DNA of 64,000 nucleotides from Ramlibacter pinisoli (GTDB lineage Bacteria; Pseudomonadota; Gammaproteobacteria; Burkholderiales; Burkholderiaceae_C), in NCBI RefSeq assembly GCF_009758015.1, contig NZ_WSEL01000009.1, positions 1,116,001 to 1,180,000 on the forward strand. The letters are read 5' to 3'. Made by a program: the position numbers and the translations under genes. This document shows, piece by piece, positions 1-64,000 of the stretch (positions within the stretch are counted from its first letter, which is position 1; each line of letters starts with the position of its first letter). The notes beneath the pieces were generated by a model. The model was not told the DNA's origin and did not search any database. It worked only from the letters and a program-made list of their open reading frames with translations.

Positions 1-157
1 AAGCCATGGGGTTGTCTCTCTCAAAGGATGTGGAAGAAGTCGGTCGCGGGCCACGCCCGGCGCGGTTCCTGCTCCACCGCGGGACGGTCGACCATGCAGC
101 CGTCCAGGCGGGAGGCGGTGCGCGGGTGCGCGTCGGGATGGGCCACGGCTTGCACCG

Positions 158-1348
158 TCAGATCGCCGCCGCCGAGCGCAGGGTTTCGATGGCGGTGGCG
201 CTGTAGCCCAGCTCCGCGAGGATGGCGTCGGTGTGCTCGCCGAGCGCGGGGACCGGACCCATGCGAGGGCCCACGTCCCAGCTGCCGGGCGGCAGCAAGG
301 CGGGCAGTGACCCCTGCGGCGATCCGACTTCGCTCCAGCGGCCCCTCGCTTTCAACTGCGGATGCGCCCAGACATCCCGCATCGTGTTGACCTGGGCGTT
401 CGCGATCTGCGCGGCCTCCAGCCGTTCGAGCACCTGTGCAACGGTCAGCGACGCGAACGCCTCGACGATGATCCCGCGCAGCGCCTCGCGCTCGGCCACG
501 CGCTTGTAGTTGGCGGTGAACCGGGGGTCGGTGGCGATGGCCGGCTGCCGCAGGACCTTCTCGCAAAAGGCCGCCCACTCGCGCTCGTTCTGCAGGCCCA
601 GCATCACCGTGCCCCCATCGCCGGCGGGAAACGGGCCATAGGGGTAGATCGTGGCGTGGCTGGCGCCCGTCCGCGGGGGCGGCTCGGCGCCGTCGAACGC
701 GTAGTACAGCGGGTAGCTGGTCCATTCGGCGAGGGATTCCAGCATGGAGATGTCGATCCGCTGCCCCTTGCCGGTCTGGCCCCGTTGCAGCAAGGCCGCC
801 AGGATGTTGGTGTACGCGTACATCCCCGCGGCGATGTCCGCGATCGAAGGGCCCGCCTTGCAGGGCTCCTCGGGCGTGCCGGTGACCGACACGAAGCCGG
901 CCTCGCTCTGGATCAGCAGGTCGTAGGCCTTCTTGTCCCGGTACGGGCCGGGGCTGGCCGGGTCGTCACCATAGCCTGAGATGTCGCACACGATGAGCTC
1001 CGGCTTGCGCCTGGAGAGCTGCTCGTACCCCAAGCCCAGCCTCGCGGCCGCGCCCGGGGCCAGGTTCTGCACGACCACATCCGCCTTCTCGGTCACCAGC
1101 CGTTCCAGCACCCGCGCGGCTTCGGGATGCTTGACGTCGAGCGTCAGGCTTTCCTTGGATCGGTTGGTCCAGACGAAGTGCGAAGACAGGCCCCGCACCC
1201 GCTGGTCGTACCCGCGGGCGAAATCGCCCGAACCCGGCCGTTCGATCTTGATGACGCGCGCGCCCAGGTCCGCCAGCTGGCGGGTGGCGAACGGGGCGGC
1301 GATGGCGTGTTCGAGCGTGACGACGGTCAGGCCCTGGAGTGGCTGCAT
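158..1348 (-). CDS. CaiB/BaiF class III CoA-transferase
   Basis: 396 residues, close to the usual 390-410. Family III CoA-transferases move CoA between carboxylic acids in the cytoplasm. Family features seen: N-terminal GLTVVTLEHAIAAPFATRQL, the Rossmann segment LGARVIKIERPGSGDFAR, TNRSKESLTLDVK near residue 61, and the block KKAYDLLIQSEAG, whose Asp143 lines up with the catalytic aspartate of formyl-CoA transferase. The start is set by MQPLQGL, which matches the family N-terminus; longer upstream reading is out of homology. It is the last gene of a leftward operon after the tautomerase, Bug receptor and hydratase, 35 bases behind the hydratase stop. The acid it activates is not readable from the sequence. 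Confidence 0.9.
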   Translation of the reverse strand: MQPLQGLTVVTLEHAIAAPFATRQLADLGARVIKIERPGSGDFARGYDQRVRGLSSHFVWTNRSKESLTLDVKHPEAARVLERLVTEKADVVVQNLAPGAAARLGLGYEQLSRRKPELIVCDISGYGDDPASPGPYRDKKAYDLLIQSEAGFVSVTGTPEEPCKAGPSIADIAAGMYAYTNILAALLQRGQTGKGQRIDISMLESLAEWTSYPLYYAFDGAEPPPRTGASHATIYPYGPFPAGDGGTVMLGLQNEREWAAFCEKVLRQPAIATDPRFTANYKRVAEREALRGIIVEAFASLTVAQVLERLEAAQIANAQVNTMRDVWAHPQLKARGRWSEVGSPQGSLPALLPPGSWDVGPRMGPVPALGEHTDAILAELGYSATAIETLRSAAAI

Positions 1349-1383
1349 GGTTCGTTTCCTTCCGGATGGATTCGCCAAGGGTG

Positions 1384-2244
1384 TCAGCGCAGGACCGCGG
1401 TGGCGTCCATGGTCAGCCAGCCCTCGTGGTCGGCGGCGAACAGCCGCACGGTCTTGCCGTCCGGCGCCGGCTGGCCGTTGACGTGGAACGGGTTCAGGTC
1501 GAAGGTCGGCCTCACGGCCTTGAAGCGGAAGCTCGCGACGTCGCTGTTCGGCAGCTGCCGGCGCACCAGGTCCATCAGCAGCGTGGCGATCAGGGGGCCG
1601 TGCACGATCAGCCCGGGATATCCCTCGACCTCGGTCACGTACTTGCGGTCGTAGTGGATGCGGTGGCCGTTGAAGGTCAGGGCCGAGTAGCGGAACAGCA
1701 GGACATCGTCGGGGATGACCTCGCGCCGCCAGGCTGCGCCGGTGTCGGCGCGCTGCGGCGGCGGCTCCACGTCGGCGGGCCGCCTGGCGTCCCGGTACAC
1801 GATGTCGTGGAACTCCACGATGGCCGGCTCCGTGGCGCCGTTGCAGCGCAGTTCGTGCCGCACCTTGACGAAAACGAGCTGGCCCGAGCGACCCTCCTTG
1901 CGAGACACGTCGGCGATCGTCGACGTCCGCTCCACGGCATCGCCCACGCGCACCGGTGTGCGGAATTCGAACTGGCTGCCGGCCCACATGCGACGCGGAA
2001 GCGGCACCGGCGGCAGGAATCCACCGCGCCTGGCGTGCCCGTCGGGCCCGATCTCGCTTTGGCGATGCAGCGGCAGGAAATACAGCCAGTGCCACAGCGG
2101 GGGCAGCGCCGTCCCATGCTCCACCGCCCGCGCCGGATGGTCCAGCGTGGCATCCAGTGCCTTGACGGGCGTCGCCCCGATGCTGTCGCGGACCGTCTCG
2201 GTGCGGCCGATCCAGGCCTGCAGCTCGTCGAGGGAGGTTTCCAT
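1384..2244 (-). CDS. FAS1-like/HTD2-type hot-dog acyl-CoA hydratase (mesaconyl-C4-CoA hydratase-like)
   Basis: 286 residues. A double-hot-dog hydratase/dehydratase of the MaoC-like HTD2 type, whose members include mesaconyl-C4-CoA hydratase. The signature is in the C-terminal half: GHRIHYDRKYVTEVEGYPG followed by LIVHGPLIATLLMDLV. The N-terminal half (METSLDELQAWIGRTETV) is the typical first hot-dog lead. It starts 17 bases after the Bug receptor stop and precedes the CoA-transferase, so it probably hydrates an unsaturated acyl-CoA made by that transferase. The substrate is inferred only; mesaconyl-, itaconyl- or another branched dicarboxyl-CoA would fit. Confidence 0.82.
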   Translation of the reverse strand: METSLDELQAWIGRTETVRDSIGATPVKALDATLDHPARAVEHGTALPPLWHWLYFLPLHRQSEIGPDGHARRGGFLPPVPLPRRMWAGSQFEFRTPVRVGDAVERTSTIADVSRKEGRSGQLVFVKVRHELRCNGATEPAIVEFHDIVYRDARRPADVEPPPQRADTGAAWRREVIPDDVLLFRYSALTFNGHRIHYDRKYVTEVEGYPGLIVHGPLIATLLMDLVRRQLPNSDVASFRFKAVRPTFDLNPFHVNGQPAPDGKTVRLFAADHEGWLTMDATAVLR

Positions 2245-2261
2245 GATCCGGTTCCCCTGCT

Positions 2262-3224
2262 TCAGTCCGCCGTCAGCTTGGCGCGCTGCACCACGCTCTT
2301 CCACTTCGCGAGCTCGCCCTTGACCAGTGCGCCGAACTGCTCCGGCGTACTCGCCTCGACGTCCGCGCCGTGTTCGGCCAGCCGCTTCACCACCTCCGGG
2401 TCGGCGAGCACCTGGTTCAAGGCCTTGTTGATCTGGTCGACGATGGGCTTCGGCGTCTTGGCCGGCACGAAGAACCCATACCACTGCCGCACGTCGACCC
2501 CGTCGACACCCGCCTCCTTCAGCGTCGGCACATCAGGCAGCAGGGGCGAACGCTGGGGCCCTGCCACGGCCAGGGCACGCAACTTGCCAGCCTTCACATG
2601 CGGCAGGGCCGTGTACAGGCTAGGGAACATGAACTGCGTCTGGCCGCCGATGGTGTCCGTGATCGCGGGCGCGGAGCCCTTGTAGGGAGCGCCCAGCATC
2701 ACGACGCCCGCGTTCAGCTTGAACAGCTCGGCCGCGAAGTGGGGTGCCGTGCCGTTGCCCGCCGACGCGTAGGTGTACCGGTCCGGCTTGGCCTTCAGCT
2801 GTGCGACCAGATCCTTGACATCCTTGATCTGCACCGAGGTGTTCGCCACCATGAGCGTGGGCGAGTAGCCGACGAGGCCCACCGGCGCGAAGTCCGCCAC
2901 CGGGTCATAGCGCAGCTTCTGCAGCGCGGGGTTCATCGCGTGCGTGGCGATGTAGCCGAACATCACGGTGTGCCCATCGGGTGCGGCGCGGGCCGCGAAC
3001 TCGCTCGCGATCGCGCCGTTGGCGCCGGCGCGGTTGTCGACGATCACGGACTGGCCCAGCAGCGGGCCGAGCTTCTGTCCGATCACGCGCGCCATGGCGT
3101 CGTTGCCACCGCCCGGGGCGGTGGGCACCACGACCGTGATCGGCTTGTCGGGATAGGCCAGGGCCAGCGGCGCTGTCGTGGCCAGCGCGGCGGCGGCAAG
3201 GGCGGGAGCAATCAGGCGCTTCAT
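2262..3224 (-). CDS. Bug/TctC-family tripartite tricarboxylate transporter receptor
   Basis: 320 residues with a signal peptide (MKRLIAPALAAAALATTAPL, cut after ALA) and then the Bug hallmark YPDKPITVVVPTAPGGGNDA. Bug proteins are periplasmic binding proteins for carboxylates; many are orphans without TctA/TctB. The start ATG at 3224 has a strong Shine-Dalgarno (AAGGAGAC, 6 bases upstream). The reading frame stays open upstream into the tautomerase gene without a stop (see that entry). I treat this as a separate exported protein, because an internal signal peptide makes little sense in a fusion. No membrane subunits lie nearby. Confidence 0.88.
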   Translation of the reverse strand: MKRLIAPALAAAALATTAPLALAYPDKPITVVVPTAPGGGNDAMARVIGQKLGPLLGQSVIVDNRAGANGAIASEFAARAAPDGHTVMFGYIATHAMNPALQKLRYDPVADFAPVGLVGYSPTLMVANTSVQIKDVKDLVAQLKAKPDRYTYASAGNGTAPHFAAELFKLNAGVVMLGAPYKGSAPAITDTIGGQTQFMFPSLYTALPHVKAGKLRALAVAGPQRSPLLPDVPTLKEAGVDGVDVRQWYGFFVPAKTPKPIVDQINKALNQVLADPEVVKRLAEHGADVEASTPEQFGALVKGELAKWKSVVQRAKLTAD

Positions 3225-4322
3225 GGGGTTGTCTCCTTGGGGGGCTTTCGAGAACACGTAGGGTGGGAGATGCAGGTCGCCCTGCAGGATCTTTCGCGCG
3301 GTACGCACGAGCGCGGCGCGTTGCACGCGGGCTTCGTCACCGAGGCCTTCGATGGCCACTTCGACCTCGATGCGCCCCTGCGGATGCAGGACGGCAATGG
3401 AGCGCACACCGGTGCGGCGGGCGTCGCTGCTGGCGACGGTGCCGGGCAGCGCGTAGGCCGTGGCGATGCCGATCGCGCCGGTGACGGCGTGCGATGCGTG
3501 GCACCGGCGAGGCGTGAAGTAGCGGGAGGTGATGCTGTCAGCGTCGTCGCCCTCGCTCGCGATCATCGGCTTCGGGATCACGCTGCCGGACACATCGCCA
3601 AGGCCCATCGCCTCGCCGGCTGCGCAGCGGATCGCCTCGATGCGCGCGAGCAGCGCCGTGTTGGCGTCGAGCTCGGCCGGCGCTTCGCGGCCGTTCAGTC
3701 CGAGGTCGCCTGCGCGCATGATCACCAGCGGCATCGCGGCATCGATGCAGCTCACGTCGATCCCGTGGATGGTGTCGATGCGGCGTCCGGTGGGAAACAG
3801 CGCGCCCGTGACCGAGCCCCAGGCGTCGAGGAAGTTCAGGCGGATGGGTGCTGCCGTCCCGGCCACTCCGTCGATGCCGGTGTCGCCGTCGTAGCGCACA
3901 TGCCGGGCCGGGGTCTGCACCGTGACGTCGATGCGCGAGCGCGTGTTGACGTTGAACACCCGCACCGTCGTTTCGCCGTCCCGGGCCTGTACGAGCCCCT
4001 GCTCGATGGCGAACGGAGCCACTCCCGACAGCATGTTGCCGCAGTTCGGCCGCGTGTCCACCGACTTCTGGCCGACGCCCACCTGGGCAAAGAGGTAGTC
4101 GACGTCGCATCCGGGATGGGAAGACGGGGAGACGATGGCCACCTTGCTGGTCAGCGTGCTGCCGCCACCGACGCCATCGACTTGCAGCAGGTCCGATGCG
4201 CCGATCGCGCCGATGAGCGCCTCGTCGCGGGCCGTGTCGTCGGCCGGCAGCCACTCGCGCAGGAAGAACGGTCCTCTCGACGTGCCGGCACGCATCAGGA
4301 CGCAGGGAATCACTCGTTGCAT
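3225..4322 (-). CDS. PrpF/GalD-family 4-oxalomesaconate tautomerase-like protein, no stop before the Bug gene
   Basis: About 366 residues up to the Bug start, matching the usual ~360 of GalD/PrpF isomerases (two diaminopimelate-epimerase-like halves). Family blocks: IPCVLMRAGTSRGPFF at the N-terminus, VDGVGGGSTLTSKVAIV, RPNCGNMLSGVAPFAIEQGL (CGN cysteine loop) and GSVIPKPMIA. Family members move a C=C bond in unsaturated tricarboxylates; GalD acts on 4-oxalomesaconate. The start at 4322 (MQRVIPCVLM) follows homology; another ATG lies at 4346. Oddity: the frame does not stop and runs on into the Bug gene. If the six-G run at 3239-3244 had five bases, the gene would end with TGA overlapping the Bug ATG (ATGA). 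The neighbouring LigJ and LigK homologues support the 4-oxalomesaconate role. Confidence 0.82.
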
Positions 4323-4359
4323 GGCTGGAATGATCCGTTCCGGCATTGCCAAAGTGAAT

Positions 4360-4377
4360 TGCATCTTTAAGATCAAC
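4360..4377. promoter_or_regulatory. Probable LysR operator in the tautomerase/lysR divergent gap
   Basis: TTGCATCTTTAAGATCAA is a near-perfect palindrome (core ATCTT-T-AAGAT at 4363-4373) lying midway between the LysR start at 4416 and the tautomerase start at 4322. LysR regulators usually bind such T-N11-A dyads between divergent genes. The site is AT-rich against its GC-rich surroundings. Confidence 0.6.
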
Positions 4378-4415
4378 TGATGCTCTGTGCACATCACTGA
4401 AGTGGAGGATCTGCC

Positions 4416-5321
4416 GTGGCGATGAACTTCGATCTCAACGACCTGGTCGCCTTCCGGACCGTCGCGCAGCTCAGCAATTTCCGCAAGGCGGCCGAGGCCG
4501 TGCACCTGTCGCAGCCGGCGTTCAGCCGCCGGATCGAGAAGCTGGAGCAGGCGCTGGGCGTGCGGCTACTGGAGCGCAACACGCGTCGCGTCACCCTGAC
4601 CGCAGTCGGACGCGACTTCGAACGCAAGGTGCGTGACCTGCTGGACGACCTGGACGCCACGCTGGTGGGCATCCGCGGCGGGACGGCAACCCGCATGGGC
4701 GAGGTCACGGTGGCCTGCGTCCCGTCCACCGTGTACTACTACCTCTCCCACGTGATCCGCCTGTACCACGAGCAATCGCCGCGCGTGCGCGTGAAGGTGC
4801 TGGACGCCGGCGCCAACGAAGTGCTGGCGGCGGTCGCCCGTAGCGAGGCGGACTTCGGGCTGAACTTCATCGGTGCCCAGGAGGGCGAGCTCGAGTTCAA
4901 GGCGCTGGTGGAGGAACGTTTCGTCGCGGCCTGCCGGCGCGACCATCCGCTGGCCAGGCACCGCCGCGTGAGCTGGGCTCAACTGAGCGACTACGACTAC
5001 GTGTCGGTGGGCCGCTCCTCAGGCAACCGGGTCGTGCTGGACCAGGCGCTCGCGGGCGTCGCGAAGCGGCCGCAGGCCATCTACGAAGCCGAACACGTCA
5101 CGACTGCGCTTGGTCTGGTGGAAGCAGGGTTGGGCGTCGCGGCAGTACCGTCCATGGCGATGCCTGGCAAGGACCATCCGATCCTGGTCAGCATCCCTCT
5201 GGTGGAGCCTGTGGTCCACCGCAAAGTGGGCCTGATCCGGCGCCGCGGGCGCACGTTGTCCCCCGCGGCGCAACAGCTCTATGACCTCTTCGAGCAAGTC
5301 AAGGGGCGGCGCCCAGGCTAG
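4416..5321 (+). CDS. LysR-family transcriptional regulator
   Basis: 301 residues. N-terminal winged helix: FDLNDLVAFRTVAQLSNFRK, AVHLSQPAFSRRIEKLEQAL and the usual GVRLLERNTRRVTLT; then a periplasmic-binding-fold effector domain from about residue 90. The GTG at 4416 is preferred over the ATG at 4422 because the Shine-Dalgarno GGAGG (4404-4408) sits 7 bases before the GTG. Divergent from the tautomerase operon with a dyad between them, so it probably controls that operon in response to a pathway acid. GalR-type regulators in gallate clusters are arranged this way. Confidence 0.92.
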   Translation: MAMNFDLNDLVAFRTVAQLSNFRKAAEAVHLSQPAFSRRIEKLEQALGVRLLERNTRRVTLTAVGRDFERKVRDLLDDLDATLVGIRGGTATRMGEVTVACVPSTVYYYLSHVIRLYHEQSPRVRVKVLDAGANEVLAAVARSEADFGLNFIGAQEGELEFKALVEERFVAACRRDHPLARHRRVSWAQLSDYDYVSVGRSSGNRVVLDQALAGVAKRPQAIYEAEHVTTALGLVEAGLGVAAVPSMAMPGKDHPILVSIPLVEPVVHRKVGLIRRRGRTLSPAAQQLYDLFEQVKGRRPG

Positions 5322-5490
5322 GGGTCACAGCAGACGGGCAGCGATCTGAGCCTTGTCACGGCAGCTTCTGGCCGGAAGCAGTCGTGCGATAGCCGACGTC
5401 AACACGCGGCCGGCGATTCGAAAATGCCGCGTAGACTCCCGCCGCCGGCATACCGCAGGCCATGAAACCACATCAAGGAAAGAGCGACAC

Positions 5491-5883
5491 ATGTTGAACC
5501 ACGTGATGGTCGGCACGAACGACATCGAGCGGGCCAAGCGCTTCTACGACGCCGTACTCGGCGCGTTGGGCGCGGCAGAGGGAGCGCGCAACGTGAACGT
5601 GACCGGCCAGACGCGCATGTTCTACCGCCACGACGGCAGCACCTTCGGCGTCAGCGAGCCGATCGACGGCCATCCGGCAACCCATGCCAACGGCGGCACG
5701 ATCGGCTTCAAGTGCAAATCGGCCGAGCAGCTGCGGGCCTTCCACGACGCGGCCGTCGGGCATGGCGGGACGTCGATCGAGGGCGCGCCTGGCCCGCGCG
5801 ACAGCAAACCAGGCGCGGTGCATATGGCCTATGTGCGTGATCCGGACGGCAACAAACTCTGCGCGGTCTTCCGGCCAGCATAG
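5491..5883 (+). CDS. VOC (glyoxalase/bleomycin-resistance fold) family protein
   Basis: 130 residues, one vicinal-oxygen-chelate module: MLNHVMVGTNDIERAKRFYD at the N-terminus, a central TIGFKC strand and the C-terminal AYVRDPDGNKLCAVFRPA. VOC proteins bind a metal with residues on paired beta-alpha-beta-beta-beta units and catalyse lyase, isomerase or dioxygenase reactions; such short members are mostly of unknown substrate. The start at 5491 has AAGGAAAGAG upstream (about 8 bases). It follows the LysR gene on the same strand with a 169-base gap, so it probably has its own promoter. Confidence 0.85.
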   Translation: MLNHVMVGTNDIERAKRFYDAVLGALGAAEGARNVNVTGQTRMFYRHDGSTFGVSEPIDGHPATHANGGTIGFKCKSAEQLRAFHDAAVGHGGTSIEGAPGPRDSKPGAVHMAYVRDPDGNKLCAVFRPA

Positions 5884-6279
5884 AGCCGACCTGGGCGGCA
5901 CTCGCTCAGGCGGGGCTGCTGCGTGATGAAGGGCTCAGGTCGGTTGCTACGCGTTTGCGGAGGCGAGTCGCAACCTGTCGCGTGTCGCGCCGGTGGCGAC
6001 GGCAGAAAAACGACCCGAAGCAGCCATCACGACTGCACTTGGCGAAAGCTGGCGCTCGCAGCTAGAAGTGCCGAACGAAGTGCCACCAGGTTTTTCTTCC
6101 CGGTTCTGCAGTGCGGCTCGTTGTAGCCCTCGGCCGGGATAGGCCAGCGCTGTCCGCGGCGCCACGCCGGCAGGAAGGTTTCACGGCCCGGGCTCGCTGC
6201 CGCCCAGCGCGCGTTATTCGTAGACATCCTGCCGGCCGCTGCGCGGCGAAGAGAGGCGGACGCCCGTCGCGCAGCGCGC
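5884..6279. other. 396-base stretch without a recognised gene
   Basis: Between the VOC gene and the end of the IclR gene. Short frames are present on both strands, but none shows a protein family, signal peptide or good ribosome-binding site. I saw no convincing terminator hairpin with a T-run. Confidence 0.5.
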
Positions 6280-7023
6280 TCAGGTCGGAAACCACGCAGC
6301 CGAGCTGTGCTTCAACTTCGTGATGGAAGCTTGGTCCTGCGCCAGCGCCCGCGACAGCTTTGTAGTGGCCGCGACCAGAGCTGGCACGTAGCCGCGCAGC
6401 AAGCTCTCCGTTGCCTCGGCCGCGGGCACGCCGATGGTGATAGCGCCGACGATGGTCCAGCGCGATCCGAACACGGGCGCCGACACGCTGGCCCGGCCGC
6501 GTCGCGCCTCGCCGATCGTCAGGTGGTAACCGTGCTTGCGGATGGTGTCGTAGAGCGCCCCTTGCCGGCCCGAGAAAGCGAGCAGCACCTGCCCCGGCGA
6601 GCCGCGGTCCATCGGCATCGGTTCGCCGACCCGCTTGACACCGGCGTTCGCATCGCCGCCATGCACGTGGAGCAGCCGGATCCGGGAGTGGCCATCATGC
6701 ACGAAGTACGACACGCTACGGCCCGTCGCCTGCGCGAGCGACCGCATCTCCGGTTCAATGGTGTTGTGCAGGTCGAACGCCACCTGGTAGCGCGCGCCCA
6801 GCCAGGCGGCGGCAGGGCCCAAGCGCCATTCGCGCTGCTCGGTCATCGACAAGTAGCCGCCGGCGGCAAGCGTGCGCGCCAGGCGTAGCACCGAGTTCTT
6901 GGGCAGAGCGGTGCGGCGGGCCAGCTCCGTCAGCCGCAGCGACGCATCGTCGATGGTGAACGCGTCCAAGATGGCGAGCGCCCGTGTGACGGCCTCGACC
7001 ATCGGTCCAGCGAGCTCGGCCAT
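6280..7023 (-). CDS. IclR-family transcriptional regulator
   Basis: 247 residues. N-terminal winged helix (VEAVTRALAILDAFTIDDAS, LTELARRTALPKNSVLRLAR) and the C-terminal IclR effector domain (RSVSYFVHDGHSRIRLLHVH, then GSRWTIVGAITIGVPA). The start at 7023 has GGAGAGG just upstream and gives a family-length N-terminus. Divergent from the LigJ-like gene (84-base gap). IclR proteins such as PcaR/PcaU commonly control aromatic-acid catabolism, so control of the 7108-9830 operon is likely. Confidence 0.9.
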   Translation of the reverse strand: MAELAGPMVEAVTRALAILDAFTIDDASLRLTELARRTALPKNSVLRLARTLAAGGYLSMTEQREWRLGPAAAWLGARYQVAFDLHNTIEPEMRSLAQATGRSVSYFVHDGHSRIRLLHVHGGDANAGVKRVGEPMPMDRGSPGQVLLAFSGRQGALYDTIRKHGYHLTIGEARRGRASVSAPVFGSRWTIVGAITIGVPAAEATESLLRGYVPALVAATTKLSRALAQDQASITKLKHSSAAWFPT

Positions 7024-7107
7024 GGCCTCTCCGTTCCACGTGATGGAACTCGATTGTAGGCAGGAGCGGTTGCTGGGATTCTCCGGACACCGCAAGGAGA
7101 CAAGCCC

Positions 7108-8148
7108 ATGATCATCGATTGCCACGGCCACTACACGACGGCGCCCAAGGCGCTGAAGGACTACCGCGAGCGCCAGACGGCGCAGCTCTCGCTGCCCGGC
7201 GCCCCGGCCCTCGCGCCCGACGTGCGCATCAGCGACGATGAGATCCGCGACAGCCTCGAGAGCAACCAGCTGCGCATGCAGGCCGAGCGCGGCGTCGACT
7301 TCACGATCTTCTCGCCCACGGCCGGCGGCATGGCGCACCACGTCGGCAACGAGCAGACCAGCGCGCACTGGACGCAGGCCTGCAACGACCTGATCCACCG
7401 CGTGGTGCAGCTCTATCCGCGGAATTTCGCTGCCGTGTGCCAGCTGCCGCAGAGCCCGGGCGTGAGCCCCGCGAACTGCATCCCGGAACTCGTGCGCTGC
7501 GTCGAGGAACTGGGTTTCATCGGCTGCAACCTGAACCCGGACCCATCCGACGGCTACTGGACCAGCCCGCCGCTGACCGACCGCCACTGGTATCCGCTCT
7601 ACGAGAAGCTGGTGGAGCTGGACGTGCCTGCGATGGTGCACGTGAGCTGTTCGTGCAATCCCGCCTTCCACCACACTGGCGCGCACTACCTGAACGCCGA
7701 CACGACCGCGTTCATGCAGTTCCTGCAGTCGGACCTCTTCAAGGACTTCCCCACGTTGAAGTTCATCATCCCGCACGGCGGCGGCGCGGTGCCCTACCAC
7801 TGGGGCCGCTACCAGGGCCTGGCCCAGCAGCTCAAGCGCCCCCCCATCGAGGACCTGATGGACAACGTGTTCTTCGACACCTGCGTCTACCACCGGCCTG
7901 GCATCGAGCTGCTGCTGGAGATCGTGCCCGAGGACAACGTGCTGTTTGCCTCCGAGATCATCGGCGCCGTGCGCGGCATCAACCCGCGCACGGGCTACCA
8001 CTTCGACGATACCAAGCGCTACATCGACGCGGTCGACTGGCTGGGTGGCGAACGGCGCGAGAAGCTGTTCAGCGGCAACGCGCGCCGCGTCTACAGCCGG
8101 CTCGACCGGCACCTCGAGCGCCACGGCCTGCTGTCGCAGGCCGCGTGA
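7108..8148 (+). CDS. ligJ: 4-oxalomesaconate hydratase (LigJ-like amidohydrolase)
   Basis: 346 residues, full length for LigJ. Amidohydrolase-superfamily TIM barrel with the N-terminal metal motif DCHGH (residues 4-8) and later histidines in KFIIPHGGGAVPYHWGRYQG. Several stretches follow characterised LigJ closely, including the opening MIIDCHGHYTTAPKAL, GCNLNPDPSDGYWTSPPLTD, HTGAHYLNADTTAFMQFLQS and FASEIIGAVRGI. LigJ hydrates 4-oxalomesaconate to 4-carboxy-4-hydroxy-2-oxoadipate in the protocatechuate 4,5-cleavage and gallate pathways. A Bug receptor and a LigK-like aldolase follow it, which supports the assignment. Confidence 0.88.
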   Translation: MIIDCHGHYTTAPKALKDYRERQTAQLSLPGAPALAPDVRISDDEIRDSLESNQLRMQAERGVDFTIFSPTAGGMAHHVGNEQTSAHWTQACNDLIHRVVQLYPRNFAAVCQLPQSPGVSPANCIPELVRCVEELGFIGCNLNPDPSDGYWTSPPLTDRHWYPLYEKLVELDVPAMVHVSCSCNPAFHHTGAHYLNADTTAFMQFLQSDLFKDFPTLKFIIPHGGGAVPYHWGRYQGLAQQLKRPPIEDLMDNVFFDTCVYHRPGIELLLEIVPEDNVLFASEIIGAVRGINPRTGYHFDDTKRYIDAVDWLGGERREKLFSGNARRVYSRLDRHLERHGLLSQAA

Positions 8149-8173
8149 GCCACCGTCCAAAAGGAGACGAAGC

Positions 8174-9145
8174 ATGAACACCTCCAGGAGATCATTCTTG
8201 GCATTTCTCGGCGCCGGTGCGGCCGCCCTGCTGACGGCCGGACCTGTGATGGCCCAGGCGTACCCGGACAAAGCGATCCGCATGGTCGTGCCGTACGCGG
8301 CCGGCGGCGGCGTCGACAACATCGCCCGCGTGGTCGCCCAGCACCTGGCCCCGCGCCTGAAGCAACCGGTCGTCATCGACAACAAGCCGGGTGCGAACGC
8401 GAACATCGGCGCTGACCTCGTGGCCAAGGCTCCGCCCGACGGCTACACGGTCCTGATGGGCGCGACATTCCTTGCGTTCAACCGCGCGGCGATGAAGAAC
8501 CTGCCGTACGACGCCGCGAAGGACCTGGTGCCGGTCGCCCGCGTCGGCCGCGCGCCCACCGTACTGGTCGTACCCGCGACGCTGCCGGTGACGAACGTCG
8601 CCGAGCTGGTGGCCTACCTCAAGGCCAATGCCGACAAGGTGTCGTACGGCGCCGTCGGTTCTGCCTCGCCCCCGACACTGCTGTTCGCGCGGCAGACCGG
8701 CACGGCGGCCGTCCAGGTGCTCTACAAGGGCGGCTCCGCCGCCTTGCCGGACCTGATGGCCGGCCGCCTGACCTACATGATCCAGACGACCAGCGAGGTG
8801 ATCCCACACATCGCGAGCGGCAAGCTCAAGGCGCTGGCGGTCACGAGCGGCGAACGCTTCAAGGCGCTGCCGAACGTCCCCACGTTCAAGGAAGCCGGCG
8901 TCGACGGCATCGACTGGACCGGCTGGTGGGGCATGTTCGTGCCCGCCGGCACGCCCGCCGCCGTCGTGCAGCGCCTGTCCTCGGAGATGCAGGCCGTGAT
9001 GGCGATGCCCGAGGTGGCTGCCGCGGTCGACAAGCTCGGGGTGGAGCCAGCCTACCAACCCGCGCCCGAATTCGGCGTGTTCTTCCGCAAGAGCGTGAGC
9101 GACCACGAGTCGTATGCGCGTGATTTCAAGCTGTCCACGGAGTGA
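8174..9145 (+). CDS. Bug/TctC-family solute receptor
   Basis: 323 residues. The N-terminus MNTSRRSFLAFLGAGAAALL carries an RR pair before the hydrophobic stretch and ends PVMAQA, so export may be by Tat rather than Sec (inference). Mature part: YPDKAIRMVVPYAAGGGVDN, the Bug ligand-loop signature, and the later domain FKALPNVPTFKEAGVDGID. Shine-Dalgarno AAGGAGAC at 8161. It sits between the hydratase and aldolase genes, so its ligand is probably an aromatic acid or a tricarboxylate of this pathway. Confidence 0.9.
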   Translation: MNTSRRSFLAFLGAGAAALLTAGPVMAQAYPDKAIRMVVPYAAGGGVDNIARVVAQHLAPRLKQPVVIDNKPGANANIGADLVAKAPPDGYTVLMGATFLAFNRAAMKNLPYDAAKDLVPVARVGRAPTVLVVPATLPVTNVAELVAYLKANADKVSYGAVGSASPPTLLFARQTGTAAVQVLYKGGSAALPDLMAGRLTYMIQTTSEVIPHIASGKLKALAVTSGERFKALPNVPTFKEAGVDGIDWTGWWGMFVPAGTPAAVVQRLSSEMQAVMAMPEVAAAVDKLGVEPAYQPAPEFGVFFRKSVSDHESYARDFKLSTE

Positions 9146-9152
9146 GGCCCCC

Positions 9153-9830
9153 ATGCCCAACGGTTTCCAAGTCCTGAAGAGAAAGTCATCCGTCGCGCCC
9201 GCCCTGCTCGAGCGCTTGCGCGCGGTTCCCGTCGCGAACATCAGCGATTCGATGCGGCGCATGGCGGCCGCCGGCTCGGCCTTGCGGCCCCTGCACCGCG
9301 AAGGCGTGCTGTGCGGCCCGGCGTTGACGGTCCGCACGCGTCCCGGCGACAACCTCATGCTGCACATGGCGCTGAACCTGGCGCAGGAAGGCGACGTACT
9401 GGTGGTGGATGCCGACGGCGACCTGACCAACGCCATCACAGGGGAGCGAATGCTGGCCTATTGCGTGGCGAAGAAGTTCGCAGGCGTGGTCATTTACGGC
9501 GCCGTGCGCGACTATGGCTGGATCCGCCGCCAGGACCTGCCGGTTTACGCCTGCGGCGTCACGCACCGAGGCCCCTATAAGGACGGCCCCGGCGAAATCA
9601 ACGTCCCGGTGTCGCTCGGCAGGATGGTGGTCCATCCAGGCGACGCGATCGTTGGCGACGAAGACGGGCTGGTGTGCGTGCCGATGGCGGGCGCCGAAGC
9701 TGTCTGCGCCGCGGCCGAGCAGAAGTTCAAGAAGGAAACGGAAACCTTCGGCGAAATTGGCAAGAAGGACAACGACGCCGCGGGGTACAAGGCAAAGCTG
9801 CTGCGGCTGGGGTGCACCTTCGAGGAGTAG
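9153..9830 (+). CDS. RraA-family 4-carboxy-4-hydroxy-2-oxoadipate aldolase-like protein (LigK/GalC type)
   Basis: 225 residues, RraA/HMG-CHA aldolase fold. The Arg-Asp pair of the class II aldolase site is in VVIYGAVRDYGWI, and the segment THRGPYKDGPGEINVPVSLG is shared with CHA aldolases; GDAIVGDEDGLVCVP follows. These enzymes split 4-carboxy-4-hydroxy-2-oxoadipate to pyruvate and oxaloacetate and can decarboxylate oxaloacetate. The start ATG at 9153 is 7 bases after the Bug stop. Directly following LigJ in the pathway and in the operon makes this role more likely than the RNase-E-inhibitor role of true RraA. Confidence 0.83.
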   Translation: MPNGFQVLKRKSSVAPALLERLRAVPVANISDSMRRMAAAGSALRPLHREGVLCGPALTVRTRPGDNLMLHMALNLAQEGDVLVVDADGDLTNAITGERMLAYCVAKKFAGVVIYGAVRDYGWIRRQDLPVYACGVTHRGPYKDGPGEINVPVSLGRMVVHPGDAIVGDEDGLVCVPMAGAEAVCAAAEQKFKKETETFGEIGKKDNDAAGYKAKLLRLGCTFEE

Positions 9831-10163
9831 AGAGACTTGCTCGGAGAGCAGGCCCTTCCCACACACCATGGCCCGAATACTTCATGCGTCGTGGCCGGTC
9901 GGAAGACTGCGGCGACCTGCCGTCCGAGTTCACCGATTGGGCCATGGCATTGCATGACTTTGGCGCGACCTTGGACCGAGACGCGACAATGGCTAGGGCG
10001 TCTTCTGCAGCGAAGGCAATGACAAGGCTCGCGACGGTTGCGTCTACGCCGATAACAGGAACTGATCGGGTATCAGTGTCGCAGCGGCCTGGGACGCTCC
10101 ACGAGCTAGTCGCGAAGAGACACCTGCGCAGGCGCTGAAGGGTGCCATCGACCGTTCGTGATC
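9831..10163. other. 333-base convergent gap, no gene recognised
   Basis: Separates the aldolase gene (rightward) from the end of a leftward secreted-protein gene. No family-bearing frame or clear terminator was seen. Confidence 0.5.
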
Positions 10164-10610
10164 TCAATACGGCGGATAGACCACGACGTACTCTGATCCC
10201 TGCAGCAGGTACCAGGTGCCGCCGCATTCCTGGTAGAACATGCCGCCGTAGTTGACCGGAACGCAACTCACCGGGACCGTTGCCACCATCGAGCCGACAG
10301 CGGCGGCAGTCACGGCAGCAGTCCCGGCGACAACGGCCGCCGCGGCGACAGGATGGTCCCAGCCGCCGCAGCGGCCCCTGCAGTCCACGTACACGTTTCC
10401 CTGCACGTTGACGTTGTTCACGCTCGTGCTGCGGACGTCGGTGCTGCGCGCATCGCCCCGCGGGGCGCCACCGCCAGCGCCGGCACGCGCACCGGCGGCC
10501 CCACCACCGCCGCCACGGCGCTGAGCTTCAGCACCAGGTGTCAGGAGGCAGCTCGCCAGGATGAGGGCGGCCCACCAAGCCACAGTCCACTTGCTGACTG
10601 GCATGTTCAT
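10164..10610 (-). CDS. Secreted Gly/Ala-rich protein of unknown function
   Basis: 148 residues. Signal peptide (TVAWWAALILASCLLTPGAE, cleavage near AEA-Q), then a low-complexity RRGGGGGAAGARAGAGGG stretch, a VNNVNVQGNVYVDC segment, a hydrophobic Ala/Val-rich stretch that may insert in a membrane, and a Cys-containing tail ending GSEYVVVYPPY. Four cysteines after the signal peptide (C in DCRGRC, CVP, QEC) suggest disulfides. The start at 10610 has AGGAG 5 bases upstream. It lies 10 bases after the DUF2092 gene and is probably co-transcribed with it. I do not know its function. Confidence 0.75.
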   Translation of the reverse strand: MNMPVSKWTVAWWAALILASCLLTPGAEAQRRGGGGGAAGARAGAGGGAPRGDARSTDVRSTSVNNVNVQGNVYVDCRGRCGGWDHPVAAAAVVAGTAAVTAAAVGSMVATVPVSCVPVNYGGMFYQECGGTWYLLQGSEYVVVYPPY

Positions 10611-10620
10611 GTGGACTCCT

Positions 10621-11412
10621 CTACCTGGACTTGCGCTCGACCATCTCGATTCGCTTCGCCCCGCTGGGCGGGGTGAACCTGAAACTCGCGTCGTCGAATG
10701 TCGACTTGAGGTTCCAACTGAACAGGGAAACCGACTGTGGACGGGCTTCGTCGCCTCGATTCGTGATCGCGACCTTGCGCGGCAGGGGGTGCTCCCCCGC
10801 CGTGATCCAGATCTGCCAGTCGATCTTGCCCTGGCGGAACGCGTAGTGATCACAGAGATCCTTGCCGATGCGAGCCTGTCCCGCATACATCGCTGACTCG
10901 AAATTGTCGAGCGAGGCGGCTGGCGTGCCCCAGCGGAACAGATCGGTCATCGGCAGTTCCACGCCGTACTTTTCCTCCAGCCTGTCGATCAGCTCGCCGA
11001 TGGTGCCGGAAAAGTCGACGATGGAGTAGTACTTCTGTTCGGGCGCGTAAAGAGTCACTGTCCTGCCGTCGAAGATCAGATAACGATCGGACCGTGCGCT
11101 GGAGATCCTGGCGCGCAGCATGCCGGGGCGGACCACCTGCAGCTCCGCCCTGGCTGTGTGCTGCAGCTTCTGGCCGTCCCTCAGGACACGCTCGCCAGTG
11201 GCGTCGGTCGAAACGGCAAAGCGCTTCAAGGTCTGCAGATAGTCGCCCATTTTCTTCAGGGCCTGGACGGCCGCCGGGTCAACGGCGCTCGCACCTGACG
11301 GAGTTGCGCCAGGCTCAGACGCAGCAGCCGGCGCCGGTGCCTGCGCGCGCGTGACAGGCACCGACACTGACGCCGCAAGCATGACGATTGGCAGGACTAC
11401 TGCTAGGCGCAC
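10621..11412 (-). CDS. DUF2092-family exported protein
   Basis: 263 residues from the GTG at 11412, chosen because GGGAG lies about 8 bases upstream and the protein then opens directly with a signal peptide (VRLAVVLPIVMLAASVSVPV, ending RAQA). The body (DYLQTLKRFAVSTDATGERV, HTARAELQVVRPGMLRARIS, YLIFDGRTVTLYAPEQKYYS) matches the DUF2092 / LolA-like outer-membrane-lipoprotein-carrier fold. The function is unknown; a lipid- or polymer-handling role in the periplasm is a guess from the fold. First gene of a two-gene unit. Confidence 0.82.
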   Translation of the reverse strand: MRLAVVLPIVMLAASVSVPVTRAQAPAPAAASEPGATPSGASAVDPAAVQALKKMGDYLQTLKRFAVSTDATGERVLRDGQKLQHTARAELQVVRPGMLRARISSARSDRYLIFDGRTVTLYAPEQKYYSIVDFSGTIGELIDRLEEKYGVELPMTDLFRWGTPAASLDNFESAMYAGQARIGKDLCDHYAFRQGKIDWQIWITAGEHPLPRKVAITNRGDEARPQSVSLFSWNLKSTFDDASFRFTPPSGAKRIEMVERKSR

Positions 11413-11650
11413 GGGGACATCTCCCAGGCTGGACTGAATCGTGACGCGACGGATGCATCGACTCAGGAACAGTACTGGCAACCGGGTCGCGGCCAATTAG
11501 ACTTTGGTGCATGCCAGCTGCGCGTCAATGCCCAAGGGCAGCGCAATGCGACCGGGAGCTGAGTTGATGGCCGGCCCTTCCGAACAGGCATGGTCATCCG
11601 TGCGACCAGGAGAGTGTCGAAGGGCGGGACGGACCTGCGGCGTGGCCCAC

Positions 11651-12427
11651 TTAGTCCGACCGTCCCAGCGTCAGCAGCCGTTCCTCGCCCCCGATGTTGA
11701 CGTAGTACCCAGGCCCTCGGGGCCCGTTCTCGCGCCAGTCCTTGCCGGCTTCGGCCCAATAGTTCTGGCCGGTCGCAGGGTCGTGCGCGTTCTCCATGCC
11801 CGACCAGCGGCTGTAGTCGGACTTCTCGCCGGCCTTGCCGCGCCGCTTGGTGGAGTCGGGGGGGCCCGAGGTGTAGTCAAACGACGTGGGTCTCAGGGGC
11901 ACGGCGCAGCGGATCGACCGCGATACGGCGCTCGCGAGCTCGGCGTCGCGCTGCCACACGGATGGCGTTGCGCCGGCGGTACGCATGACGAGCACAAAGC
12001 CGTTGCCCGCCATCGGGAATACCTGGTACAGCGCGACGCCGACGAATCGGGGCGTTTGGCATTGCATCAAGAACGTGCCCTGAATCGGTGAGCTAGGCTG
12101 GCCGCACTGCACCGGCACGCGTCCCATCTGTGTCAGGGTGGCCATGGCGGCAGCCTGCGGCGTGGAGTACCAGCGGCCATAGGTCGCGCTGGCTCGCATT
12201 TCGCCCGACACGCCCACGATGAAATAGCTCGCTAAGGCCTGCCCGTCGGCACGCTGCATGTCGGCGCCAAAGGCACTGCCCGCCGGGTTCTCGCCAGTGA
12301 ACGACCAGTCAGGCGGTGCGAGCGCCTTGCAGAATTTGCCGCTGCGCGACTGCACCTTCACCGGCCCCTGGGCGGCGACGCTAAACGCGGCGCCAGCGAG
12401 CACAACGCACACACCGGTACGCAGCAT
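11651..12427 (-). CDS. Exported protein of unknown function
   Basis: 258 residues. N-terminal signal MLRTGVCVVLAGAAFSVAAQ. The body contains PPDWSFTGENPAGSAFGADM and a late tail with aromatic repeats (SDYSRWSGMENAHDPATGQN, YWAEAGKDWRENGPRGPGYY) resembling a WW-like or substrate-facing module. No enzyme motif was recognised. It starts 11 bases after the stop of the upstream lipoprotein gene and is very likely in one operon with it. Confidence 0.72.
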   Translation of the reverse strand: MLRTGVCVVLAGAAFSVAAQGPVKVQSRSGKFCKALAPPDWSFTGENPAGSAFGADMQRADGQALASYFIVGVSGEMRASATYGRWYSTPQAAAMATLTQMGRVPVQCGQPSSPIQGTFLMQCQTPRFVGVALYQVFPMAGNGFVLVMRTAGATPSVWQRDAELASAVSRSIRCAVPLRPTSFDYTSGPPDSTKRRGKAGEKSDYSRWSGMENAHDPATGQNYWAEAGKDWRENGPRGPGYYVNIGGEERLLTLGRSD

Positions 12428-12438
12428 GTCTCACTCCC

Positions 12439-13845
12439 TCAGTCCGGCCCCCGGCCGGAGCATCTCGTCGGCGCGAACAGCTGCGCCATGACCTGCGACC
12501 CGCCTGCATCATTGCGCGCCCAGACCAGCACGAGGCCGCCGCCCGAGACCGCACCAGCCAGCGCGTCTAGCGGCGCGGACGTGGGCAGCGACTGCCCGAT
12601 CGGGTCGCCATGCTCGCCGATGCGCTGCAAGGTGATCGTGCCGGCCGCTGCCGCGAGCAGGGCCGCTTCGCCGCTCGAGAGCGAAACACCCCCTAGGGGC
12701 GTGAGCGCCAGCGAGGCCGACCGGCCCGCCGGATCACCGCCATTGTTGAACTGCTGCAGGGACACCGCCGCACCCGCCTGCGCCGGTCCGCTCACGACCA
12801 CCAGGCCGCGCTCGTCCTGCAGCAGCACCGAACCGGGAGGCAACGCGCCCGGCACGCCCAGGAAGTCCGGCGTGGCCAGCGGACGGCGCACATCGATCTG
12901 GGTGAGCTGGGTGTAGTCCTGCAGCCCGGGCGCCGGCGTGCGCCACGGCGTCGTGGCGACCCAGCCGCCACGCCGCAGCGTGATCAGCTGCTCGCCCTCG
13001 ACGCGGACGCCGTTGACGGCACCGAGGGAATCGATCTTCACCAAGTCCCCCAGCGGCACGCCGCCGGCCCTGACCCTTTGTACCCAGAGTTCCGGCTTCA
13101 CCCGGCCCACCAGGTGCCAGCCACCGAGGAACGAGCCGTCGTCGAAGCCGGCCAACACGGGGAAGTGGAAGATGCCCGGAAAGCTGCGCACGTTGACGGT
13201 CTGGGTGCCGATCGTGATCTCTCCGGGAAGCGCGGCGCCGTCCTGGAACAGGCGCGCCAGGACAGGATTCACCACCACGAAGGGGTTGGCCGGATCGATG
13301 ACACGGCTGACCGCGTAGGCCACGACGATGCGGCCGGATGGCTGGATGAGCACGGCGACGTCCTGCGGCGCCACGTCGTCGGCGTACGGCAGATCGGCTG
13401 GCGGACCCAGCGCGCGTCCGCCGGCACCGAAGCGCTGCCACTGCAGGCGCCACGAGACCAGCGTGTCGGACGGCGTGCGCGACAGCCAGGCCACCGCGAT
13501 GCCGCCGTCGTGCAAGAGCCCGGCGAACCGCACCTGCTGCTGCGTGCCCGCACCCAGGCTGTTCACGGTGAAGGACTGCCTCGCCGTGAACCCCGCCGCC
13601 GCCAGGCACGCGTCGTCCCTTCGTCGCAGGACCTGGGCCTGCAGGCCCGCCATCACGGCCGCGGAATCGCTGCTTGCGTCGCTATCGCCGCTGCCACTGC
13701 TGGCGGTACTGCTGGCGCTGGCCTGGCCGCTGATGCCGGCCGGTCCGCTACCGCCACCACCGCCGCAGGCCACGAGGCCCACGACGGCCGCCTGGAAGCC
13801 CCAACGCGCCAGACGGCGCGCCAACCCGGATGCGATGTGTGCCAT
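12439..13845 (-). CDS. Putative lipoprotein with beta-propeller-like body
   Basis: 468 residues. The N-terminus ends in a lipobox (AAVVGLVACGGGGGSG), so lipid attachment at the Cys is likely; a Ser/Ala/Gly/Asp-rich linker follows. The body has repeated strand blocks such as GGIAVAWLSRTPSDTLVSWR, GRIVVAYAVS, GGWHLVGRVKPELWVQRV and GGGLVLVWARN, which look like propeller blades read by eye; no family was recognised. The start at 13845 has GGAGG about 8 bases upstream. It leads a two-gene unit with the exported protein downstream. Confidence 0.72.
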   Translation of the reverse strand: MAHIASGLARRLARWGFQAAVVGLVACGGGGGSGPAGISGQASASSTASSGSGDSDASSDSAAVMAGLQAQVLRRRDDACLAAAGFTARQSFTVNSLGAGTQQQVRFAGLLHDGGIAVAWLSRTPSDTLVSWRLQWQRFGAGGRALGPPADLPYADDVAPQDVAVLIQPSGRIVVAYAVSRVIDPANPFVVVNPVLARLFQDGAALPGEITIGTQTVNVRSFPGIFHFPVLAGFDDGSFLGGWHLVGRVKPELWVQRVRAGGVPLGDLVKIDSLGAVNGVRVEGEQLITLRRGGWVATTPWRTPAPGLQDYTQLTQIDVRRPLATPDFLGVPGALPPGSVLLQDERGLVVVSGPAQAGAAVSLQQFNNGGDPAGRSASLALTPLGGVSLSSGEAALLAAAAGTITLQRIGEHGDPIGQSLPTSAPLDALAGAVSGGGLVLVWARNDAGGSQVMAQLFAPTRCSGRGPD

Positions 13846-14089
13846 GGCGGAGACCTCCGCGCCCGTGCGCAATGCGTCCACTGTAGGCAGCTGGCAGGCC
13901 GCGGGGGCAGCAGCCTTGTCGGCAGCGCATGTAAGGTCGCTCGGCCGTGGCTGAGAACAGACAGGCCGCCGGCGTGCTTGGCGTGGCGCACGGCGTCTGG
14001 CCGCCGGATCGGTCCCGATCGCCGTGACGCTGCAAGCGTCCTGTCGAGCCATCCATCCAGCCATCCGAAGTAACCTGTCGCCGAGGGCT

Positions 14090-15088
14090 TCAACGTCCTG
14101 ACCCGACACCGGCGAACCGGCTCGCAGCGAACGCCCACGTCAGCCGCGAGGCATCGGGTCCCCGTTCGTCGCTGAAAGGCTGCCCCTTGGCCCCGCCGCT
14201 CCAGGCATGCGCCAGGCCACGGACTTCCACCAAGGTGGCAACGAGGCTGCGGCCTCGGGAAAAGCTCGTCACCGCCATCGGGTAGCGCTTGCCGCGCTGC
14301 TGGATGCGTCGGGTGCCCGCCTTTGCACCGGCAGCGTCGGCCCAGATCCGCACGGCAGCCTGGCCATTGCTCGGCGCGACCACGTCGTCCCGGCCACCGT
14401 GGATGACCAGGAGCGGCGGCCTCGCCGTCGTTTCCGTCGGCGCCGCCAGGAGCGGTGCCGATCCGCGGTGGCCACGCATGGCCTGGACGGCGGAGACCGC
14501 GGACGACGCCGTGCCCGGCGGGATGCCGGAATGCATGATCACCGCCTTGAAACGCCCGGGCTCGTGGGCTGCCAGCAGGGCGGCCATGCTCCCTCCGGCC
14601 GACAGCCCGGCCACGGCGATGCGCTCCCTGTCCACGCCATACAGCAGGCAGACCTGCTCGATGGCTTTCACGATCAGCGCCACTTCCGCGCGGGCGCGGC
14701 CATTGCGCGTGTCGTACCAGTTCCAGCAGCCTTGCACGTTGCTCATGCGGTCCTGCTCGGGGTACAGCACCAGGAAGCGATGCTGCCGGGCGATGCGGTT
14801 CATGCGCGTACTGGCGGCGAAGGTGCTCGCGTCCTGGCCGCAGCCATGCAGCATGACCAGCAGAGGCAGCTTCTCGAGCACACCGACCCCCGGCGGCCGG
14901 TACAGGCGAAAGCGCCTCGCCCCGGCGGCGCCCATCGCGACGCCGGCGATCCAATCGCCCTCCACATCCGGTCGCCTGGTGCGGCTGAGAGCCGGAAGGA
15001 CGGGGTTCAGGCGCTTGGCCTGCCGGGCGGGCGCCAGGCTGCGTGTCACGAGCTTGGTCCACGCCAGAAAAGGACTTCGTCGAGGCAT
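14090..15088 (-). CDS. PHB-depolymerase-family esterase
   Basis: 332 residues. Alpha/beta-hydrolase of the poly(3-hydroxybutyrate) depolymerase/feruloyl-esterase group: oxyanion segment LPLLVMLHGCGQDASTFAAS, nucleophile elbow GLSAGGSMAA (Ser), acid VIHGGRDDVV (Asp) and histidine GLAHAWSGG. GCWNWYD is also family-typical. No convincing signal peptide is seen, so it may be intracellular or exported by another route. The ATG at 15088 (MPRRSPFLAW) is the most family-like start. Substrates of the group include PHB oligomers and aryl esters; which applies here cannot be read. Confidence 0.85.
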   Translation of the reverse strand: MPRRSPFLAWTKLVTRSLAPARQAKRLNPVLPALSRTRRPDVEGDWIAGVAMGAAGARRFRLYRPPGVGVLEKLPLLVMLHGCGQDASTFAASTRMNRIARQHRFLVLYPEQDRMSNVQGCWNWYDTRNGRARAEVALIVKAIEQVCLLYGVDRERIAVAGLSAGGSMAALLAAHEPGRFKAVIMHSGIPPGTASSAVSAVQAMRGHRGSAPLLAAPTETTARPPLLVIHGGRDDVVAPSNGQAAVRIWADAAGAKAGTRRIQQRGKRYPMAVTSFSRGRSLVATLVEVRGLAHAWSGGAKGQPFSDERGPDASRLTWAFAASRFAGVGSGR

Positions 15089-15364
15089 CGGGGCATTCTG
15101 CAGGCAAGCCAGGCGTGCGGAACCGAACCCTACCGACTGGTACATGTCCGCCCGGCGGGCCTCCCGCCACCGGTGGCTCAGCCGGACGGGCGAAGCCGCA
15201 ACAGCAGGTCCGACACGCGCCCGCGGGCCGGTCCCTAGGTGGAGCGATGGGCGACGCCTGGCGTCAGGCCAGGTCAACGCGATCAGTAACTTCGCAACGT
15301 GGGTCCCGCCTCCCCTCGCCGCCGTGGCGACGTAAACTGGGACGGACCCTCCAGGAGCTGAGCC

Positions 15365-15829
15365 ATGCAAGGCATTGATCGTGATCAGGTCGTCGCAGTG
15401 CTGAACCGCTTGCTCGAAGCCGAGCTCGCAGGTGTCGTCCGCTACACGCACTATTCGTTCCTGGTCTTCGGCTTCGGCCGCATCCCGATCGTCTCCTGGT
15501 TGCGCGAGCAGGCCGCTGAATCCCTGCTACACGCTCAGCAGGTCGGCGAGTGGATCACCACCCTGGGCTCCTACCCGTCGCTCACCATCGGGCCGCTGCT
15601 CGACACGCACAAGCACGACATCGCGGCCATCCTGCGGGAATCGCTCGAAACGGAAAGTGCCGCGCTGGCGTTGTACCGCGAGCTTCTGGGGCTCGTCGAA
15701 GGGCGCTCGGTCGCCCTGGAGGAGTTCGCGCGGCAGATGCTCTATGCCGAAGAGCTCCATGCGGCGGACGTCGACAAGATGTTGCGCAAGCCGGGCGACG
15801 TCGCGGCATTCGCAAAAGGATCGGGCTGA
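15365..15829 (+). CDS. Bacterioferritin-like ferritin-family protein
   Basis: 154 residues, four-helix ferritin-like domain. Likely di-iron ligands by comparison with Bfr: Glu20 (LLEAELAGVVRY), Glu52/His56 (AAESLLHAQQ), Glu97 (LETESAALAL) and Glu129/His132 (YAEELHAAD). The helix-B Glu-His spacing is one residue longer than the ExxH of E. coli Bfr, so it belongs to a Bfr-like branch rather than classical Bfr. Probable cytoplasmic iron storage/ferroxidase. It stands alone, with no bfd ferredoxin beside it. Confidence 0.82.
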   Translation: MQGIDRDQVVAVLNRLLEAELAGVVRYTHYSFLVFGFGRIPIVSWLREQAAESLLHAQQVGEWITTLGSYPSLTIGPLLDTHKHDIAAILRESLETESAALALYRELLGLVEGRSVALEEFARQMLYAEELHAADVDKMLRKPGDVAAFAKGSG

Positions 15830-16052
15830 CCCCGGCGTGTCGATTGCTCCCGCGGGTTCGAGCGTTCCACTGCGAGGTCCGCTGACGCCCCAAGCAATGG
15901 TGCGGGGGTAGTCGGGCGGGGGGACCTCGGCACCTGGACGCCTGCGGGCGTTCACGCAACTTTGCACAGGGGACACCGGACGGGCGTCCGCATTCAGGAT
16001 CGGTTCATACGCGCTCCCGCACCATGAAGCCTCCTCACACAAGGAGTCTTTC

Positions 16053-16457
16053 ATGCACAGCATCCTCTCCGCCAAGTCCCTTCTCGCCGCGGCCATTGCG
16101 CTCGGCAGCCTTGCCGCTGTGACGGGGGCACACGCCCAGGGCCCATCGAACGGATTCGTTTCCGTGACCGTGGGAACGCCCGTGCGCCAGGTGCAGCCCG
16201 TGGCGGTACACGTCGAACCCACGCGCGCCTACATCCCGTCGGGGCCTGTGCACGGGCAGCCGCGCTATGTGCAAGCGCCCGAACGGCGCGACCACGTGCG
16301 CGGGCCGTGGGGCGACACCGACCGCGATGGCATCCCGAATCGCTATGACCGGCATGACGACCGGCGCGTCGCGGCTACGGGCCCTTGGGGCGACGCCGAT
16401 CGCGACGGCGTCCTGAACCGCTACGACCGCGCGCCTTACAACCCGCGCTTCCGCTGA
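16053..16457 (+). CDS. Exported protein with two thrombospondin type 3-like Ca-binding repeats
   Basis: 134 residues: signal peptide to GAHAQ, a Pro/Val-rich stretch, then two near-identical blocks GPWGDTDRDGIPNRYDR and GPWGDADRDGVLNRYDR. The DxDxDG-x-x-N-x-x-D pattern is that of TSP3 calcium-binding repeats. Preceded by AAGGAG at 16040. Function unknown; such small proteins occur in Burkholderiales periplasm/outer-membrane contexts. Confidence 0.8.
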   Translation: MHSILSAKSLLAAAIALGSLAAVTGAHAQGPSNGFVSVTVGTPVRQVQPVAVHVEPTRAYIPSGPVHGQPRYVQAPERRDHVRGPWGDTDRDGIPNRYDRHDDRRVAATGPWGDADRDGVLNRYDRAPYNPRFR

Positions 16458-16562
16458 ACCATCACGGGCACGCCGGGCGTCGTCACCCGCAACTCTCGCC
16501 CGTTTCATGGGAGAGGCGCAGGTGGCGCCCGGCGCGGATGGTCGCTCGTGGCCGGAACGGCC

Positions 16563-17165
16563 ATGGCCTATGCTGCCGGCGTGCACCAAGGCAGCCCACC
16601 CGATCACCGCCGATTCCTCGCCGATATCCGGACCAACCGGTCCAACCGGGCGATCCTGGATGCGTGGGATGCACTGGGCCTTCCGGACGGCTGGCTGGTC
16701 GCAGGCTGCCTGTTCCAGACCGTGTGGAACCTCGTGTCGGGCCGCGCGCCGGAGGACGGCATCAAGGATTACGACATCTTCTACTTCGACGCCGAGGACC
16801 TCTCGGCCGCGGCCGAAGCGCGCGTACAGGCACGGGTCGATGGTGTGCTCGGATCCCTGGGTGTCCCGATCGAAGTGAAGAACCAGGCGCGGGTGCACCT
16901 CTGGTACGAGGAGCACTTCGGCTACCCCTACCAGACGCTCGCCAGTTCGGCACAGGGCATCGACCGGTTCCTGGTTCCCTCGACGTGCGTCGGCGTGCGT
17001 CCAGTGGCCGGCAGGGACGAGGTCTACGCGCCCAACGGGCTGGCGATTCTCTACGCCGGCGTGCTCACGCTGAACCCGCTCGTTCCTCACGTGCAGCTGT
17101 TCCGCGACAAGGCGCAGTCGTATCGCAACCGCTGGGAGTGGCTGCAGGTGCAGGACACCCGATGA
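16563..17165 (+). CDS. Nucleotidyltransferase-family protein (NTP_transf_6-like)
   Basis: About 200 residues. Characteristic blocks: LPDGWLVAGCLFQTVWNLVS, then KDYDIFYFDAEDLS (the DxD-type acidic pair) and RVHLWYEEHFGYPY. The family is a minimal nucleotidyltransferase of unknown biological substrate. The ATG at 16563 is used; an in-frame GTG at 16548 would add five residues and neither has a strong Shine-Dalgarno. Confidence 0.8.
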   Translation: MAYAAGVHQGSPPDHRRFLADIRTNRSNRAILDAWDALGLPDGWLVAGCLFQTVWNLVSGRAPEDGIKDYDIFYFDAEDLSAAAEARVQARVDGVLGSLGVPIEVKNQARVHLWYEEHFGYPYQTLASSAQGIDRFLVPSTCVGVRPVAGRDEVYAPNGLAILYAGVLTLNPLVPHVQLFRDKAQSYRNRWEWLQVQDTR

Positions 17166-17255
17166 AAGGTTCCGTGTGCAGTAAGATCGTCCGCCGTCAG
17201 CTCCACGCCTCGCTGCAATGAGGCCAGCCGTCCTTTGGCCCGTCGGCGGAACAGC

Positions 17256-18248
17256 ATGAGCAAACCAATCAAAGATGCGAGCTCGCCGGGGGACGCGCTT
17301 CTGTCCGAAGCGCACAGGCTGCGCCATTTCGTCGTCCTCGTCGAGGAACGACACTACGGCAACGCAGCCGAGCGGCTCGGGATGGACCAGCCGGCCCTTA
17401 GCCGCTCGATCGTGCGCCTGGAGCAAGCCGTGGGCGCGCAACTGCTGGTGCGTTCGGCGCGATCCATCGCCTTGACGCCCGCCGGCGAGATCTTCGAGAA
17501 GGATGCGCGCGCACTGATCGCTCAGGCACAGCTATCCAGCAGCGTCGTCCGCCGCGTGCAGGACGGCGAGATCGGCAACCTGCGCCTGGGGTTCACCCCC
17601 GTGGCCATGTTCTGGGCCCTCCCCGATGCGGTGCGTCAGCTGCGCGTGCGCTACCCCGACATCCGGATCCTGATGCAGGAGGCGCAGAGCTACGAGCACG
17701 TGGAGCACTTGCGCGAAGGCAGCATCGACGTTGCCTTCGTCAATGGCGATGTGTTGAACAAGGGGGAATTCCAGACCCTGGTGCTGGAGCGCGCGCGCGT
17801 GCTGGCCGCGGTCCCCGCGAGCTGGCCCATCGCCAAGTCGAAGCGCCTGCGGCTCATCGACCTGTCGGACCAGCCCTTCATCATCGTCCCGAAGGAAACC
17901 AGCCCGACCACGCACCAGGCGACCCTGGCAGCGTGCCGCGCCGCGGGCTTCGTTCCCACGATCGTGCCGGGCGACAACACCGAGGTGTTGAGCCGGCTGG
18001 GCATGGTGGCCAGCGGCTTCGGCGTGATGCTGACCTCCGAGTACACGCGTGCATTGCCGGTCGAGGGCGTGGTCTACATCCCGGTGACGGACCTGCCCGA
18101 GTACCTCCACTGGCAGCTGGTGATGGCTTGGGACCCCCGAGCGGAGACGACCGCCGTGCGTGCGCTGGCCGACATCTGCGCCAGCATCCCCAAGAGCCGG
18201 ATCAAGCGGGCCGCCTGGCGCGGCGGCCATCCCTCGGCAGCCGGCTAG
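17256..18248 (+). CDS. LysR-family transcriptional regulator
   Basis: 330 residues. Winged helix in residues ~20-80 (HRLRHFVVLVEERHYGNAAE, MDQPALSRSIVRLEQAVGAQ), preceded by an extra ~20 residues; then the effector domain (GNLRLGFTPVAMFWALPDAV). Convergent with the acyl-CoA ligase gene, only 10 bases apart, so the link to that gene is positional only. The start at 17256 (MSKPIKD) is preferred over the GTG/ATG farther up because GGCGGAAC precedes it. Confidence 0.9.
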   Translation: MSKPIKDASSPGDALLSEAHRLRHFVVLVEERHYGNAAERLGMDQPALSRSIVRLEQAVGAQLLVRSARSIALTPAGEIFEKDARALIAQAQLSSSVVRRVQDGEIGNLRLGFTPVAMFWALPDAVRQLRVRYPDIRILMQEAQSYEHVEHLREGSIDVAFVNGDVLNKGEFQTLVLERARVLAAVPASWPIAKSKRLRLIDLSDQPFIIVPKETSPTTHQATLAACRAAGFVPTIVPGDNTEVLSRLGMVASGFGVMLTSEYTRALPVEGVVYIPVTDLPEYLHWQLVMAWDPRAETTAVRALADICASIPKSRIKRAAWRGGHPSAAG

Positions 18249-18258
18249 GCGCTGGTTC

Positions 18259-20385
18259 TCACCGCAGGAACAGAACCGTATCGACGGCGGTCGGGGCGCG
18301 TGCGCCGTCGTGCACGATGATCGGGTTGACGTCGATCGCATCGATGTCGTCGGCCAGGTCGCGCACCAGACGGGCGAAGCGCGCCACCGTGGGCGCGATC
18401 ACGGCCGGATCCACCTTCGGCCGGCCGCCCGTGCCATCGAGCAGCGATTGGTGGACCAACCGCTCCAGCATGTCGTGGACATCCAGGTCGCCATCGGCCA
18501 GGCGGACCTGCACGTCGTCCCAGGCTTCGGTGAGCACCCCGCCGATGCCGAGCGTGATGACCATCCCGAAGGTCGCATCGCGCTTGGCCCCGAGCAACAG
18601 TTCGACGCCGGCGGGCACCTGTTCCTGCAGGACGACGTCCGCATCCGGCAGCTGCAGGCGGCGGGCCAGCGCCAGGAGATCGTCAACTGCGGCGCAGACG
18701 GACTCACTCGTCGCCAGTCCCAGGCGTACGCCGCCGGCGCGGGCCTTGTGCACCAGGGCATCCGAACGCAACTTGGCGACGACCGGCAGGCGCAGCACGT
18801 CGAGGGCCGCTCGCGCGGCGGCCGGCGAGTCGACCACCTGCTCGCGGACCACATCGATGCCATAGGCGCGCAGGACCTGCTTGCCGCCGACCTCGTCGAT
18901 GACCTTGCGACCGGCTTCCCGGGCGCAGGAGAGCACCGCGCGAGCAGCAGCCACATCGGGAACAACATCGCCGGACCGCCCGGGTTGCCGCGTCCCGGCC
19001 TGGAGGCCGGGGACGATCGCTTGCGAGAGCCGTTCCGCATCGGGAAAGCACGGCACGTTCAGGGCATTGAGGTGGCGCGTCGCCTGGTCACCGCCGCCGA
19101 ACCAGACCACGAACAAGGGCTTCTCGAGCCTGCGCGCCTCATCGGCCAGCACCTCGGCGATCTCCATCTGCCGCCGCTCGAACGAGCCCACCGCGACGAT
19201 GGTGATGTCGCTGTGGGGATTGCGGTCGAAGAGCTGCAGCATGGCTCGCAGCCGGTCGAGGTGGTGGAACGGGCCGCCGCTGACGTCGAGCGGATTCTGC
19301 GCACCGAGAAACGCCGGCAGCAGCGGTTCGAGTCCCGCCAGCACGGCTTCGTCGAACGCGGCCAGTCCCATGCCCGCCTTCTCCAGTGCGTCGGTCAACA
19401 TGATGCCAACCCCACCCGACATGGAGAGGATCGACGCGCGACGACCGAAGGGGTGCGGGTACGCCACGAGGACGCGCCCGATATCGAGTAGGTGGGTATA
19501 GCCACGCGCGCGCGCCACGCCCAGCTCCTGCAGCACGCCGTCGTACACCCGGTCTTCCCCCGACAGGCTGGCCGTGTGCGCCGCCGCGGCCTTGGCGCCC
19601 GACGCCGTGGCACCGCTCTTGAGGAGGACGATGCGCTTGCCAAGCCGCCGCGCCTTGTGCGCGGCCTGGATGAACAGCGACGGCCGGCGCAGCCCCTCGA
19701 CGTAGCACAGCACGGTGTTGAACTGCGGTGAGTCGAGCAAGGCGTCGACCACCATCTCGAGCGTGACGCCGATCTCGTTGCCCGAGTTGTACAACCGGCC
19801 CACCGGCAGTCCCGAGCGCTGGCCGTCGTAGTACATGGCGGCGCCGACCGCGCCGCTTTGCGACACGATCGCGACCGGTCCGTCACGCAGGACCAGGCCC
19901 TTCTGGTCCAGCACCGGCGAGAAGGTCGCGGTGAAGCCGTTTCGGGTGTTGATGATGCCGTTGGTGTTCGGTCCGACGAGGCGAATGCCGGCGTCCCGCG
20001 CGATGCGGCTGACCCTTTCCTGCAGCTGCGCACCCTCGGCACCGATCTCCGCGAAGCCCGAGTTGCCGAACATGGCGGCGGGAATCTTCAGCGCGGCGCA
20101 TTGCTCCAGCACGTCGATCGACGCGGCGGCGGAAACGAGGACGATGGCGATGTCCACGCGCTCGGGCAGGTCCAGCAGCGACTTGTAGGCCCGGCGTCCC
20201 TGCACCTCGGCGCGGTTCGGGTTGACGAGATAGACGTTGCCCGCATAGCCGTAGTCGAGCAGGAACTGCAGCAGGCGGCCGCCCGGAAGCCTGATGTCGT
20301 CGGACGCGCCGACGACGGCCACCGACCGCGGCTCGTACAACTGTTCGAGCCATCCGGCCGCCATTCCAGCTTCCACCTCATCCAT
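18259..20385 (-). CDS. ADP-forming acyl-CoA (acetate-type) ligase, fused alpha-beta
   Basis: 708 residues, the usual size of fused ACD/Pat-like ligases. Order: CoA-binding Rossmann domain (RSVAVVGASDDIRLPGGRLL), ligase domains with the phospho-histidine loop AAAHTASLSGEDRVYDGV, and a C-terminal ATP-grasp domain (GKQVLRAYGIDVV, ADVVLQEQVPAGVELLLGAK). It makes an acyl-CoA from a carboxylate with ATP to ADP. The start at 20385 leaves a 5-base gap from the enoyl-CoA hydratase stop, so the two are one operon: acid activation followed by hydration. Confidence 0.9.
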   Translation of the reverse strand: MDEVEAGMAAGWLEQLYEPRSVAVVGASDDIRLPGGRLLQFLLDYGYAGNVYLVNPNRAEVQGRRAYKSLLDLPERVDIAIVLVSAAASIDVLEQCAALKIPAAMFGNSGFAEIGAEGAQLQERVSRIARDAGIRLVGPNTNGIINTRNGFTATFSPVLDQKGLVLRDGPVAIVSQSGAVGAAMYYDGQRSGLPVGRLYNSGNEIGVTLEMVVDALLDSPQFNTVLCYVEGLRRPSLFIQAAHKARRLGKRIVLLKSGATASGAKAAAAHTASLSGEDRVYDGVLQELGVARARGYTHLLDIGRVLVAYPHPFGRRASILSMSGGVGIMLTDALEKAGMGLAAFDEAVLAGLEPLLPAFLGAQNPLDVSGGPFHHLDRLRAMLQLFDRNPHSDITIVAVGSFERRQMEIAEVLADEARRLEKPLFVVWFGGGDQATRHLNALNVPCFPDAERLSQAIVPGLQAGTRQPGRSGDVVPDVAAARAVLSCAREAGRKVIDEVGGKQVLRAYGIDVVREQVVDSPAAARAALDVLRLPVVAKLRSDALVHKARAGGVRLGLATSESVCAAVDDLLALARRLQLPDADVVLQEQVPAGVELLLGAKRDATFGMVITLGIGGVLTEAWDDVQVRLADGDLDVHDMLERLVHQSLLDGTGGRPKVDPAVIAPTVARFARLVRDLADDIDAIDVNPIIVHDGARAPTAVDTVLFLR

Positions 20386-20390
20386 GTGCG

Positions 20391-21254
20391 TCAGGTCTCC
20401 AGTTCGCCCGCCTGGAAACGGCGGATCGCTTCCTTCAGTCCGTGCTCGTCGATCGCCGCCCGGAGTCTCTGGACGGCCGGCGATCGATGCAGGAGCGCGT
20501 CGGTCTGCGCTCCCATGAGAGCGCCCTCGCGCAAACCGGCCAGTTCGACCATCCGGTTGATCGCCTGCTTGCGCAACCGCGCAACGTCGGGCGGCATGCG
20601 TGCCATGCGCGTGGCCACCTCCAGCGCCTCGCCGAACAGGCGGTCCGGTTCGACCGCGAAGTTGGCCCAGCCCCAATCCACGGCGGTGGCGCCGCTGATG
20701 GTGTGTCCCGGAATCAGCGCCATCTGCTTGGCCCGCTTCGGCCCCACCAGGTGCACCCACAGCGGCTCGATGAATCCCCCGCCCAGCGGCATCGTCGAGT
20801 AGCCGATGCGCGCGTCGCTGGCCACGATGGTGACGTCGGCCAGCGTGCACAGGATCGTGGCGGCGGCCAGGCAATGGCCATGCACCGCGGCGACCACCGG
20901 CTTGGGACTGTCCCACACCTCCAGGAACCGGCCCAGGCGGCGCTCCAGGTCGATCGCATCGCTCACCGGGTCGGGTGCCCAGCCGAAGCCCGCGCCCCCG
21001 CGCTCCACGTCGAATCCGGAGCTGAAGGACACGCCGCGCCCGGCAAGCACGATGACCCGCGTGGCGTCGTCCTGCGCCAATGCGCGCAGCGTGGAGGCGA
21101 TCTCATCCAGCATCAGCCGGCTGATGGCATTGAGCCGCTCGGGCCGGTTGAGCCAGACGACGGCGACGCGCCCGCACTTCTCGAGCTGCAACGTCTGGAG
21201 CGTTGGCGTTGGCGTTGGCGTTGGCGTTGGCGTTGGCGTTGGCGTCGATGACAA
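20391..21254 (-). CDS. Enoyl-CoA hydratase/isomerase with a Thr-Pro repeat leader
   Basis: 287 residues, crotonase fold. Oxyanion-hole segments: GRGVSFSSGFDVERGGAG and AAVHGHCLAAATILCTLADV; SDARIGYSTMPLGGGFIEPL follows. The classical catalytic Glu positions are not clearly conserved, so a non-hydratase crotonase activity is possible. The start is TTG (21252-21254) with GGAGGG just upstream. Residues 4-18 are seven Thr-Pro units coded by a hexanucleotide repeat, unlike any family N-terminus. First gene of the operon with the acyl-CoA ligase. Confidence 0.85.
   Translation of the reverse strand: MSSTPTPTPTPTPTPTPTLQTLQLEKCGRVAVVWLNRPERLNAISRLMLDEIASTLRALAQDDATRVIVLAGRGVSFSSGFDVERGGAGFGWAPDPVSDAIDLERRLGRFLEVWDSPKPVVAAVHGHCLAAATILCTLADVTIVASDARIGYSTMPLGGGFIEPLWVHLVGPKRAKQMALIPGHTISGATAVDWGWANFAVEPDRLFGEALEVATRMARMPPDVARLRKQAINRMVELAGLREGALMGAQTDALLHRSPAVQRLRAAIDEHGLKEAIRRFQAGELET
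21201..21242. repeat. Seven-copy CGTTGG hexanucleotide repeat
   Basis: Seven perfect tandem copies of CGTTGG (42 bases) at the 5' end of the enoyl-CoA hydratase gene, coding Thr-Pro dipeptides on the minus strand. A unit of six keeps the frame whatever the copy number, so slippage would change leader length but not switch the gene off. Confidence 0.95.
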
Positions 21255-21291
21255 CTTGCCCTCCTCTGCCCACGGGCGACCTTGTGATAAT

Positions 21292-21307
21292 TACATCGTA
21301 GCATGTA
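21292..21307. promoter_or_regulatory. Possible operator between the hydratase and hydrolase operons
   Basis: Inverted repeat TACAT-N6-ATGTA in the AT-rich 83-base gap between divergent starts at 21254 (minus) and 21338 (plus). No regulator gene is next to it, so the binding protein is unknown; the MarR-like domain at the end of the 26721 gene is one candidate (inference). Confidence 0.45.
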
Positions 21308-21337
21308 TGATCAGGCATCACAGGAGCACTCGCCCCC

Positions 21338-22144
21338 ATGCCCATGCAAGTCCCACCCGGCCAGCCCCGGCAGATCCAGGTCGCCGGCACACGGATCGAA
21401 CTGTGGGAGGGCGGTTCAGGGCACCCTCTCCTGCTGCTGCATCCGGGCGACGGCTTCGATCCGCAGGCGCCTTACGTGGCCGAACTCGCAGCGCGGTACC
21501 GCGTCATCGCTCCGTCCTGCCCCGGTTTCGGCCACTCCGAACGACCCGGGCACATGAAGTCGGTCGATGACCTGTCGTACTTCTACCTGGACCTGCTCGA
21601 AGCGCTGGACCTGAAGGACCTCCTCGTCGTCGGCTTCTCGTTCGGCGGATGGCTCGCCGCCGAGATCGCGGTGAAGAGCACCTCGCGCATGGCCGCGCTC
21701 TGCCTGGTCGACACGCTGGGCGCCAAGTTCAGCGACGCCATGACGCGCGACATCACCGACCTGTTGTCCTGGCCGCTCTACCAGCACCCGAAGTGGATCT
21801 ACCACCACGAGAAGTTCCGCAACCGCAGCTACAAGGACCTGCCCGACGAGGCCGCCACGGTGCTCGCGCGCAACCACGAATCCTTCGGCCTGTTCGGCTG
21901 GTCGCCGACGCTGCACAGCCGGCACATGCACCATCGCCTGCACCGCATCAAGGTCCCGACGCAGCTGATCTGGGGCGCGCAGGACCGCGTGGTCTCCGTC
22001 GACTACGGCCTGCGGTGGCAGCAGGCCATTCCCGACGCCCGGATGGATGTGATCGAGAACGCGGGGCACTACCCGCAGATCGAGCAGCCCGGCCGGTTCG
22101 TCGGCGTGCTGGAGCAATTCGTCAACAACATCGCCGGGCGCTGA
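21338..22144 (+). CDS. Alpha/beta-fold hydrolase
   Basis: 268 residues. MhpC-like hydrolase: oxyanion loop LLLLHPGDGF, nucleophile elbow VVGFSFGGWLAAE (Ser), acid IWGAQDRVVS (Asp) and histidine VIENAGHYPQIEQP. First gene of a six-gene rightward operon with a flavin monooxygenase, Bug receptor, two acyl-CoA dehydrogenases and a flavin reductase, so it probably opens a C-C bond or an ester/lactone made by the monooxygenase. The substrate is not readable. Confidence 0.88.
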   Translation: MPMQVPPGQPRQIQVAGTRIELWEGGSGHPLLLLHPGDGFDPQAPYVAELAARYRVIAPSCPGFGHSERPGHMKSVDDLSYFYLDLLEALDLKDLLVVGFSFGGWLAAEIAVKSTSRMAALCLVDTLGAKFSDAMTRDITDLLSWPLYQHPKWIYHHEKFRNRSYKDLPDEAATVLARNHESFGLFGWSPTLHSRHMHHRLHRIKVPTQLIWGAQDRVVSVDYGLRWQQAIPDARMDVIENAGHYPQIEQPGRFVGVLEQFVNNIAGR

Positions 22145-22173
22145 GCGCACAGGCACTCCGCTGGAGAAAGCGC

Positions 22174-23355
22174 ATGCAAAGCTGGTACTTCTCGGAACAG
22201 TCCTATGCGCCGGCATGGGACGAGCCGGTCAGCCCGAAGGTCACGTCCCCTAGCAGGCTCGTCAACCCCGAGACGGCGCACCGTCTGCTGCGCGAGTACA
22301 TCGCCGAGTGCAAGCTCGCCGACGAACTGGGCATGAACATCATGACCAACGAGCACCATGCGACCTACACCTGCATGAGCGTCTCGAGCCTGATGACCCT
22401 GGCCGTGCTCGCCACGCACACCAGGCATGCGCGCCTGCTCGCGCTCGGCGTCCCGATCATGAACCGCATGGACCCGTACCGGGTCGCGGAGGAGGCAGCC
22501 TACGTCGACGTGCTGTCGCGGGGCCGCCTGGAACTGGGCCTCATCAAGGGCTCCACCTTCGAGCTGTACATGTCCAATTCCAACCCGGTGACGTCGGGCG
22601 CACGGTACTGGGAGGCGCACGACCTGATCGTGGCGGCGCTGGCGAAGAAGGACGGCCCGATCAGCTACGAGAGCGACAACTACAACTACCGCTACCTGAA
22701 CGTCATCCCCGGCTGCTACCAGCAGCCCACCCCGCCGATCTGGATGACGACCCTGTCGCCCTTCACCGCCCGCGAAGCGGCGCAACGGGGCTACGTCATC
22801 GCCATCACCGCGGTGGCACGTGCCGCGCGCGCGTGTTTTCCGGCGTATCGCGAGGAGTACCAGCGCGTCCATGGCCGGCCGGCGCCGCTCGACCGCCTCT
22901 GCTACCTCGGCCAGGTCGTGGTGGCCAGGGACGAAGGGACAGCCCTCGAACGCGCCCGCAAGTTGCTGCGCTTCAACGAGACGTCGGAGCGGATCGACGC
23001 CCGCTTCATCAACCCGCCGGGGATGATGCCCCCGGCGGAGAACGCGCGGCTGCTGAAGGCCGGCACGACGACGACCCACCGCAACAAGACGCTGCCTGAC
23101 GGCACGCCGATGTCGGACCCGCCGACGCCGCGGGAGCAGATCATCAACCATGTGCTCTTCGCTGGCACGCCCGACCAGGTCTACGACCAGATCAAGACCT
23201 TCTACGACTCGGTGGGCGGGTTCGGCAATCTGCTGGTGCAGCTTGGCGGCCCCATGAGCCACGAGGAGATCTGCGACAGCCTGACCCTGTATGCGACCGA
23301 GGTCATGCCCCGTCTGCAGGAACTGACCCGGTCCCACGAGGCGGCCGTCGCCTGA
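22174..23355 (+). CDS. LLM-class (luciferase-like) flavin-dependent monooxygenase
   Basis: 393 residues, TIM-barrel luciferase-like family. Typical parts: CKLADELGMNIMTNEHHATY, the RVAEEAAYVDVLSRGRLELG strand-helix and TPPIWMTTLSPFTAREAAQR. Such enzymes use reduced FMN supplied by a separate reductase, and a flavin reductase is the last gene of this operon. The start at 22174 has GGAGAAAG upstream. The C-terminal part has an insertion (INPPGMMPPAENARLL and on) seen in some oxygenases of this class. Confidence 0.9.
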   Translation: MQSWYFSEQSYAPAWDEPVSPKVTSPSRLVNPETAHRLLREYIAECKLADELGMNIMTNEHHATYTCMSVSSLMTLAVLATHTRHARLLALGVPIMNRMDPYRVAEEAAYVDVLSRGRLELGLIKGSTFELYMSNSNPVTSGARYWEAHDLIVAALAKKDGPISYESDNYNYRYLNVIPGCYQQPTPPIWMTTLSPFTAREAAQRGYVIAITAVARAARACFPAYREEYQRVHGRPAPLDRLCYLGQVVVARDEGTALERARKLLRFNETSERIDARFINPPGMMPPAENARLLKAGTTTTHRNKTLPDGTPMSDPPTPREQIINHVLFAGTPDQVYDQIKTFYDSVGGFGNLLVQLGGPMSHEEICDSLTLYATEVMPRLQELTRSHEAAVA

Positions 23356-23360
23356 GCGCC

Positions 23361-24335
23361 ATGAAGAAGCCCTGCGCGACCCTGGCCATCGCCATGCTTG
23401 CCTGGTTCTCGTTGTTCACGGGGGACGCCCAGGCGCAGTTTCCGGATCGGCCGATCCGCATCGTCGTGCCCTACGCGCCCGGCGGATCGACGGACATTGC
23501 CGCCCGCCTGGTGGCAGATGCCCTGGGCAAGAGCCTCAACACCTCCGTGATCGTGCAGAACCAGCCCGGCGCGAGCGGCAACATAGGAGCGGCCGCCGTG
23601 GCAAGGGCCACGCCGGACGGCTACACGCTGCTCTTCGTCGGCAGCGGGATTGCCTCGGCGCCGAGCATGAAGGAGGTGCCCTTCGATCTGCGCAAGGACC
23701 TGGCGCCGATCAGCCGCGTGGTCAGCAGCCAGTTCTCCATCCTGGTCAATCCCAGCCTGAACATCCACACGCTGCAGGAGTTCCTGGACTACGCGCGCGC
23801 CAACCCCAGCAGCCTGAACATGGCCTGTTCGGGCACGCTGACGGCCGCGCACTTCGCACTGGAATCGTTCCGGCAAGCGGCCAAGCTCGACTTCCAGACC
23901 ATCCAGTTCAATGGCAACGCACCCGCCGCGCTCGCCATGATGTCCGGGCAGCCGCCCGCCGGCATCGATGCGGCCTTTTCGGCGAAGAACGCCGTCACGG
24001 CCGGCAAGCTGCGCGCGCTGGCCGTCACGGGCTCGAAGCGCTCGCCGTCGCTGCCGGGCGTGCCCACCGTGGCGGAGGCCGGCATCCCCGGCTTCGAAGC
24101 GGGGTTCTCGCTGGTGATGTTCGCGCCCGGCGCAACGCCGAAGGCCCTGGTCGACCGCATCCACCAAGCCCTGGTGGCTGCGCTCAAGGATCCGGCCGTG
24201 GTTCAGAAACTCGAAGCGCAGGGTTTCGACCTGATCGGCAGCAGCCCGGCCGATTTCGCGCGTGAACTCGAAGCCGACATCAAGGCCAACGAGGCCTTCA
24301 TCACCGGCCTGCGTAGAGCCGGCGTGATCCAGTAG
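23361..24335 (+). CDS. Bug/TctC-family solute receptor
   Basis: 324 residues with signal peptide (LAIAMLAWFSLFTGDAQAQ) and the Bug signature FPDRPIRIVVPYAPGGSTDI, plus SPSLPGVPTVAEAGIPGFEA near residue 225. Starts 5 bases after the monooxygenase stop, so it is expressed with it and presumably binds the operon's carboxylate substrate. No TctA/TctB subunits nearby. Confidence 0.92.
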   Translation: MKKPCATLAIAMLAWFSLFTGDAQAQFPDRPIRIVVPYAPGGSTDIAARLVADALGKSLNTSVIVQNQPGASGNIGAAAVARATPDGYTLLFVGSGIASAPSMKEVPFDLRKDLAPISRVVSSQFSILVNPSLNIHTLQEFLDYARANPSSLNMACSGTLTAAHFALESFRQAAKLDFQTIQFNGNAPAALAMMSGQPPAGIDAAFSAKNAVTAGKLRALAVTGSKRSPSLPGVPTVAEAGIPGFEAGFSLVMFAPGATPKALVDRIHQALVAALKDPAVVQKLEAQGFDLIGSSPADFARELEADIKANEAFITGLRRAGVIQ

Positions 24336-24343
24336 GCACCGGG

Positions 24344-25525
24344 ATGGACGGCACCCGGACACTGGAGGGCTTTCGCCAGGAGGTGCGTGACTTCCTGGCG
24401 GCCAACCTCCGCCCCGAGCTTGCCGAGCGGGTGAAGGCGGGCTACTACCTCGCCAAACCCGAACTCGACGCATGGCATCGCGCGCTGTACGAGCGCGGCT
24501 GGTCGGGCACCAACTGGCCGCAGGAGCATGGCGGTCCCGGCTGGACGCCGATGCAAAAGTACATCTTCGAGGACGAGTGTGCCAAGGCCGGCGCACCCAT
24601 CCTGATCATGATGGGGCTGAACCAGGTGGGCGCGCTGCTGATGGCGGCCGGCACCGACGAACAGAAAGCGCGCCACCTGCCCGGCATCCTGGACGGCAGC
24701 GATCTCTGGTGCCAGGGACTGTCGGAGCCGAACTCGGGGTCGGACCTGGCCAGCCTCCAATGCGCGGCCTGGCGCGAGGGCGACGACTACGTCGTCGAGG
24801 GCAGCAAGATCTGGACGACCGCGGCGCACTGGGCGAACTGGTGTTTCCTGCTGGTCCGCACCAGCAGCGACGGACCGAAGCAGGAGGGCATCACCATCCT
24901 GCTGCTCGACATGAAGACGCCGGGCATCACGATCCGTCCCATCATCGGCCTGGACGGCATGCATTCGCTCAACCAGCTGTTCCTCGACAAGGTGCGGATC
25001 CCCGTGTCGTGCCGGGTCGGCGAGGAGGGCAAGGGCTGGCCCCTGATGAAGTACTTCCTGGGCCATGAACGCCTCTCGGCGGCCGGCATCTGGAAATGCA
25101 AGGCGCACTTCGCGCGGCTGACCACGATCGCCCGCAGCACGCTGCGCGATGGCCGTCCGCTCGTCGACAACCCGCGCTTTCGCGACCGCATGGCCTGGCT
25201 GGAGATCCGGATGCGGGCCCTCGAGGTCCTCCTGCTGTCGATCATCAACGACTCCGCCAAGGCCAAGGGGGCCGAAGGCGCCATGATCAAGCTGCGCGGC
25301 ACACAACTGCAGCAGGAGATGCTGGCGATGATGAGCGAAGCTGCCGGCCAGTACGCCGTTCCCTTCCATCCCGAGATCCTGCGCACGGGCTGGACGGAGG
25401 AACCCGTCGGCCCGGACTTCGCCACCACGGCGACGCCCTTCTATCTGTTCTGGCGCAAGTCGACCATCTCCGGCGGGTCGAGCGAGATCATGCGCAACGT
25501 CATCGCACAGGCGCTGTTCCAATGA
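24344..25525 (+). CDS. Acyl-CoA dehydrogenase (larger-type subunit)
   Basis: 393 residues. N-terminal helices, central sheet (LWCQGLSEPNSGSDLASLQC is the family signature near residue 125, then GSKIWTTAAHWANWCFLLVR) and C-terminal ISGGSSEIMRNVIAQALFQ, the FAD/partner-binding motif. It is immediately followed, overlapping ATGA, by a second dehydrogenase that lacks this C-terminal motif. Paired FadE proteins of this kind form heterotetramers that share active sites; that is inferred here. Confidence 0.9.
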   Translation: MDGTRTLEGFRQEVRDFLAANLRPELAERVKAGYYLAKPELDAWHRALYERGWSGTNWPQEHGGPGWTPMQKYIFEDECAKAGAPILIMMGLNQVGALLMAAGTDEQKARHLPGILDGSDLWCQGLSEPNSGSDLASLQCAAWREGDDYVVEGSKIWTTAAHWANWCFLLVRTSSDGPKQEGITILLLDMKTPGITIRPIIGLDGMHSLNQLFLDKVRIPVSCRVGEEGKGWPLMKYFLGHERLSAAGIWKCKAHFARLTTIARSTLRDGRPLVDNPRFRDRMAWLEIRMRALEVLLLSIINDSAKAKGAEGAMIKLRGTQLQQEMLAMMSEAAGQYAVPFHPEILRTGWTEEPVGPDFATTATPFYLFWRKSTISGGSSEIMRNVIAQALFQ

Positions 25526-26724
25526 GCGGCCTCGACTTGCGGATCGAGCTGAGCCCTGAACAGGGCATGCTGCAGGACGCGGCCGCTCGCTACATGGAGA
25601 AGGCCTACGGCTTCCAGGAGCGCCAGCGCATCGTCGCTTCGGGCGCGGAACTGGATGAAGGCAAATGGCAGGACTACGCGCGGATGGGCTGGCTGGGCCT
25701 GCCCCTGCCGGAGGCGGTCGGCGGCAGCGGCGGCAGCGCGCTCGACCTGTTCCTGCTGGCCCAGGCCTTCGGCAGGTCGCTTGCGGTGGAACCGTACCTG
25801 GCCACGGTGGTCCTGGGGGCCATGACCGTCGCCGCGGCGGGGACCGACCAGCAGCGTGCGCGCATCCTGCCCGGCGTCGCGGCCGGCAGGACGCTGCTGG
25901 GTTGGGCCTGCGCCGAACCGGATGGCGGCTACGACCTTGTCGACGTGCAGACGCAGGCCAGGGAGAGTGGTGCCGGCTTCGCCCTGACCGGCGACAAGAG
26001 CGTCGTGCTCGGCGCAGCGTCGGCGCACCACCTGGTGGTCAGTGCACGCACCGCCGGACCGCGGCATGGGAGGACTGGCGTTTCGCTGTTCCTCGTGGAT
26101 CGCTGCGCGCCCGGCGTGACCTTGCGGCCCTACCGGACCATCGACGGACGCCGTGCCGCCGAAGTGAAGCTGGATGGCGTCCGGGTCGGCAGAAACGACG
26201 TGCTGGGCGAGTTGCACGGCGCTGCCGCGCACATCGAACGCGCGCGTGCGCTGGGCACCATCACGTTGCTGGGTGAAGCGGTGGGCTGCCTCGAAGGCGC
26301 ACTCGCCTGCACCATCGAGTACCACAAGAACCGACAGCAGTTCGGCAAGCCGCTGTCCAGCTTCCAGGCCCTGCGCCATCGCGTGGCCGACCTGTACGTG
26401 GCCAAGGAGGAGACGCGCGCGCTGTGCCTTCTCGCCGCGCATGCCTGGACCGCGGACGACCCCGGCGCGGCCCAGGCGATCGCCGGCGCCAAGGCATGGG
26501 TCGGCCAGACCGGCCGCCACGCGGCCGAAGAGGCGGTGCAGCTGCACGGCGCCATCGCCATCACGGACGAGTACGTGGTCGGCCACTACCTGAAGCGCAT
26601 CGTCGCCATCGACCGCATGTTCGGCGACACCGGCACGGCGCTGGACGAGTATCTCGAGCTGGGCCAGGGCTTCGCGGGAGCGCCGGGCGAAGCGCAGGAC
26701 AGCGCGGCCAGCGCACGCACATGA
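25522..26724 (+). CDS. Acyl-CoA dehydrogenase-like partner subunit
   Basis: 400 residues. Acyl-CoA dehydrogenase fold (YARMGWLGLPLPEAVGGSGG, later CTIEYHKNRQQFGKPLSSFQ and EEAVQLHGAIAITDEYVVGH), but the central signature is diverged (LLGWACAEPDGGYD) and the C-terminal GGSSEI-type motif is missing. Its ATG overlaps the TGA of the first dehydrogenase (ATGA), implying coupled translation and probable 1:1 assembly with it. Confidence 0.87.
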   Translation: MSGLDLRIELSPEQGMLQDAAARYMEKAYGFQERQRIVASGAELDEGKWQDYARMGWLGLPLPEAVGGSGGSALDLFLLAQAFGRSLAVEPYLATVVLGAMTVAAAGTDQQRARILPGVAAGRTLLGWACAEPDGGYDLVDVQTQARESGAGFALTGDKSVVLGAASAHHLVVSARTAGPRHGRTGVSLFLVDRCAPGVTLRPYRTIDGRRAAEVKLDGVRVGRNDVLGELHGAAAHIERARALGTITLLGEAVGCLEGALACTIEYHKNRQQFGKPLSSFQALRHRVADLYVAKEETRALCLLAAHAWTADDPGAAQAIAGAKAWVGQTGRHAAEEAVQLHGAIAITDEYVVGHYLKRIVAIDRMFGDTGTALDEYLELGQGFAGAPGEAQDSAASART

Positions 26725-27704
26725 CGACTGCTGCCGACACGCCCGGAATCGTCGAATGCGGCAGGCCCGAGGAGGACGTGCGCGGCTTCCGGCGTGCGCT
26801 CGGCCATTTCGCGACGGGCGTGACCATCATCACCGCGCAGTGCGAGGGGCACCTCGCAGGCATGACGGCGAACTCGTTTTCTTCCGTTTCCCTCGATCCC
26901 CCGCTGGTGCTCTGGTCGATCGACAAGGGTTCGCACAGTCTGTCGCTGTTCGAGCAGGCGACCTGCTTTGCCGTCAACGTGCTGGCGGCGGACCAGCTGG
27001 AGCTGGCGGGCCGGTTCGCGCGCTCGGGAGCCGACAAGTTCGCCGGCGTGGGATGGCATCCCGGTCTCGGCGGCGCGCCGTGCCTGCCGGGGGCCTCGGC
27101 CACGTTCGAATGCCGCAAGCATTCGGTGATCGATGCCGGCGACCACTTCATCCTGCTCGGCAAGGTCGAGCGCTACCAGCGCGCCGACCGCGATCCGCTG
27201 CTGTTCGCGCACGGGCGCTTCGCCCTCTCGGTGGACTACCCGGTCATCGCCAGGGAGGCCGCAAGCCCTGCGACATCCACCAGCGACCAGCCCACCATGC
27301 TGGGGCTGCTATGGGACGCCTTCACGGGCATGTCGCACGGCTTCCAGGCGGAGCGCGATGCGCTCGGCCTCTCGGTGAGCCAGGGCCGGGTGTTGTCGCT
27401 GATCGAGCGCTACCCCGGCGCCGGACCCGAGCTGGTGGCACGCAAGGCCTACGTCAGTCCGCAAGGCCTCGAGGACGCGGTGCAGGCGCTGGTGGCCGCG
27501 GGCTTCCTCACGGTCAACCGGAACGGCTGCTGGAATCTCACGGTCAGCGGACGCGAGCACGTCGCCTTGCGTCGCAAGCGTGCCGCCGCCACCGAGGCAT
27601 CCCAGCTCAAGGCCTTCAGCGCCGCCGAACTGGAAGCGACCTGCAAGGTGCTGAGGGCGCTCGGCTCCGAGGTGCCCGTCGCCTCTAGCGGGCCAGCAAC
27701 CTGA
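26721..27704 (+). CDS. Flavin reductase with C-terminal MarR-like domain
   Basis: 327 residues. Residues ~20-175 are a flavin-reductase-like domain (RRALGHFATGVTIITAQCEG, MTANSFSSVSLDPPLVLWSI, FAVNVLAADQLELAGRFA). Residues ~190-327 form a MarR-like winged helix (GLSVSQGRVLSLIERYPGAG, LVARKAYVSPQGLEDAVQAL). The same arrangement is known in the C1 reductase of p-hydroxyphenylacetate hydroxylase, where the tail restrains activity until substrate binds. Here it would supply reduced flavin to the 22174 monooxygenase. ATGA overlap with the previous gene; its 3' end overlaps the convergent amidohydrolase gene by 20 bases. Confidence 0.88.
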   Translation: MTTAADTPGIVECGRPEEDVRGFRRALGHFATGVTIITAQCEGHLAGMTANSFSSVSLDPPLVLWSIDKGSHSLSLFEQATCFAVNVLAADQLELAGRFARSGADKFAGVGWHPGLGGAPCLPGASATFECRKHSVIDAGDHFILLGKVERYQRADRDPLLFAHGRFALSVDYPVIAREAASPATSTSDQPTMLGLLWDAFTGMSHGFQAERDALGLSVSQGRVLSLIERYPGAGPELVARKAYVSPQGLEDAVQALVAAGFLTVNRNGCWNLTVSGREHVALRRKRAAATEASQLKAFSAAELEATCKVLRALGSEVPVASSGPAT

Positions 27705-28776
27705 GGTCGTAGAAGCGGTCGGCGGTGCGGGCGAACAGGTCCGTCTTCTCGTCCTCGCCGGCTCCGGCCACCATGCGCTTGAAAGCGTTCCAGATCACGC
27801 CGTAGCTGCAGGTCGCGCGGTCCGGCGGGAAATTGCTTTCGAACATGCAGCGGCGACTGCCGAAGGCTTCGATGCAGGTCTCGACGTACGGCTTCCAGGC
27901 CTCGACGAGGTCGTGCGAGGTCGGCGGCCGGTCGCGCTCGTTGAAGCCGAAACCGCCGACGACCATGCCGAGCCCGCCAAGCTTGATCGAGACGTTCGGG
28001 CAGCCGGCGAGTTCGACGATCGCCCGCTTCCATGCAGGGAACAGTTCTTCGCGGCGCCCGGCATAGCGCCCGATGCCCAGGGGTGTCCCCGCGTGGTCGA
28101 GGACGATGGGCGTGCCGGGGAATGCCCGCGCCAGGTCGGTGAGTTCGGCGATCTGGGTTTGGTAGAGCCAGGCGTCGAAGCGCAGGCCCAAGGGAGCCAG
28201 CAGCGCGAATCCTTCGCGAAACGTCTTGTCCGCCAGCAGCCCGGGCGGCCGGTCGGCATGGGGCGGCGCGAGCACGGGGTCGCTGTCCCAGGCGGAGATC
28301 TGGCGAACGCCCTTGAAGCGCGAACCGCCGGCCAGCACCAGGGCCTCCAGCACGGGCCGGGCGCGCGCGCCCAGGTGCAGCGATCCGAAGCCGACGATCC
28401 CGGCGCAGAACCGTGTCGCTCCATAGGCGCCGCTCGCACCCAGCGCCGCGACACCGTTGGCGAACTCGACTTCCCCGACGGAACGCAGTTCGACCGGCCC
28501 GTCGGACCGGTACATGGAGCGGCAGTCGACATAGACCGTGCCGACCACGTTGTGCCGCGCCGCCTTCACGTCGCCGAGCATGTCCTCGAACATGTAGCGC
28601 GGCCGCGGCGAATCCCAGATGTGGTGGTGCGCGTCGATGATGGGTAGTTGCGGCTCGAGCGCTTCTTCCTCATGCAGCGCCAGCCAGTCGTTGCGGTAGG
28701 CGGCGTAGGAGCCACTGGTGACGACGCCTCCCGGCGAGACGCGCGCTCCGCGCAACTCAGGGCGTTCCTGCTGCAT
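27685..28776 (-). CDS. Amidohydrolase-family metal-dependent hydrolase (COG3618 type)
   Basis: 363 residues. Metal motif DAHHHIWDSP near residue 50, then FKGVRQISAWDSDPVLAPPH, PGTPIVLDHAGTPLGIGRYA and the C-terminal RRCMFESNFPPDRATCSYGV. This branch holds lactonases and 2-pyrone-4,6-dicarboxylate-type hydrolases. An N-terminal extension of ~45 residues precedes the domain. Last gene of the Bug/aldolase/amidohydrolase operon; it begins 12 bases after the aldolase stop. Confidence 0.87.
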   Translation of the reverse strand: MQQERPELRGARVSPGGVVTSGSYAAYRNDWLALHEEEALEPQLPIIDAHHHIWDSPRPRYMFEDMLGDVKAARHNVVGTVYVDCRSMYRSDGPVELRSVGEVEFANGVAALGASGAYGATRFCAGIVGFGSLHLGARARPVLEALVLAGGSRFKGVRQISAWDSDPVLAPPHADRPPGLLADKTFREGFALLAPLGLRFDAWLYQTQIAELTDLARAFPGTPIVLDHAGTPLGIGRYAGRREELFPAWKRAIVELAGCPNVSIKLGGLGMVVGGFGFNERDRPPTSHDLVEAWKPYVETCIEAFGSRRCMFESNFPPDRATCSYGVIWNAFKRMVAGAGEDEKTDLFARTADRFYDLRLLAR

Positions 28777-28788
28777 CGCTCGCGCGCG

Positions 28789-29478
28789 TCACTTGCCGGC
28801 GCGGGACACCGCGTCGAGGTAGGCCTTGGCTCCCGGTTCGATCAGGCCCTTGGTGCCGACGAAGACCAGGCGTGCGCCCTGCGCCACGACCTCGGAGACA
28901 TTGTCGAAGTCGCCGCCGGCGCCGGCGTGCCGGCCCGCCGCGCGAATGCGTGCGATCGAGCGGCGGACCGTGGTCACCACTTCGGGATGCCGCTTGTCGC
29001 CGCCGAGGCCCATGCTCTTGGACAGGTCGACCCGCGCGATGAAGAACACGTCGATGCCCTCCACCGCGAGGATGTCGTCCAGGTTGGCGACCGCCGTCGC
29101 CGACTCGAGCATGACGATGATCGCAATGTCCTGCCAGCGGTCCGGCAATGCGTAGCGGACCACGTCGACGATGCGCCGCGCCGTTGCGGCGTCGTCCACG
29201 TGCGGCACCATGATGCCGGCCACCTTGCAATCGAGATAGCGCGTGACGAGTGCCTCGTCGAATTTCTCCGGACGCACGATCGCGGCAATGCCCGACGCCC
29301 GCGCCGCTCGGGCCAGCTCCTCGATCCGCTCCACCGAAGCGGAGGTGTGTTCGCAGTCGAGCATGACCGCATCGAAGCCGAGGGTGGCCAGGTGCTCGAC
29401 CAGGGTGGGCGAATTGAAGGTGAGGTTGACCATGACGGCGGTGCCGCCGCCAGCAAGGACCTTCTTCAGGCTGGACAA
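28789..29478 (-). CDS. HpcH/HpaI-family aldolase
   Basis: 229 residues, TIM-barrel class II aldolase. Motifs: LGFDAVMLDCEHTSASVERI, GIMVPHVDDAATARRIVDVV and the metal-binding region VMLESATAVANLDDILAVEG with DVFFIARVDLSKSMGL. These enzymes cleave 2-keto-3-deoxy or 4-hydroxy-2-oxo acids to pyruvate and an aldehyde. The TTG start (29476-29478) is the only family-length choice and has GGAG about 8 bases upstream; it lies 4 bases after the Bug stop. Confidence 0.85.
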   Translation of the reverse strand: MSSLKKVLAGGGTAVMVNLTFNSPTLVEHLATLGFDAVMLDCEHTSASVERIEELARAARASGIAAIVRPEKFDEALVTRYLDCKVAGIMVPHVDDAATARRIVDVVRYALPDRWQDIAIIVMLESATAVANLDDILAVEGIDVFFIARVDLSKSMGLGGDKRHPEVVTTVRRSIARIRAAGRHAGAGGDFDNVSEVVAQGARLVFVGTKGLIEPGAKAYLDAVSRAGK

Positions 29479-29482
29479 GCGC

Positions 29483-30460
29483 TCACTCCGCCACCTTGAT
29501 GCCGGCGCCCTTGATGACCTTCTCGTAGCGGGCGCTGTCGGCCCTCATGATGGCCGCAAACTGCTCGGGGCTGGAGACGAACGGTTCCGCCCCCTGGGCG
29601 GCGATCTTGTCGGCCATGTCGGGCGTGACCAGGATCTTCGCGATGTCCGAGGACAGCCTGTTCACGATGTCCTTGGGCGTTCCGGCGGGCGCGAGCAACG
29701 CATACCAGAACCGCATGTCGAAGCCCGGCAGGCCTGCTTCCGAGAACGTCGGCACGTTCGGCAATGCAGGGCCGCGGGTGTTGCCGGAGATGGCGATCGC
29801 CTTGAGCTTGCCGGCATTGATGTGGGGAATCACCGTCAGCGGGGACGTCCAGCCGATGTCCACGTGGCCGCCGAGCAGGTCGGTCACGGCCGGTCCCGAG
29901 CCCTTGTAAGGGATGTGCGTCAGCTTCACACCCGTCAGGGAGCTGAACAGTTCGGCGGCGAGATGGGTCGGTCCGCCTGCGCTGGAGGTGGCGTACGTGA
30001 GCGGCTTCGTCTTGGCCAGCGCGACCAGTTCCTTGACGTTGGTGGCCGGCACCTTGGGACTGGCGACCAGGATCAGTTCGCTGCTCGCAATGGTTGCGAC
30101 CGGCGCGAAGTCCTTGAACGTGTCGTACGGAAGGTTGTGGATCAACAGGCCGTTGAGGACGTGGGTGGTCGAAACCAGCAGGAGGGTGTAGCCATCCGGC
30201 GGGGACTTCACCAGCATCTCGGATCCGATGACCGTGTTCGCACCCGGGCGAGGCTCCACGAGCACGGGCTGCCCCAGGCTCTCGGACAGCTTCACGCCGA
30301 CAATGCGCGCCATGGCGTCCACGCTGCTTCCCGTGGCGTAAGGCGTGATGATGCGCAGCGGCTTGTTCGGGAACCCCTGCTGGGCGCCGGCACTGCCGGC
30401 ACCTAGCAGCACCGCAGCGGCCATCAGCGCCGGTGCCATAGCGATCAGGCGTCTCCTCAT
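29483..30460 (-). CDS. Bug/TctC-family solute receptor
   Basis: 325 residues from the ATG at 30460, which has GAGGAG upstream and opens straight into the signal peptide (LIAMAPALMAAAVLLGAGSA, cut near AQQ). Mature start GFPNKPLRIITPYATGSSVD; ALPNVPTFSEAGLPGFDMRF later. First gene of an operon with an HpaI aldolase and an amidohydrolase, suggesting uptake of a lactone or hydroxy-acid. A longer start (11 residues more) has no Shine-Dalgarno. Confidence 0.9.
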   Translation of the reverse strand: MRRRLIAMAPALMAAAVLLGAGSAGAQQGFPNKPLRIITPYATGSSVDAMARIVGVKLSESLGQPVLVEPRPGANTVIGSEMLVKSPPDGYTLLLVSTTHVLNGLLIHNLPYDTFKDFAPVATIASSELILVASPKVPATNVKELVALAKTKPLTYATSSAGGPTHLAAELFSSLTGVKLTHIPYKGSGPAVTDLLGGHVDIGWTSPLTVIPHINAGKLKAIAISGNTRGPALPNVPTFSEAGLPGFDMRFWYALLAPAGTPKDIVNRLSSDIAKILVTPDMADKIAAQGAEPFVSSPEQFAAIMRADSARYEKVIKGAGIKVAE

Positions 30461-30656
30461 GCGATCTCCTCGAGACAGATGTGGCACGTCCACAGCACTA
30501 CCAACGCCCGCGCCGACGCTCGATTCTAGCCCTACGGGGCGGTCATCGTGTCAGCTTTTACATTGATCCATGTTCAACCTGCTCACGCCCTGTGGGGCGC
30601 AGGTCGTCCCGGTTCGACCGGACGATCCCCTACGCCCGCCGGTCGGGCTCACCCTG

Positions 30657-31394
30657 CTATCGCAATGTCGCGAAGCCGTACCAGATCCCCACGCTGATGA
30701 GCGTGATGGCCACGGCCATCGTCAAAGCATGCCGTGACAGTTGGCGCGACGCATGGCTGCCGGCAAAGGTGCCTGCAAGCACGAGCGCGGCGAGCGTCAT
30801 GGCCAGCGCAAAGTCGATGCGCCCCGCCACCGCATGCACGACGGTTGCCGAAATCGAGATCGGCACCTGCACCGCGAGCCCCAGCGCGATTGCCAGCCGC
30901 ACTGGGACATGCAAGACCAGCAGCAGCGGCACCAGCATCGCGGGGCCGCCGGTACCGGAGATGGCCGAGCCATAACCGACCAGAAGACCAAGGCCACCGA
31001 GCTGGCCGGGTGCTAGCTGGCGTTCGCTTGCGGTCAAGCTTGGCGTCCTCAGGGCCTGCAGCCCGGAGCCAAGAGAGAGCAGTGCAATGAAGGTCCGGAT
31101 CGGACCAGGCCCCAGCCACTGCACCGTGGCCGCACCTGCCACCGCACCTGCGGACGCTGCGAGACAGAGCGGCAGCGCCGACCGGCGCGCCGCATCGTCG
31201 AGGTGGCGCAAGTGCTGGACGGCTGCGAGCACACCGCCGAGCAGGAAGGCAAACATCGAGGCGGCAACCGCGCGATCGACCGGTACCTGCGCGAACTCGG
31301 TGAGGGCCGGCACCAGCAGCACGCCACCGATGCCTGTCAGGCCGATCAGCGTGCCGGCCACACCCGCAGCCGCAGCGACGGCAAGGCTCACCAT
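30657..31394 (-). CDS. TauE/SafE-family membrane permease
   Basis: 245 residues, about eight hydrophobic helices in two repeats. Each repeat opens with the family's GxxxGLxG-type stretch (LIGLTGIGGVLLVPALTEFA and GYGSAISGTGGPAMLVPLLL). The family moves sulfite, sulfoacetate, sulfolactate and other organic anions. Starts 8 bases after the enoyl-CoA hydratase stop, last in the Bug/CaiB/ECH operon, so it may carry that pathway's acid or a by-product. Confidence 0.86.
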   Translation of the reverse strand: MVSLAVAAAAGVAGTLIGLTGIGGVLLVPALTEFAQVPVDRAVAASMFAFLLGGVLAAVQHLRHLDDAARRSALPLCLAASAGAVAGAATVQWLGPGPIRTFIALLSLGSGLQALRTPSLTASERQLAPGQLGGLGLLVGYGSAISGTGGPAMLVPLLLVLHVPVRLAIALGLAVQVPISISATVVHAVAGRIDFALAMTLAALVLAGTFAGSHASRQLSRHALTMAVAITLISVGIWYGFATLR

Positions 31395-31402
31395 CGGCGG
31401 CG

Positions 31403-32221
31403 CTAGGTTCCCCCGAGGGGGCGCACCGCTTCCTGTAGCCGGGCGCGCGTGTCCGATGACGCTTGGTAGGGGTCCGCACGTTCGGCATTCAGGCGAAGCA
31501 ACTGGTTGAGCTGCCCGCCTTGCGTCATGCCGTCACCCAGTGGCACGTCTTCCACGGAGAGCATCAATGACTTCGTGCGTCGCACGGCCCAGGCCGCACG
31601 CTCGTTGAGCACTTCCGCGAACGCCTTGACCGCCTGATCCAGCGCGCCCGGCTCGGCAAGCCGGTTGACGAGACCGAAGCGATCCCAGTCCTCTGCCGAA
31701 TAGACATCGCCGGTCATCGCGATCTCCAGCGCGCGTCGCCGACCCAGCTGGCGCATCAGCAGCACCGAGTTGAGCGCCGCCGGAAAGCCGTAGGTGATCT
31801 CCACGTTGGCAAACCGCGCATCGCGCTCGGCCACCAGGAAATCGCAGGCCAGTGCCATCGCCTGCCCGCCCCCGAAGGCGAAGCCGTGCACCGCGGCGAT
31901 CGTCGGCTTGGGCGAGTTGATCAGGCGCCGCAGGGTGTCGGTGAACGACTCGACGCTGCGCTCCAGCGACGCATCGTCCAGCCGCAGGCGTTCGGAGTCG
32001 GCCGTGCCGACGTCCTTGCGGTCGCGCCCGGAGGTGAAACAGGCGCCGGCGCCACCGACCACGATCGTGCGCACCGCGTCGTCGGCGATGGCGCGGTCGA
32101 GTTGCACGTTGAACTCGGCGAGCATCGCGTCGCTCATCGCATTGCGCTTGCCCGGCCGGTTGAGCGTGAGCCTGGCCGTCGCGCCTTCGCGCGTGGCTAG
32201 GACGAGTGGGTCGACGGTCAT
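31403..32221 (-). CDS. Enoyl-CoA hydratase/isomerase family protein
   Basis: 272 residues, crotonase fold: LTLNRPGKRNAMSDAMLAEF, oxyanion part GACFTSGRDRKDVG, TIAAVHGFAFGGGQAMALAC and VEITYGFPAALNSVLLMRQL. Its ATG overlaps the stop of the CoA-transferase upstream (ATGA), so translation is coupled and it probably acts on the acyl-CoA that enzyme forms. Confidence 0.9.
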   Translation of the reverse strand: MTVDPLVLATREGATARLTLNRPGKRNAMSDAMLAEFNVQLDRAIADDAVRTIVVGGAGACFTSGRDRKDVGTADSERLRLDDASLERSVESFTDTLRRLINSPKPTIAAVHGFAFGGGQAMALACDFLVAERDARFANVEITYGFPAALNSVLLMRQLGRRRALEIAMTGDVYSAEDWDRFGLVNRLAEPGALDQAVKAFAEVLNERAAWAVRRTKSLMLSVEDVPLGDGMTQGGQLNQLLRLNAERADPYQASSDTRARLQEAVRPLGGT

Positions 32222-33504
32222 GCCGTCTTCCTTTCCCCTGCAGGCCAGGGATGCCTGATGGCGCCTCGGGCCAGCGCCGACTCCAGAGTTCGGGCATCCA
32301 TGCCCGCTCCACGCAGCACTTCGAGCGTGTGTTCACCGCGCAGCGGCGGCGCGGTCAGCGGTGGCAGCAAGGTCAGCGACGAGTCGAAACCTGCGCCCGG
32401 GACGCACACCTTGCGCCCGTCGGCATTCGCAAGTTCCACTTCAGGCCAGCGCGCGCGGTCGTTCTTGACCGCCTCATAAGCTGCGGCGGGCGACAGCGCC
32501 TCGGCCGCCGGAACCTCATGGACGCGGAAGAACGCTTCCCACTGGACGGCCTCGCGCCGCGCCAGCACGGGTGCGAGCCAGGCATGCACGTCTTCGACCG
32601 CGCGATCGCGCAAGAGATGGGCCAGGCGCTCGACCTCGGGCGCCTCGACGCCGTCGGCCCGCATGGCGCGCAGGAAGGCACTGTTCTGCGCCTCGCTGTT
32701 GCAGACGATCGCCAGGTACCCCTTGGCCGTCTCGAAGGTGCCCGACAACGGGTTGCCGGAGAATGCCGTGGAACGCGTCGCCTTGCGCGCGATGCCGCTC
32801 ACCGCATGGCTGGCGAAGGTCTGGGCGCTCAGCGTGAGCGCCACCTCGTGCATTGCCACGTCGAGCCATTCGCCGCGCCGGCGTACCTGGCCGTCGAGCC
32901 GGTCTCGCGCTCGACGATGCAGCGCCGCAATGATGCCGAGCGCGGCCTGCGTGCCAGTGGCGTAGTCGATGATCGGCAGTCCGATGCGCTGCGGCCGGCC
33001 CTGCGCATCGGCATTGGCCGCCATCAGCCCGCTTGCCGCCTGGATCACGTGGTCATAGGCGCGCCGGCCGGCGCGCTCGCCGGTCTGCCCATAGCCGGTG
33101 ATGGAGCAGACGATCAGCTCCGGGTGCCGCTCGACCAGCTCCTGCGGATCGAAGCCCAGGCTGGCCAGCTTGCCGGGACGGAAGTTCTCCACCAGCACAT
33201 CGGCGGAAGCAATCAGCCGACCCAGCGCGGCCCGCACCTCGGGATCGCGGGCATCGACGGCGATGGACTTCTTGCCCGCGGCCTGCATCACGAAACCCTC
33301 GCCCAGTTCGAACGCCGCGAGCTTGGGATCCTGGACGGTGCTGCGGATGATGTCGCATTCGTCGTGCCGTTCGATCCGGATCACCTCGGCCCCGAGGACG
33401 GCGAGGATGTAGGTCGCATAGGGCCCCGCCAGGATATGGGTCCAGTCGACGATGCGCACGCCGGCCAGCGGCGGCCGGGCAGCCGCTTGGATGTCTTGGT
33501 TCAT
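32218..33504 (-). CDS. CaiB/BaiF class III CoA-transferase
   Basis: 428 residues. GVRIVDWTHILAGPYATYIL at the N-terminus, VLGAEVIRIERHDECDIIRS, NFRPGKLASLGFDPQELVER, and the catalytic-Asp region RRAYDHVIQAASGLMAANAD. Follows the Bug gene by 6 bases and overlaps the enoyl-CoA hydratase. The C-terminal ~110 residues are longer than in the 158-1348 homologue. Substrate unknown. Confidence 0.9.
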   Translation of the reverse strand: MNQDIQAAARPPLAGVRIVDWTHILAGPYATYILAVLGAEVIRIERHDECDIIRSTVQDPKLAAFELGEGFVMQAAGKKSIAVDARDPEVRAALGRLIASADVLVENFRPGKLASLGFDPQELVERHPELIVCSITGYGQTGERAGRRAYDHVIQAASGLMAANADAQGRPQRIGLPIIDYATGTQAALGIIAALHRRARDRLDGQVRRRGEWLDVAMHEVALTLSAQTFASHAVSGIARKATRSTAFSGNPLSGTFETAKGYLAIVCNSEAQNSAFLRAMRADGVEAPEVERLAHLLRDRAVEDVHAWLAPVLARREAVQWEAFFRVHEVPAAEALSPAAAYEAVKNDRARWPEVELANADGRKVCVPGAGFDSSLTLLPPLTAPPLRGEHTLEVLRGAGMDARTLESALARGAIRHPWPAGERKTA

Positions 33505-33510
33505 GGTCGA

Positions 33511-34479
33511 TTACGGCAGCTTGACGCCGCTGTCGCGGACGTAGCGTTCCCATTTGGCGATCTCGTCGGCGACGAATTTCTGCGCCGTGGCGCGTTCCCC
33601 GTCGACCTCCAGGCCGCTGCTCGCCTGCCGCAGCTTGATCCCCTCGGGCGAGCGAAGCATGCGCCGGGCGGCGGCATTGAGCTTCTCGATCACGGCCGGG
33701 GGCGTGCCGGCTGGAACGAAGACCACGTTCCACGACAGGAAGTCCATGTCCAGCCCCTGCTCGATCGCCGTGGGGACGCCGGGCAAGCCCGGCAGCCGCT
33801 GCTTCGCGGCGACCGCCACCGGCCGGACCCGGCCGTCCGCCACCAATGGTCCCGCCGCCCCCATGTCGGCGATCGCCAGCGTGATCTGCCGGCCCGCCAG
33901 GTCGGTGAGCGACTGGCCGTTGCCCTTGTAGCTGACGCTCACAAGGTCGACGCCGCTCTGGCGTTTGAGCAGTTCGCAAGCCACCAGCGTCACGGCATTG
34001 CCGGTGCCGCAGCTGGCCCCGCGCGGTTCGGACTTGGCGGATGCCAACGCCTTCTGCACCGTCTCGCCAGCTATGCCAGGCGCGGCAAAGATCACCGGCG
34101 GCGAGGCGAAGACCACCGCAACGGCCTCGAAATTCTCGGCCTTGTACGCGATGCGGTCGACGAACAGCGCATAGTTGGCCGCGTTGGCGGTCCCGCTACC
34201 CATCAGGACGGTGTAGCCATCGGCAGGCGCCTTGGCCGCCTGCTGCGTGCCGACCATCGCATTGGCCCCGGGCCGGTTCTCGACCACGACGGTGGCGCCA
34301 GTCTCTTCCTGGATGAACTTCGCGTACAGGCGCGAGATGATGTCGGTCGTGCTGCCAGGCCCGAAAGGCGCCACGATGGTGATCGGCTTTGCCGGCCAGG
34401 GGTCGGCGGCATGGACACCGCCAGCTGCCAGCACCAAGCCGGCCAGAAGCGCAGCGCAGGAACGGATTCGTGTCCTCAT
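33511..34479 (-). CDS. Bug/TctC-family solute receptor
   Basis: 322 residues from the ATG at 34479, preceded by GGGGGA about 7 bases away. Signal peptide RSCAALLAGLVLAAGGVHAA; mature start DPWPAKPITIVAPFGPGSTT; GLPGVPTAIEQGLDMDFLSW later. First gene of a four-gene leftward operon and divergent from a LysR gene (34582), which probably controls it. Confidence 0.9.
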   Translation of the reverse strand: MRTRIRSCAALLAGLVLAAGGVHAADPWPAKPITIVAPFGPGSTTDIISRLYAKFIQEETGATVVVENRPGANAMVGTQQAAKAPADGYTVLMGSGTANAANYALFVDRIAYKAENFEAVAVVFASPPVIFAAPGIAGETVQKALASAKSEPRGASCGTGNAVTLVACELLKRQSGVDLVSVSYKGNGQSLTDLAGRQITLAIADMGAAGPLVADGRVRPVAVAAKQRLPGLPGVPTAIEQGLDMDFLSWNVVFVPAGTPPAVIEKLNAAARRMLRSPEGIKLRQASSGLEVDGERATAQKFVADEIAKWERYVRDSGVKLP

Positions 34480-34581
34480 CGTCTGGTCCCCCAAGTGACG
34501 TTCATGGTGAGCAAGGGTAAGCACCTTCCACCCGACCTGCCATAAACTTGTGCAAGCCTGCCATCCCGGAATGGAATACCC

Positions 34582-35493
34582 ATGCGTGTGGACGACCTGC
34601 GCAACTTCGTCGCCGTGGCCGACGCCGGCTCCCTGGCGCGCGCGGCCAATGACCTGGGCGCCAGCCAGCCCACGCTGTCGAAATCACTGGCGCGGCTCGA
34701 GCGCGCATTGCGCGTGCAGCTGGTCGAGCGCCATGCGCGCGGCGTGCGCCTGACGGCCGCAGGCGCCACGTTGCTGCTGCACGCCCGCCATGTGGATGTC
34801 GACGTCCGGGACGCGCTGGCGGCGCTCCGGGACCTGCGCCAGGGCGAGTCCGGCAGCGTGCGCATCGGCATCGGGGTCGGCATTCCGCAGGCCCTGACGG
34901 CAGCGGCGTGCCAGCCGCTGATTGCCTCGGGGCGAATTTCGATCGAGATCCAGGGTGGCATGTCCGACTCCCTGTTCCAGGCCGTGCTCTCGGGCCAGGC
35001 GGACTTCGCGCTCACCGGCGTGCGCCCGCCGGAAGGGGCGCGGCTCGCATGGACGCCGCTGTTTCGCGACCCGATGGTCGCAGTGGCGCATCGCTCGCAT
35101 CCGCTGGCCGCGGCACGCAAGGTCAGCTGGTCCATGCTCGCCAAGGAGGCCTGGATCGTGCCGAATCTCGGAACCATCACCCGTGACTGGTTCGAGCAGC
35201 AGTTCCGCGACCGTGCGCTCGCGCCGCCGGCGCGCCTCGTCAGCCTGCGCGGCTACCCCACTTTCTACGAGCTTGCGGCCGACGGCTCCGCGCTGTTGCT
35301 GGTGGCGCTCTCGCTCGCGCGCGCCGGGCGGGATGCGCAGTTCGTCGAGATCAAACGTCCCCCGGACTGGCGATCCGAGCGTGTGGTCGGCCTGCTGGCG
35401 CGAGAGGGCGGCTACGCAAGCGCGGCGGCCGCGCGCGCAATGAAGGCCGTCACGACTGCGGCCCAACGGATGTTCCGCGGCACGGCGCTGTGA
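34582..35493 (+). CDS. LysR-family transcriptional regulator
   Basis: 303 residues. Winged helix MRVDDLRNFVAVADAGSLAR, LGASQPTLSKSLARLERALR; effector domain from residue ~90 (GSVRIGIGVGIPQALTAAAC). Divergent from the Bug/CoA-transferase operon with a 102-base gap; control of that operon is inferred from this layout. Confidence 0.92.
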   Translation: MRVDDLRNFVAVADAGSLARAANDLGASQPTLSKSLARLERALRVQLVERHARGVRLTAAGATLLLHARHVDVDVRDALAALRDLRQGESGSVRIGIGVGIPQALTAAACQPLIASGRISIEIQGGMSDSLFQAVLSGQADFALTGVRPPEGARLAWTPLFRDPMVAVAHRSHPLAAARKVSWSMLAKEAWIVPNLGTITRDWFEQQFRDRALAPPARLVSLRGYPTFYELAADGSALLLVALSLARAGRDAQFVEIKRPPDWRSERVVGLLAREGGYASAAAARAMKAVTTAAQRMFRGTAL

Positions 35494-35563
35494 TCCGCTG
35501 GTGAGCCCGCTTCCTGCGGCAGCGCTTGGGTGAGGACTTTCCAGTCCTGAGTCGCGTCCTGCG

Positions 35564-35941
35564 TCAGCGGAGCACGTAGCCAGCAAGAACTGACTGGACT
35601 TCGTAGATGCTCAGTCGCTTGTTGAATTGCTTTTGAATCGGGTTTGGGGTGCCCGAAATCCAGATCTTCAACTCCGCGTCGAGGTCGAACGTTCCGGCCG
35701 TCTCGACGCTGAAATGGGTGATGCTCTTGTACGGGATCGAGTGGTACTCGACCTTGCTGCCGGTGAGCCCTTGCTTGTCGACAAGGACGAAGCGCTTGTC
35801 GGTGAAGACGAAATAATCCCGGATCAGCTGGTAGGCGTGCTGGACCGACTCCCCGGGTGCAAGGATCTGCGCAAATTCCTGCTGGATCCTGGCCGGGTCG
35901 ATCTTCGACGCATTTCCCATCACCCCATCAAAAAGTCCCAT
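35564..35941 (-). CDS. Bacterial PH-domain protein (bPH_1-like)
   Basis: 125 residues, one pleckstrin-like domain: LAPGESVQHAYQLIRDYFVF, TDKRFVLVDKQGLTGSKVEY, HSIPYKSITHFSVETAGTFD, ending NKRLSIYEVQSVLAGYVLR. Cytoplasmic, no signal peptide or membrane span. The role of the family is not established. Stands alone between the LysR and amidohydrolase genes. Confidence 0.88.
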   Translation of the reverse strand: MGLFDGVMGNASKIDPARIQQEFAQILAPGESVQHAYQLIRDYFVFTDKRFVLVDKQGLTGSKVEYHSIPYKSITHFSVETAGTFDLDAELKIWISGTPNPIQKQFNKRLSIYEVQSVLAGYVLR

Positions 35942-36079
35942 ATCGCCTCCGAACTGATGATGGTTTATACGTCAGGGCCGCCCGACACCAAGCAGCCATC
36001 GCAAGCCCTGCGGCCACGGTCGGGCCGTTCGCTGCGCAAGCTCTCCAAGGCGGCAGGCCTGCCGCCAGCAGCCCGGCCG

Positions 36080-36967
36080 CTAGACGTCGATCCGGTAGAT
36101 GCGGCGCGCGTTCTCGACGAACAGCTGCGCCCGCTCTTCTGCGCTGAAGCCGGCCACGCACGCGGCAAAGCCGTCGAAGATGTCCTGGAACGACGCGCAC
36201 AGGCTGTCCACGGGGTAGTTGCTGCCGAACATGCAGCGCTCCACCCCGAACAGGTCGATCACCTCCAGCACGACACGCCGGTTCGCGTCCAGTCGCCACG
36301 TCCCGCCCGGTTCGCCGATGCCGCTGATCTTGATGGCGACATGGGGGTGCGCCGCCATTGCGGCGAGCGCGGTGCGCCAGGCACGCAGGCCTTCGTCGCC
36401 GCGGTCCGAGGGCATGCCCGCGTGGTTGATGACGATGCGCACGCCCGGGAAGTCGCCGGCCACGCGCGCCGCCTCCGGCAGGTGCCACCACGGCGTTTGC
36501 AGTTCATAGTGCAGGCCCAGCGGCTCCAGCCGCGCATAGCCTTCCAGCCAGGCAGCATCCGTCATGCCGCCCGGGGGGCCGCCGGGCGCCGGGTTGGCGC
36601 GCGGCTTCTGGCGCACACCCCGCACGAAATCGAAAGCAGCCAGCTGCTCCAGCGTGCGCGCCGCGTCCGGCTGGTGCAGCCAGACCTGGCCGATGGCGAC
36701 GGACGGCAGGCCGCTGCGCTCGCGCTGGGAAGCGATGAAGCGCATCTCCCCCACCGGATCGCGCGGATCCCACTCGGCCTCCACGTGCACGCTGCCGAGC
36801 AGGTCGACACCCGCCGTGTCGCGCCGGTAGTCCGCCGGCAGATAGGGCCGCTTCAACGCGGAGTGGTCGCCGTAGCGATGGGGCGGCTGCCCCGCGTCGT
36901 TCAGCCAGGGGTAGTAGTGCGCTTCCGGATCGAGGAAGTGGTGATGGGTGTCGATGACGGACAGCAC
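36080..36967 (-). CDS. Amidohydrolase-family (COG3618) hydrolase, likely lactonase
   Basis: 295 residues. VIDTHHHFLDPEAHYYPWLN at the N-terminus with metal-binding HxH, then FVRGVRQKPRANPAPGGPPG, GVRIVINHAGMPSDRGDEGL and the C-terminal RCMFGSNYPVDSLCASFQDI. This group includes fuconolactonase- and rhamnonolactonase-type enzymes. GTG start (36965-36967), 7 bases after the binding-protein stop; last gene of the 42178-36080 operon, so a sugar-lactone substrate is plausible. Confidence 0.87.
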   Translation of the reverse strand: MLSVIDTHHHFLDPEAHYYPWLNDAGQPPHRYGDHSALKRPYLPADYRRDTAGVDLLGSVHVEAEWDPRDPVGEMRFIASQRERSGLPSVAIGQVWLHQPDAARTLEQLAAFDFVRGVRQKPRANPAPGGPPGGMTDAAWLEGYARLEPLGLHYELQTPWWHLPEAARVAGDFPGVRIVINHAGMPSDRGDEGLRAWRTALAAMAAHPHVAIKISGIGEPGGTWRLDANRRVVLEVIDLFGVERCMFGSNYPVDSLCASFQDIFDGFAACVAGFSAEERAQLFVENARRIYRIDV

Positions 36968-36974
36968 GCGACCC

Positions 36975-37775
36975 TTACTTGACCCACTTCTCCACCACGT
37001 CCTTGGGAATTTCGGCGCCGTGGTACTTCTTGAAGATCTCGTTCAGCTTGCCGTTGGCATGGTTGGCCTTGACCCAGTCGTTGATCCAGGCCAACAGGCG
37101 CGGATCGTCCTTGCGCACGCCGATGCCGAGGTCGTTGACGCGCAGCACGAATTTCTGCTCGAGCTGGCGTTGGGGCGCCTTCTGCACCATCGTCTGAAAC
37201 AGGGCGTTCGACGTGCCCACCAGGTCGGCCTGGCCGGTCACCACGGCCGTGATCACCCCGGCATCGTCGTCGTAGCGCACCACGGTCGCACCCTTCGCGT
37301 TCTGCGTGAGGTCGGTGTCCTGCGTGGTGCTGCGGTTGACGGCGACGCTCTTGCCGGCCAGGTCGGCCATGCTCTTGACGTTGATGCCCTTCACGCCGCC
37401 CACCAGCGAGATCTGCGGCGCGTACGGCACCGAGTAGTCGATCACCTTGGCGCGCTCCGGCGTCCAGGCCAGGGTGGAAATGATGATGTCCGCCTTCCCG
37501 GTCTGCAGGTTCGGAATGCGGGTGGCGCCGACGGTAGGCACCACTTCGAGGGCGACCCCGAGGTCCTTGGCCAGCAGCACGGCCACGTCATAGTCCGAGC
37601 CGGTCGGCTTCATGTTCGCGTCGGTCATCCCCGAAGGCGGCACGGCCAGGTCGACCGACACGCGGATCTTCTTGGCCGCGCGGATGTTGTCGAGCGTGTC
37701 GGCGTGGGCGCCGACGAATGCGGTGGACAAGGCGGCCAGCAGCAGTGCGCGGCGGAACAGGTTCTCGAGTCTCAT
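36975..37775 (-). CDS. Polar amino-acid-type ABC transporter substrate-binding protein
   Basis: 266 residues, SBP_bac_3 family. Signal peptide RALLLAALSTAFVGAHA, then DTLDNIRAAKKIRVSVDLAV and PTGSDYDVAVLLAKDLGVAL; GKADIIISTLAWTPERAKVI is the typical hinge region. Part of a complete transporter with two permeases and an ATPase upstream. The sequence family suggests amino acids, but the sugar-kinase/isomerase neighbours argue for another small polar substrate. Confidence 0.9.
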   Translation of the reverse strand: MRLENLFRRALLLAALSTAFVGAHADTLDNIRAAKKIRVSVDLAVPPSGMTDANMKPTGSDYDVAVLLAKDLGVALEVVPTVGATRIPNLQTGKADIIISTLAWTPERAKVIDYSVPYAPQISLVGGVKGINVKSMADLAGKSVAVNRSTTQDTDLTQNAKGATVVRYDDDAGVITAVVTGQADLVGTSNALFQTMVQKAPQRQLEQKFVLRVNDLGIGVRKDDPRLLAWINDWVKANHANGKLNEIFKKYHGAEIPKDVVEKWVK

Positions 37776-37806
37776 GTTGTCTCCAGTCGTTGCGGGGAAG
37801 GAACTC

Positions 37807-38532
37807 TCAAAGGCCGGCGCCGAGGAACTGCTGCAGTTCCGCCGTCTGCGGCCGGTCGAACATGCCGGGGCCGCCCTGCTCCCAGACGCGGCCCTTGTGC
37901 ATGAACAGCGTGGTGTGCGCGACGTTGCGCGCGAAAGCCATCTCGTGGGTGACCAGCACCATGGTCATCCCGCCGGCCGCCAGGTCGGCCATCACCTTGA
38001 GGACCTCGCCCGTGAGCTGGGGGTCGAGGGCCGACGTCACTTCGTCGAACAGCATCACCTGCGGCTCCATGGCCAGGGAGCGCGCAATGGCCACCCGCTG
38101 CTGCTGGCCGCCCGAGAGTTGCTCGGGGTAGCTTGCGGCCTTGTCGGACAGGCCCACCTGCGCCAGCACGCGGGCGGTCAGCTCGTTCGCTTCGGCGCGC
38201 GTCTTGCCCTTGCTGTGCCGCGGCGCCAGGGCAATGTTCTCGGCCGCCGTGAGGTGCGGGAACAGGTTGTAGCTCTGGAAGACGATGCCCACGTCGCGGC
38301 GCAGCTGGCGCAGATCGAGCCTGGGATCGCTCACCTCGTGCCCGCACACCTGGATGCGGCCCTGGTCGATGCGCTCCAGGCGGTCGATGCAACGCAGCGC
38401 CGTGCTCTTGCCGGAGCCGCTGCGGCCGATGATGGCGAACACTTCGCCCTTGTTGACGCTGAAGCTCACGCCGTCGAGCACCTTCAGCGCCCCGAAACTC
38501 TTGTGCACGTTGTCGAGCAGGATGATGCTCAT
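37807..38532 (-). CDS. ABC transporter ATP-binding protein (GlnQ/HisP type)
   Basis: 241 residues. Walker A IIGRSGSGKSTALRCIDRLE, Q-loop VFQSYNLFPHLTAAEN, signature LSGGQQQRVAIARSLAMEPQ, Walker B VMLFDEVTSALDPQLT and switch VTHEMAF. The ATG at 38532 overlaps the upstream permease stop (ATGA), a sign of stoichiometric expression with the permeases. Confidence 0.95.
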   Translation of the reverse strand: MSIILLDNVHKSFGALKVLDGVSFSVNKGEVFAIIGRSGSGKSTALRCIDRLERIDQGRIQVCGHEVSDPRLDLRQLRRDVGIVFQSYNLFPHLTAAENIALAPRHSKGKTRAEANELTARVLAQVGLSDKAASYPEQLSGGQQQRVAIARSLAMEPQVMLFDEVTSALDPQLTGEVLKVMADLAAGGMTMVLVTHEMAFARNVAHTTLFMHKGRVWEQGGPGMFDRPQTAELQQFLGAGL

Positions 38533-39200
38533 GCCGTGGCAACCTCCACGCGATGGGCCACCAGCAGGCGGCGTTCCAGTTGCCGGCTCCACCACGACAG
38601 CGGGAAGCACAGCAGGAAGTAGAGACCCGCCACCAGCATGTAGACCAGGAACGGCTCGAACAGCGAGTTGTTGACCACCTGGCCGGCGCGGGCCAGCTCG
38701 ACGAAGCCGACCACCGAAGCCAGCGACGTGTTCTTGACGATCTGCACCATGAAGCCCACCGTGGGCGGGGTCGCGATGCGCAGCGCCTGCGGCAGCACCA
38801 CCAGCCCCATCCGCTGGACCCTCGACAGCGCCAGGCACTCGGCGGCCTCCCACTGGGTGCGCGGCACGGCCTGGATGCAGCCGCGCCAGATCTCACCGAT
38901 GTAGGCGCTGACGTAGATCGTCATCGAGATGCCTGCCGCCACCAGCGCCGGCAGGCTCAGGCCGGCGATGCTGAGGCCGAAGTACGACAGGAACATCAGG
39001 ATCAGCAGCGGCGTGCCCTGCACCAATTGCACATAGGCCGTCGAGAGCCAGCGCAGCGCCCGGACGGGCGAGATGCGGCACAGCGCCACGATGAATCCGA
39101 GCAGCCCGCCGCCGGCGAACGCGATCAGCGACAGCACCAGGGTCCAGCCGGCCCCTTGCAGCAGGAACACCAGGTGGTTCGCGTTGAAGGCGATGGTCAC
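38529..39200 (-). CDS. ABC transporter permease (HisM/GlnP type)
   Basis: 223 residues, about five membrane helices. Cytoplasmic EAA loop near WEAAECLALSRVQRMGLVVL couples to the ATPase. The GTG start at 39200 overlaps the stop of the first permease (GTGA). Neighbours show it forms the membrane pair with the 39197 gene product. Confidence 0.92.
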   Translation of the reverse strand: MTIAFNANHLVFLLQGAGWTLVLSLIAFAGGGLLGFIVALCRISPVRALRWLSTAYVQLVQGTPLLILMFLSYFGLSIAGLSLPALVAAGISMTIYVSAYIGEIWRGCIQAVPRTQWEAAECLALSRVQRMGLVVLPQALRIATPPTVGFMVQIVKNTSLASVVGFVELARAGQVVNNSLFEPFLVYMLVAGLYFLLCFPLSWWSRQLERRLLVAHRVEVATA

Positions 39201-39880
39201 AGCGGCGTTCCCAGCTTGCGGCGGCGGGTGAACAGCGCCTGGCCGGTGACCCAGAAGGCACCGCGCATCAGGAGCGACAACAGCAGGTAGAACACCGCCA
39301 CCACAGCATAGGTTTCGAAGGAGCGGAAGGTGTCGGACTGCACCCGGTTCGCGATGGCCGTGAGCTCTTCCGCCGAGATCTGCGACGTGATGGACGTGGC
39401 CAGCATGAGCAGCACGAACTGGCTGGTGAGCGCGGGATAGACCCGCTCCATCGCCGGTCGCAGGATGACGTGCCAGTAGATCTGCGCGCGGGAGAGCGCC
39501 AGGCATTCCGCGGCCTCGATCTGGCTCCTGTGGATCGACTCGATGCCGGCGCGCATGATCTCGGTGGTGTAGGCCCCCACGTTGATGACCATCGCCAGCA
39601 CCGCGGCAATGAAGGCCGGCACCTTCAGCCCGATGCTGGCCAGCCCGAAGTACACCAGGAAGATCTGCACCAGCAGGGGCGTGTTGCGGATGGCCTCCAC
39701 GTAGACCGCACAGGAGCGCGCCACCAGCCGGTTGCTGCTGCCGCGCCCGATGGCGCACAACGTGCCGATGACCAGGCCGAGCAGCGTCGCGGCCACCGAC
39801 AACTTGACGGTCAGCCAGGCGCCGTGCAGGAACAGCGGCCATTGGGCCAGGACGCTGGTGAAATCGAACTTGTAGGTCAC
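39197..39880 (-). CDS. ABC transporter permease (HisQ/GlnP type)
   Basis: 227 residues, about five membrane helices (WLTVKLSVAATLLGLVIGTL and others), EAA loop IEAAECLALSRAQIYWHVIL, and the NTPLLVQIFLVYFGL helix. GTG start at 39880 overlaps the ribokinase stop (GTGA). Second membrane half of the transporter. Confidence 0.92.
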   Translation of the reverse strand: MTYKFDFTSVLAQWPLFLHGAWLTVKLSVAATLLGLVIGTLCAIGRGSSNRLVARSCAVYVEAIRNTPLLVQIFLVYFGLASIGLKVPAFIAAVLAMVINVGAYTTEIMRAGIESIHRSQIEAAECLALSRAQIYWHVILRPAMERVYPALTSQFVLLMLATSITSQISAEELTAIANRVQSDTFRSFETYAVVAVFYLLLSLLMRGAFWVTGQALFTRRRKLGTPL

Positions 39881-40836
39881 TGCTCGGCCGCCGGCGGGCA
39901 TGCAAGGGCGCAGGGCGGTGCCACCTGCTGCACTTGTTCGAGTTCGTGCAGCCGCGGGATCGAGGCCTGGGCGCCCGCCCGGGTGACGCAGAGCGTGGCA
40001 GCCTGGATCCCCCGCATGACCGCGGAGTCGGTGGAATGGCCGGCGGCTCGCGCGGCGCACATCGCGCCGATGAACGTGTCGCCCGCGGCCGTGGTGTCGA
40101 CCGTCTTGACCGCAATCGCGCCGAAGTGTCGGCAGCCGTCCTCATCCGCGACGACCACCCCCTGGCTGCCCAAGGTCACGATCGCCGTCGAGGGCCCGCG
40201 CCGGCGGATCGCGGTCGCAGCCTTCGCCGCGCTGGCCGGATCCACCACGGGCAGGCCCGCCAGATCCGCGGCCTCGATCTCGTTCATCACGATGATGTCG
40301 ACCAGCGACCAGAGCTCTTCGGGCAGCTTGCAGACGGGTGCCGGGTTCAGCACCACGATCGCCTTCCTCGCCCGCATGGCCTTGGCCGCACGAACGACCT
40401 CGGGCATCGGAACTTCGCACTGCAGGAGCAGGAATTGCCCGGCGACCGCTCGTCCCAGGACTTCGTGGTCCGCCTTCAGCAACTCGTTGGCGCCGGGAAC
40501 GAGGGTGATGCGGTTCTCGCCCTCCGCATCGACCATGACGACGGCGACACCGGTGCTGTCGCCCGCGGCGCGGACATGGGTCACGTCGATCCCATCCGCG
40601 GCAAGCGCGTTGCGCAAGGCCGTGCCGAAGTCGTCCTGCCCCACGCATCCCACCATGGCGACGCTTGCGCCTTGGCGGGCGCAAGCGACGGCCTGGTTCG
40701 CACCCTTGCCGCCGGGGTTCGCCATGAACCCTGCCCCCCGCAGCGTCTCGCCGCCGCGCGGCGCTCTCTCCACACGGACCATGAGGTCCATGTTCAGGCT
40801 GCCGAAGACGACGATCAGGGGATCGGCTCGCGTCAT
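39877..40836 (-). CDS. rbsK: Ribokinase (PfkB-family carbohydrate kinase)
   Basis: 319 residues. PfkB signature 1 region FMANPGGKGANQAVACARQG (residues ~38-57) and signature 2 VDTTAAGDTFIGAMCAARAA with the catalytic Asp of AGDTF; NEIEAADLAGL in between. Phosphorylates ribose or a related sugar in the cytoplasm. In this operon it is paired with an RpiB-type isomerase and an ABC importer not of the RbsABC kind, so the true sugar may not be ribose. Confidence 0.88.
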   Translation of the reverse strand: MTRADPLIVVFGSLNMDLMVRVERAPRGGETLRGAGFMANPGGKGANQAVACARQGASVAMVGCVGQDDFGTALRNALAADGIDVTHVRAAGDSTGVAVVMVDAEGENRITLVPGANELLKADHEVLGRAVAGQFLLLQCEVPMPEVVRAAKAMRARKAIVVLNPAPVCKLPEELWSLVDIIVMNEIEAADLAGLPVVDPASAAKAATAIRRRGPSTAIVTLGSQGVVVADEDGCRHFGAIAVKTVDTTAAGDTFIGAMCAARAAGHSTDSAVMRGIQAATLCVTRAGAQASIPRLHELEQVQQVAPPCALACPPAAEQ

Positions 40837-40848
40837 GGGATCGGCTTG

Positions 40849-41622
40849 TCAGGAGACCCGCTGCGTCGGGCGCGGCCGGCTGCGCCCTTGCGCATCCGCG
40901 ACCGCAGCGTCTTCACGCAGGTTCGCGCCGATCTCGAAGTGCTCGGTCAGCAGCGCATCCGCTTCGGACGGGTTCTTGCGCCGGATCGCCTGCAGGATGG
41001 CCTCGTGGTGGCCGATGAGATAGGTGTCCACATCGGGGACGTTGGCAATCACCTGCCTGCGTTCCATGTGCGACTCCTGCAGCAGCTTGGCGACCGCGGC
41101 GTAGACGCTGGAGAGCGCCGGCGAGTGGGACGCCTCCACGATCATCGTGTGGAAGTGAAAGTCCGCCTCGCCGCCCCGCACGGGATCGGCGATGGTTTCC
41201 TTGATGGCCTGCAGGGCCTGCGACAGCCTTTCCAGGTCCGGCGCGAGGGCGCGTGAGCACGCCAGGCGGATCGCCTGCCGCTCGATCGCGATGCGCGCCT
41301 GCATCACGTCATCGACCGCGCCCGCCTGCTGGGCCAGGACCAGGCTGAAGTAGTCGGCCAGGGCCGTGAAGTTCGGCTCCCGGACAACCGTTCCGTAGCC
41401 GCGCCTGATCTCGACCGCACCCAGCGTGGACAACGCCGTCAGGGCCTCGCGGATGACCGGACGGCTGACGCCGAGTGCGCTGGCGAGGTCACGTTCCGGC
41501 AACAGCCGGTCGCCGGTCTTCAGGCGGCCCGTCACCAGCTGGTCGCGAAGGAACGACAGGACGCGGTCGTATCCGTCCTGGTTCGTGTCGTCCTGCTGGA
41601 CGATCTTGATCGGCTTGCTCAT
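40849..41622 (-). CDS. FadR/GntR-family transcriptional regulator
   Basis: 257 residues. GntR winged helix (GDRLLPERDLASALGVSRPV, IREALTALSTLGAVEIRRGY) and an all-helical FCD domain with metal/ligand residues (FHFHTMIVEASHSPALSSVY, HHEAILQAIRR). Sits between rpiB and rbsK. The dyad TGGT-AAG-ACCA upstream of rpiB (42251-42261) has the form of FadR/PdhR-type operators, so autoregulation of the whole operon is likely. Confidence 0.92.
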   Translation of the reverse strand: MSKPIKIVQQDDTNQDGYDRVLSFLRDQLVTGRLKTGDRLLPERDLASALGVSRPVIREALTALSTLGAVEIRRGYGTVVREPNFTALADYFSLVLAQQAGAVDDVMQARIAIERQAIRLACSRALAPDLERLSQALQAIKETIADPVRGGEADFHFHTMIVEASHSPALSSVYAAVAKLLQESHMERRQVIANVPDVDTYLIGHHEAILQAIRRKNPSEADALLTEHFEIGANLREDAAVADAQGRSRPRPTQRVS

Positions 41623-41653
41623 CGCGTGACCGGCTCCCCAGCAGGGGCGGCGC

Positions 41654-42178
41654 CTACCTGGTTCCTTGCGTCAAGGCCCGTGCCTCTTCACGCTCGAGGT
41701 CGCCGAGCTTCTCCACGCGACGGCGGAAATGCTCCTCCGTGCTGAACTCCGCTGCCAGGAATGTTTCGATGACGTCCCGGGCCACCTGCGGCCCGATGAT
41801 CCATGCGCCGATGCACAGGACATTGACGTCGTCATGCTCCACGGCCTGGCGGGCCACGAACGTGTCGTGGCACACCGCGGCACGGATGCCAGGCATCTTG
41901 TTGGCCGCGATGCAGGCACCCGCACCGGTGCCGCAGACGAGGATGACCCGCTTGACCTTTCCCTCACGAATGAGGGAGATTGCCTTGCGCGTGACATCCG
42001 GAAAGTCGACGGGCGAGTCCGAGTTCGCCCCGACGTCGACGACTTCATCGCAGTGTTGCGCGAGGACACCGGAAACGAACCCCTTCAGGAGGAACCCGGC
42101 GTGGTCGTTCGCGAGGCCGATCGCCGGCCAGCGCGGCACCGCGATCGCGTGCGGTGAGCGTGCTTCGTCTCTGGACAT
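41654..42178 (-). CDS. RpiB/LacAB-family sugar-phosphate isomerase
   Basis: 174 residues. AIGLANDHAGFLLKGFVSGV (Asp-His pair near residue 25), and the active-site loop VCGTGAGACIAANKMPGIRA with the anion-binding GTG. Isomerises an aldose/ketose phosphate in the cytoplasm; ribose-5-phosphate or a tetrose-phosphate fit the family. AGGAGAGG precedes the ATG. First gene of the operon, with about 25 C-terminal residues more than compact RpiB. Confidence 0.88.
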   Translation of the reverse strand: MSRDEARSPHAIAVPRWPAIGLANDHAGFLLKGFVSGVLAQHCDEVVDVGANSDSPVDFPDVTRKAISLIREGKVKRVILVCGTGAGACIAANKMPGIRAAVCHDTFVARQAVEHDDVNVLCIGAWIIGPQVARDVIETFLAAEFSTEEHFRRRVEKLGDLEREEARALTQGTR

Positions 42179-42243
42179 TGGAATCCTCTCCTTCCAGCAA
42201 CAAGGCTGGCGTCGACGTCTGCGGCGGCGGCACGGCTGGTTGC

Positions 42244-42261
42244 CTTACCGTGGTAAGACCA
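42244..42261. promoter_or_regulatory. FadR/PdhR-type operator upstream of the rpiB operon
   Basis: Two overlapping dyads: CTTACC-GT-GGTAAG (42244-42257) and TGGT-AAG-ACCA (42251-42261). The second has the TGGT-N3-ACCA form bound by FadR-subfamily GntR regulators. It lies 66-83 bases before the rpiB start, in promoter position, and the second gene of the operon codes for such a regulator. Confidence 0.65.
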
Positions 42262-42562
42262 AGGATAGACCAGCGATTTCACGGGTGTCAACGGTGGCTA
42301 CGCCTAGCCGGCAGCCGCCCCTGTGATCGAGGAACACGGCCATCCCGCATCCAGGGATCCGGGACCTCATAGACGACTGACGGGATGAGCCGCGCCCCTG
42401 GCGAGGCGGGTGGTTCGGGCGCTGGTCGGGCCCGGATGTCCGGCTGGCGGATGCAGGCATCCCATGTCGGGAGGCGAGCGAATGGGCGTCGCCCAGGCGT
42501 GCAGCAGCGCCACGCTCTCCGCACTGCACCCGGAGCCACGCACCACCGATTCCCGTTGCCGC

Positions 42563-42598
42563 AAAAAACAAAGCCGGCCAACGTGAGTTGACCGGCTT
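42563..42598 (-). terminator. Rho-independent terminator behind tRNA-Leu
   Basis: Read on the minus strand: a 12-bp stem with one mismatch (42587-42598 with 42571-42582), a 4-base loop, then TTTGTTTTTT (42561-42570 region). Placed 12 bases after the tRNA 3' end, so it ends tRNA transcription. Confidence 0.85.
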
Positions 42599-42609
42599 CA
42601 TCAATGTTC

Positions 42610-42694
<85 letters not shown>

Positions 42695-42798
42695 ATTTCA
42701 GGAAGAGGTGGATTCTATATTGATCAGCCACCATCTTCAGCTGCCATGTCCGCTTCCGACCCGATGACAGACAGCGATCACTCGCGCGGTCTCGTCGT

Positions 42799-45375
42799 TC
42801 AGTCGCCGGCAACGCGCCGGGCCAGGTGGGCGAGTGCCTCTTCCACCTGGTCCACCAGCACCAGGCACAGGTCTCCGGGTTGCAGCCGCGCGAGTGCGGC
42901 GTCGATGGCGACGAACTCGCCGCGGATTTCCTCGACATGCGTGGTGCGGCTCGCGCCTTGCAGCCCCTCGCGCAGCAGCGCCATCACCTCGCCGTCGGCG
43001 CGCCCGCGCTGGGCCGCGTCCTGGTACAGGAGGACGTCGTCGAAGGCGGCGCCCAGGATCAACGTCTGGTCGCGGATGTCCTGGTCGCGCCGGTCGCCGG
43101 CGGCGCTGATGACCACCGAGCGGCGTTTCGCCGGCATCGCATCGACCGCGGCCACCAGCGCGCGCATCGCGTCGGGGTTGTGACCATAGTCGGCGATCAC
43201 GGTCGCGCCCTGGTAGTCCATCACGTTGAAGCGAGCGGGCGCGTTGTGCGCGTCGTTGACGAAAGTCGCGAGGCCGTTGCGGATGGCGTCGAACGGCAGG
43301 CCCGCGCCCCAGGCGGCGGCCACCGCCGCCATGACGTTCTCGACCTGGAAGCCGATCGTGCCGTTGCGGGTGATCGGGATGGCGGCCAGGGGGATGTGCG
43401 CGCGCTGGCTGCCCTCCGCGGCGACCACGGAGCCTCCGTCCAGCGCCCGGTCGATGTAGACCTTGCGCCCGCCCTGGGCGCGATGCGCCACCATGACGGC
43501 GTTGTGGCGGTCGGCGGCGAAGAAGATCACCTTGCCCGGGCAGGCGTCGGCCATCGCCGCGACGATGGGATCGGCCGCGTTCAGCACCGCATAGCCTTCC
43601 TTGGGCGTCACGTTCTGCACGATCACGCGCTTGAGGACGGCCAGGTCCTCCACGGTGGTGATGTAGTTCAGCCCCAGGTGGTCCCCGTCGCCCACATTGG
43701 TGACAACTGCCACCTGGCAGTGGTCGAAGCCCAGGCCTTCGCGCAGGAGGCCGCCGCGCGCGGTCTCGAACACCGCCGCCTCGACGTCGGGATGCATCAG
43801 CACGCTGCGCGCGCTCTTCGGCCCGCTGCAGTCGCCGGAGTCGATCTGCCGGCCGTCGACGTAGACGCCATCGGTGTTGGTCATGCCCACCGTCAGTCCG
43901 CTGCTGGCGAACAGGTGCGCGATCAGGCGCGCCGTGGTCGTCTTGCCGTTGGTACCGGTGACCGCGACCACCGGGATGCGGCCGTCGTGGCCGGGTTCGA
44001 ACAGGTGGTGGATGATGGCCTCGCCGACGTGGCGCGGCCGGCCATAGGACGGCGACAGGTGCATGCGCAGCCCCGGCGCGGCGTTGACCTCGACGATGCC
44101 GCCGCCCTGCTCCTCCAGGGGTCTGAGCACGCTCTCGCACACCATGTCGACACCGCACACGTGCAGGCCCACCATCTGCGCCGCGGCGATCGCGCGCTCG
44201 GCGACCTCGGGGTGCACGTCGTCGGTCACGTCGGTGGCGGTGCCGCCGGTGGACAGGTTCGCGTTGTGGCGCATCCGCACGCGCTGGCCGCGCGCCGGCA
44301 CGCTGCCGATCGTCAGGCCCTGCTCGGCGAGCAGTGCGATGGCGATGTCGTCGATGCGGATCTTGGTCAGCGAGGTGGCGTGGCCATCGCCGCGGCGCGG
44401 GTCGGCGTTGACCTTGGCGACCAGTTGCTCCACCGTGTGCTCGCCGTCTCCCAGCACCAGCGGCGGCTCGCGCCGCGCGGCAGCGACCAGTCGGTCGCCC
44501 ACCACCAGCAGGCGGTAGTCGCTGCCGGGCAGGAACTTCTCGACCATCACCTCGCCGATCTCGGCCGCAGCCTTGTAGGCCAGCGCCATCGCGTCGCGGC
44601 TGGTGAGGTTGACCGTGATGCCCTTGCCCTGGTTGCCGTCCCGGGGCTTGACCACCACGGGCAGGCCGACCTCGAGCGCGGCGGCCCAGGCGTCGACCTC
44701 GTCGGCCACCGGCCGGCCGATGGGCACCGGCACGCCGGCGGCGTGCAACAGCTGCTTGGTCAGCTCCTTGTCCTGCGCGATCGACTCGGACACCGCGCTG
44801 GTCTGGTCGACCTCGGCGGCCCAGATGCGGCGCTGGTGCTTGCCCCAGCCGAACTGCACCAGGCTGCCCTCGGTCAGGCGCCGCCACGGGATGCCGCGCG
44901 CCGCCCCCGCCTGCACGATGGAGCCCGTGCTGGGGCCCAGGCGCACGTCCTCGTCGGTGTCGCGCAGACGGGCGATCGCCGCGTCGACGTCGAACCCGGC
45001 CTCGGGGTCCAGCGCGGCCGTGATCAGCTGCTGCGCGAGCTCGAAGGCCAGGCGGCCGACGGCCTCCTCGCAGTATTCGACGACGACCTGGTAGACGTGG
45101 GGTTCGACCGTGGCCTGCGTGCGGCTGAAGCTGACCGGGCAGCCGGCTTCTTCCTGCAGCGCGAGTGCCGCGGCCTCGAGCACATGGGCGAGCGACACCG
45201 CGCCGCCGGTGCGCAAGGCGCCGATGGCCGGAAACAGCTTGCGCAGCCGGGCCTCGAAGCCGGGGCGCCCGGTCATCGCGGTTTCGTCGGCCGCGCACGA
45301 CACGACGGCCTCGATGGCCGTGTGGCGGCTCCACAGGTTGGGCCCGCGCAGCGCGCGAAGGCGGGAAATGTCCAT
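42799..45375 (-). CDS. cphA: Cyanophycin synthetase CphA
   Basis: 858 residues, normal for CphA. It polymerises Asp and Arg into multi-L-arginyl-poly-L-aspartate in the cytoplasm. Order: N-terminal domain (~1-160), ATP-grasp domain adding one amino acid (VVVKPRDGNQGKGITVNLTS near residue 240), then a Mur-ligase domain with intact P-loop VTGTNGKTTTARLIAHL near residue 473 and a complete Mur C-terminal domain (NVMDYQGATVIADYGHNPDA). It starts 13 bases after the cphA' stop, so the two are co-transcribed. Confidence 0.95.
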   Translation of the reverse strand: MDISRLRALRGPNLWSRHTAIEAVVSCAADETAMTGRPGFEARLRKLFPAIGALRTGGAVSLAHVLEAAALALQEEAGCPVSFSRTQATVEPHVYQVVVEYCEEAVGRLAFELAQQLITAALDPEAGFDVDAAIARLRDTDEDVRLGPSTGSIVQAGAARGIPWRRLTEGSLVQFGWGKHQRRIWAAEVDQTSAVSESIAQDKELTKQLLHAAGVPVPIGRPVADEVDAWAAALEVGLPVVVKPRDGNQGKGITVNLTSRDAMALAYKAAAEIGEVMVEKFLPGSDYRLLVVGDRLVAAARREPPLVLGDGEHTVEQLVAKVNADPRRGDGHATSLTKIRIDDIAIALLAEQGLTIGSVPARGQRVRMRHNANLSTGGTATDVTDDVHPEVAERAIAAAQMVGLHVCGVDMVCESVLRPLEEQGGGIVEVNAAPGLRMHLSPSYGRPRHVGEAIIHHLFEPGHDGRIPVVAVTGTNGKTTTARLIAHLFASSGLTVGMTNTDGVYVDGRQIDSGDCSGPKSARSVLMHPDVEAAVFETARGGLLREGLGFDHCQVAVVTNVGDGDHLGLNYITTVEDLAVLKRVIVQNVTPKEGYAVLNAADPIVAAMADACPGKVIFFAADRHNAVMVAHRAQGGRKVYIDRALDGGSVVAAEGSQRAHIPLAAIPITRNGTIGFQVENVMAAVAAAWGAGLPFDAIRNGLATFVNDAHNAPARFNVMDYQGATVIADYGHNPDAMRALVAAVDAMPAKRRSVVISAAGDRRDQDIRDQTLILGAAFDDVLLYQDAAQRGRADGEVMALLREGLQGASRTTHVEEIRGEFVAIDAALARLQPGDLCLVLVDQVEEALAHLARRVAGD

Positions 45376-45388
45376 GGCTAGCTCAAAC

Positions 45389-47584
45389 TCAGGCGGGCTG
45401 CGCGGAAGGGATGCCGTGGGCGTCGAAGGTCTCGATGCCGGCGATGATCAGGTCGGGCGGGATCTCCAGCGCCCAGGCGGCGGCGATCACGGCGAGCAGG
45501 GACTCGTCGGACAGGCCACCACGCGCCAGGCGCGCCGCGGGCGGCAGCCGCGTCTCGGCGCTGCCGGTGGCCAGCACGGGGCTGCCGTCCTGCAGGGTGA
45601 CGGCGCGACCGCCGCGCGCGCCGCTGCGGCGGTGCGCCAGCAGCGCCGGCACCTGCGGATCGGTGGCGTACAGGATCACCTCGCCGTCGCACAAGGTCCC
45701 CAGCGCGGCGACGCGTTCGTCGGCGGCGTTGAGCACCGCGACCCCGTCGTCCAGCACCACGTCGACCTGGGTACGCAGCACCTTGGCCATCTGCTCGATC
45801 GATTGCACGTCGAACTCGGCCAGCGTGCCGGCGCCGTCGAAATCCGTGACCACGCCGACCGTGCAGCGGTCGTAGGCCAGGCCGTCGCGCAGCATGGCGC
45901 GGGCATCGTTCTCGAACACCGCGGCCTGCACGTTGCGATTGACCAGCAGGCGGTGCGCCACGTCCCAGCGGCGCGCGTCGCCGGCCGCCAGCCGGCGGCG
46001 GTCGAGGTACAGGCCGTCGGCGCAGGCCAGGCCCACGCGCTGGCCGCGCAGCTGGGCGAGCCAGCCGACCAGCCGCGCGATGCGGGTGGTGTCGCGCGTG
46101 CCGGCGATGCCGACGATGGGGATGCGGCCGGCGTGCGCATGGTCGCCATTGCCGGGGAACAGCGCGTCGACGATGGCCCGGCCCACCGGGCGCGGCTTGC
46201 CGACGGCGGGTTTCAGGTGCGCCAGCAGGCCGGGGCCGGCGTTGACCTCGACGATCGCACCCCCCTGTTCGTGCAGCGGGCGGCCGATGTCCTGGGCCAC
46301 GAGGTCGACGCCGGCGATGTCCAGGCCGACGATGCGCGCGGCCAGTGCGACCACGTGCTCGACCTCGGGGTGGACCTGGTCGGTGCAGTCGATCGCGACG
46401 TTGCCATTGCGCTGGATCAGCACCTTGCGCCCCGCCTCGGGCACGGCCGCAGGCGAGAGGCCTTGCCGCGCCAGGTCGCCCAGGACGGACTCGTCTTCCT
46501 CGAGCACCAGGCGGTTCAGCGGGTGGTCCTCGCTGACGCCGCGGCGCGGGTCGCTGTTGATCTGCGCGTCGACCAGCTGGGCCACGGTGCAGCGGCCGTC
46601 GCCCGTGACCCAGGCGGTTTCGCCGCGGGCGGCCGCCACCACCTTGTCGCCGAGCACCAGCAGGCGGTGCTCGTCGCCGGAGACGTAGCGCTCGACCAGC
46701 ACCTCGCTGCCATGGCGCGCGGCGACCTCGAAGGCGGCCTCGACGTCCGCCCGGGTGCGCAGGTCCAGCATGACGCCGCGGCCGTGGTTGCCGTCGCTGG
46801 GCTTCACCACCACCGGCAGGCCGATGTCCTGCGCCGCCTCCCAGGCCTCGGCTGGCGATCCGGCGGCGCGGCCTTCCGGCACCGGCACGCCGCAGGCGGC
46901 GATCAGGCGCTTGGTCAGGTCCTTGTCGCGCGCGATGCCCTGGGCGATGGCGCTGGTGTGGTCGGTCTGTGCGGTCCAGATGCGGCGCTGGCGCGCGCCG
47001 TGCCCCAGCTGCACCAGGTTGCCGTCGTTCAGGCGGATGTGCGGAATGTGCCGGTCGGTCGCCGCGGCGACGATGGCCGCGGTGCTGGGGCCGAGGTAGG
47101 AGTCGTCGACCTGCTCGCGCACCTGCGCGACCGCGGCCGCGACATCGAAGGATTCGTCGTTGATCGCCGCCATCAGCAGGCGATGGCCCTGCGCCAGCGC
47201 GCTGCGCGCGACCTGCTCGTCGCGGGCACGGAACACCATGCGGTAGACGCCGGGTCGCGAGGTGCTGCGCGTCTGACCGAAGCCGGTGGGCATGCCGGCC
47301 AGGTTCAGCAGCTCGATGACCACGTGCTCCAGCACGTGGCCGGCCCAGGTGCCCTCCTGCAGGCGCTGCAGGAAGCCGCCGCGCTCCCCGACGCCGCAGT
47401 GGTGCTCGATCAGCGCCGGCAGCAGCGCGGTGAGGCGCTCATTGAAGCCGGGCAGCAGGTTCGAGGGCCAGTCTTCCAGTTCGCCGAGGTCCAGCCAGAC
47501 CTCGAGCACCGGGCGGTAGGTCCACACGTTGGGGCCGCGCAGGTAGTTGATGCGCAGCAGTTGGATGTCGTTCTTCTTGCTCAT
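45389..47584 (-). CDS. cphA': Second cyanophycin synthetase CphA' with degenerate, truncated Mur domain
   Basis: 731 residues. N-terminal and ATP-grasp domains look intact (VVVKPSDGNHGRGVMLDLRT near residue 260). The Mur-ligase central domain is present, but its P-loop reads GIAGTRDTTRIARL near residue 493: GTNGKT has become GTRDTT and the nucleotide-binding lysine is gone. The protein ends at GIETFDAHGIPSAQPA, where CphA continues with ~147 residues of Mur C-terminal domain. So the second half is probably inactive as a ligase. Paired cphA'/cphA genes are known in betaproteobacteria; the role of the partner is less clear. First gene of the leftward pair. Confidence 0.9.
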   Translation of the reverse strand: MSKKNDIQLLRINYLRGPNVWTYRPVLEVWLDLGELEDWPSNLLPGFNERLTALLPALIEHHCGVGERGGFLQRLQEGTWAGHVLEHVVIELLNLAGMPTGFGQTRSTSRPGVYRMVFRARDEQVARSALAQGHRLLMAAINDESFDVAAAVAQVREQVDDSYLGPSTAAIVAAATDRHIPHIRLNDGNLVQLGHGARQRRIWTAQTDHTSAIAQGIARDKDLTKRLIAACGVPVPEGRAAGSPAEAWEAAQDIGLPVVVKPSDGNHGRGVMLDLRTRADVEAAFEVAARHGSEVLVERYVSGDEHRLLVLGDKVVAAARGETAWVTGDGRCTVAQLVDAQINSDPRRGVSEDHPLNRLVLEEDESVLGDLARQGLSPAAVPEAGRKVLIQRNGNVAIDCTDQVHPEVEHVVALAARIVGLDIAGVDLVAQDIGRPLHEQGGAIVEVNAGPGLLAHLKPAVGKPRPVGRAIVDALFPGNGDHAHAGRIPIVGIAGTRDTTRIARLVGWLAQLRGQRVGLACADGLYLDRRRLAAGDARRWDVAHRLLVNRNVQAAVFENDARAMLRDGLAYDRCTVGVVTDFDGAGTLAEFDVQSIEQMAKVLRTQVDVVLDDGVAVLNAADERVAALGTLCDGEVILYATDPQVPALLAHRRSGARGGRAVTLQDGSPVLATGSAETRLPPAARLARGGLSDESLLAVIAAAWALEIPPDLIIAGIETFDAHGIPSAQPA

Positions 47585-47708
47585 GAGCGGAGCGCGGCCG
47601 GGTGATCAGCCGGGGGATCAATTGTGCGCCTGATGAGACGGGGGCCCGATTGGGCGAAAATCCGCGCCCAGGCAGGGCGCGAGGCCCCGGCTTCCCAACG
47701 AGCGTCGA

Positions 47709-49949
47709 ATGCAACCTACTTCTCCAGCCGCCACAGTGCCGGGCCTGCCACCGGACTGGCGACAGGCGCTCGCCGACAGGCTAGCCAGCAACGAGAACGT
47801 CCTGGCGACGCTTCAGGTTGACATCAGCCCGGCCATGAATTTCCACGACGGCGCGCTGGCCATGAGCGATCGCCGCCTGCTGGCCTGGGACGCAGGCCGC
47901 TGGTCGGAGTGGCCGTTGGCCGCAGGCCTGCAGCTGCGCCAGGGCGACCACGCCGGCATCGGCACCCTGGAACTGCTGGACGACCAGGGGCGGCTCGCCC
48001 TGTGGCGCTTCACGCTGGCCCAGCAGCGCGCGGTGCTGGACTTCGTCGCCCGCTTCGAGCGCCTGCAGTCGGGCAAGCCCGCTCCGGGGGAAGCCACTGA
48101 CGAGGACGAGGCCGACGAGGCGGACACCCGCCCCCCTTCGACCTGGGTGCTGCTGCGCCTGGGCCGTTTCGCCCGCCCCTACCGCAAGCAGCTCGCGATC
48201 GGGTTCGGACTGACGCTCGCGTCCACGGCCGCGACGCTCGTGCCGCCCTACCTGACCATCCCGCTGATGGACAAGGTGCTGATCCCGTTCCAGAACGGGC
48301 AGCGCATCGACCCGGGCTTCGTGTTGCTGCTGCTGTCGGGCCTGCTGGGTTCGGCGCTGCTGGCCTGGAGCCTGGGCTGGGCGCGGACCTGGCTGCTGGC
48401 CCTGGTGTCCGAGCGCATCGCGGCCGACCTGCGCACCACGGCCTTCGAGCACCTGCTGCAACTGTCGCTTGACTACTTCGGTGCCAAGCGCACCGGCGAC
48501 CTGGTCGCGCGGATCGGCTCCGAGACCGACCGCATCTCGGTCTTCCTGTCGCTGCACGCCCTGGACTTCGCCACCGACGTGCTGATGTTCGCCATGACCG
48601 CGGCGATCCTCTTCTCGATCAATCCCTGGCTGGCATTGGTGACGCTGCTGCCGCTGCCGTTCATCGCGTGGATGATCCACGTGGTGCGCGATCGCCTGCG
48701 CACCGGCTTCGAGAAGATCGACCGCGTCTGGGGCGACGTGACCAGCGTGCTGGCCGATACCATCCCCGGCATCCGCGTGGTCAAGGCCTTCGCGCAGGAG
48801 CGGCGCGAGGCGCAGCGCTTCCGCGAGGCCAACCAGGCGAACCTCGCCGTCAATGACAAGCTCAACAAGACCTGGAGCCTGTTCTCGCCCACGGTGTCGC
48901 TGCTGACCGACGTGGGCCTGCTGGTGGTCTGGGCCTTCGGCATCTGGCTGGTCAGCCGCAGCGAGATCACGGTGGGCGTGCTGACGGCGTTCATCGCCTA
49001 CATCGGGCGCTTCTACACGCGGCTCGATTCGATGAGCCGCATCGTCTCGGTCACGCAGAAGGCGGCCGCCGGCGCCAAGCGCATCTTCGACATCCTGGAC
49101 CATGTGTCCAACGTGCCCGAGCCGGCGAATCCGGTGCAGATCGGAACGCTGGAGGGCGCGATCGAGATGCGGGGCCTGGGCTTTCGCTATGGCAACCGCA
49201 GCGTGATCCGCGACCTCGACCTCGCGATCCGCCCCGGCGAGATGATCGGCCTGGTGGGCCACAGCGGCTCGGGCAAGAGCACGCTGGTCAACCTGATCTG
49301 CCGCTTCTACGACGTGAGCGACGGCGCGATCCGGGTCGACGGCACCGACATCCGCCGCTTCGGCGTGGCCGACTACCGGCGCCACATCGGCCTGGTGCTG
49401 CAGGAGCCCTTCCTGTTCTTCGGCACCATCGCCGAGAACATCGCCTATGGCCGGCCGGACGCGACCCGGGCCGAGATCGTGGCCGCGGCGCGCGCCGCGC
49501 ACGCGCACGAGTTCATCCTGCGCCTGCCGCTGGGCTACGACTCGATGGTGGGCGAGCGCGGCCAGGGCCTGTCCGGCGGCGAACGCCAGCGCATCTCGAT
49601 CGCCCGCGCGCTGCTGATCGACCCGCGCATCCTGATCCTCGACGAGGCCACCTCCAGCGTCGACACCGAGACCGAAAAGGAGATCCAGAAGGCGCTGGAC
49701 AACCTGGTGCAGGGGCGCACCACGATCGCCATCGCGCACCGGCTGTCGACCTTGCGCCGCGCCGACCGGCTGGTGGTGATGGACCGGGGCCGGGTGGTCG
49801 AGGTGGGCCCGCACGACGAGCTGATCGCCCGGCAGGGCGCCTATTGGCGGCTGTACGAAGCGCAGGCGCGCCAGGTCGACGAGGAAGACAGTGGCGAGGA
49901 CCTGCGCCTGCCGGCGCCCGCGCATGCGGCGCATCCCGCGGGGCAATGA
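47709..49949 (+). CDS. ABC exporter linked to cyanophycin metabolism, with N-terminal extra domain
   Basis: 746 residues, half-transporter with both membrane and ATPase domains. Residues ~1-150 form a cytoplasmic extra domain ([20 protein letters not shown]) with a DEDEADEAD acidic linker; ~160-460 a six-helix exporter core; ~480-720 the ATPase (Walker [41 protein letters not shown]). Divergent from cphA'/cphA by 124 bases and followed by DUF1854. This gene pair is repeatedly found beside cyanophycin genes; its cargo is unknown. Confidence 0.9.
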
Positions 49950-50410
49950 CGATGGTCCGACTCGAACGCAATCGCTTTGGTCGCCTGGTGCTGACGCTGG
50001 CCGACGGCACGGTGCACGAGGGCGTCGTGCCGGTGCGGGCCTTCCCGCTGGCCGCGCCTGAGGAGGGCGTGTCGCTGGTGGGCGCCGAGGGGCGCGAGCT
50101 CGCCTGGGTGCCTCACCTGGATGAGCTGCAGCCCCAGGACCGTGCGCTGATCGACGACGAACTGGCAGGCCGCGAGTTCGTGCCGACGGTGCAGCGCATC
50201 GAGGCTGTGTCCAGCTTCTCGACGCCCAGCACGTGGAGCGTGGTGACGGACCGCGGGTCGACGCGCTTCGTGCTGAAAGGCGAGGAGGACATCCGGCAGC
50301 TGGGCAATGGGGCGCTGCTGATTGCGAGCGCGGAGGGGATCAACTTCCGGATTGCGGATCGGTGGGGATTGGACCGGAAGTCGCGGGGGGTGTTGGAGAG
50401 GTTCCTGTAG
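49946..50410 (+). CDS. DUF1854 protein linked to cyanophycin metabolism
   Basis: 154 residues: [80 protein letters not shown] and [21 protein letters not shown] small beta-rich cytoplasmic protein of unknown function. Its ATG overlaps the exporter's stop (ATGA), so the two are probably made together and may form a complex. Confidence 0.9.
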
Positions 50411-50478
50411 GCTGCCTCGGCCTGGCGTCGGCGCTACACTCAGCAGAAGCCTTCTTCCGCACCGCTCTCGCCTGCCGC

Positions 50479-51405
50479 ATGCGCCGACGCGACCTGCTCT
50501 TCTCCTCGCTTCTCACTGGGACAACGATGCGCCTGGCCGCACAAACGCCCACCCGGGGTCGGCTCGTCATCGTCGGCGGCGCCGAGGACCGCGTGCAGGA
50601 CCGATTGATCCTGCGGCGCTTCCTCCAGCATGCAGGCGGACCGCAGGCCCGCGTCCGGTTGCTGACCGCGGCCAGCTCCGTTCCACTGGTGGTCGCCGCG
50701 AGCTACCGGCAGGCATTCGCCGAGCTCGGCGCGGGCGACTGTGAACTGTTGCCGCTCCTCGAGCGCGACGCTGCGTTCCTGCCCGAAGTCGTGCAGGCCA
50801 TCCTGGACGCGGATGCCATCTTCATCAGCGGCGGCAACCAGTCGCGACTGATGGACGTCCTGCGCGAGACGCCTGCGATGGCCGCCCTGCACCACGCCCA
50901 TCGGCACCTCGGGCGCTGCATCGGTGGCACGAGCGCCGGGGCGGCGGCAATGTCGCGCCACATGATCGTGCAAGGCCCTGCCATGCGCCATCCTCGCAAG
51001 GACGTGGTCGGCACGGGCGTCGGGCTCGGCCTCCTGCCGGCGGCGATCGTCGACCAGCACTTCTCGCAACGGGGACGGCTCGCGCGCCTGCTCTCGGCGC
51101 TCGCCCAGCGCCCCGACCTGCTCGGCGTGGGGGTCGACGAGGACACCGCCCTGGTCGTCGAGAGCCAGGAGGCGATCGAGATCATCGGCAGCGGCGCCGT
51201 CACGCTCGTGGACGCCTCTTCCGCGCACACCAACCTCGCCGAGCTCGAGCCGGAGAGCCAGATCGAGATGCTGGGTCTGCAGGTGCACACCCTGCCGGCG
51301 GGCCGCCGCTATCCGGTGCGACCCGCGCGGCAGAACGCGACGTGGCCGCCGGGGCTGCGGGAAGCGGTGCAGCGACTCGTCGAGCAGGTGCCGCTGCCGT
51401 CCTGA
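50479..51405 (+). CDS. cphB: Cyanophycinase, possibly exported
   Basis: 308 residues. Class-I-glutaminase-like peptidase fold: RGRLVIVGGAEDRVQDRLIL, AIFISGGNQSRLMDVLRETP and the nucleophile region CIGGTSAGAAAMSRHM with the catalytic Ser; DQHFSQRGRLARLLSAL carries the His. It cuts cyanophycin to beta-Asp-Arg. From the ATG at 50479 the protein opens MRRRDLLFSSLLTGTTMRLA, a Tat-like leader broken by an Arg; an ATG at 50527 (GGGA 6 bases upstream) would give a cytoplasmic form. Which start is used is open. Confidence 0.9.
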   Translation: MRRRDLLFSSLLTGTTMRLAAQTPTRGRLVIVGGAEDRVQDRLILRRFLQHAGGPQARVRLLTAASSVPLVVAASYRQAFAELGAGDCELLPLLERDAAFLPEVVQAILDADAIFISGGNQSRLMDVLRETPAMAALHHAHRHLGRCIGGTSAGAAAMSRHMIVQGPAMRHPRKDVVGTGVGLGLLPAAIVDQHFSQRGRLARLLSALAQRPDLLGVGVDEDTALVVESQEAIEIIGSGAVTLVDASSAHTNLAELEPESQIEMLGLQVHTLPAGRRYPVRPARQNATWPPGLREAVQRLVEQVPLPS

Positions 51406-51540
51406 GAGAGTGGCCAGCCGCGGAGCAGCGCAAGGCGCTCAGCGGGTCTGGGTCACGGCTGCATCTGACCGAAGGCAGACCTCACCGGTGTCGCGATAGC
51501 CTCGGCTAGCAAGAAAGCGCGATGTGCCCCTGGCAGTGCC

Positions 51541-52944
51541 TCAACGCTGCGGCTTGGTGTTCACGGGGATGCACAGTCCTGCCGTCAGAAGGGCGAGCAG
51601 GACGTGGCTGACGTACAGCGGCACGAAGCTGGCGTGCGTGAGGTTACCGTGACCAAGCAGGAGGACGGTGACCGCGACGCCCATCACCGATCCGATCTGG
51701 CGCGTGGCCTGGTTCACGGCACTGCCGACGGCGAACTGGCCGGGCGGCAAGCGGTTCACGGCGGCAGCCGAGAGCGAGGGCAAGACCATGCCAATGCTGG
51801 AGCCGCTCAGGATCAGCCCGGGCAGCCAATGCGTGAGGTACGCCGGCTCCGCTCCCGGCACGAGCAGGAACCACGATCCGGCGCACGCGTAGAGAAGTCC
51901 ACCGCCGACCAGGAACGGACGATGGCCGATCCTGCCTGCCAGCCGCCCGGACAGGATCGCGAAGGGGATCACCAGCAAGGGTCCCGGCGTGATGGCCAGG
52001 CCGGCTGTGCGCAAGGGGTAGTGCCACACCTGGGTCAGGTAGAAGAAGAAGGCGAAGAACATCATCGAGAACGCGATGCCGAAGCTCAGGGTCGCGACGT
52101 TCGTGAAGGCGTACGTCCGATTCCTGAACAGGCCCAGGTCGACCAGCGGTGCGGGCGCGGTGCGAGCCCACAGGACGAACAGGACGAGCGCCGCCACACC
52201 GGCGACCGCCGCCGCGCCGAGTTCCGCGGCGGTCCACCGCGGCGACTCCATCTGCACGATGCTCAAGGCGATGGCGCCGACGCCCAGGATCAGCAATGCC
52301 ATGCCGACCCCATCCACCGGCCGCTGCCGTTCGGGCTTTCTGGCTTCCTGCAGCAATGCGGCGCCGCGCCACAAGGACAGGGCCCCCAACGGCAGGTTCA
52401 GGTAGAAGGCCCAGCGCCACCCCAGCGTTTCGACCACCAGCGACCCCAGGCTGGGCCCGACCGCAGCAGCCAGGCCGCCGACAGCACCCCACAGGCTCAC
52501 CGTCACCGCCCGCTTGTGCTGCGGGAAGGCGTCGAGCACGAGAGACAGGGAGGCCGGCGTCAGCAGCGCGGCGCCCACGGCCTGCAGGACACGGGCGGCA
52601 ACGAGCCAAGCCACGCTCCCGGCCAGGCCGCACGCAGCCGAAGCGACGAGAAAGAGGACCACGCCCAGGAGGAACACCTTCTTGCGGCCGTGCGTGTCGG
52701 CCACTCCGCCGGCGGGGATCAGCATCGCGGCATAGACCACCGTGTAGCCGTTCAGGACCCACGACATGTCGGCTGCCGAGGTGCCGGGGAAGCTGGCGCC
52801 GATGGCCCCGAAAGCGGCGAACAGCAGCGTCGAGTCAAGCGACACCAGGAACACGGCAATGCTGGAGATCCAGAAGATCGTCCACGGGGACAAGGTGGGC
52901 GCCGCCAGTGTCCCGGCCGTAGCGTGCGCGGCGGGGCGTGTCAT
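51541..52944 (-). CDS. MFS multidrug transporter (DHA2/EmrB-like)
   Basis: 467 residues, about 14 hydrophobic segments. MFS motif region GGVADTHGRKKVFLLGVVLF (motif A) and the DHA2-type LNGYTVVYAAMLIPAGGVAD, LLTPASLSLVLDAFPQHKRA. A proton-driven exporter of drugs or other small molecules by family. Its ATG overlaps the azoreductase stop (ATGA), linking efflux with detoxification. Confidence 0.9.
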   Translation of the reverse strand: MTRPAAHATAGTLAAPTLSPWTIFWISSIAVFLVSLDSTLLFAAFGAIGASFPGTSAADMSWVLNGYTVVYAAMLIPAGGVADTHGRKKVFLLGVVLFLVASAACGLAGSVAWLVAARVLQAVGAALLTPASLSLVLDAFPQHKRAVTVSLWGAVGGLAAAVGPSLGSLVVETLGWRWAFYLNLPLGALSLWRGAALLQEARKPERQRPVDGVGMALLILGVGAIALSIVQMESPRWTAAELGAAAVAGVAALVLFVLWARTAPAPLVDLGLFRNRTYAFTNVATLSFGIAFSMMFFAFFFYLTQVWHYPLRTAGLAITPGPLLVIPFAILSGRLAGRIGHRPFLVGGGLLYACAGSWFLLVPGAEPAYLTHWLPGLILSGSSIGMVLPSLSAAAVNRLPPGQFAVGSAVNQATRQIGSVMGVAVTVLLLGHGNLTHASFVPLYVSHVLLALLTAGLCIPVNTKPQR

Positions 52945-53561
52945 TGCGTGACTCCCGACCACGCCGCGAAGTGCTCCTGCAGTGAACGGCCGACTCTCGC
53001 CCTGGCCTCGGCCGCCGCCGCGGGACCGAACGCCATGCCTTCCACGGAAAAGAACGTGACGTCGTGCAGGCCGATGATGCCCAGGATGGCTCGCAGGTAG
53101 GGCGTCAGGAAGTCGGGCTGGCGCGTGCCCTCCCCCGAGAACCGGCCGCCCGAGGACACGGCGACCAGCACCGGACGGTCGCGCAGCAAGCCAACCTTGC
53201 CCAGCCTGCTCACGTCGAAGGTGCGCCGCACGCGCACGACATGGTCGATCCACAGCTTCAGCGCAGCGGGGACGGTGAAGTTGTGCATCGGCGTGCCGAT
53301 GACGACGACGTCGGCGCTTTCCAGCTCCCGGATCAGGACTTCGGATCGCGATGCCGTCCCGCTGCTGGAAACATCGGCCGACCCGTGCTGGGACTGCGCG
53401 TAGTCCCCATCGATGCCCAGCAGGGTACCGTCACCGGCATGACGTTCGACGACCGTTGCCGCCGGATCGGCCTGCACCAGGTGATGGACGATGTCCTGGG
53501 CGAGCCGATGGCTCTCGGAGGCAGGGCCACGAGGGCTGCAGCTGACATGGAGGATGTTCAT
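52941..53561 (-). CDS. azoR: FMN-dependent NADH-azoreductase
   Basis: 206 residues, flavodoxin-like fold: MNILHVSCSPRGPASESHRL, the loop IGTPMHNFTVPAALKLWIDH that binds FMN, and AVSSGGRFSGEGTR. Reduces azo compounds and quinones. Divergent from a MocR-type regulator with two direct operator repeats between, and translationally coupled to an MFS exporter, so quinone/azo stress may induce the pair. Confidence 0.9.
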   Translation of the reverse strand: MNILHVSCSPRGPASESHRLAQDIVHHLVQADPAATVVERHAGDGTLLGIDGDYAQSQHGSADVSSSGTASRSEVLIRELESADVVVIGTPMHNFTVPAALKLWIDHVVRVRRTFDVSRLGKVGLLRDRPVLVAVSSGGRFSGEGTRQPDFLTPYLRAILGIIGLHDVTFFSVEGMAFGPAAAAEARARVGRSLQEHFAAWSGVTQ

Positions 53562-53615
53562 CGTTGAGTCTTCCGGTTGGGGATTGCGGGTGAGGCATTG
53601 ACTCTACGAAGCGCA

Positions 53616-53664
53616 TGGTCCACGACCAAGATCCAAGAAGCGAGATTGCGATTGGTCCATGATC
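53616..53664. promoter_or_regulatory. Two direct repeats, probable MocR operator
   Basis: TGGTCCACGACC (53616-53627) and TGGTCCATGATC (53653-53664) are direct repeats 37 bases apart in the azoR/mocR gap. MocR/PdxR-type regulators typically bind such direct repeats. The second copy ends 20 bases before the regulator's ATG. Confidence 0.6.
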
Positions 53665-53684
53665 GCGGCAGATCGCGCCACCCC

Positions 53685-55112
53685 ATGAACGTCAAGAGCA
53701 CCACTGTCCCGCCGCTGGACCCCAATGCAGCCGAGCCGTACTACCGGCAGATCTACGAGCGGTTCCGTGGCGCCATCAACCATGGAGTCCTCGAGCCGGG
53801 CGACCGGATTCCCTCGGCCCGGGCGCTGGCGCAGGAGCTGGGCCTGGCCAGAGGCACGATCGACGCGGCCTATTCGCTCCTGGCAGCAGAGGGGTACATC
53901 CAGGCACGTGGCCAAGCCGGCACGGTGGTGACGCCGGGGCTCAAGCCAAGAGCGCCTGTCGCCACCCCGTCGGCACGCGTCCAGGTCAGCGAACCACCCA
54001 GCTTCCGGCCCGACTCGGTGCTGCCCTTTCAGATGGGCCTGCCCGCGCTGGATTCGTTCCCGCGCAAGATCTGGGCGCGCCTGGGCGCGCGGTGCGTCCG
54101 CGCGATGCAACCTTCCGACATGGCCCACCCTCCGGTGTACGGCTTGCCCGGACTCCGGACGCAGATCGCCGGCTACCTGCAGGTGTCGCGGGGCATCGAC
54201 TGCTCTCCTTCGCAGGTCTTCGTGACGTCGGGGTACCGCCACACGATCGGGTTGATCGCGCACGCGCTGCTCAAGGCGGGAGACCGGGTCTGGCTGGAAG
54301 ACCCTGGCTACCCGCCGACCCGGCAACTGCTGGGCCACCTGAACATCGCGGCTGTCCCGGTACCCGTCGACAACGAGGGCATGGTCATTCACCAGGCAGT
54401 GAAGGCGGCGCCGCGGGCGCGCGCTGCCGTGGTCACGCCGGCGCACCAGAGCCCGCTGTGCGTGTCCTTGTCGCTGCGGCGGCGCCTGGCGCTGCTGGAC
54501 TGGGCGACGCGCAACCAGTCCTTGATCATCGAAGACGACTACGACGGCGAGTACCGCTATGCGAGCCGTCCCCTTCCTGCGCTCAAGAGCCTCGACCGTG
54601 ACGGACGCGTCCTCTACGCGGGCACGTTCAGCAAGGTGCTGTTTCCCGGCATCCGGCTCGCATACGTCGTCGTGCCCGAAGCGCTGGTGGAGCGGTTCGG
54701 CCAGATCAGCCAGGCCTTCGCAGGCAGCTGTCCGGAGCTGACGCAATCGATCGTCACGGCCTTCCTGGAGGAAGGCCACTTCGCGCGCCACATCCAACGC
54801 ATGCGCAAGCTTTACGCCGAACGCCGGGAAGCGACAGCGGCCGGCCTCAGCGGCGTGCTGGGAAAGTTCATGCGCGTCGATCCGCAGCCGGGAGGCATGC
54901 ACCTGGTCTTGCGGCTGCAGGGCCAACGCTCGGATCGCCGGCTGGTCGCGCGCATGCTGGCAGAAGGCCTGTATGGCGAGGCACTGACCGACTGGACGGC
55001 GCAAGGCGACGGGCCGCCGGCGGTGCTTCTCAACTTCACGAACATCGACTCCCAGCGGACGGCGGAGAGGCACGCAACGCGCATCCTGGAACTGGTTCGT
55101 GGGTCGCGCTAA
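53685..55112 (+). CDS. MocR-type (GntR + aminotransferase) PLP-dependent regulator
   Basis: 475 residues. N-terminal GntR winged helix (PYYRQIYERFRGAINHGVLE, LGLARGTIDAAYSLLAAEG) and a fold-type-I aminotransferase domain (SLIIEDDYDGEYRYASRPLP; PLP lysine in YAGTFSKVLFPGIRLAYVVV). The start at 53685 (MNVKSTTVPP) gives the family N-terminus. Divergent from azoR; controls it and perhaps the AhpD/SMR genes after it (inference). Confidence 0.9.
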   Translation: MNVKSTTVPPLDPNAAEPYYRQIYERFRGAINHGVLEPGDRIPSARALAQELGLARGTIDAAYSLLAAEGYIQARGQAGTVVTPGLKPRAPVATPSARVQVSEPPSFRPDSVLPFQMGLPALDSFPRKIWARLGARCVRAMQPSDMAHPPVYGLPGLRTQIAGYLQVSRGIDCSPSQVFVTSGYRHTIGLIAHALLKAGDRVWLEDPGYPPTRQLLGHLNIAAVPVPVDNEGMVIHQAVKAAPRARAAVVTPAHQSPLCVSLSLRRRLALLDWATRNQSLIIEDDYDGEYRYASRPLPALKSLDRDGRVLYAGTFSKVLFPGIRLAYVVVPEALVERFGQISQAFAGSCPELTQSIVTAFLEEGHFARHIQRMRKLYAERREATAAGLSGVLGKFMRVDPQPGGMHLVLRLQGQRSDRRLVARMLAEGLYGEALTDWTAQGDGPPAVLLNFTNIDSQRTAERHATRILELVRGSR

Positions 55113-55220
55113 CCGCACCGCAAGCAGCGGTCTTGGCCTAGTCCACAAAGCCATTCATGGCCCTTCCTGACCGGGCCAAGATCCCGCACGATCGAGTCCT
55201 TCAACCACCAAGGATTCCCC

Positions 55221-55673
55221 GTGACCCATCGCATCGACTATGCCAAGGCATCACCCGACGGCTTCAAGGCCTTCGGGGCCGTCTACGCAACGCTCCTGAA
55301 GGGCAGCCTGCCCAAGGCACTGATCGACCTCGTGTACTTGCGCGTCTCCCTGATCAACGGCTGCGCCTACTGCATCGACATGCATACCCGCGACCTGCTC
55401 AAGGGCGGCCTCCCGGTGGAAAAGCTGGTGCTGGTGCCGGTGTGGCGCGAGACCGGCGAAGTGTTCAGCACCCGCGAGCGCGTCGCCCTCGCCTGGACCG
55501 AAGCCGTGACGCTGGTGGCCGACACCGGTGTTCCGGATGCGGTCTACCAGGCAACGCTGGCGGAGTTCGAGGACAAGGAACTGGCCGAGCTGACGTACGC
55601 CATCGGCCTGATGAACGCCTTCAACCGCTTCGGCGTCGCATTTCGCTCGACACCGGCAGCTGCCAAGGCTTGA
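55221..55673 (+). CDS. AhpD/carboxymuconolactone-decarboxylase-family protein
   Basis: 150 residues. Redox pair NGCAYCIDMHTRDLLKGG (CxxC plus the following His), the AhpD-type relay. Probable alkylhydroperoxidase/thiol oxidoreductase of the cytoplasm. GTG start. Such genes are common beside MocR regulators. Confidence 0.88.
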   Translation: MTHRIDYAKASPDGFKAFGAVYATLLKGSLPKALIDLVYLRVSLINGCAYCIDMHTRDLLKGGLPVEKLVLVPVWRETGEVFSTRERVALAWTEAVTLVADTGVPDAVYQATLAEFEDKELAELTYAIGLMNAFNRFGVAFRSTPAAAKA

Positions 55674-55692
55674 GGTGCGCGACGTGGCACAC

Positions 55693-56013
55693 ATGGCATG
55701 GCCGCTGCTTTGCATCGCCGGCATCCTGGAGATCGCATTCGCCTTCAGCATGAAGGCGTCGGAGGGCTTCACGAGGGTGACGCCGGCGCTGTGCACCGTC
55801 GCGACCGGACTGGCGAGCGTCTTTCTCCTGTCGGCATCCTTGCGCACGCTCCCGATGGGAACCGGCTACGCCGTCTGGACCGGGATCGGCGCAGCGGGGA
55901 CCGCAATGGTCGGGATGGCCGTTCTGGGTGAGTCGGCGTCGCCGGTGCGGGTGCTCTGCATTGCCTTGATCCTCGCGGGCGTCATGGGCCTCAAGCTGGT
56001 ATCCGCCGATTGA
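55693..56013 (+). CDS. SMR-family small exporter, Gdx/SugE-like
   Basis: 106 residues, four membrane helices. Helix 1 carries the family's central Glu (LLCIAGILEIAFAFSMKASE), and KASEGFTR matches the guanidinium-exporter signature better than EmrE-type drug pumps. The ATG at 55693 gives the normal N-terminus; a GTG at 55675 would add six residues. Begins 19 bases after the AhpD-like stop. Confidence 0.85.
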   Translation: MAWPLLCIAGILEIAFAFSMKASEGFTRVTPALCTVATGLASVFLLSASLRTLPMGTGYAVWTGIGAAGTAMVGMAVLGESASPVRVLCIALILAGVMGLKLVSAD

Positions 56014-56206
56014 GCGCACGACAACAGCGCAGTGACACTGCTCGATCGGCGTCTGCTCCTGGCTGACAGCTGCCCTCATCACGCGGCGTTCTCCACCACC
56101 TATGGCCCGCCGACAGGTGCAACCCGGTCCAGGCGATTGCGGCGGGCCCTCTTCGCCTCCCGAGGCTTCTGAAGGGTCTCTCTCGAGGATTCGGACCCGA
56201 TCGAGG

Positions 56207-56249
56207 TAAAATCTCCGGCCAGTCACCTCACCTCCGGCCAGAGCCGGAG
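56207..56249 (+). promoter_or_regulatory. Promoter and Shine-Dalgarno-sequestering hairpin before the small Cys protein
   Basis: TAAAAT at 56207-56212 looks like a -10 box. CTCCGGC (56232-56238) pairs perfectly with GCCGGAG (56243-56249) over a 4-base loop; the 3' arm contains the GGAG ribosome-binding site of the ATG at 56257. A second copy of CTCCGGCCAG lies at 56213-56222 and could pair with the same arm if transcription starts early enough. Confidence 0.5.
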
Positions 56250-56256
56250 CGTCTCG

Positions 56257-56466
56257 ATGTCCTCCGCACCTCATACAAACGTCATCTCTGATGACGGGCT
56301 GCGCTATTCCCGGGGCAAGCCCCCAGGTGGCGCGATCCTGTCCTCAGCCCGCCCGGGTTTCATGAGCTGCTTCAAGTGTGGCGGCTTCCGGCCGCTGGCC
56401 GAGCTTGCCTCCAAGCGCATTCTTGGCGCGAACCATAAGGTCTGCAAAGAGGGCTGCAAGCGCTGA
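56257..56466 (+). CDS. Small Cys-containing protein of unknown function
   Basis: 69 residues. Cys pairs in MSCFKCGGFRPLAELA and HKVCKEGCKR suggest a zinc ribbon. No signal peptide or membrane span. A promoter-like TAAAAT and a hairpin over its ribosome-binding site support a real gene. The function is unknown. Confidence 0.68.
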   Translation: MSSAPHTNVISDDGLRYSRGKPPGGAILSSARPGFMSCFKCGGFRPLAELASKRILGANHKVCKEGCKR

Positions 56467-56693
56467 CCGCTCCTTGCAACCGAGGGCCGCTGCGCCGCCG
56501 CCATACGTGCGCAGTAGCTCCAGCCTGATCGGGTTCCGCTGCCTGCCAGCAGACGTCCGTGCTGCATCCCCTCGCGCTGAGGGTCGGCTCGACGCAGATC
56601 CAACCCTCTGTCCCAGTTGCGGACGACTCCCGGTCCTCCTGCCCGCCTCCCCGGTGCGCACTATTGCGCGCCATCATTTAGAAAGGCTCTTCC

Positions 56694-57044
56694 ATGAGCA
56701 CCAAGATCTACGTGGGCAACCTGCCCTACTCCGTGACCGACTCCATCCTCGAGAGCAACTTTGCCGAGTTCGGCAGCGTTTCCTCCGCAAAGGTCATGAT
56801 GGACCGTGAAACGGGCCGCTCCAAAGGGTTCGCTTTTGTCGAAATGGCGTCCGCGGAAGCCGCCCAGGCCGCCATCAAGGCGCTGGACGGCAGGTCCGTG
56901 GATGGACGCTCGATCACCGTGAACCTGGCCCGTCCTCGTGAAGAAGGCCGTGGCCCGGCTGGGTACGGTGCAGAGGGCTTCAAGGCAACCAGGCGAGCGG
57001 ACGTTGGCTATGGCAATGGCGGCTACGGCGGTGGTCGCTACTAA
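56694..57044 (+). CDS. RRM-domain RNA-binding protein
   Basis: 116 residues, one RNA-recognition motif: RNP2 KIYVGNLPYSVTDSILES and RNP1 RSKGFAFVEMASAEAAQA, with a Gly/Tyr/Arg-rich tail (NGGYGGGRY). Resembles the cold-inducible Rbp proteins of bacteria. AGAAAGG is just upstream. A terminator follows directly, so it is probably a single-gene unit. Confidence 0.93.
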   Translation: MSTKIYVGNLPYSVTDSILESNFAEFGSVSSAKVMMDRETGRSKGFAFVEMASAEAAQAAIKALDGRSVDGRSITVNLARPREEGRGPAGYGAEGFKATRRADVGYGNGGYGGGRY

Positions 57045-57064
57045 CGCCGTCGCTTCCAGCAAAG

Positions 57065-57087
57065 AACCGGCTCAGCCGGTTTTTTTC
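57065..57087 (+). terminator. Rho-independent terminator of the RRM gene
   Basis: AACCGGC-TCA-GCCGGTT (57065-57081) followed by a run of T residues, 20 bases after the RRM stop. Confidence 0.9.
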
Positions 57088-57299
57088 GTTTGGACCAGGC
57101 GCTGACCAGTCCGATCGGCTCAGCGAGCTCCATTCCTTTGGTCGCTCTTGGGGCGGGAGGACTCTGCTGGCCTTTCAATGATTCGGGGTAGCCCCCGGCG
57201 CACAGAGGCGCGGGCTGTCGGAACTGCACCGCGCAAAGATGGCTGCTCCTGGCCGGAAGCCGCCGTGCCGCTTCGAAGCGTCTCGTGCAGTGCGCTGGC

Positions 57300-57764
57300 C
57301 TAGGAGCAGCATGAACGGCCCGCAGTTGGCTTGCCCGTACGCGATGCGGGCATCGCCAAGTCTTCGAGAATCGTGCAGTCCGCGGCAGGCCCGCCAACGC
57401 ACGCGGCATTGCAGCTCAGGACGAACTTGGAGAGGCTGGCTTCCAGCGCCTGCAGTTCGGCAAGCTTCTTCTGCACCTCCTGCAGGTGCAGCTGTGCGAT
57501 GTCGCGAACTTCGACGCAGTCCCGATCAGGCTGGTGCACCAGCCCCACGAGTTCCCGGACCTGCTCAATCGTGAAGCCAAAATCGCGGCAGCGCCGGATG
57601 AAGGTGAGCCGCTGAATGGCTGCTTCGTCGTAATGACGCTGATTACCCTCGGACCTCAGCGCGGCAGGCAGCAGTCCGATCTCCTCGTAGTACCGGATCG
57701 TGGGCACGCTGCAGCCGGTCTGCTTCGAAGCGGCTCCGATGGACAGGGGTAAGACTGCGCTCAT
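57300..57764 (-). CDS. MerR-family metal-type transcriptional regulator
   Basis: 154 residues. Winged helix GAASKQTGCSVPTIRYYEEI with YDEAAIQRLTFIRRCRDFGF, long dimer helix, and a C-terminal region with Cys in DRDCVEVRD, VLSCNAACVG and PAADCTILED: three Cys positions like those of mercury/lead/cadmium-type MerR proteins. The start at 57764 gives the family N-terminus. It lies behind the small membrane-protein gene on the same strand; a 19-bp-spacer promoter in front of that gene is the likely target. Confidence 0.88.
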   Translation of the reverse strand: MSAVLPLSIGAASKQTGCSVPTIRYYEEIGLLPAALRSEGNQRHYDEAAIQRLTFIRRCRDFGFTIEQVRELVGLVHQPDRDCVEVRDIAQLHLQEVQKKLAELQALEASLSKFVLSCNAACVGGPAADCTILEDLAMPASRTGKPTAGRSCCS

Positions 57765-57867
57765 GGTCTCTATCGTAGTCACGGAAACGCCTAAGACATT
57801 CTGGCCAAGCAGCCAGCAGGCTGAACTCGAGCGTGCAGGCGAACGGGCGTGCCTGGGTCTTGACCAT

Positions 57868-58155
57868 TCATGCCGTCTCTTTCCCGCAATCGGACGCAGC
57901 GCTGGAGCATCCGCAGCCCCCCGCAAGTGGGGAGGCGGATCGCCGGCGGCGCCGCACGAACAGGACGGCCCCGGCCGCCGCCGTGCCCACAGCGGCCACC
58001 GGGAGCCACGATCCGGCGTACGCGGACAAGATGCCCATGCTTGCGGCGAACAAGCCGGAGCCGATGTTCAGCGCCGCCATGCCGCTGACGATAGGCGCGG
58101 CGCAGCAGGCCGCGCAGGCCACTCCGGCTCCCAGGACGAGTTTCCACGGTTTCAT
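57868..58155 (-). CDS. Small MerT/MerF-like membrane protein with Cys-rich tail
   Basis: 95 residues, two to three membrane helices. Helix 1 contains a vicinal Cys pair (GAGVACAACCAAPIVSGMAA), as in MerT/MerF mercury carriers, and the tail is GGCGCSSAASDCGKETA. Likely moves a soft-metal ion handed between Cys pairs; by family resemblance only. Transcribed from a MerR-type promoter and followed by the merR-like gene. Confidence 0.75.
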   Translation of the reverse strand: MKPWKLVLGAGVACAACCAAPIVSGMAALNIGSGLFAASMGILSAYAGSWLPVAAVGTAAAGAVLFVRRRRRSASPLAGGCGCSSAASDCGKETA

Positions 58156-58199
58156 CGATCAAGTGTTCAGAATGCATGGGTAAACCACCCACGCGCCGA

Positions 58200-58230
58200 A
58201 CGGTAGGACCTCAAGTTGCTTGAGGGTCAA
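58200..58230 (-). promoter_or_regulatory. MerR-type promoter with 19-bp spacer and perfect dyad
   Basis: Read on the minus strand: -35 TTGACC (58225-58230), a 19-base spacer (58206-58224) holding most of the dyad CCTCAAG-N3-CTTGAGG (58209-58225), and -10 TACCGT (58200-58205). The long spacer with a centred dyad is the hallmark of MerR-activated promoters. It is 45 bases before the start at 58155. Confidence 0.85.
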
Positions 58231-58271
58231 GCGGTGACGGCACTTTTTTTGGAGACGAGGCCTGCGACACA

Positions 58272-58616
58272 ATGAACCGCATGGATGTGCTCAAGACCGT
58301 CGGCCTGTTCGTCCTGACCGCGATCGCGGAGATCGTCGGCTGCTACCTGCCGTATTTGTGGCTGAAGCGGGACCGCTCCGCCTGGTTGCTAGTACCGGCC
58401 GCGGCGAGCCTGGCGGTGTTCGCCTGGCTCCTCTCATTGCATCCGACGGCCGCAGGTCGGGTGTACGCCGCTTATGGTGGCGTCTACATCGGCGTGGCGA
58501 TCCTGTGGCTATGGGGGGTGGACGGCATTCGCCCCACCACGACCGACTGGATTGGAGTGACCGTGAGTCTGGCCGGGATGGCGATCATCATCTTCGGTCC
58601 TCGGCCGGCATCGTAA
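58272..58616 (+). CDS. ynfA: YnfA/UPF0060 family membrane protein
   Basis: 114 residues, four membrane helices: [20 protein letters not shown] with the conserved AE-x-x-[23 protein letters not shown] and [20 protein letters not shown]. Small family related in shape to SMR pumps; function uncertain. Shine-Dalgarno GGAGACGAGG just upstream. Divergent from the MerR-controlled unit. Confidence 0.92.
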
Positions 58617-58720
58617 GTGCGAGGGCTGGCACCAACAACGGGATCGCCGGAAGCCATCACGGCTGCTAACGGCCAGAAGCGGAAGTGGAGAGCCTGTTGC
58701 CTCGCGCTATGCTCATGTCC

Positions 58721-59005
58721 ATGAAGAGGGCGTCGGTCATAGTTGCTTTCCTGAGCCTTGTCTCCGTTGCGGCAGCGCAAGTCCCTGTCACTGACACTCT
58801 TCCTGCAAAGCGACCTATGACCAGGCTTCTGCCCGCAGGCACTCCGCCACCGAGTGATTTCCCGCCTCCAATGATTGATCCACCGTGTGCGCAGACAGGG
58901 CGCTGTTCTGCGGAACAACTCCAATCTTGGTACGGCGTGGGACCGCAGGCTGCTTCCCCGGCCTCCGCTCCTTCCATCGGAGTCTTGAAACGGCCGCGGC
59001 ACTGA
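58721..59005 (+). CDS. Small exported protein, unknown
   Basis: 94 residues from the ATG at 58721, which opens into a signal peptide (RASVIVAFLSLVSVAAAQ). The mature part is Pro-rich with two cysteines (PPCAQTGRCSAEQLQSWYGV), perhaps one disulfide. No family recognised. The ribosome-binding site is weak; the signal peptide is the main support. Confidence 0.5.
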   Translation: MKRASVIVAFLSLVSVAAAQVPVTDTLPAKRPMTRLLPAGTPPPSDFPPPMIDPPCAQTGRCSAEQLQSWYGVGPQAASPASAPSIGVLKRPRH

Positions 59006-59061
59006 TTGATGGACGGGGCGGATGACGTCTTGGCACAGGACAACGGCTGCTTCGGGTCTAC

Positions 59062-59072
59062 AGGGACTTCCC
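59062..59072. repeat. Inverted repeat of the insertion sequence, left copy
   Basis: AGGGACTTCCC, exact reverse complement of the copy at 60522-60532. It lies 277 bases beyond the transposase stop. IS1111-group elements carry such repeats just inside their ends. Confidence 0.7.
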
Positions 59073-59349
59073 ACCAAAGCAAGTGCTTTTGGCGTGATCT
59101 CGCTTTCTGACGAGCATCTTGGAGAACGACACCGAGGCAGGGCAGACTGCACATCTACAGGCGGGCTTGTGCCGGCGCGTTGCCGGGGCCCCAGATACGA
59201 ACCGCGCAGCAGGGCTCCATTCGATTGAAGTGGTCAGGCGAACCTGCCACGGACCCAAAGCCGAGTTCACCTGCTGCCGGTCTGACCTGTGGTGAGCATC
59301 TCCAATCGCACGTCCGAGTTGATGGGGGGCGTAGGTTCTGCGGCTGCAG
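59073..59349 (-). ncRNA. Possible guide (seek/bridge-type) RNA region of the IS element
   Basis: 277 bases between the transposase stop and the left inverted repeat hold no recognisable gene. IS1111-group elements are known to encode their target-choosing RNA downstream of the transposase, whereas the IS110 group has it upstream; here the long non-coding side is downstream. No RNA fold was computed. Confidence 0.35.
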
Positions 59350-60450
59350 CTATGCGAGTTGGGCAGCTGGCGGCTTAGGCTGACGCGCTGCAGGTATCTG
59401 CGGCAAGTAGTCTGCGTCGAAGGTAGTCCCGTGGGTCATGATCGTCCAGAGGACTCTCGCGTTTTTGTTCGCCAGTGCGACGGTGGCCTTTTGCCAGCCG
59501 GCTCGGGCCTTGAGTTGCAGCAGCCACCTACTCAATCGGTCGGTTCGCTTGTTGGCCGTCATCACTGCGGCTTTTGCCCCCTGGATCAGCAGGGTACGAA
59601 GGTAGTCGTCGCCGCGCTTGGTGATGCCTCCAAGGCTAACCTTGCCTCCAGAGGAGTTCTGGCTGGGAACTAATCCAAGCCACGCGCCGAACTGGCGGGC
59701 GTTGCGGAACTGAGTGAAATCGCCGACGCCGGCGATGATGGCCGAGGCGGTGATTGGACCAATCCCCTGGAGCTGTAAAGCTTTCTTGGCACGGACGTCG
59801 GTCCTCACATGGACGTCGATCTGCTGATCACACCAGGCAAGCTGGGCATCCAGCTCTACCCAATGAGCGTGTGCGCGTTCGAGCGCGAGGCGCACCAAGC
59901 CGGGTAACTCGTTGCTGCCGTCTTCGAGCACCTCGATCAGCACGCGACGCAGCGTCTCCGGCCTCTTGGGAAAGACAAGGCCGAACTCGGTTAGCAGACC
60001 CCGTATGCGATTGATGCAGGCGCTTCGCTCTTCCTTGTAGCCTTCGCGCAAACGATGCAGGGCCACCTGTCCCTGGCGCTCTGTGGTTTTGACAGGCACG
60101 AAGTGCATGTGCGGGCGACTGGCCGCTTCGCAGATAGCGGCCGCGTCATTGGCGTCGTTCTTGCCGCTCTTGCCTGCCAGCCGATACGGTGCGACGAAGT
60201 GAGCGGCGATCAAACGCGCATCCAGACCCATCGCAAGCATGCGTCGAGCAATGTGGTGCGCGCCACCGCAGGCCTCCGTTGCAACCAGGCAGCCCACCGG
60301 CAGATCCGCGCACCAGGCCAGGAACCGCTCAGGCGACATCGGCTTGGCGAAAACAACCTCACCGGACCGATCCACCGCATGCACCTGGTACACCCGCTTC
60401 GAGAGGTCGACGCCGACACGCACGACCCGGGCTGCTGCACATTCGTTCAT
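59350..60450 (-). CDS. IS110-family transposase
   Basis: 366 residues. N-terminal RuvC-like DEDD domain: VRVGVDLSKRVYQVHAV (first Asp), VATEACGGAHHIARRM (Glu) and KNDANDAAAICEAASR (two Asp). C-terminal transposase_20 domain: LQGIGPITASAIIAGVGDFT, FGAWLGLVPSQNSSGGKVSL, ITKRGDDYLRTLLIQGAKAA. Start at 60450 with AGGAAAGGATG upstream. It looks intact, so the element may be active. Confidence 0.95.
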   Translation of the reverse strand: MNECAAARVVRVGVDLSKRVYQVHAVDRSGEVVFAKPMSPERFLAWCADLPVGCLVATEACGGAHHIARRMLAMGLDARLIAAHFVAPYRLAGKSGKNDANDAAAICEAASRPHMHFVPVKTTERQGQVALHRLREGYKEERSACINRIRGLLTEFGLVFPKRPETLRRVLIEVLEDGSNELPGLVRLALERAHAHWVELDAQLAWCDQQIDVHVRTDVRAKKALQLQGIGPITASAIIAGVGDFTQFRNARQFGAWLGLVPSQNSSGGKVSLGGITKRGDDYLRTLLIQGAKAAVMTANKRTDRLSRWLLQLKARAGWQKATVALANKNARVLWTIMTHGTTFDADYLPQIPAARQPKPPAAQLA

Positions 60451-60888
60451 GGCACATCCTTTCCTCGAGAGATTGACTTCGACGTGCCAATCTAGGCGGT
60501 GGGACATGCCTCAGCGATCACGGGAAGTCCCTTCGCATTCGTTTGCTGACGTACCCAAGGGAAGTTGAGCAGACGGGGGAGGAATTGGCCTTACGATGCT
60601 TCGCGCTCTAGTCGGCGCGGCGCTCGACGACTCGGTCGCATGGCCTTGCAGCACAAGCAAGCCGGACTCGCCAAGCGGGCTCGAGGGCGCGCCGGCGCCG
60701 ACGGGACTTTCATGCCGTGCACACGACGACCGGCGCAGCCCGATTTCGATATCTTCGCGCAGAATCGGCCTCGATCCTACTTTCACGCGCGTGCCATGCA
60801 ATGCCTGCTTCGGGCCTGCACCGACGACACCCTGCCCGCCGAGTGGCCCGCGAGGCCGCTGTGCGGCGGCGTGCAGGGGTCTAGGCGC
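60451..60888. other. 438-base stretch without a recognised gene
   Basis: Holds the upstream end of the insertion sequence and the DNA before the protease. The protease frame is open through much of it, but the residues are not family-like, so I begin that gene at the GTG at 60889. Confidence 0.45.
60522..60532. repeat. Inverted repeat of the insertion sequence, right copy
   Basis: GGGAAGTCCCT, 71 bases before the transposase start and the exact reverse complement of the copy at 59062-59072. Confidence 0.7.
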
Positions 60889-61701
60889 GTGCGGCTCGCG
60901 TTGGCCTGCGTCGCGTTGCTGCAGGCAGCCGTTACCCACGCCCATGTCTACGGAATCGACCGCCGCGTGCAACGCGACGCCGACACGCTGCCGTACCGGG
61001 CGGTCGGCACGCTCGTCGAGCCGCGCACGGGCAGCGGCGGCACGGCTTTCCTCGTCGGGCGCTGCCATGTCGTCAGCGCGCACCACGTACCGTACGCCGC
61101 CGGCGCGTGGCGCGACCCGGCGAACCTGTGGAGCTTAGCCCGGCGGGCGCGCTTCCAGGCCCGCCCGCAGCCGGGCAAGGCACGGGTGTTCGCGTCGACC
61201 ACGATCGCGACCGTCGTCGACGCCGGGCGCTTCACCGAAGACGATTTCGCCGGCGCCGCGGGCGACTGGGCGATCCTGCGCCTCGACAACTGCCTCGGCG
61301 ACCGCTACGGCTGGCTGCGCGTCGACCGCTACACGACGCCGGAAAGCCTGCCCGGCAAGACGCTGACGAGCATTGGCTACCCCCGCTCGCGCGCTCGCCG
61401 GCCCGGCGTGACCGTCGAGACCGATTGCCGGGCACGCGACTTCGGCCCCGCGCCCGGCATCTTCGGCGTCGACTGCGCGTTCGAGAATGGCATGTCGGGC
61501 GGGCCGCTGCTCGCGCGCCAGCCCGACGGCACGTGGCGCGTGGTCGGCGTGATCTCGCAGTCGCTGGGCACCGGGTCTCCGACCAGGTACTCGATGGCGA
61601 ACCGCAACCAGGCGGTGCACGTCTCAGCATTCCGCAAGGCACTGGACCGCGCGCTCGGCGCCGAGACGCGGCGGACGGCGCCGGCGGCAAAGCGGCCCTG
61701 A
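60889..61701 (+). CDS. Trypsin-like serine protease, exported
   Basis: 270 residues from the GTG at 60889 (AGGGG about 9 bases upstream), which opens into a signal peptide (RLALACVALLQAAVTHAHV). Chymotrypsin fold: His in FLVGRCHVVSAHHVPYA, Asp in AAGDWAILRLDNCL, Ser in ENGMSGGPLLARQPDGTWR. Cys pairs C-CHVV and C-LGD, C-RAR and C-AFE could form disulfides. A Met start at 60796 is also possible. It lies just beyond the insertion sequence. Confidence 0.82.
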   Translation: MRLALACVALLQAAVTHAHVYGIDRRVQRDADTLPYRAVGTLVEPRTGSGGTAFLVGRCHVVSAHHVPYAAGAWRDPANLWSLARRARFQARPQPGKARVFASTTIATVVDAGRFTEDDFAGAAGDWAILRLDNCLGDRYGWLRVDRYTTPESLPGKTLTSIGYPRSRARRPGVTVETDCRARDFGPAPGIFGVDCAFENGMSGGPLLARQPDGTWRVVGVISQSLGTGSPTRYSMANRNQAVHVSAFRKALDRALGAETRRTAPAAKRP

Positions 61702-62188
61702 TCGAGCTTCTTGCCCATGGCAGAGTGGAACGAACGAGAACACGAATGGCTTGCTCAGGCAGTCCCTGCCGAAGGGCCTGGACATGGCGTCCACCAGGAC
61801 GGCAAATTGGTTCCCATTCCGAGCAGTGCGGCGGAAGCTCCGTCCACGCAGTGATGCTGGTTTCGGCCAGAAACAGCCCCCGCCGCCGGTGAGGATCGCG
61901 ACGACGGCGCATTCGTACGGCAGCGAAGACCAGCCTCCCGCGCAAGTGCCGATCGCTGCAGTTTGAGCAGCGTCAAAATCAGACCGGGCGAGCCCGGGAT
62001 TGGCATCCCAGCCGGTGCGCGCCGCCGCCCGGGCCGCAAGGGGTCGCGGAATCCGAGGCCGATGGCTAGGCAGCCACCTGGAGCTAATGACCAGCTAGGT
62101 TGCGGCTCACCCAGACCAACCGCATCGGCGAGACGATCCGCGCCCCTAGAATGACCGCGGCCGCACCCGTGCGCTCAAGGAGAGGCAG
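61702..62188. other. 487-base stretch without a supported gene
   Basis: Between the protease and the cyclase fusion. Short frames occur (for example 61751-61966, plus) but show no family, signal peptide or ribosome-binding site. Confidence 0.5.
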
Positions 62189-63610
62189 ATGGCCGAACTC
62201 CAGCAGGACGTTCGTTTTTGTACGAGCAGCGATGGCACCAGCATCGCTTACGCGACCATGGGCAGCGGACTCCCGCTCGTCAGACCAGCCCACTTCCTCA
62301 CGCACCTGGAGTTCGATCTCGAGAGCCCGGTCATGCAGCCCTGGCTCGTCGAGCTCAGCAGGCACAACATGCTGCTGCGGTACGACGGCCGCGGAACCGG
62401 ACTTTCCAGTCGAGACCCTCCCGAAATCTCCTTCGAGACCGCAATTGCGGATCTCGAGGCGGTGGTGGATGGGGCCGGCGTGGATCGCTTCGCACTCTTT
62501 GGGTGTTCACAGGGATGTGCAACGTCGATCGCGTATGCGGCGCGGCATCCTGAACGAGTCACCCGTCTCGTCGTCTATGGCGGATACGCGCGCGGGTTCC
62601 TGAAGCGCAATCCGACGGAGCAACAGCGCCGCGAACTCCAGGCATTGCTCGATCTGATGAAGGTCGGGTGGGGTCGCGAGAACCCGGCTTACCGTCAGAT
62701 CTTCACGTCGCAGTTCATTCCCGACGCGAGCGCCAAGCAGGCCGCCTGGTTCAATGAGCAGGAGCGCATGTCGGCCACACCAGAGTGTGCGGTCCGCCTG
62801 CTCGAGTCTTGGGGAGCGATCGATGTCTCCGATCTTGCACGGCAAATCAAGTGCCCGACCCTCGTCCTTCACCTGCGCCAGGACATGCGTACTCCAGTGG
62901 ATGAAGGGCGCCTGGTGGCAAGCCTGATTCCGGGTGCGCGGTTCGTCTCCGTCGAAGGGCGCAATCATGTGTTGCTCAAGGGCGAGGCCTGTTTCGGCAA
63001 GGTGTTCTCGGCTCTGCAGGACTTCGTGAACCCCGGCCTGAGATCGACTGAAATCACGCCGGCGGCCTCAAGCGCAGATCTCAAGCAACGGCTCGTCGCG
63101 ATCCTTGCGGCAGACGTCGCTGGCTATTCGCGGCTGATGGCGCGGAATGAACTCGGGACCCTGAACGCGCTGGATCGCGCGCGCAGCATCTTCAACACCC
63201 TGATTGAATTGAACCAGGGTCGCGTCGTCGACATGGCAGGGGATTCGCTTCTTGCCGTCTTCGACACAGCGAACGGCGCGCTTGGCGCCGCCATCCAGGC
63301 GCAGCGCGCACTCGCTTCCAGACCAGGGAGCCCCGAGGATGACCGGATGAGTTTCCGGATCGGCGTCCATATCGGGGACATCATCGAGAAGCTCGACGGC
63401 ACCGTCTACGGGGACGGCGTCAACGTGGCGGCCAGACTGCAGGGTCTTGCCGAGCCCGGGGGCATCATGGTGTCCGACCTGATCTATTCCGTGGTTCGCG
63501 GCGACATGAAGGCAGCCCTTGTCGACGCCGGCGTTCACGCGGTCAAGAACATTGCGCATCCGATTCCCGCGTTTCGGGTGCGCATGACGCCCGGCATCGG
63601 CGCGCAGTGA
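62189..63610 (+). CDS. Alpha/beta-hydrolase fused to a class III adenylate cyclase domain
   Basis: 473 residues. Residues ~10-285 are an alpha/beta-hydrolase (nucleophile elbow LFGCSQGCATSIAYAARHPE with Ser; HLRQDMRTPVDEGRL acid region; VEGRNHVLLKGE His). Residues ~300-470 are a class III nucleotide cyclase catalytic domain: RLVAILAADVAGYSRLMARN (first metal Asp), VDMAGDSLLAVFDTANGALG (second metal Asp), RIGVHIGDIIEKLDGTVYGD and GDGVNVAARLQGLAEPGGIM. It would make cAMP, with the hydrolase part perhaps sensing a ligand. AGGAGAGGCAG precedes the ATG. Confidence 0.9.
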   Translation: MAELQQDVRFCTSSDGTSIAYATMGSGLPLVRPAHFLTHLEFDLESPVMQPWLVELSRHNMLLRYDGRGTGLSSRDPPEISFETAIADLEAVVDGAGVDRFALFGCSQGCATSIAYAARHPERVTRLVVYGGYARGFLKRNPTEQQRRELQALLDLMKVGWGRENPAYRQIFTSQFIPDASAKQAAWFNEQERMSATPECAVRLLESWGAIDVSDLARQIKCPTLVLHLRQDMRTPVDEGRLVASLIPGARFVSVEGRNHVLLKGEACFGKVFSALQDFVNPGLRSTEITPAASSADLKQRLVAILAADVAGYSRLMARNELGTLNALDRARSIFNTLIELNQGRVVDMAGDSLLAVFDTANGALGAAIQAQRALASRPGSPEDDRMSFRIGVHIGDIIEKLDGTVYGDGVNVAARLQGLAEPGGIMVSDLIYSVVRGDMKAALVDAGVHAVKNIAHPIPAFRVRMTPGIGAQ

Positions 63611-63787
63611 GCCGGCAGTTGATTGACACCCCCTTCCGGCTTCCTCAGGCCTCGCCGGGCTTCCAGTCCGGAATGCAGCCACCGAGCGTCGGGTGGTCCA
63701 TCTCATCCCATTGCGCTGGATGGATTCGACGTTCTGTCGAACTTCAGGGGATGCCGGGAATGTCCTTGCACTGCCGGTCAAGGTCCC

Positions 63788-63823
63788 AAAAATGAGCCCT
63801 CTGGCTTTCTGCCAGAGGGCTCA
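63788..63823 (-). terminator. Strong hairpin, terminator on the minus strand
   Basis: Perfect 13-bp inverted repeat (63793-63805 and 63811-63823) with a 5-base loop. On the minus strand it is followed by TTTTT (63788-63792), so it ends a leftward transcript entering from beyond the window edge; it lacks a T-run on the plus strand but may still slow the cyclase transcript. Confidence 0.75.
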
Positions 63824-64000
63824 ACGGTCAGGCTGAAGAAACTTGCAAAGAACGCCTGCCACTGTCGATGATGCGTCGGACTCTCGGGTGGAGTTGGCCT
63901 GATCGCGGGTTTGTCCCTAAGGCGCCTCGATGGTCGGCAGAGCTCAACAAGCGAGGATGGGCAGGCAGGACCGAGCGGCTGCTTTGCTTGTAGTCCAAGT

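Follow-up and report, generated by a model that had tools for sequence, protein, structure and literature searches.

Why should genes for an ABC exporter and a DUF1854 protein stand beside genes for the synthesis of cyanophycin, a polymer to which a purely internal storage role is assigned? We address this question for a locus of Ramlibacter pinisoli that lies within a stretch of 64,000 nucleotides (hereafter the window; positions 1,116,001 to 1,180,000 of contig NZ_WSEL01000009.1) from assembly GCF_009758015.1, which comprises 5,505,957 bases in 11 contigs.

The locus belongs to a group of bacteria in which an enzyme that degrades cyanophycin is mostly missing. A survey of 903 beta-proteobacterial genomes with CphA1 reports a recognisable cyanophycinase in just 2.8% of them, a result that was termed unanticipated (PMC10206079). 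Sideroxydans is described as carrying adjoining genes labelled ‘CphA1’ and ‘CphA2’ and no cyanophycinase (PMC5178258), and a ‘Group 1’ cluster from activated sludge is described as combining two cphA copies and an ABC transporter with no cphB (PMC10687191). Expression of cphA in an Accumulibacter reactor was reported to be high and even between the copies (PMC10687191); a full-scale plant showed very little of it (PMC12455942).

Results

Two cphA-type genes face an exporter gene and a DUF1854 gene

An initial annotation of the window described an ABC exporter gene that overlaps a DUF1854 gene by ATGA and diverges from cyanophycin genes. Both the open reading frames and the profile scores agree with this description (Table 1). 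The end of the ABC reading frame and the start of the DUF1854 reading frame share the ATGA, and on the opposite strand, 124 bp from the exporter gene, lie two cphA-type genes, here called cphA′ and cphA, that are separated from each other by 13 bp.

Table 1. Features of the cyanophycin locus, with positions counted from the first nucleotide of the window.
Feature	Position	Strand	Length or residues	Basis
cphA	42799..45375	-	858 aa	NF010623 1224 bits; TIGR02068 964 bits (cut-off 850)
M-domain P-loop GTNGKTT of CphA	43936..43956	-	residues 474-480	aligned with the P-loop of 7lg5/7wac
cphA′	45389..47584	-	731 aa	NF010623 1011 bits; TIGR02068 691 bits (below cut-off 850)
Cx19HxxEH motif of CphA′	47324..47398	-	C63, H83, E86, H87	alignment to 7lg5
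Divergent intergenic region, cphA′/ABC gene	47585..47708		124 bp	from sequence
ABC half-transporter	47709..49949	+	746 aa	NF052233 1344.1 bits (cut-off 880)
PH-like N-terminal domain of ABC protein	47790..48074	+	~residues 28-122	predicted
Acidic linker of ABC protein	48075..48134	+	residues 123-142
DUF1854 protein	49946..50410	+	154 aa	NF052234 221.5 bits (cut-off 150); PF08909 159 bits
Cyanophycinase, peptidase family S51	50479..51405	+	308 aa	TIGR02069 257.6 bits (cut-off 126.6); PF03575
Tat-like leader MRRRDLLFSSLLTGTTMRLAAQ of cyanophycinase	50479..50544	+		pattern common to 5/5 Ramlibacter copies

The distribution of these genes was followed in two samples of Pseudomonadota, one of 150 Burkholderiales genomes and one of 299 genomes from across the phylum. 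Among the Burkholderiales, cphA-type genes are present in 50/50 genomes with DUF1854 versus 5/100 without it, a linkage far beyond chance, with the reservation that the Fisher p-values ignore shared ancestry. TIGR02068 exceeds its cut-off in 53 of the 150 genomes, namely 48 of the 50 with DUF1854 and five others. The two DUF1854 genomes that score below the cut-off have a cphA gene that is split into two reading frames (G308) or leaves the contig (G325). Four of the five others (G335, G375, G414 and G401) carry a CphA1 of 1041-1128 bits together with a cyanophycinase above its cut-off, and in the fifth (G409) the contig stops within the ABC gene. In the phylum sample, DUF1854 occurs in 16 of 299 genomes, 15 within Burkholderiales and one outside. 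All 16 are among the 20 genomes with CphA above the cut-off, and the other four of these lie outside Burkholderiales.

A scan of named genomes yielded 80 loci, a set that overlaps the other locus set at least twice (L211/G225 and L262/G196). All four genes are present in each of the 54 loci with full flanks; across all 80, the ABC gene is found in 73 and DUF1854 in 67. Four of the seven loci with no ABC gene at the threshold have scant upstream sequence or an ABC gene cut by the contig end. The loci L213, L221 and L222, which come from metagenome-assembled genomes, retain cphA′ and cphA and have no ABC match in 3.4-3.9 kb upstream of cphA′. In G432 both gene pairs are retained, with the ABC-DUF1854 pair ~0.8 Mb from the cphA genes.

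A chance link between exporter and cphA is ruled out by this near-complete linkage together with the names of the NCBIfam models, and the same evidence excludes a wholly unknown one. NCBI names NF052233 and NF052234 as cyanophycin metabolism-associated, so the association was already known by name, although these names state no function or mechanism. The composite transposon suggested for the ‘Group 1’ cluster (PMC10687191) is unsupported here as a general rule: when neighbouring genes were grouped by family, even the commonest family was present at no more than 6 of 55 loci.

The exporter and the DUF1854 protein behave as one unit

NF052233 exceeds its cut-off in exactly those 50 of 150 Burkholderiales genomes that have PF08909. 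The ABC and DUF1854 genes lie on the same strand in 55/55 loci, with a four-base overlap at the level of reading frames in 19 of them, and the pair diverges from cphA′ in 51 of 53 loci. Moreover, two metagenomic proteins (P0242 and P0243) are natural ABC-DUF1854 fusions. The earlier suggestion of a two-protein machine is supported by this co-occurrence, by the shared strand and by the fusions, and it is very probable that the two proteins form a complex. The word DUF1854 was found in no paper of the open-access literature searched. PF08909 was also matched in the control genome of Sulfolobus acidocaldarius.

The window ABC protein carries a transmembrane domain (PF00664, residues 163-435) and a nucleotide-binding domain (PF00005, residues 501-649), both above the Pfam cut-offs. 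Its Walker A, signature, Walker B and H-loop strings are present, as they are in 51-55 of 56 such proteins, and mean conservation is 0.836 in the transmembrane domain versus 0.860 in the nucleotide-binding domain. The MsbA profile TIGR02203 scores 458.3 bits, under its cut-off of 602, and the next best among the NCBIfam matches examined, none of which reaches its cut-off, are exporters of the MsbA type and of other kinds. The protein resembles MsbA-type (type IV) exporters in being a half-transporter with the order TMD-NBD and intact ATPase motifs, but differs from them in its PH-like front domain, followed in most relatives by a zinc ribbon, and in its DUF1854 partner.

The extra N-terminal domain that had been claimed for the exporter is real. 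It has no Pfam match at E 0.001 but shows a confident predicted fold, with pLDDT block means of 93-98 over residues 21-120. Within residues 28-122 the prediction comprises seven strands and a C-terminal helix cap, which is a PH-like arrangement, and Pfam bPH_3 matched 3 of 52 ABC members weakly (best E 0.033). The acidic linker reported behind this domain likewise exists, but proves untypical, because 47 of 57 ABC proteins have at that place a CxxC...CxxC pattern, read as a zinc ribbon. The ribbon is absent from the other ten, and the window protein carries its acidic linker there instead.

The active sites of CphA1 are divided between CphA and CphA′

CphA1 is described as a three-domain synthetase whose N domain contains a primer-making hydrolase site with the motif Cx19HxxEH. 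A primer-dependent CphA1 no longer needed a primer when it was supplied in trans with a CphA1 whose G and M domains were dead, or with an isolated N domain; the N domain acts slowly, and cyanophycin stored in granules is described as withstanding it for the most part (PMC9262961). We compared these sites in 56 CphA′ and 54 CphA proteins. The latter set derives from 57 entries by merging L112, which is one gene in two pieces, and L164/L169, which are one gene entered twice; it includes one sequence (L167) cut by a contig end inside the N domain and another (L166) that also starts at a contig end.

The hydrolase motif Cx19HxxEH is present in 56/56 CphA′ and in 0/54 CphA, the window CphA among them. 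Its Cys is absent from every CphA that is readable there, and two of these proteins (L138 and L150) have HxxEH without the Cys. The five residues whose mutation lowers or abolishes primer-independent activity (H57, C59, R70, H79 and E82) are all kept in 56/56 CphA′, and in CphA are kept in 0, 0, 0, 46 and 35 of 54, respectively. A deletion has removed the segment containing F67 and R70 from 53-54 of the 54 CphA. The named-genome scan gives 80/80 for the motif in CphA′, a count that is biased because its search patterns favour motif-bearing proteins.

The opposite pattern is seen for the residues that recognise aspartate in TeCphA1. R323, S396 and R458 are kept in 54/54 CphA and lost from 56/56 CphA′, where R323 has become Gly in 55, S396 is deleted in 56 and R458 has become Leu in 53. 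A fourth aspartate-recognition residue, N394, is kept in 51/56 CphA′. These proteins also keep R309 and the ATP/Mg residues in 56/56 and H267 in 54/56; position 267 is Gln in 52/54 CphA, as it is in 3 of 7 reference CphA1 in the same alignment. The Lys of the M-domain P-loop is kept in every CphA that has residues at that position, and in 17/56 CphA′. When aligned to 7lg5 and 7wac, the window CphA has R309, R323, N394, S396, R458 and the P-loop Lys. The window CphA′, aligned to 7lg5, reads GTRDTTR at the P-loop, and its M domain is degenerate and shortened; the column scored in the third lobe is a gap in 48/56 CphA′.

These losses do not mark cphA′ as a decaying pseudogene, which is ruled out by the numbers of near-invariant columns (threshold 97%) in its first two domains: 37 in the N domain versus 11 for CphA, and 89 in the G domain versus 105. 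In the M domain the counts are 15 for CphA′, a figure lowered by truncation, and 116 for CphA. FastTree phylogenies place the 54 CphA and the 56 CphA′ each in a monophyletic group, and CphA, CphA′ and one further protein (L139) together exclude the classic CphA1 of four Burkholderiales loci, used as the outgroup, and the pair from a second locus of G294. L139 (genome G185) has ABC and DUF1854 genes and one CphA that carries all three sites and is sister to CphA′, and could thus be taken for the ancestral state. We give it little weight because the genome is 8% contaminated, it is the sole one with DUF1854 among 48 of its class, and the contig ends inside cphA.

It seems likely, from this complementary conservation, that hydrolase and ligase functions have been split between CphA′ and CphA. 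The second cphA gene, on which the initial annotation is silent, is the most informative part of the locus. The two proteins have the three domains of CphA1, with the full Cx19HxxEH motif in one and all tested ligase residues in the other, so that activities combined in the published enzyme (PMC9262961) would be divided here. By analogy with the trans experiments on CphA1, CphA′ would act as a hydrolase in trans. The complementary loss makes CphA′ a candidate for both the missing beta-proteobacterial cyanophycinase and the primer maker, and it may supply at least part of the missing cyanophycinase activity. Since the N domain was described as slow and granules as largely stable in the face of it (PMC9262961), however, CphA′ may supply primers and yet leave the stored polymer in place. 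Its G domain may also hold a ligase role of its own, given its strong conservation and the retained ATP-site residues. In the subset of open-access literature searched, we found no proposal of a cyanophycinase or primer-making role for such a protein.

A cyanophycinase gene follows DUF1854 in some Ramlibacter

The cyanophycinase behind the exporter had been flagged as possibly exported and as part of the same system. The first part of this claim finds support. With the start taken as 50479, the 308-residue protein includes a leader that we take to be a Tat-type signal, and the pattern MRRR(D/N)(L/F)L..SSLL(T/A)G....LAAQ is common to 5/5 Ramlibacter cyanophycinases. In the classic loci L140, L141 and L143 the cyanophycinase has no such leader and starts near the catalytic domain. 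The Ramlibacter enzyme thus looks exported.

The enzyme is not, however, a general component. TIGR02069 exceeds its cut-off in 5/50 DUF1854 genomes versus 4/4 genomes that have a classic CphA1 and no DUF1854 locus, leaving 45 of 50 pump-bearing genomes with no cyanophycinase above the cut-off. Among the order-level loci compared, the window alone has the gene inside the locus. In the flanks of the DUF1854 loci fetched from the order and phylum samples (~5 kb or less, with some contigs shorter) there is no cyanophycinase match of at least 70 bits, and the gene occurs in 0/80 loci of the named-genome scan; these absences rule it out as part of the general system. Across the genus Ramlibacter, a cyanophycinase above the cut-off is found in 5/59 genomes. 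It lies directly 3′ of DUF1854 in the window, in G437 and in G484, where the gene is spread over more than one frame, and on another contig in G458 and G481. With regard to downstream use of the dipeptide product, the R. pinisoli genome was searched for IaaA and IadA, and has no match to PF01112 (IaaA) and an IadA match of only 21 bits.

Discussion

Some elements of this system are already known, namely the protein families by name and the cluster of two cphA genes with an ABC transporter and no cphB. The ‘Group 1’ cluster shares precisely these features with the loci described here, and the sections of that report consulted here name neither DUF1854 nor a split of active sites (PMC10687191). 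Likewise, the two window proteins exceed the cut-offs of NF052233 and NF052234 by a wide margin, although the window ABC protein is without the zinc ribbon of most relatives. Judged against the open-access literature searched, the division of the CphA active sites, the PH-like/zinc-ribbon anatomy and the ABC-DUF1854 fusions look new, as does a cyanophycinase that has a Tat-like leader and follows DUF1854.

The reading that we prefer, and hold tentatively at somewhat less than an even chance, is that ABC-DUF1854 forms the membrane arm of a split Burkholderiales cyanophycin system and moves short chains outward. CphA would elongate cyanophycin but be unable to cut it. CphA′ would no longer add aspartate, and mostly no arginine either, and would cut chains instead. 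A homodimer of the ABC protein, docked to the polymer or to CphA/CphA′ via its cytosolic PH-like domain, the zinc ribbon and DUF1854, would then spend ATP to export short chains from the cytoplasm. Some Ramlibacter would have acquired, behind DUF1854, a further enzyme to break these chains down in the periplasm, namely the cyanophycinase that bears the Tat-like leader. This proposal builds on the linkage of the four genes, the way in which the two CphA proteins have lost complementary sites, the predicted PH-like domain and zinc ribbon, the two fusions and the conserved leader, all of which are features of the sequences themselves.

The binding partners named for the PH-like domain and DUF1854 are putative, and so is the outward direction of the pump. 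That direction is suggested by the ABC type and by the Tat-like cyanophycinase that follows the pair in three Ramlibacter. A further pointer comes from wild-type Cupriavidus necator, in which no cyanophycin was seen despite two synthetase homologues (PMC11362209), an observation that may simply reflect unexpressed genes. Short cyanophycin chains are a possible cargo, to which we would likewise assign a little under even chances. Counting against the preferred reading are the 45/50 pump genomes without cyanophycinase, the loci L213, L221 and L222 without an ABC gene, and the distant pair in G432. N394 in 51/56 CphA′, the conserved G domain of CphA′ and the slow activity of the N domain also speak against it, as do the contrasting reports on cphA expression cited above.

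The pump might instead serve a different cargo linked to cyanophycin. Arginine, beta-Asp-Arg, some other peptide and a lipid all come into question, and the pump could then work, for instance, as an overflow valve. The resemblance to MsbA-type and other exporters, sub-cut-off among the matches examined, is consistent with such a role, and with no IaaA match and so weak an IadA match in its own genome, R. pinisoli could find the dipeptide hard to use. On the other hand, most of the genomes have no cyanophycinase to make the dipeptide, and export of free arginine would need no cphA′ partner, which leaves this explanation unlikely. Even the transport function could be questioned, because PH-like domains and zinc ribbons are typical binding modules, the linkage to the synthetases is near-complete, and most genomes need no exported partner. 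ABC-DUF1854 might accordingly be a membrane platform that keeps CphA/CphA′ or granules tethered to the inner membrane, with ATP hydrolysis remodelling the complex. We regard this as about equally unlikely, since a transmembrane domain nearly as conserved as the nucleotide-binding domain, with intact ATPase motifs, is what one would expect if the protein transports a particular substrate, and since one of the supposed binding modules, the zinc ribbon, is absent from 10/57 members.

An explanation of another kind concerns CphA′ itself, which could be a ligase like cyanobacterial CphA2 that joins beta-Asp-Arg dipeptides, so that the module would recycle dipeptides rather than export chains. As described for CphA2 (PMC9427784), most CphA′ no longer have the M-domain P-loop or the greater part of the last M lobe; they keep R309, H267 and the ATP/Mg residues at the frequencies given above, and with a dipeptide as the nucleophile Arg323 would be dispensable. 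Yet CphA2, compared here by its published description, is without the N-domain motif (PMC9262961) that 56/56 CphA′ possess, and this speaks against equating the two proteins. CphA′ also falls into one clade with Burkholderiales CphA, and most of the genomes are without a cyanophycinase that would make dipeptides. We consider recycling of this kind less likely still.

Short-chain export by ABC-DUF1854, if it occurs, invites a wider conjecture, which we consider doubtful: in many beta-proteobacteria cyanophycin might not be, or not only be, an internal store. Short chains made by CphA and CphA′ would be secreted by ABC-DUF1854, maybe as matrix, buffer or shared nitrogen, with CphA′ serving both as the missing cyanophycinase and as the supplier of chains.

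Almost all beta-proteobacteria with a cyanophycin synthetase are without a cyanophycinase, and the complementary pattern described here names CphA′ and ABC-DUF1854 as candidates, which makes a two-decade-old question directly testable. Should the proposal be true, recombinant cyanophycin production could draw on an exporter and a primer maker that occur in nature. If chains are indeed exported, the accepted view of cyanophycin as having a purely internal storage role would need revision.

Evolution of the CphA and CphA′ pair

The truncated form of CphA′, the paralogue that retains the N-domain hydrolase motif, is not shared by all members of the group. CphA′ proteins from five of the compared loci (L116, L129, L131, L134 and L159) are near full length (866-883 aa) and carry an intact M-domain P-loop, and yet the aspartate pocket is already gone from each of them. 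These five sequences suggest that loss of the aspartate pocket preceded loss of the M domain.

A possible earlier stage is found outside Burkholderiales at L139 (G185:C9:1-11782), where one CphA adjoins the ABC and DUF1854 genes. In this lone CphA none of the three active sites has been lost, and the trees place it as the sister of CphA′. The arrangement is possibly the pre-split state of CphA and CphA′, but the genome is listed with 8% contamination and the cphA gene is cut by the contig end.

Variant cphA loci and neighboring genes

One Burkholderiales genome, G294, carries the split system and also a second locus (L144, G294:C1:5336000-5350000) that contains two additional CphA genes and a cyanophycinase gene. 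At L112 (G308:C67:23500-42500), cphA is broken into a 469-aa and a 448-aa ORF, through either natural gene fission or an assembly error. No ABC gene lies in the 3.4-3.9 kb upstream at L213, L221 and L222, three loci from MAGs in which both cphA′ and cphA are present. Several partial CphA-like ATP-grasp matches are clustered at G422:C3:78309-95841, in a genome without DUF1854.

In the window, the genes past cphA look like a separate sugar-related cluster.

Genes flanking the cyanophycin locus in the window
Genes	Coordinates	Strand	Identification
BPD_transp_1 permease and PfkB kinase, past cphA	within 38529-42178	-	profile matches
FadR/GntR-like regulator and RpiB-like isomerase, following these	within 38529-42178	-	by eye
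MFS transporter and GntR-aminotransferase (MocR-like) regulator, past cyanophycinase	51541-55112		profile matches

Range of the DUF1854 family

A DUF1854 profile match above the cut-off is present in the archaeon Sulfolobus acidocaldarius, which was included as a control genome. Judged by this match, therefore, the range of the DUF1854 family extends past Pseudomonadota.
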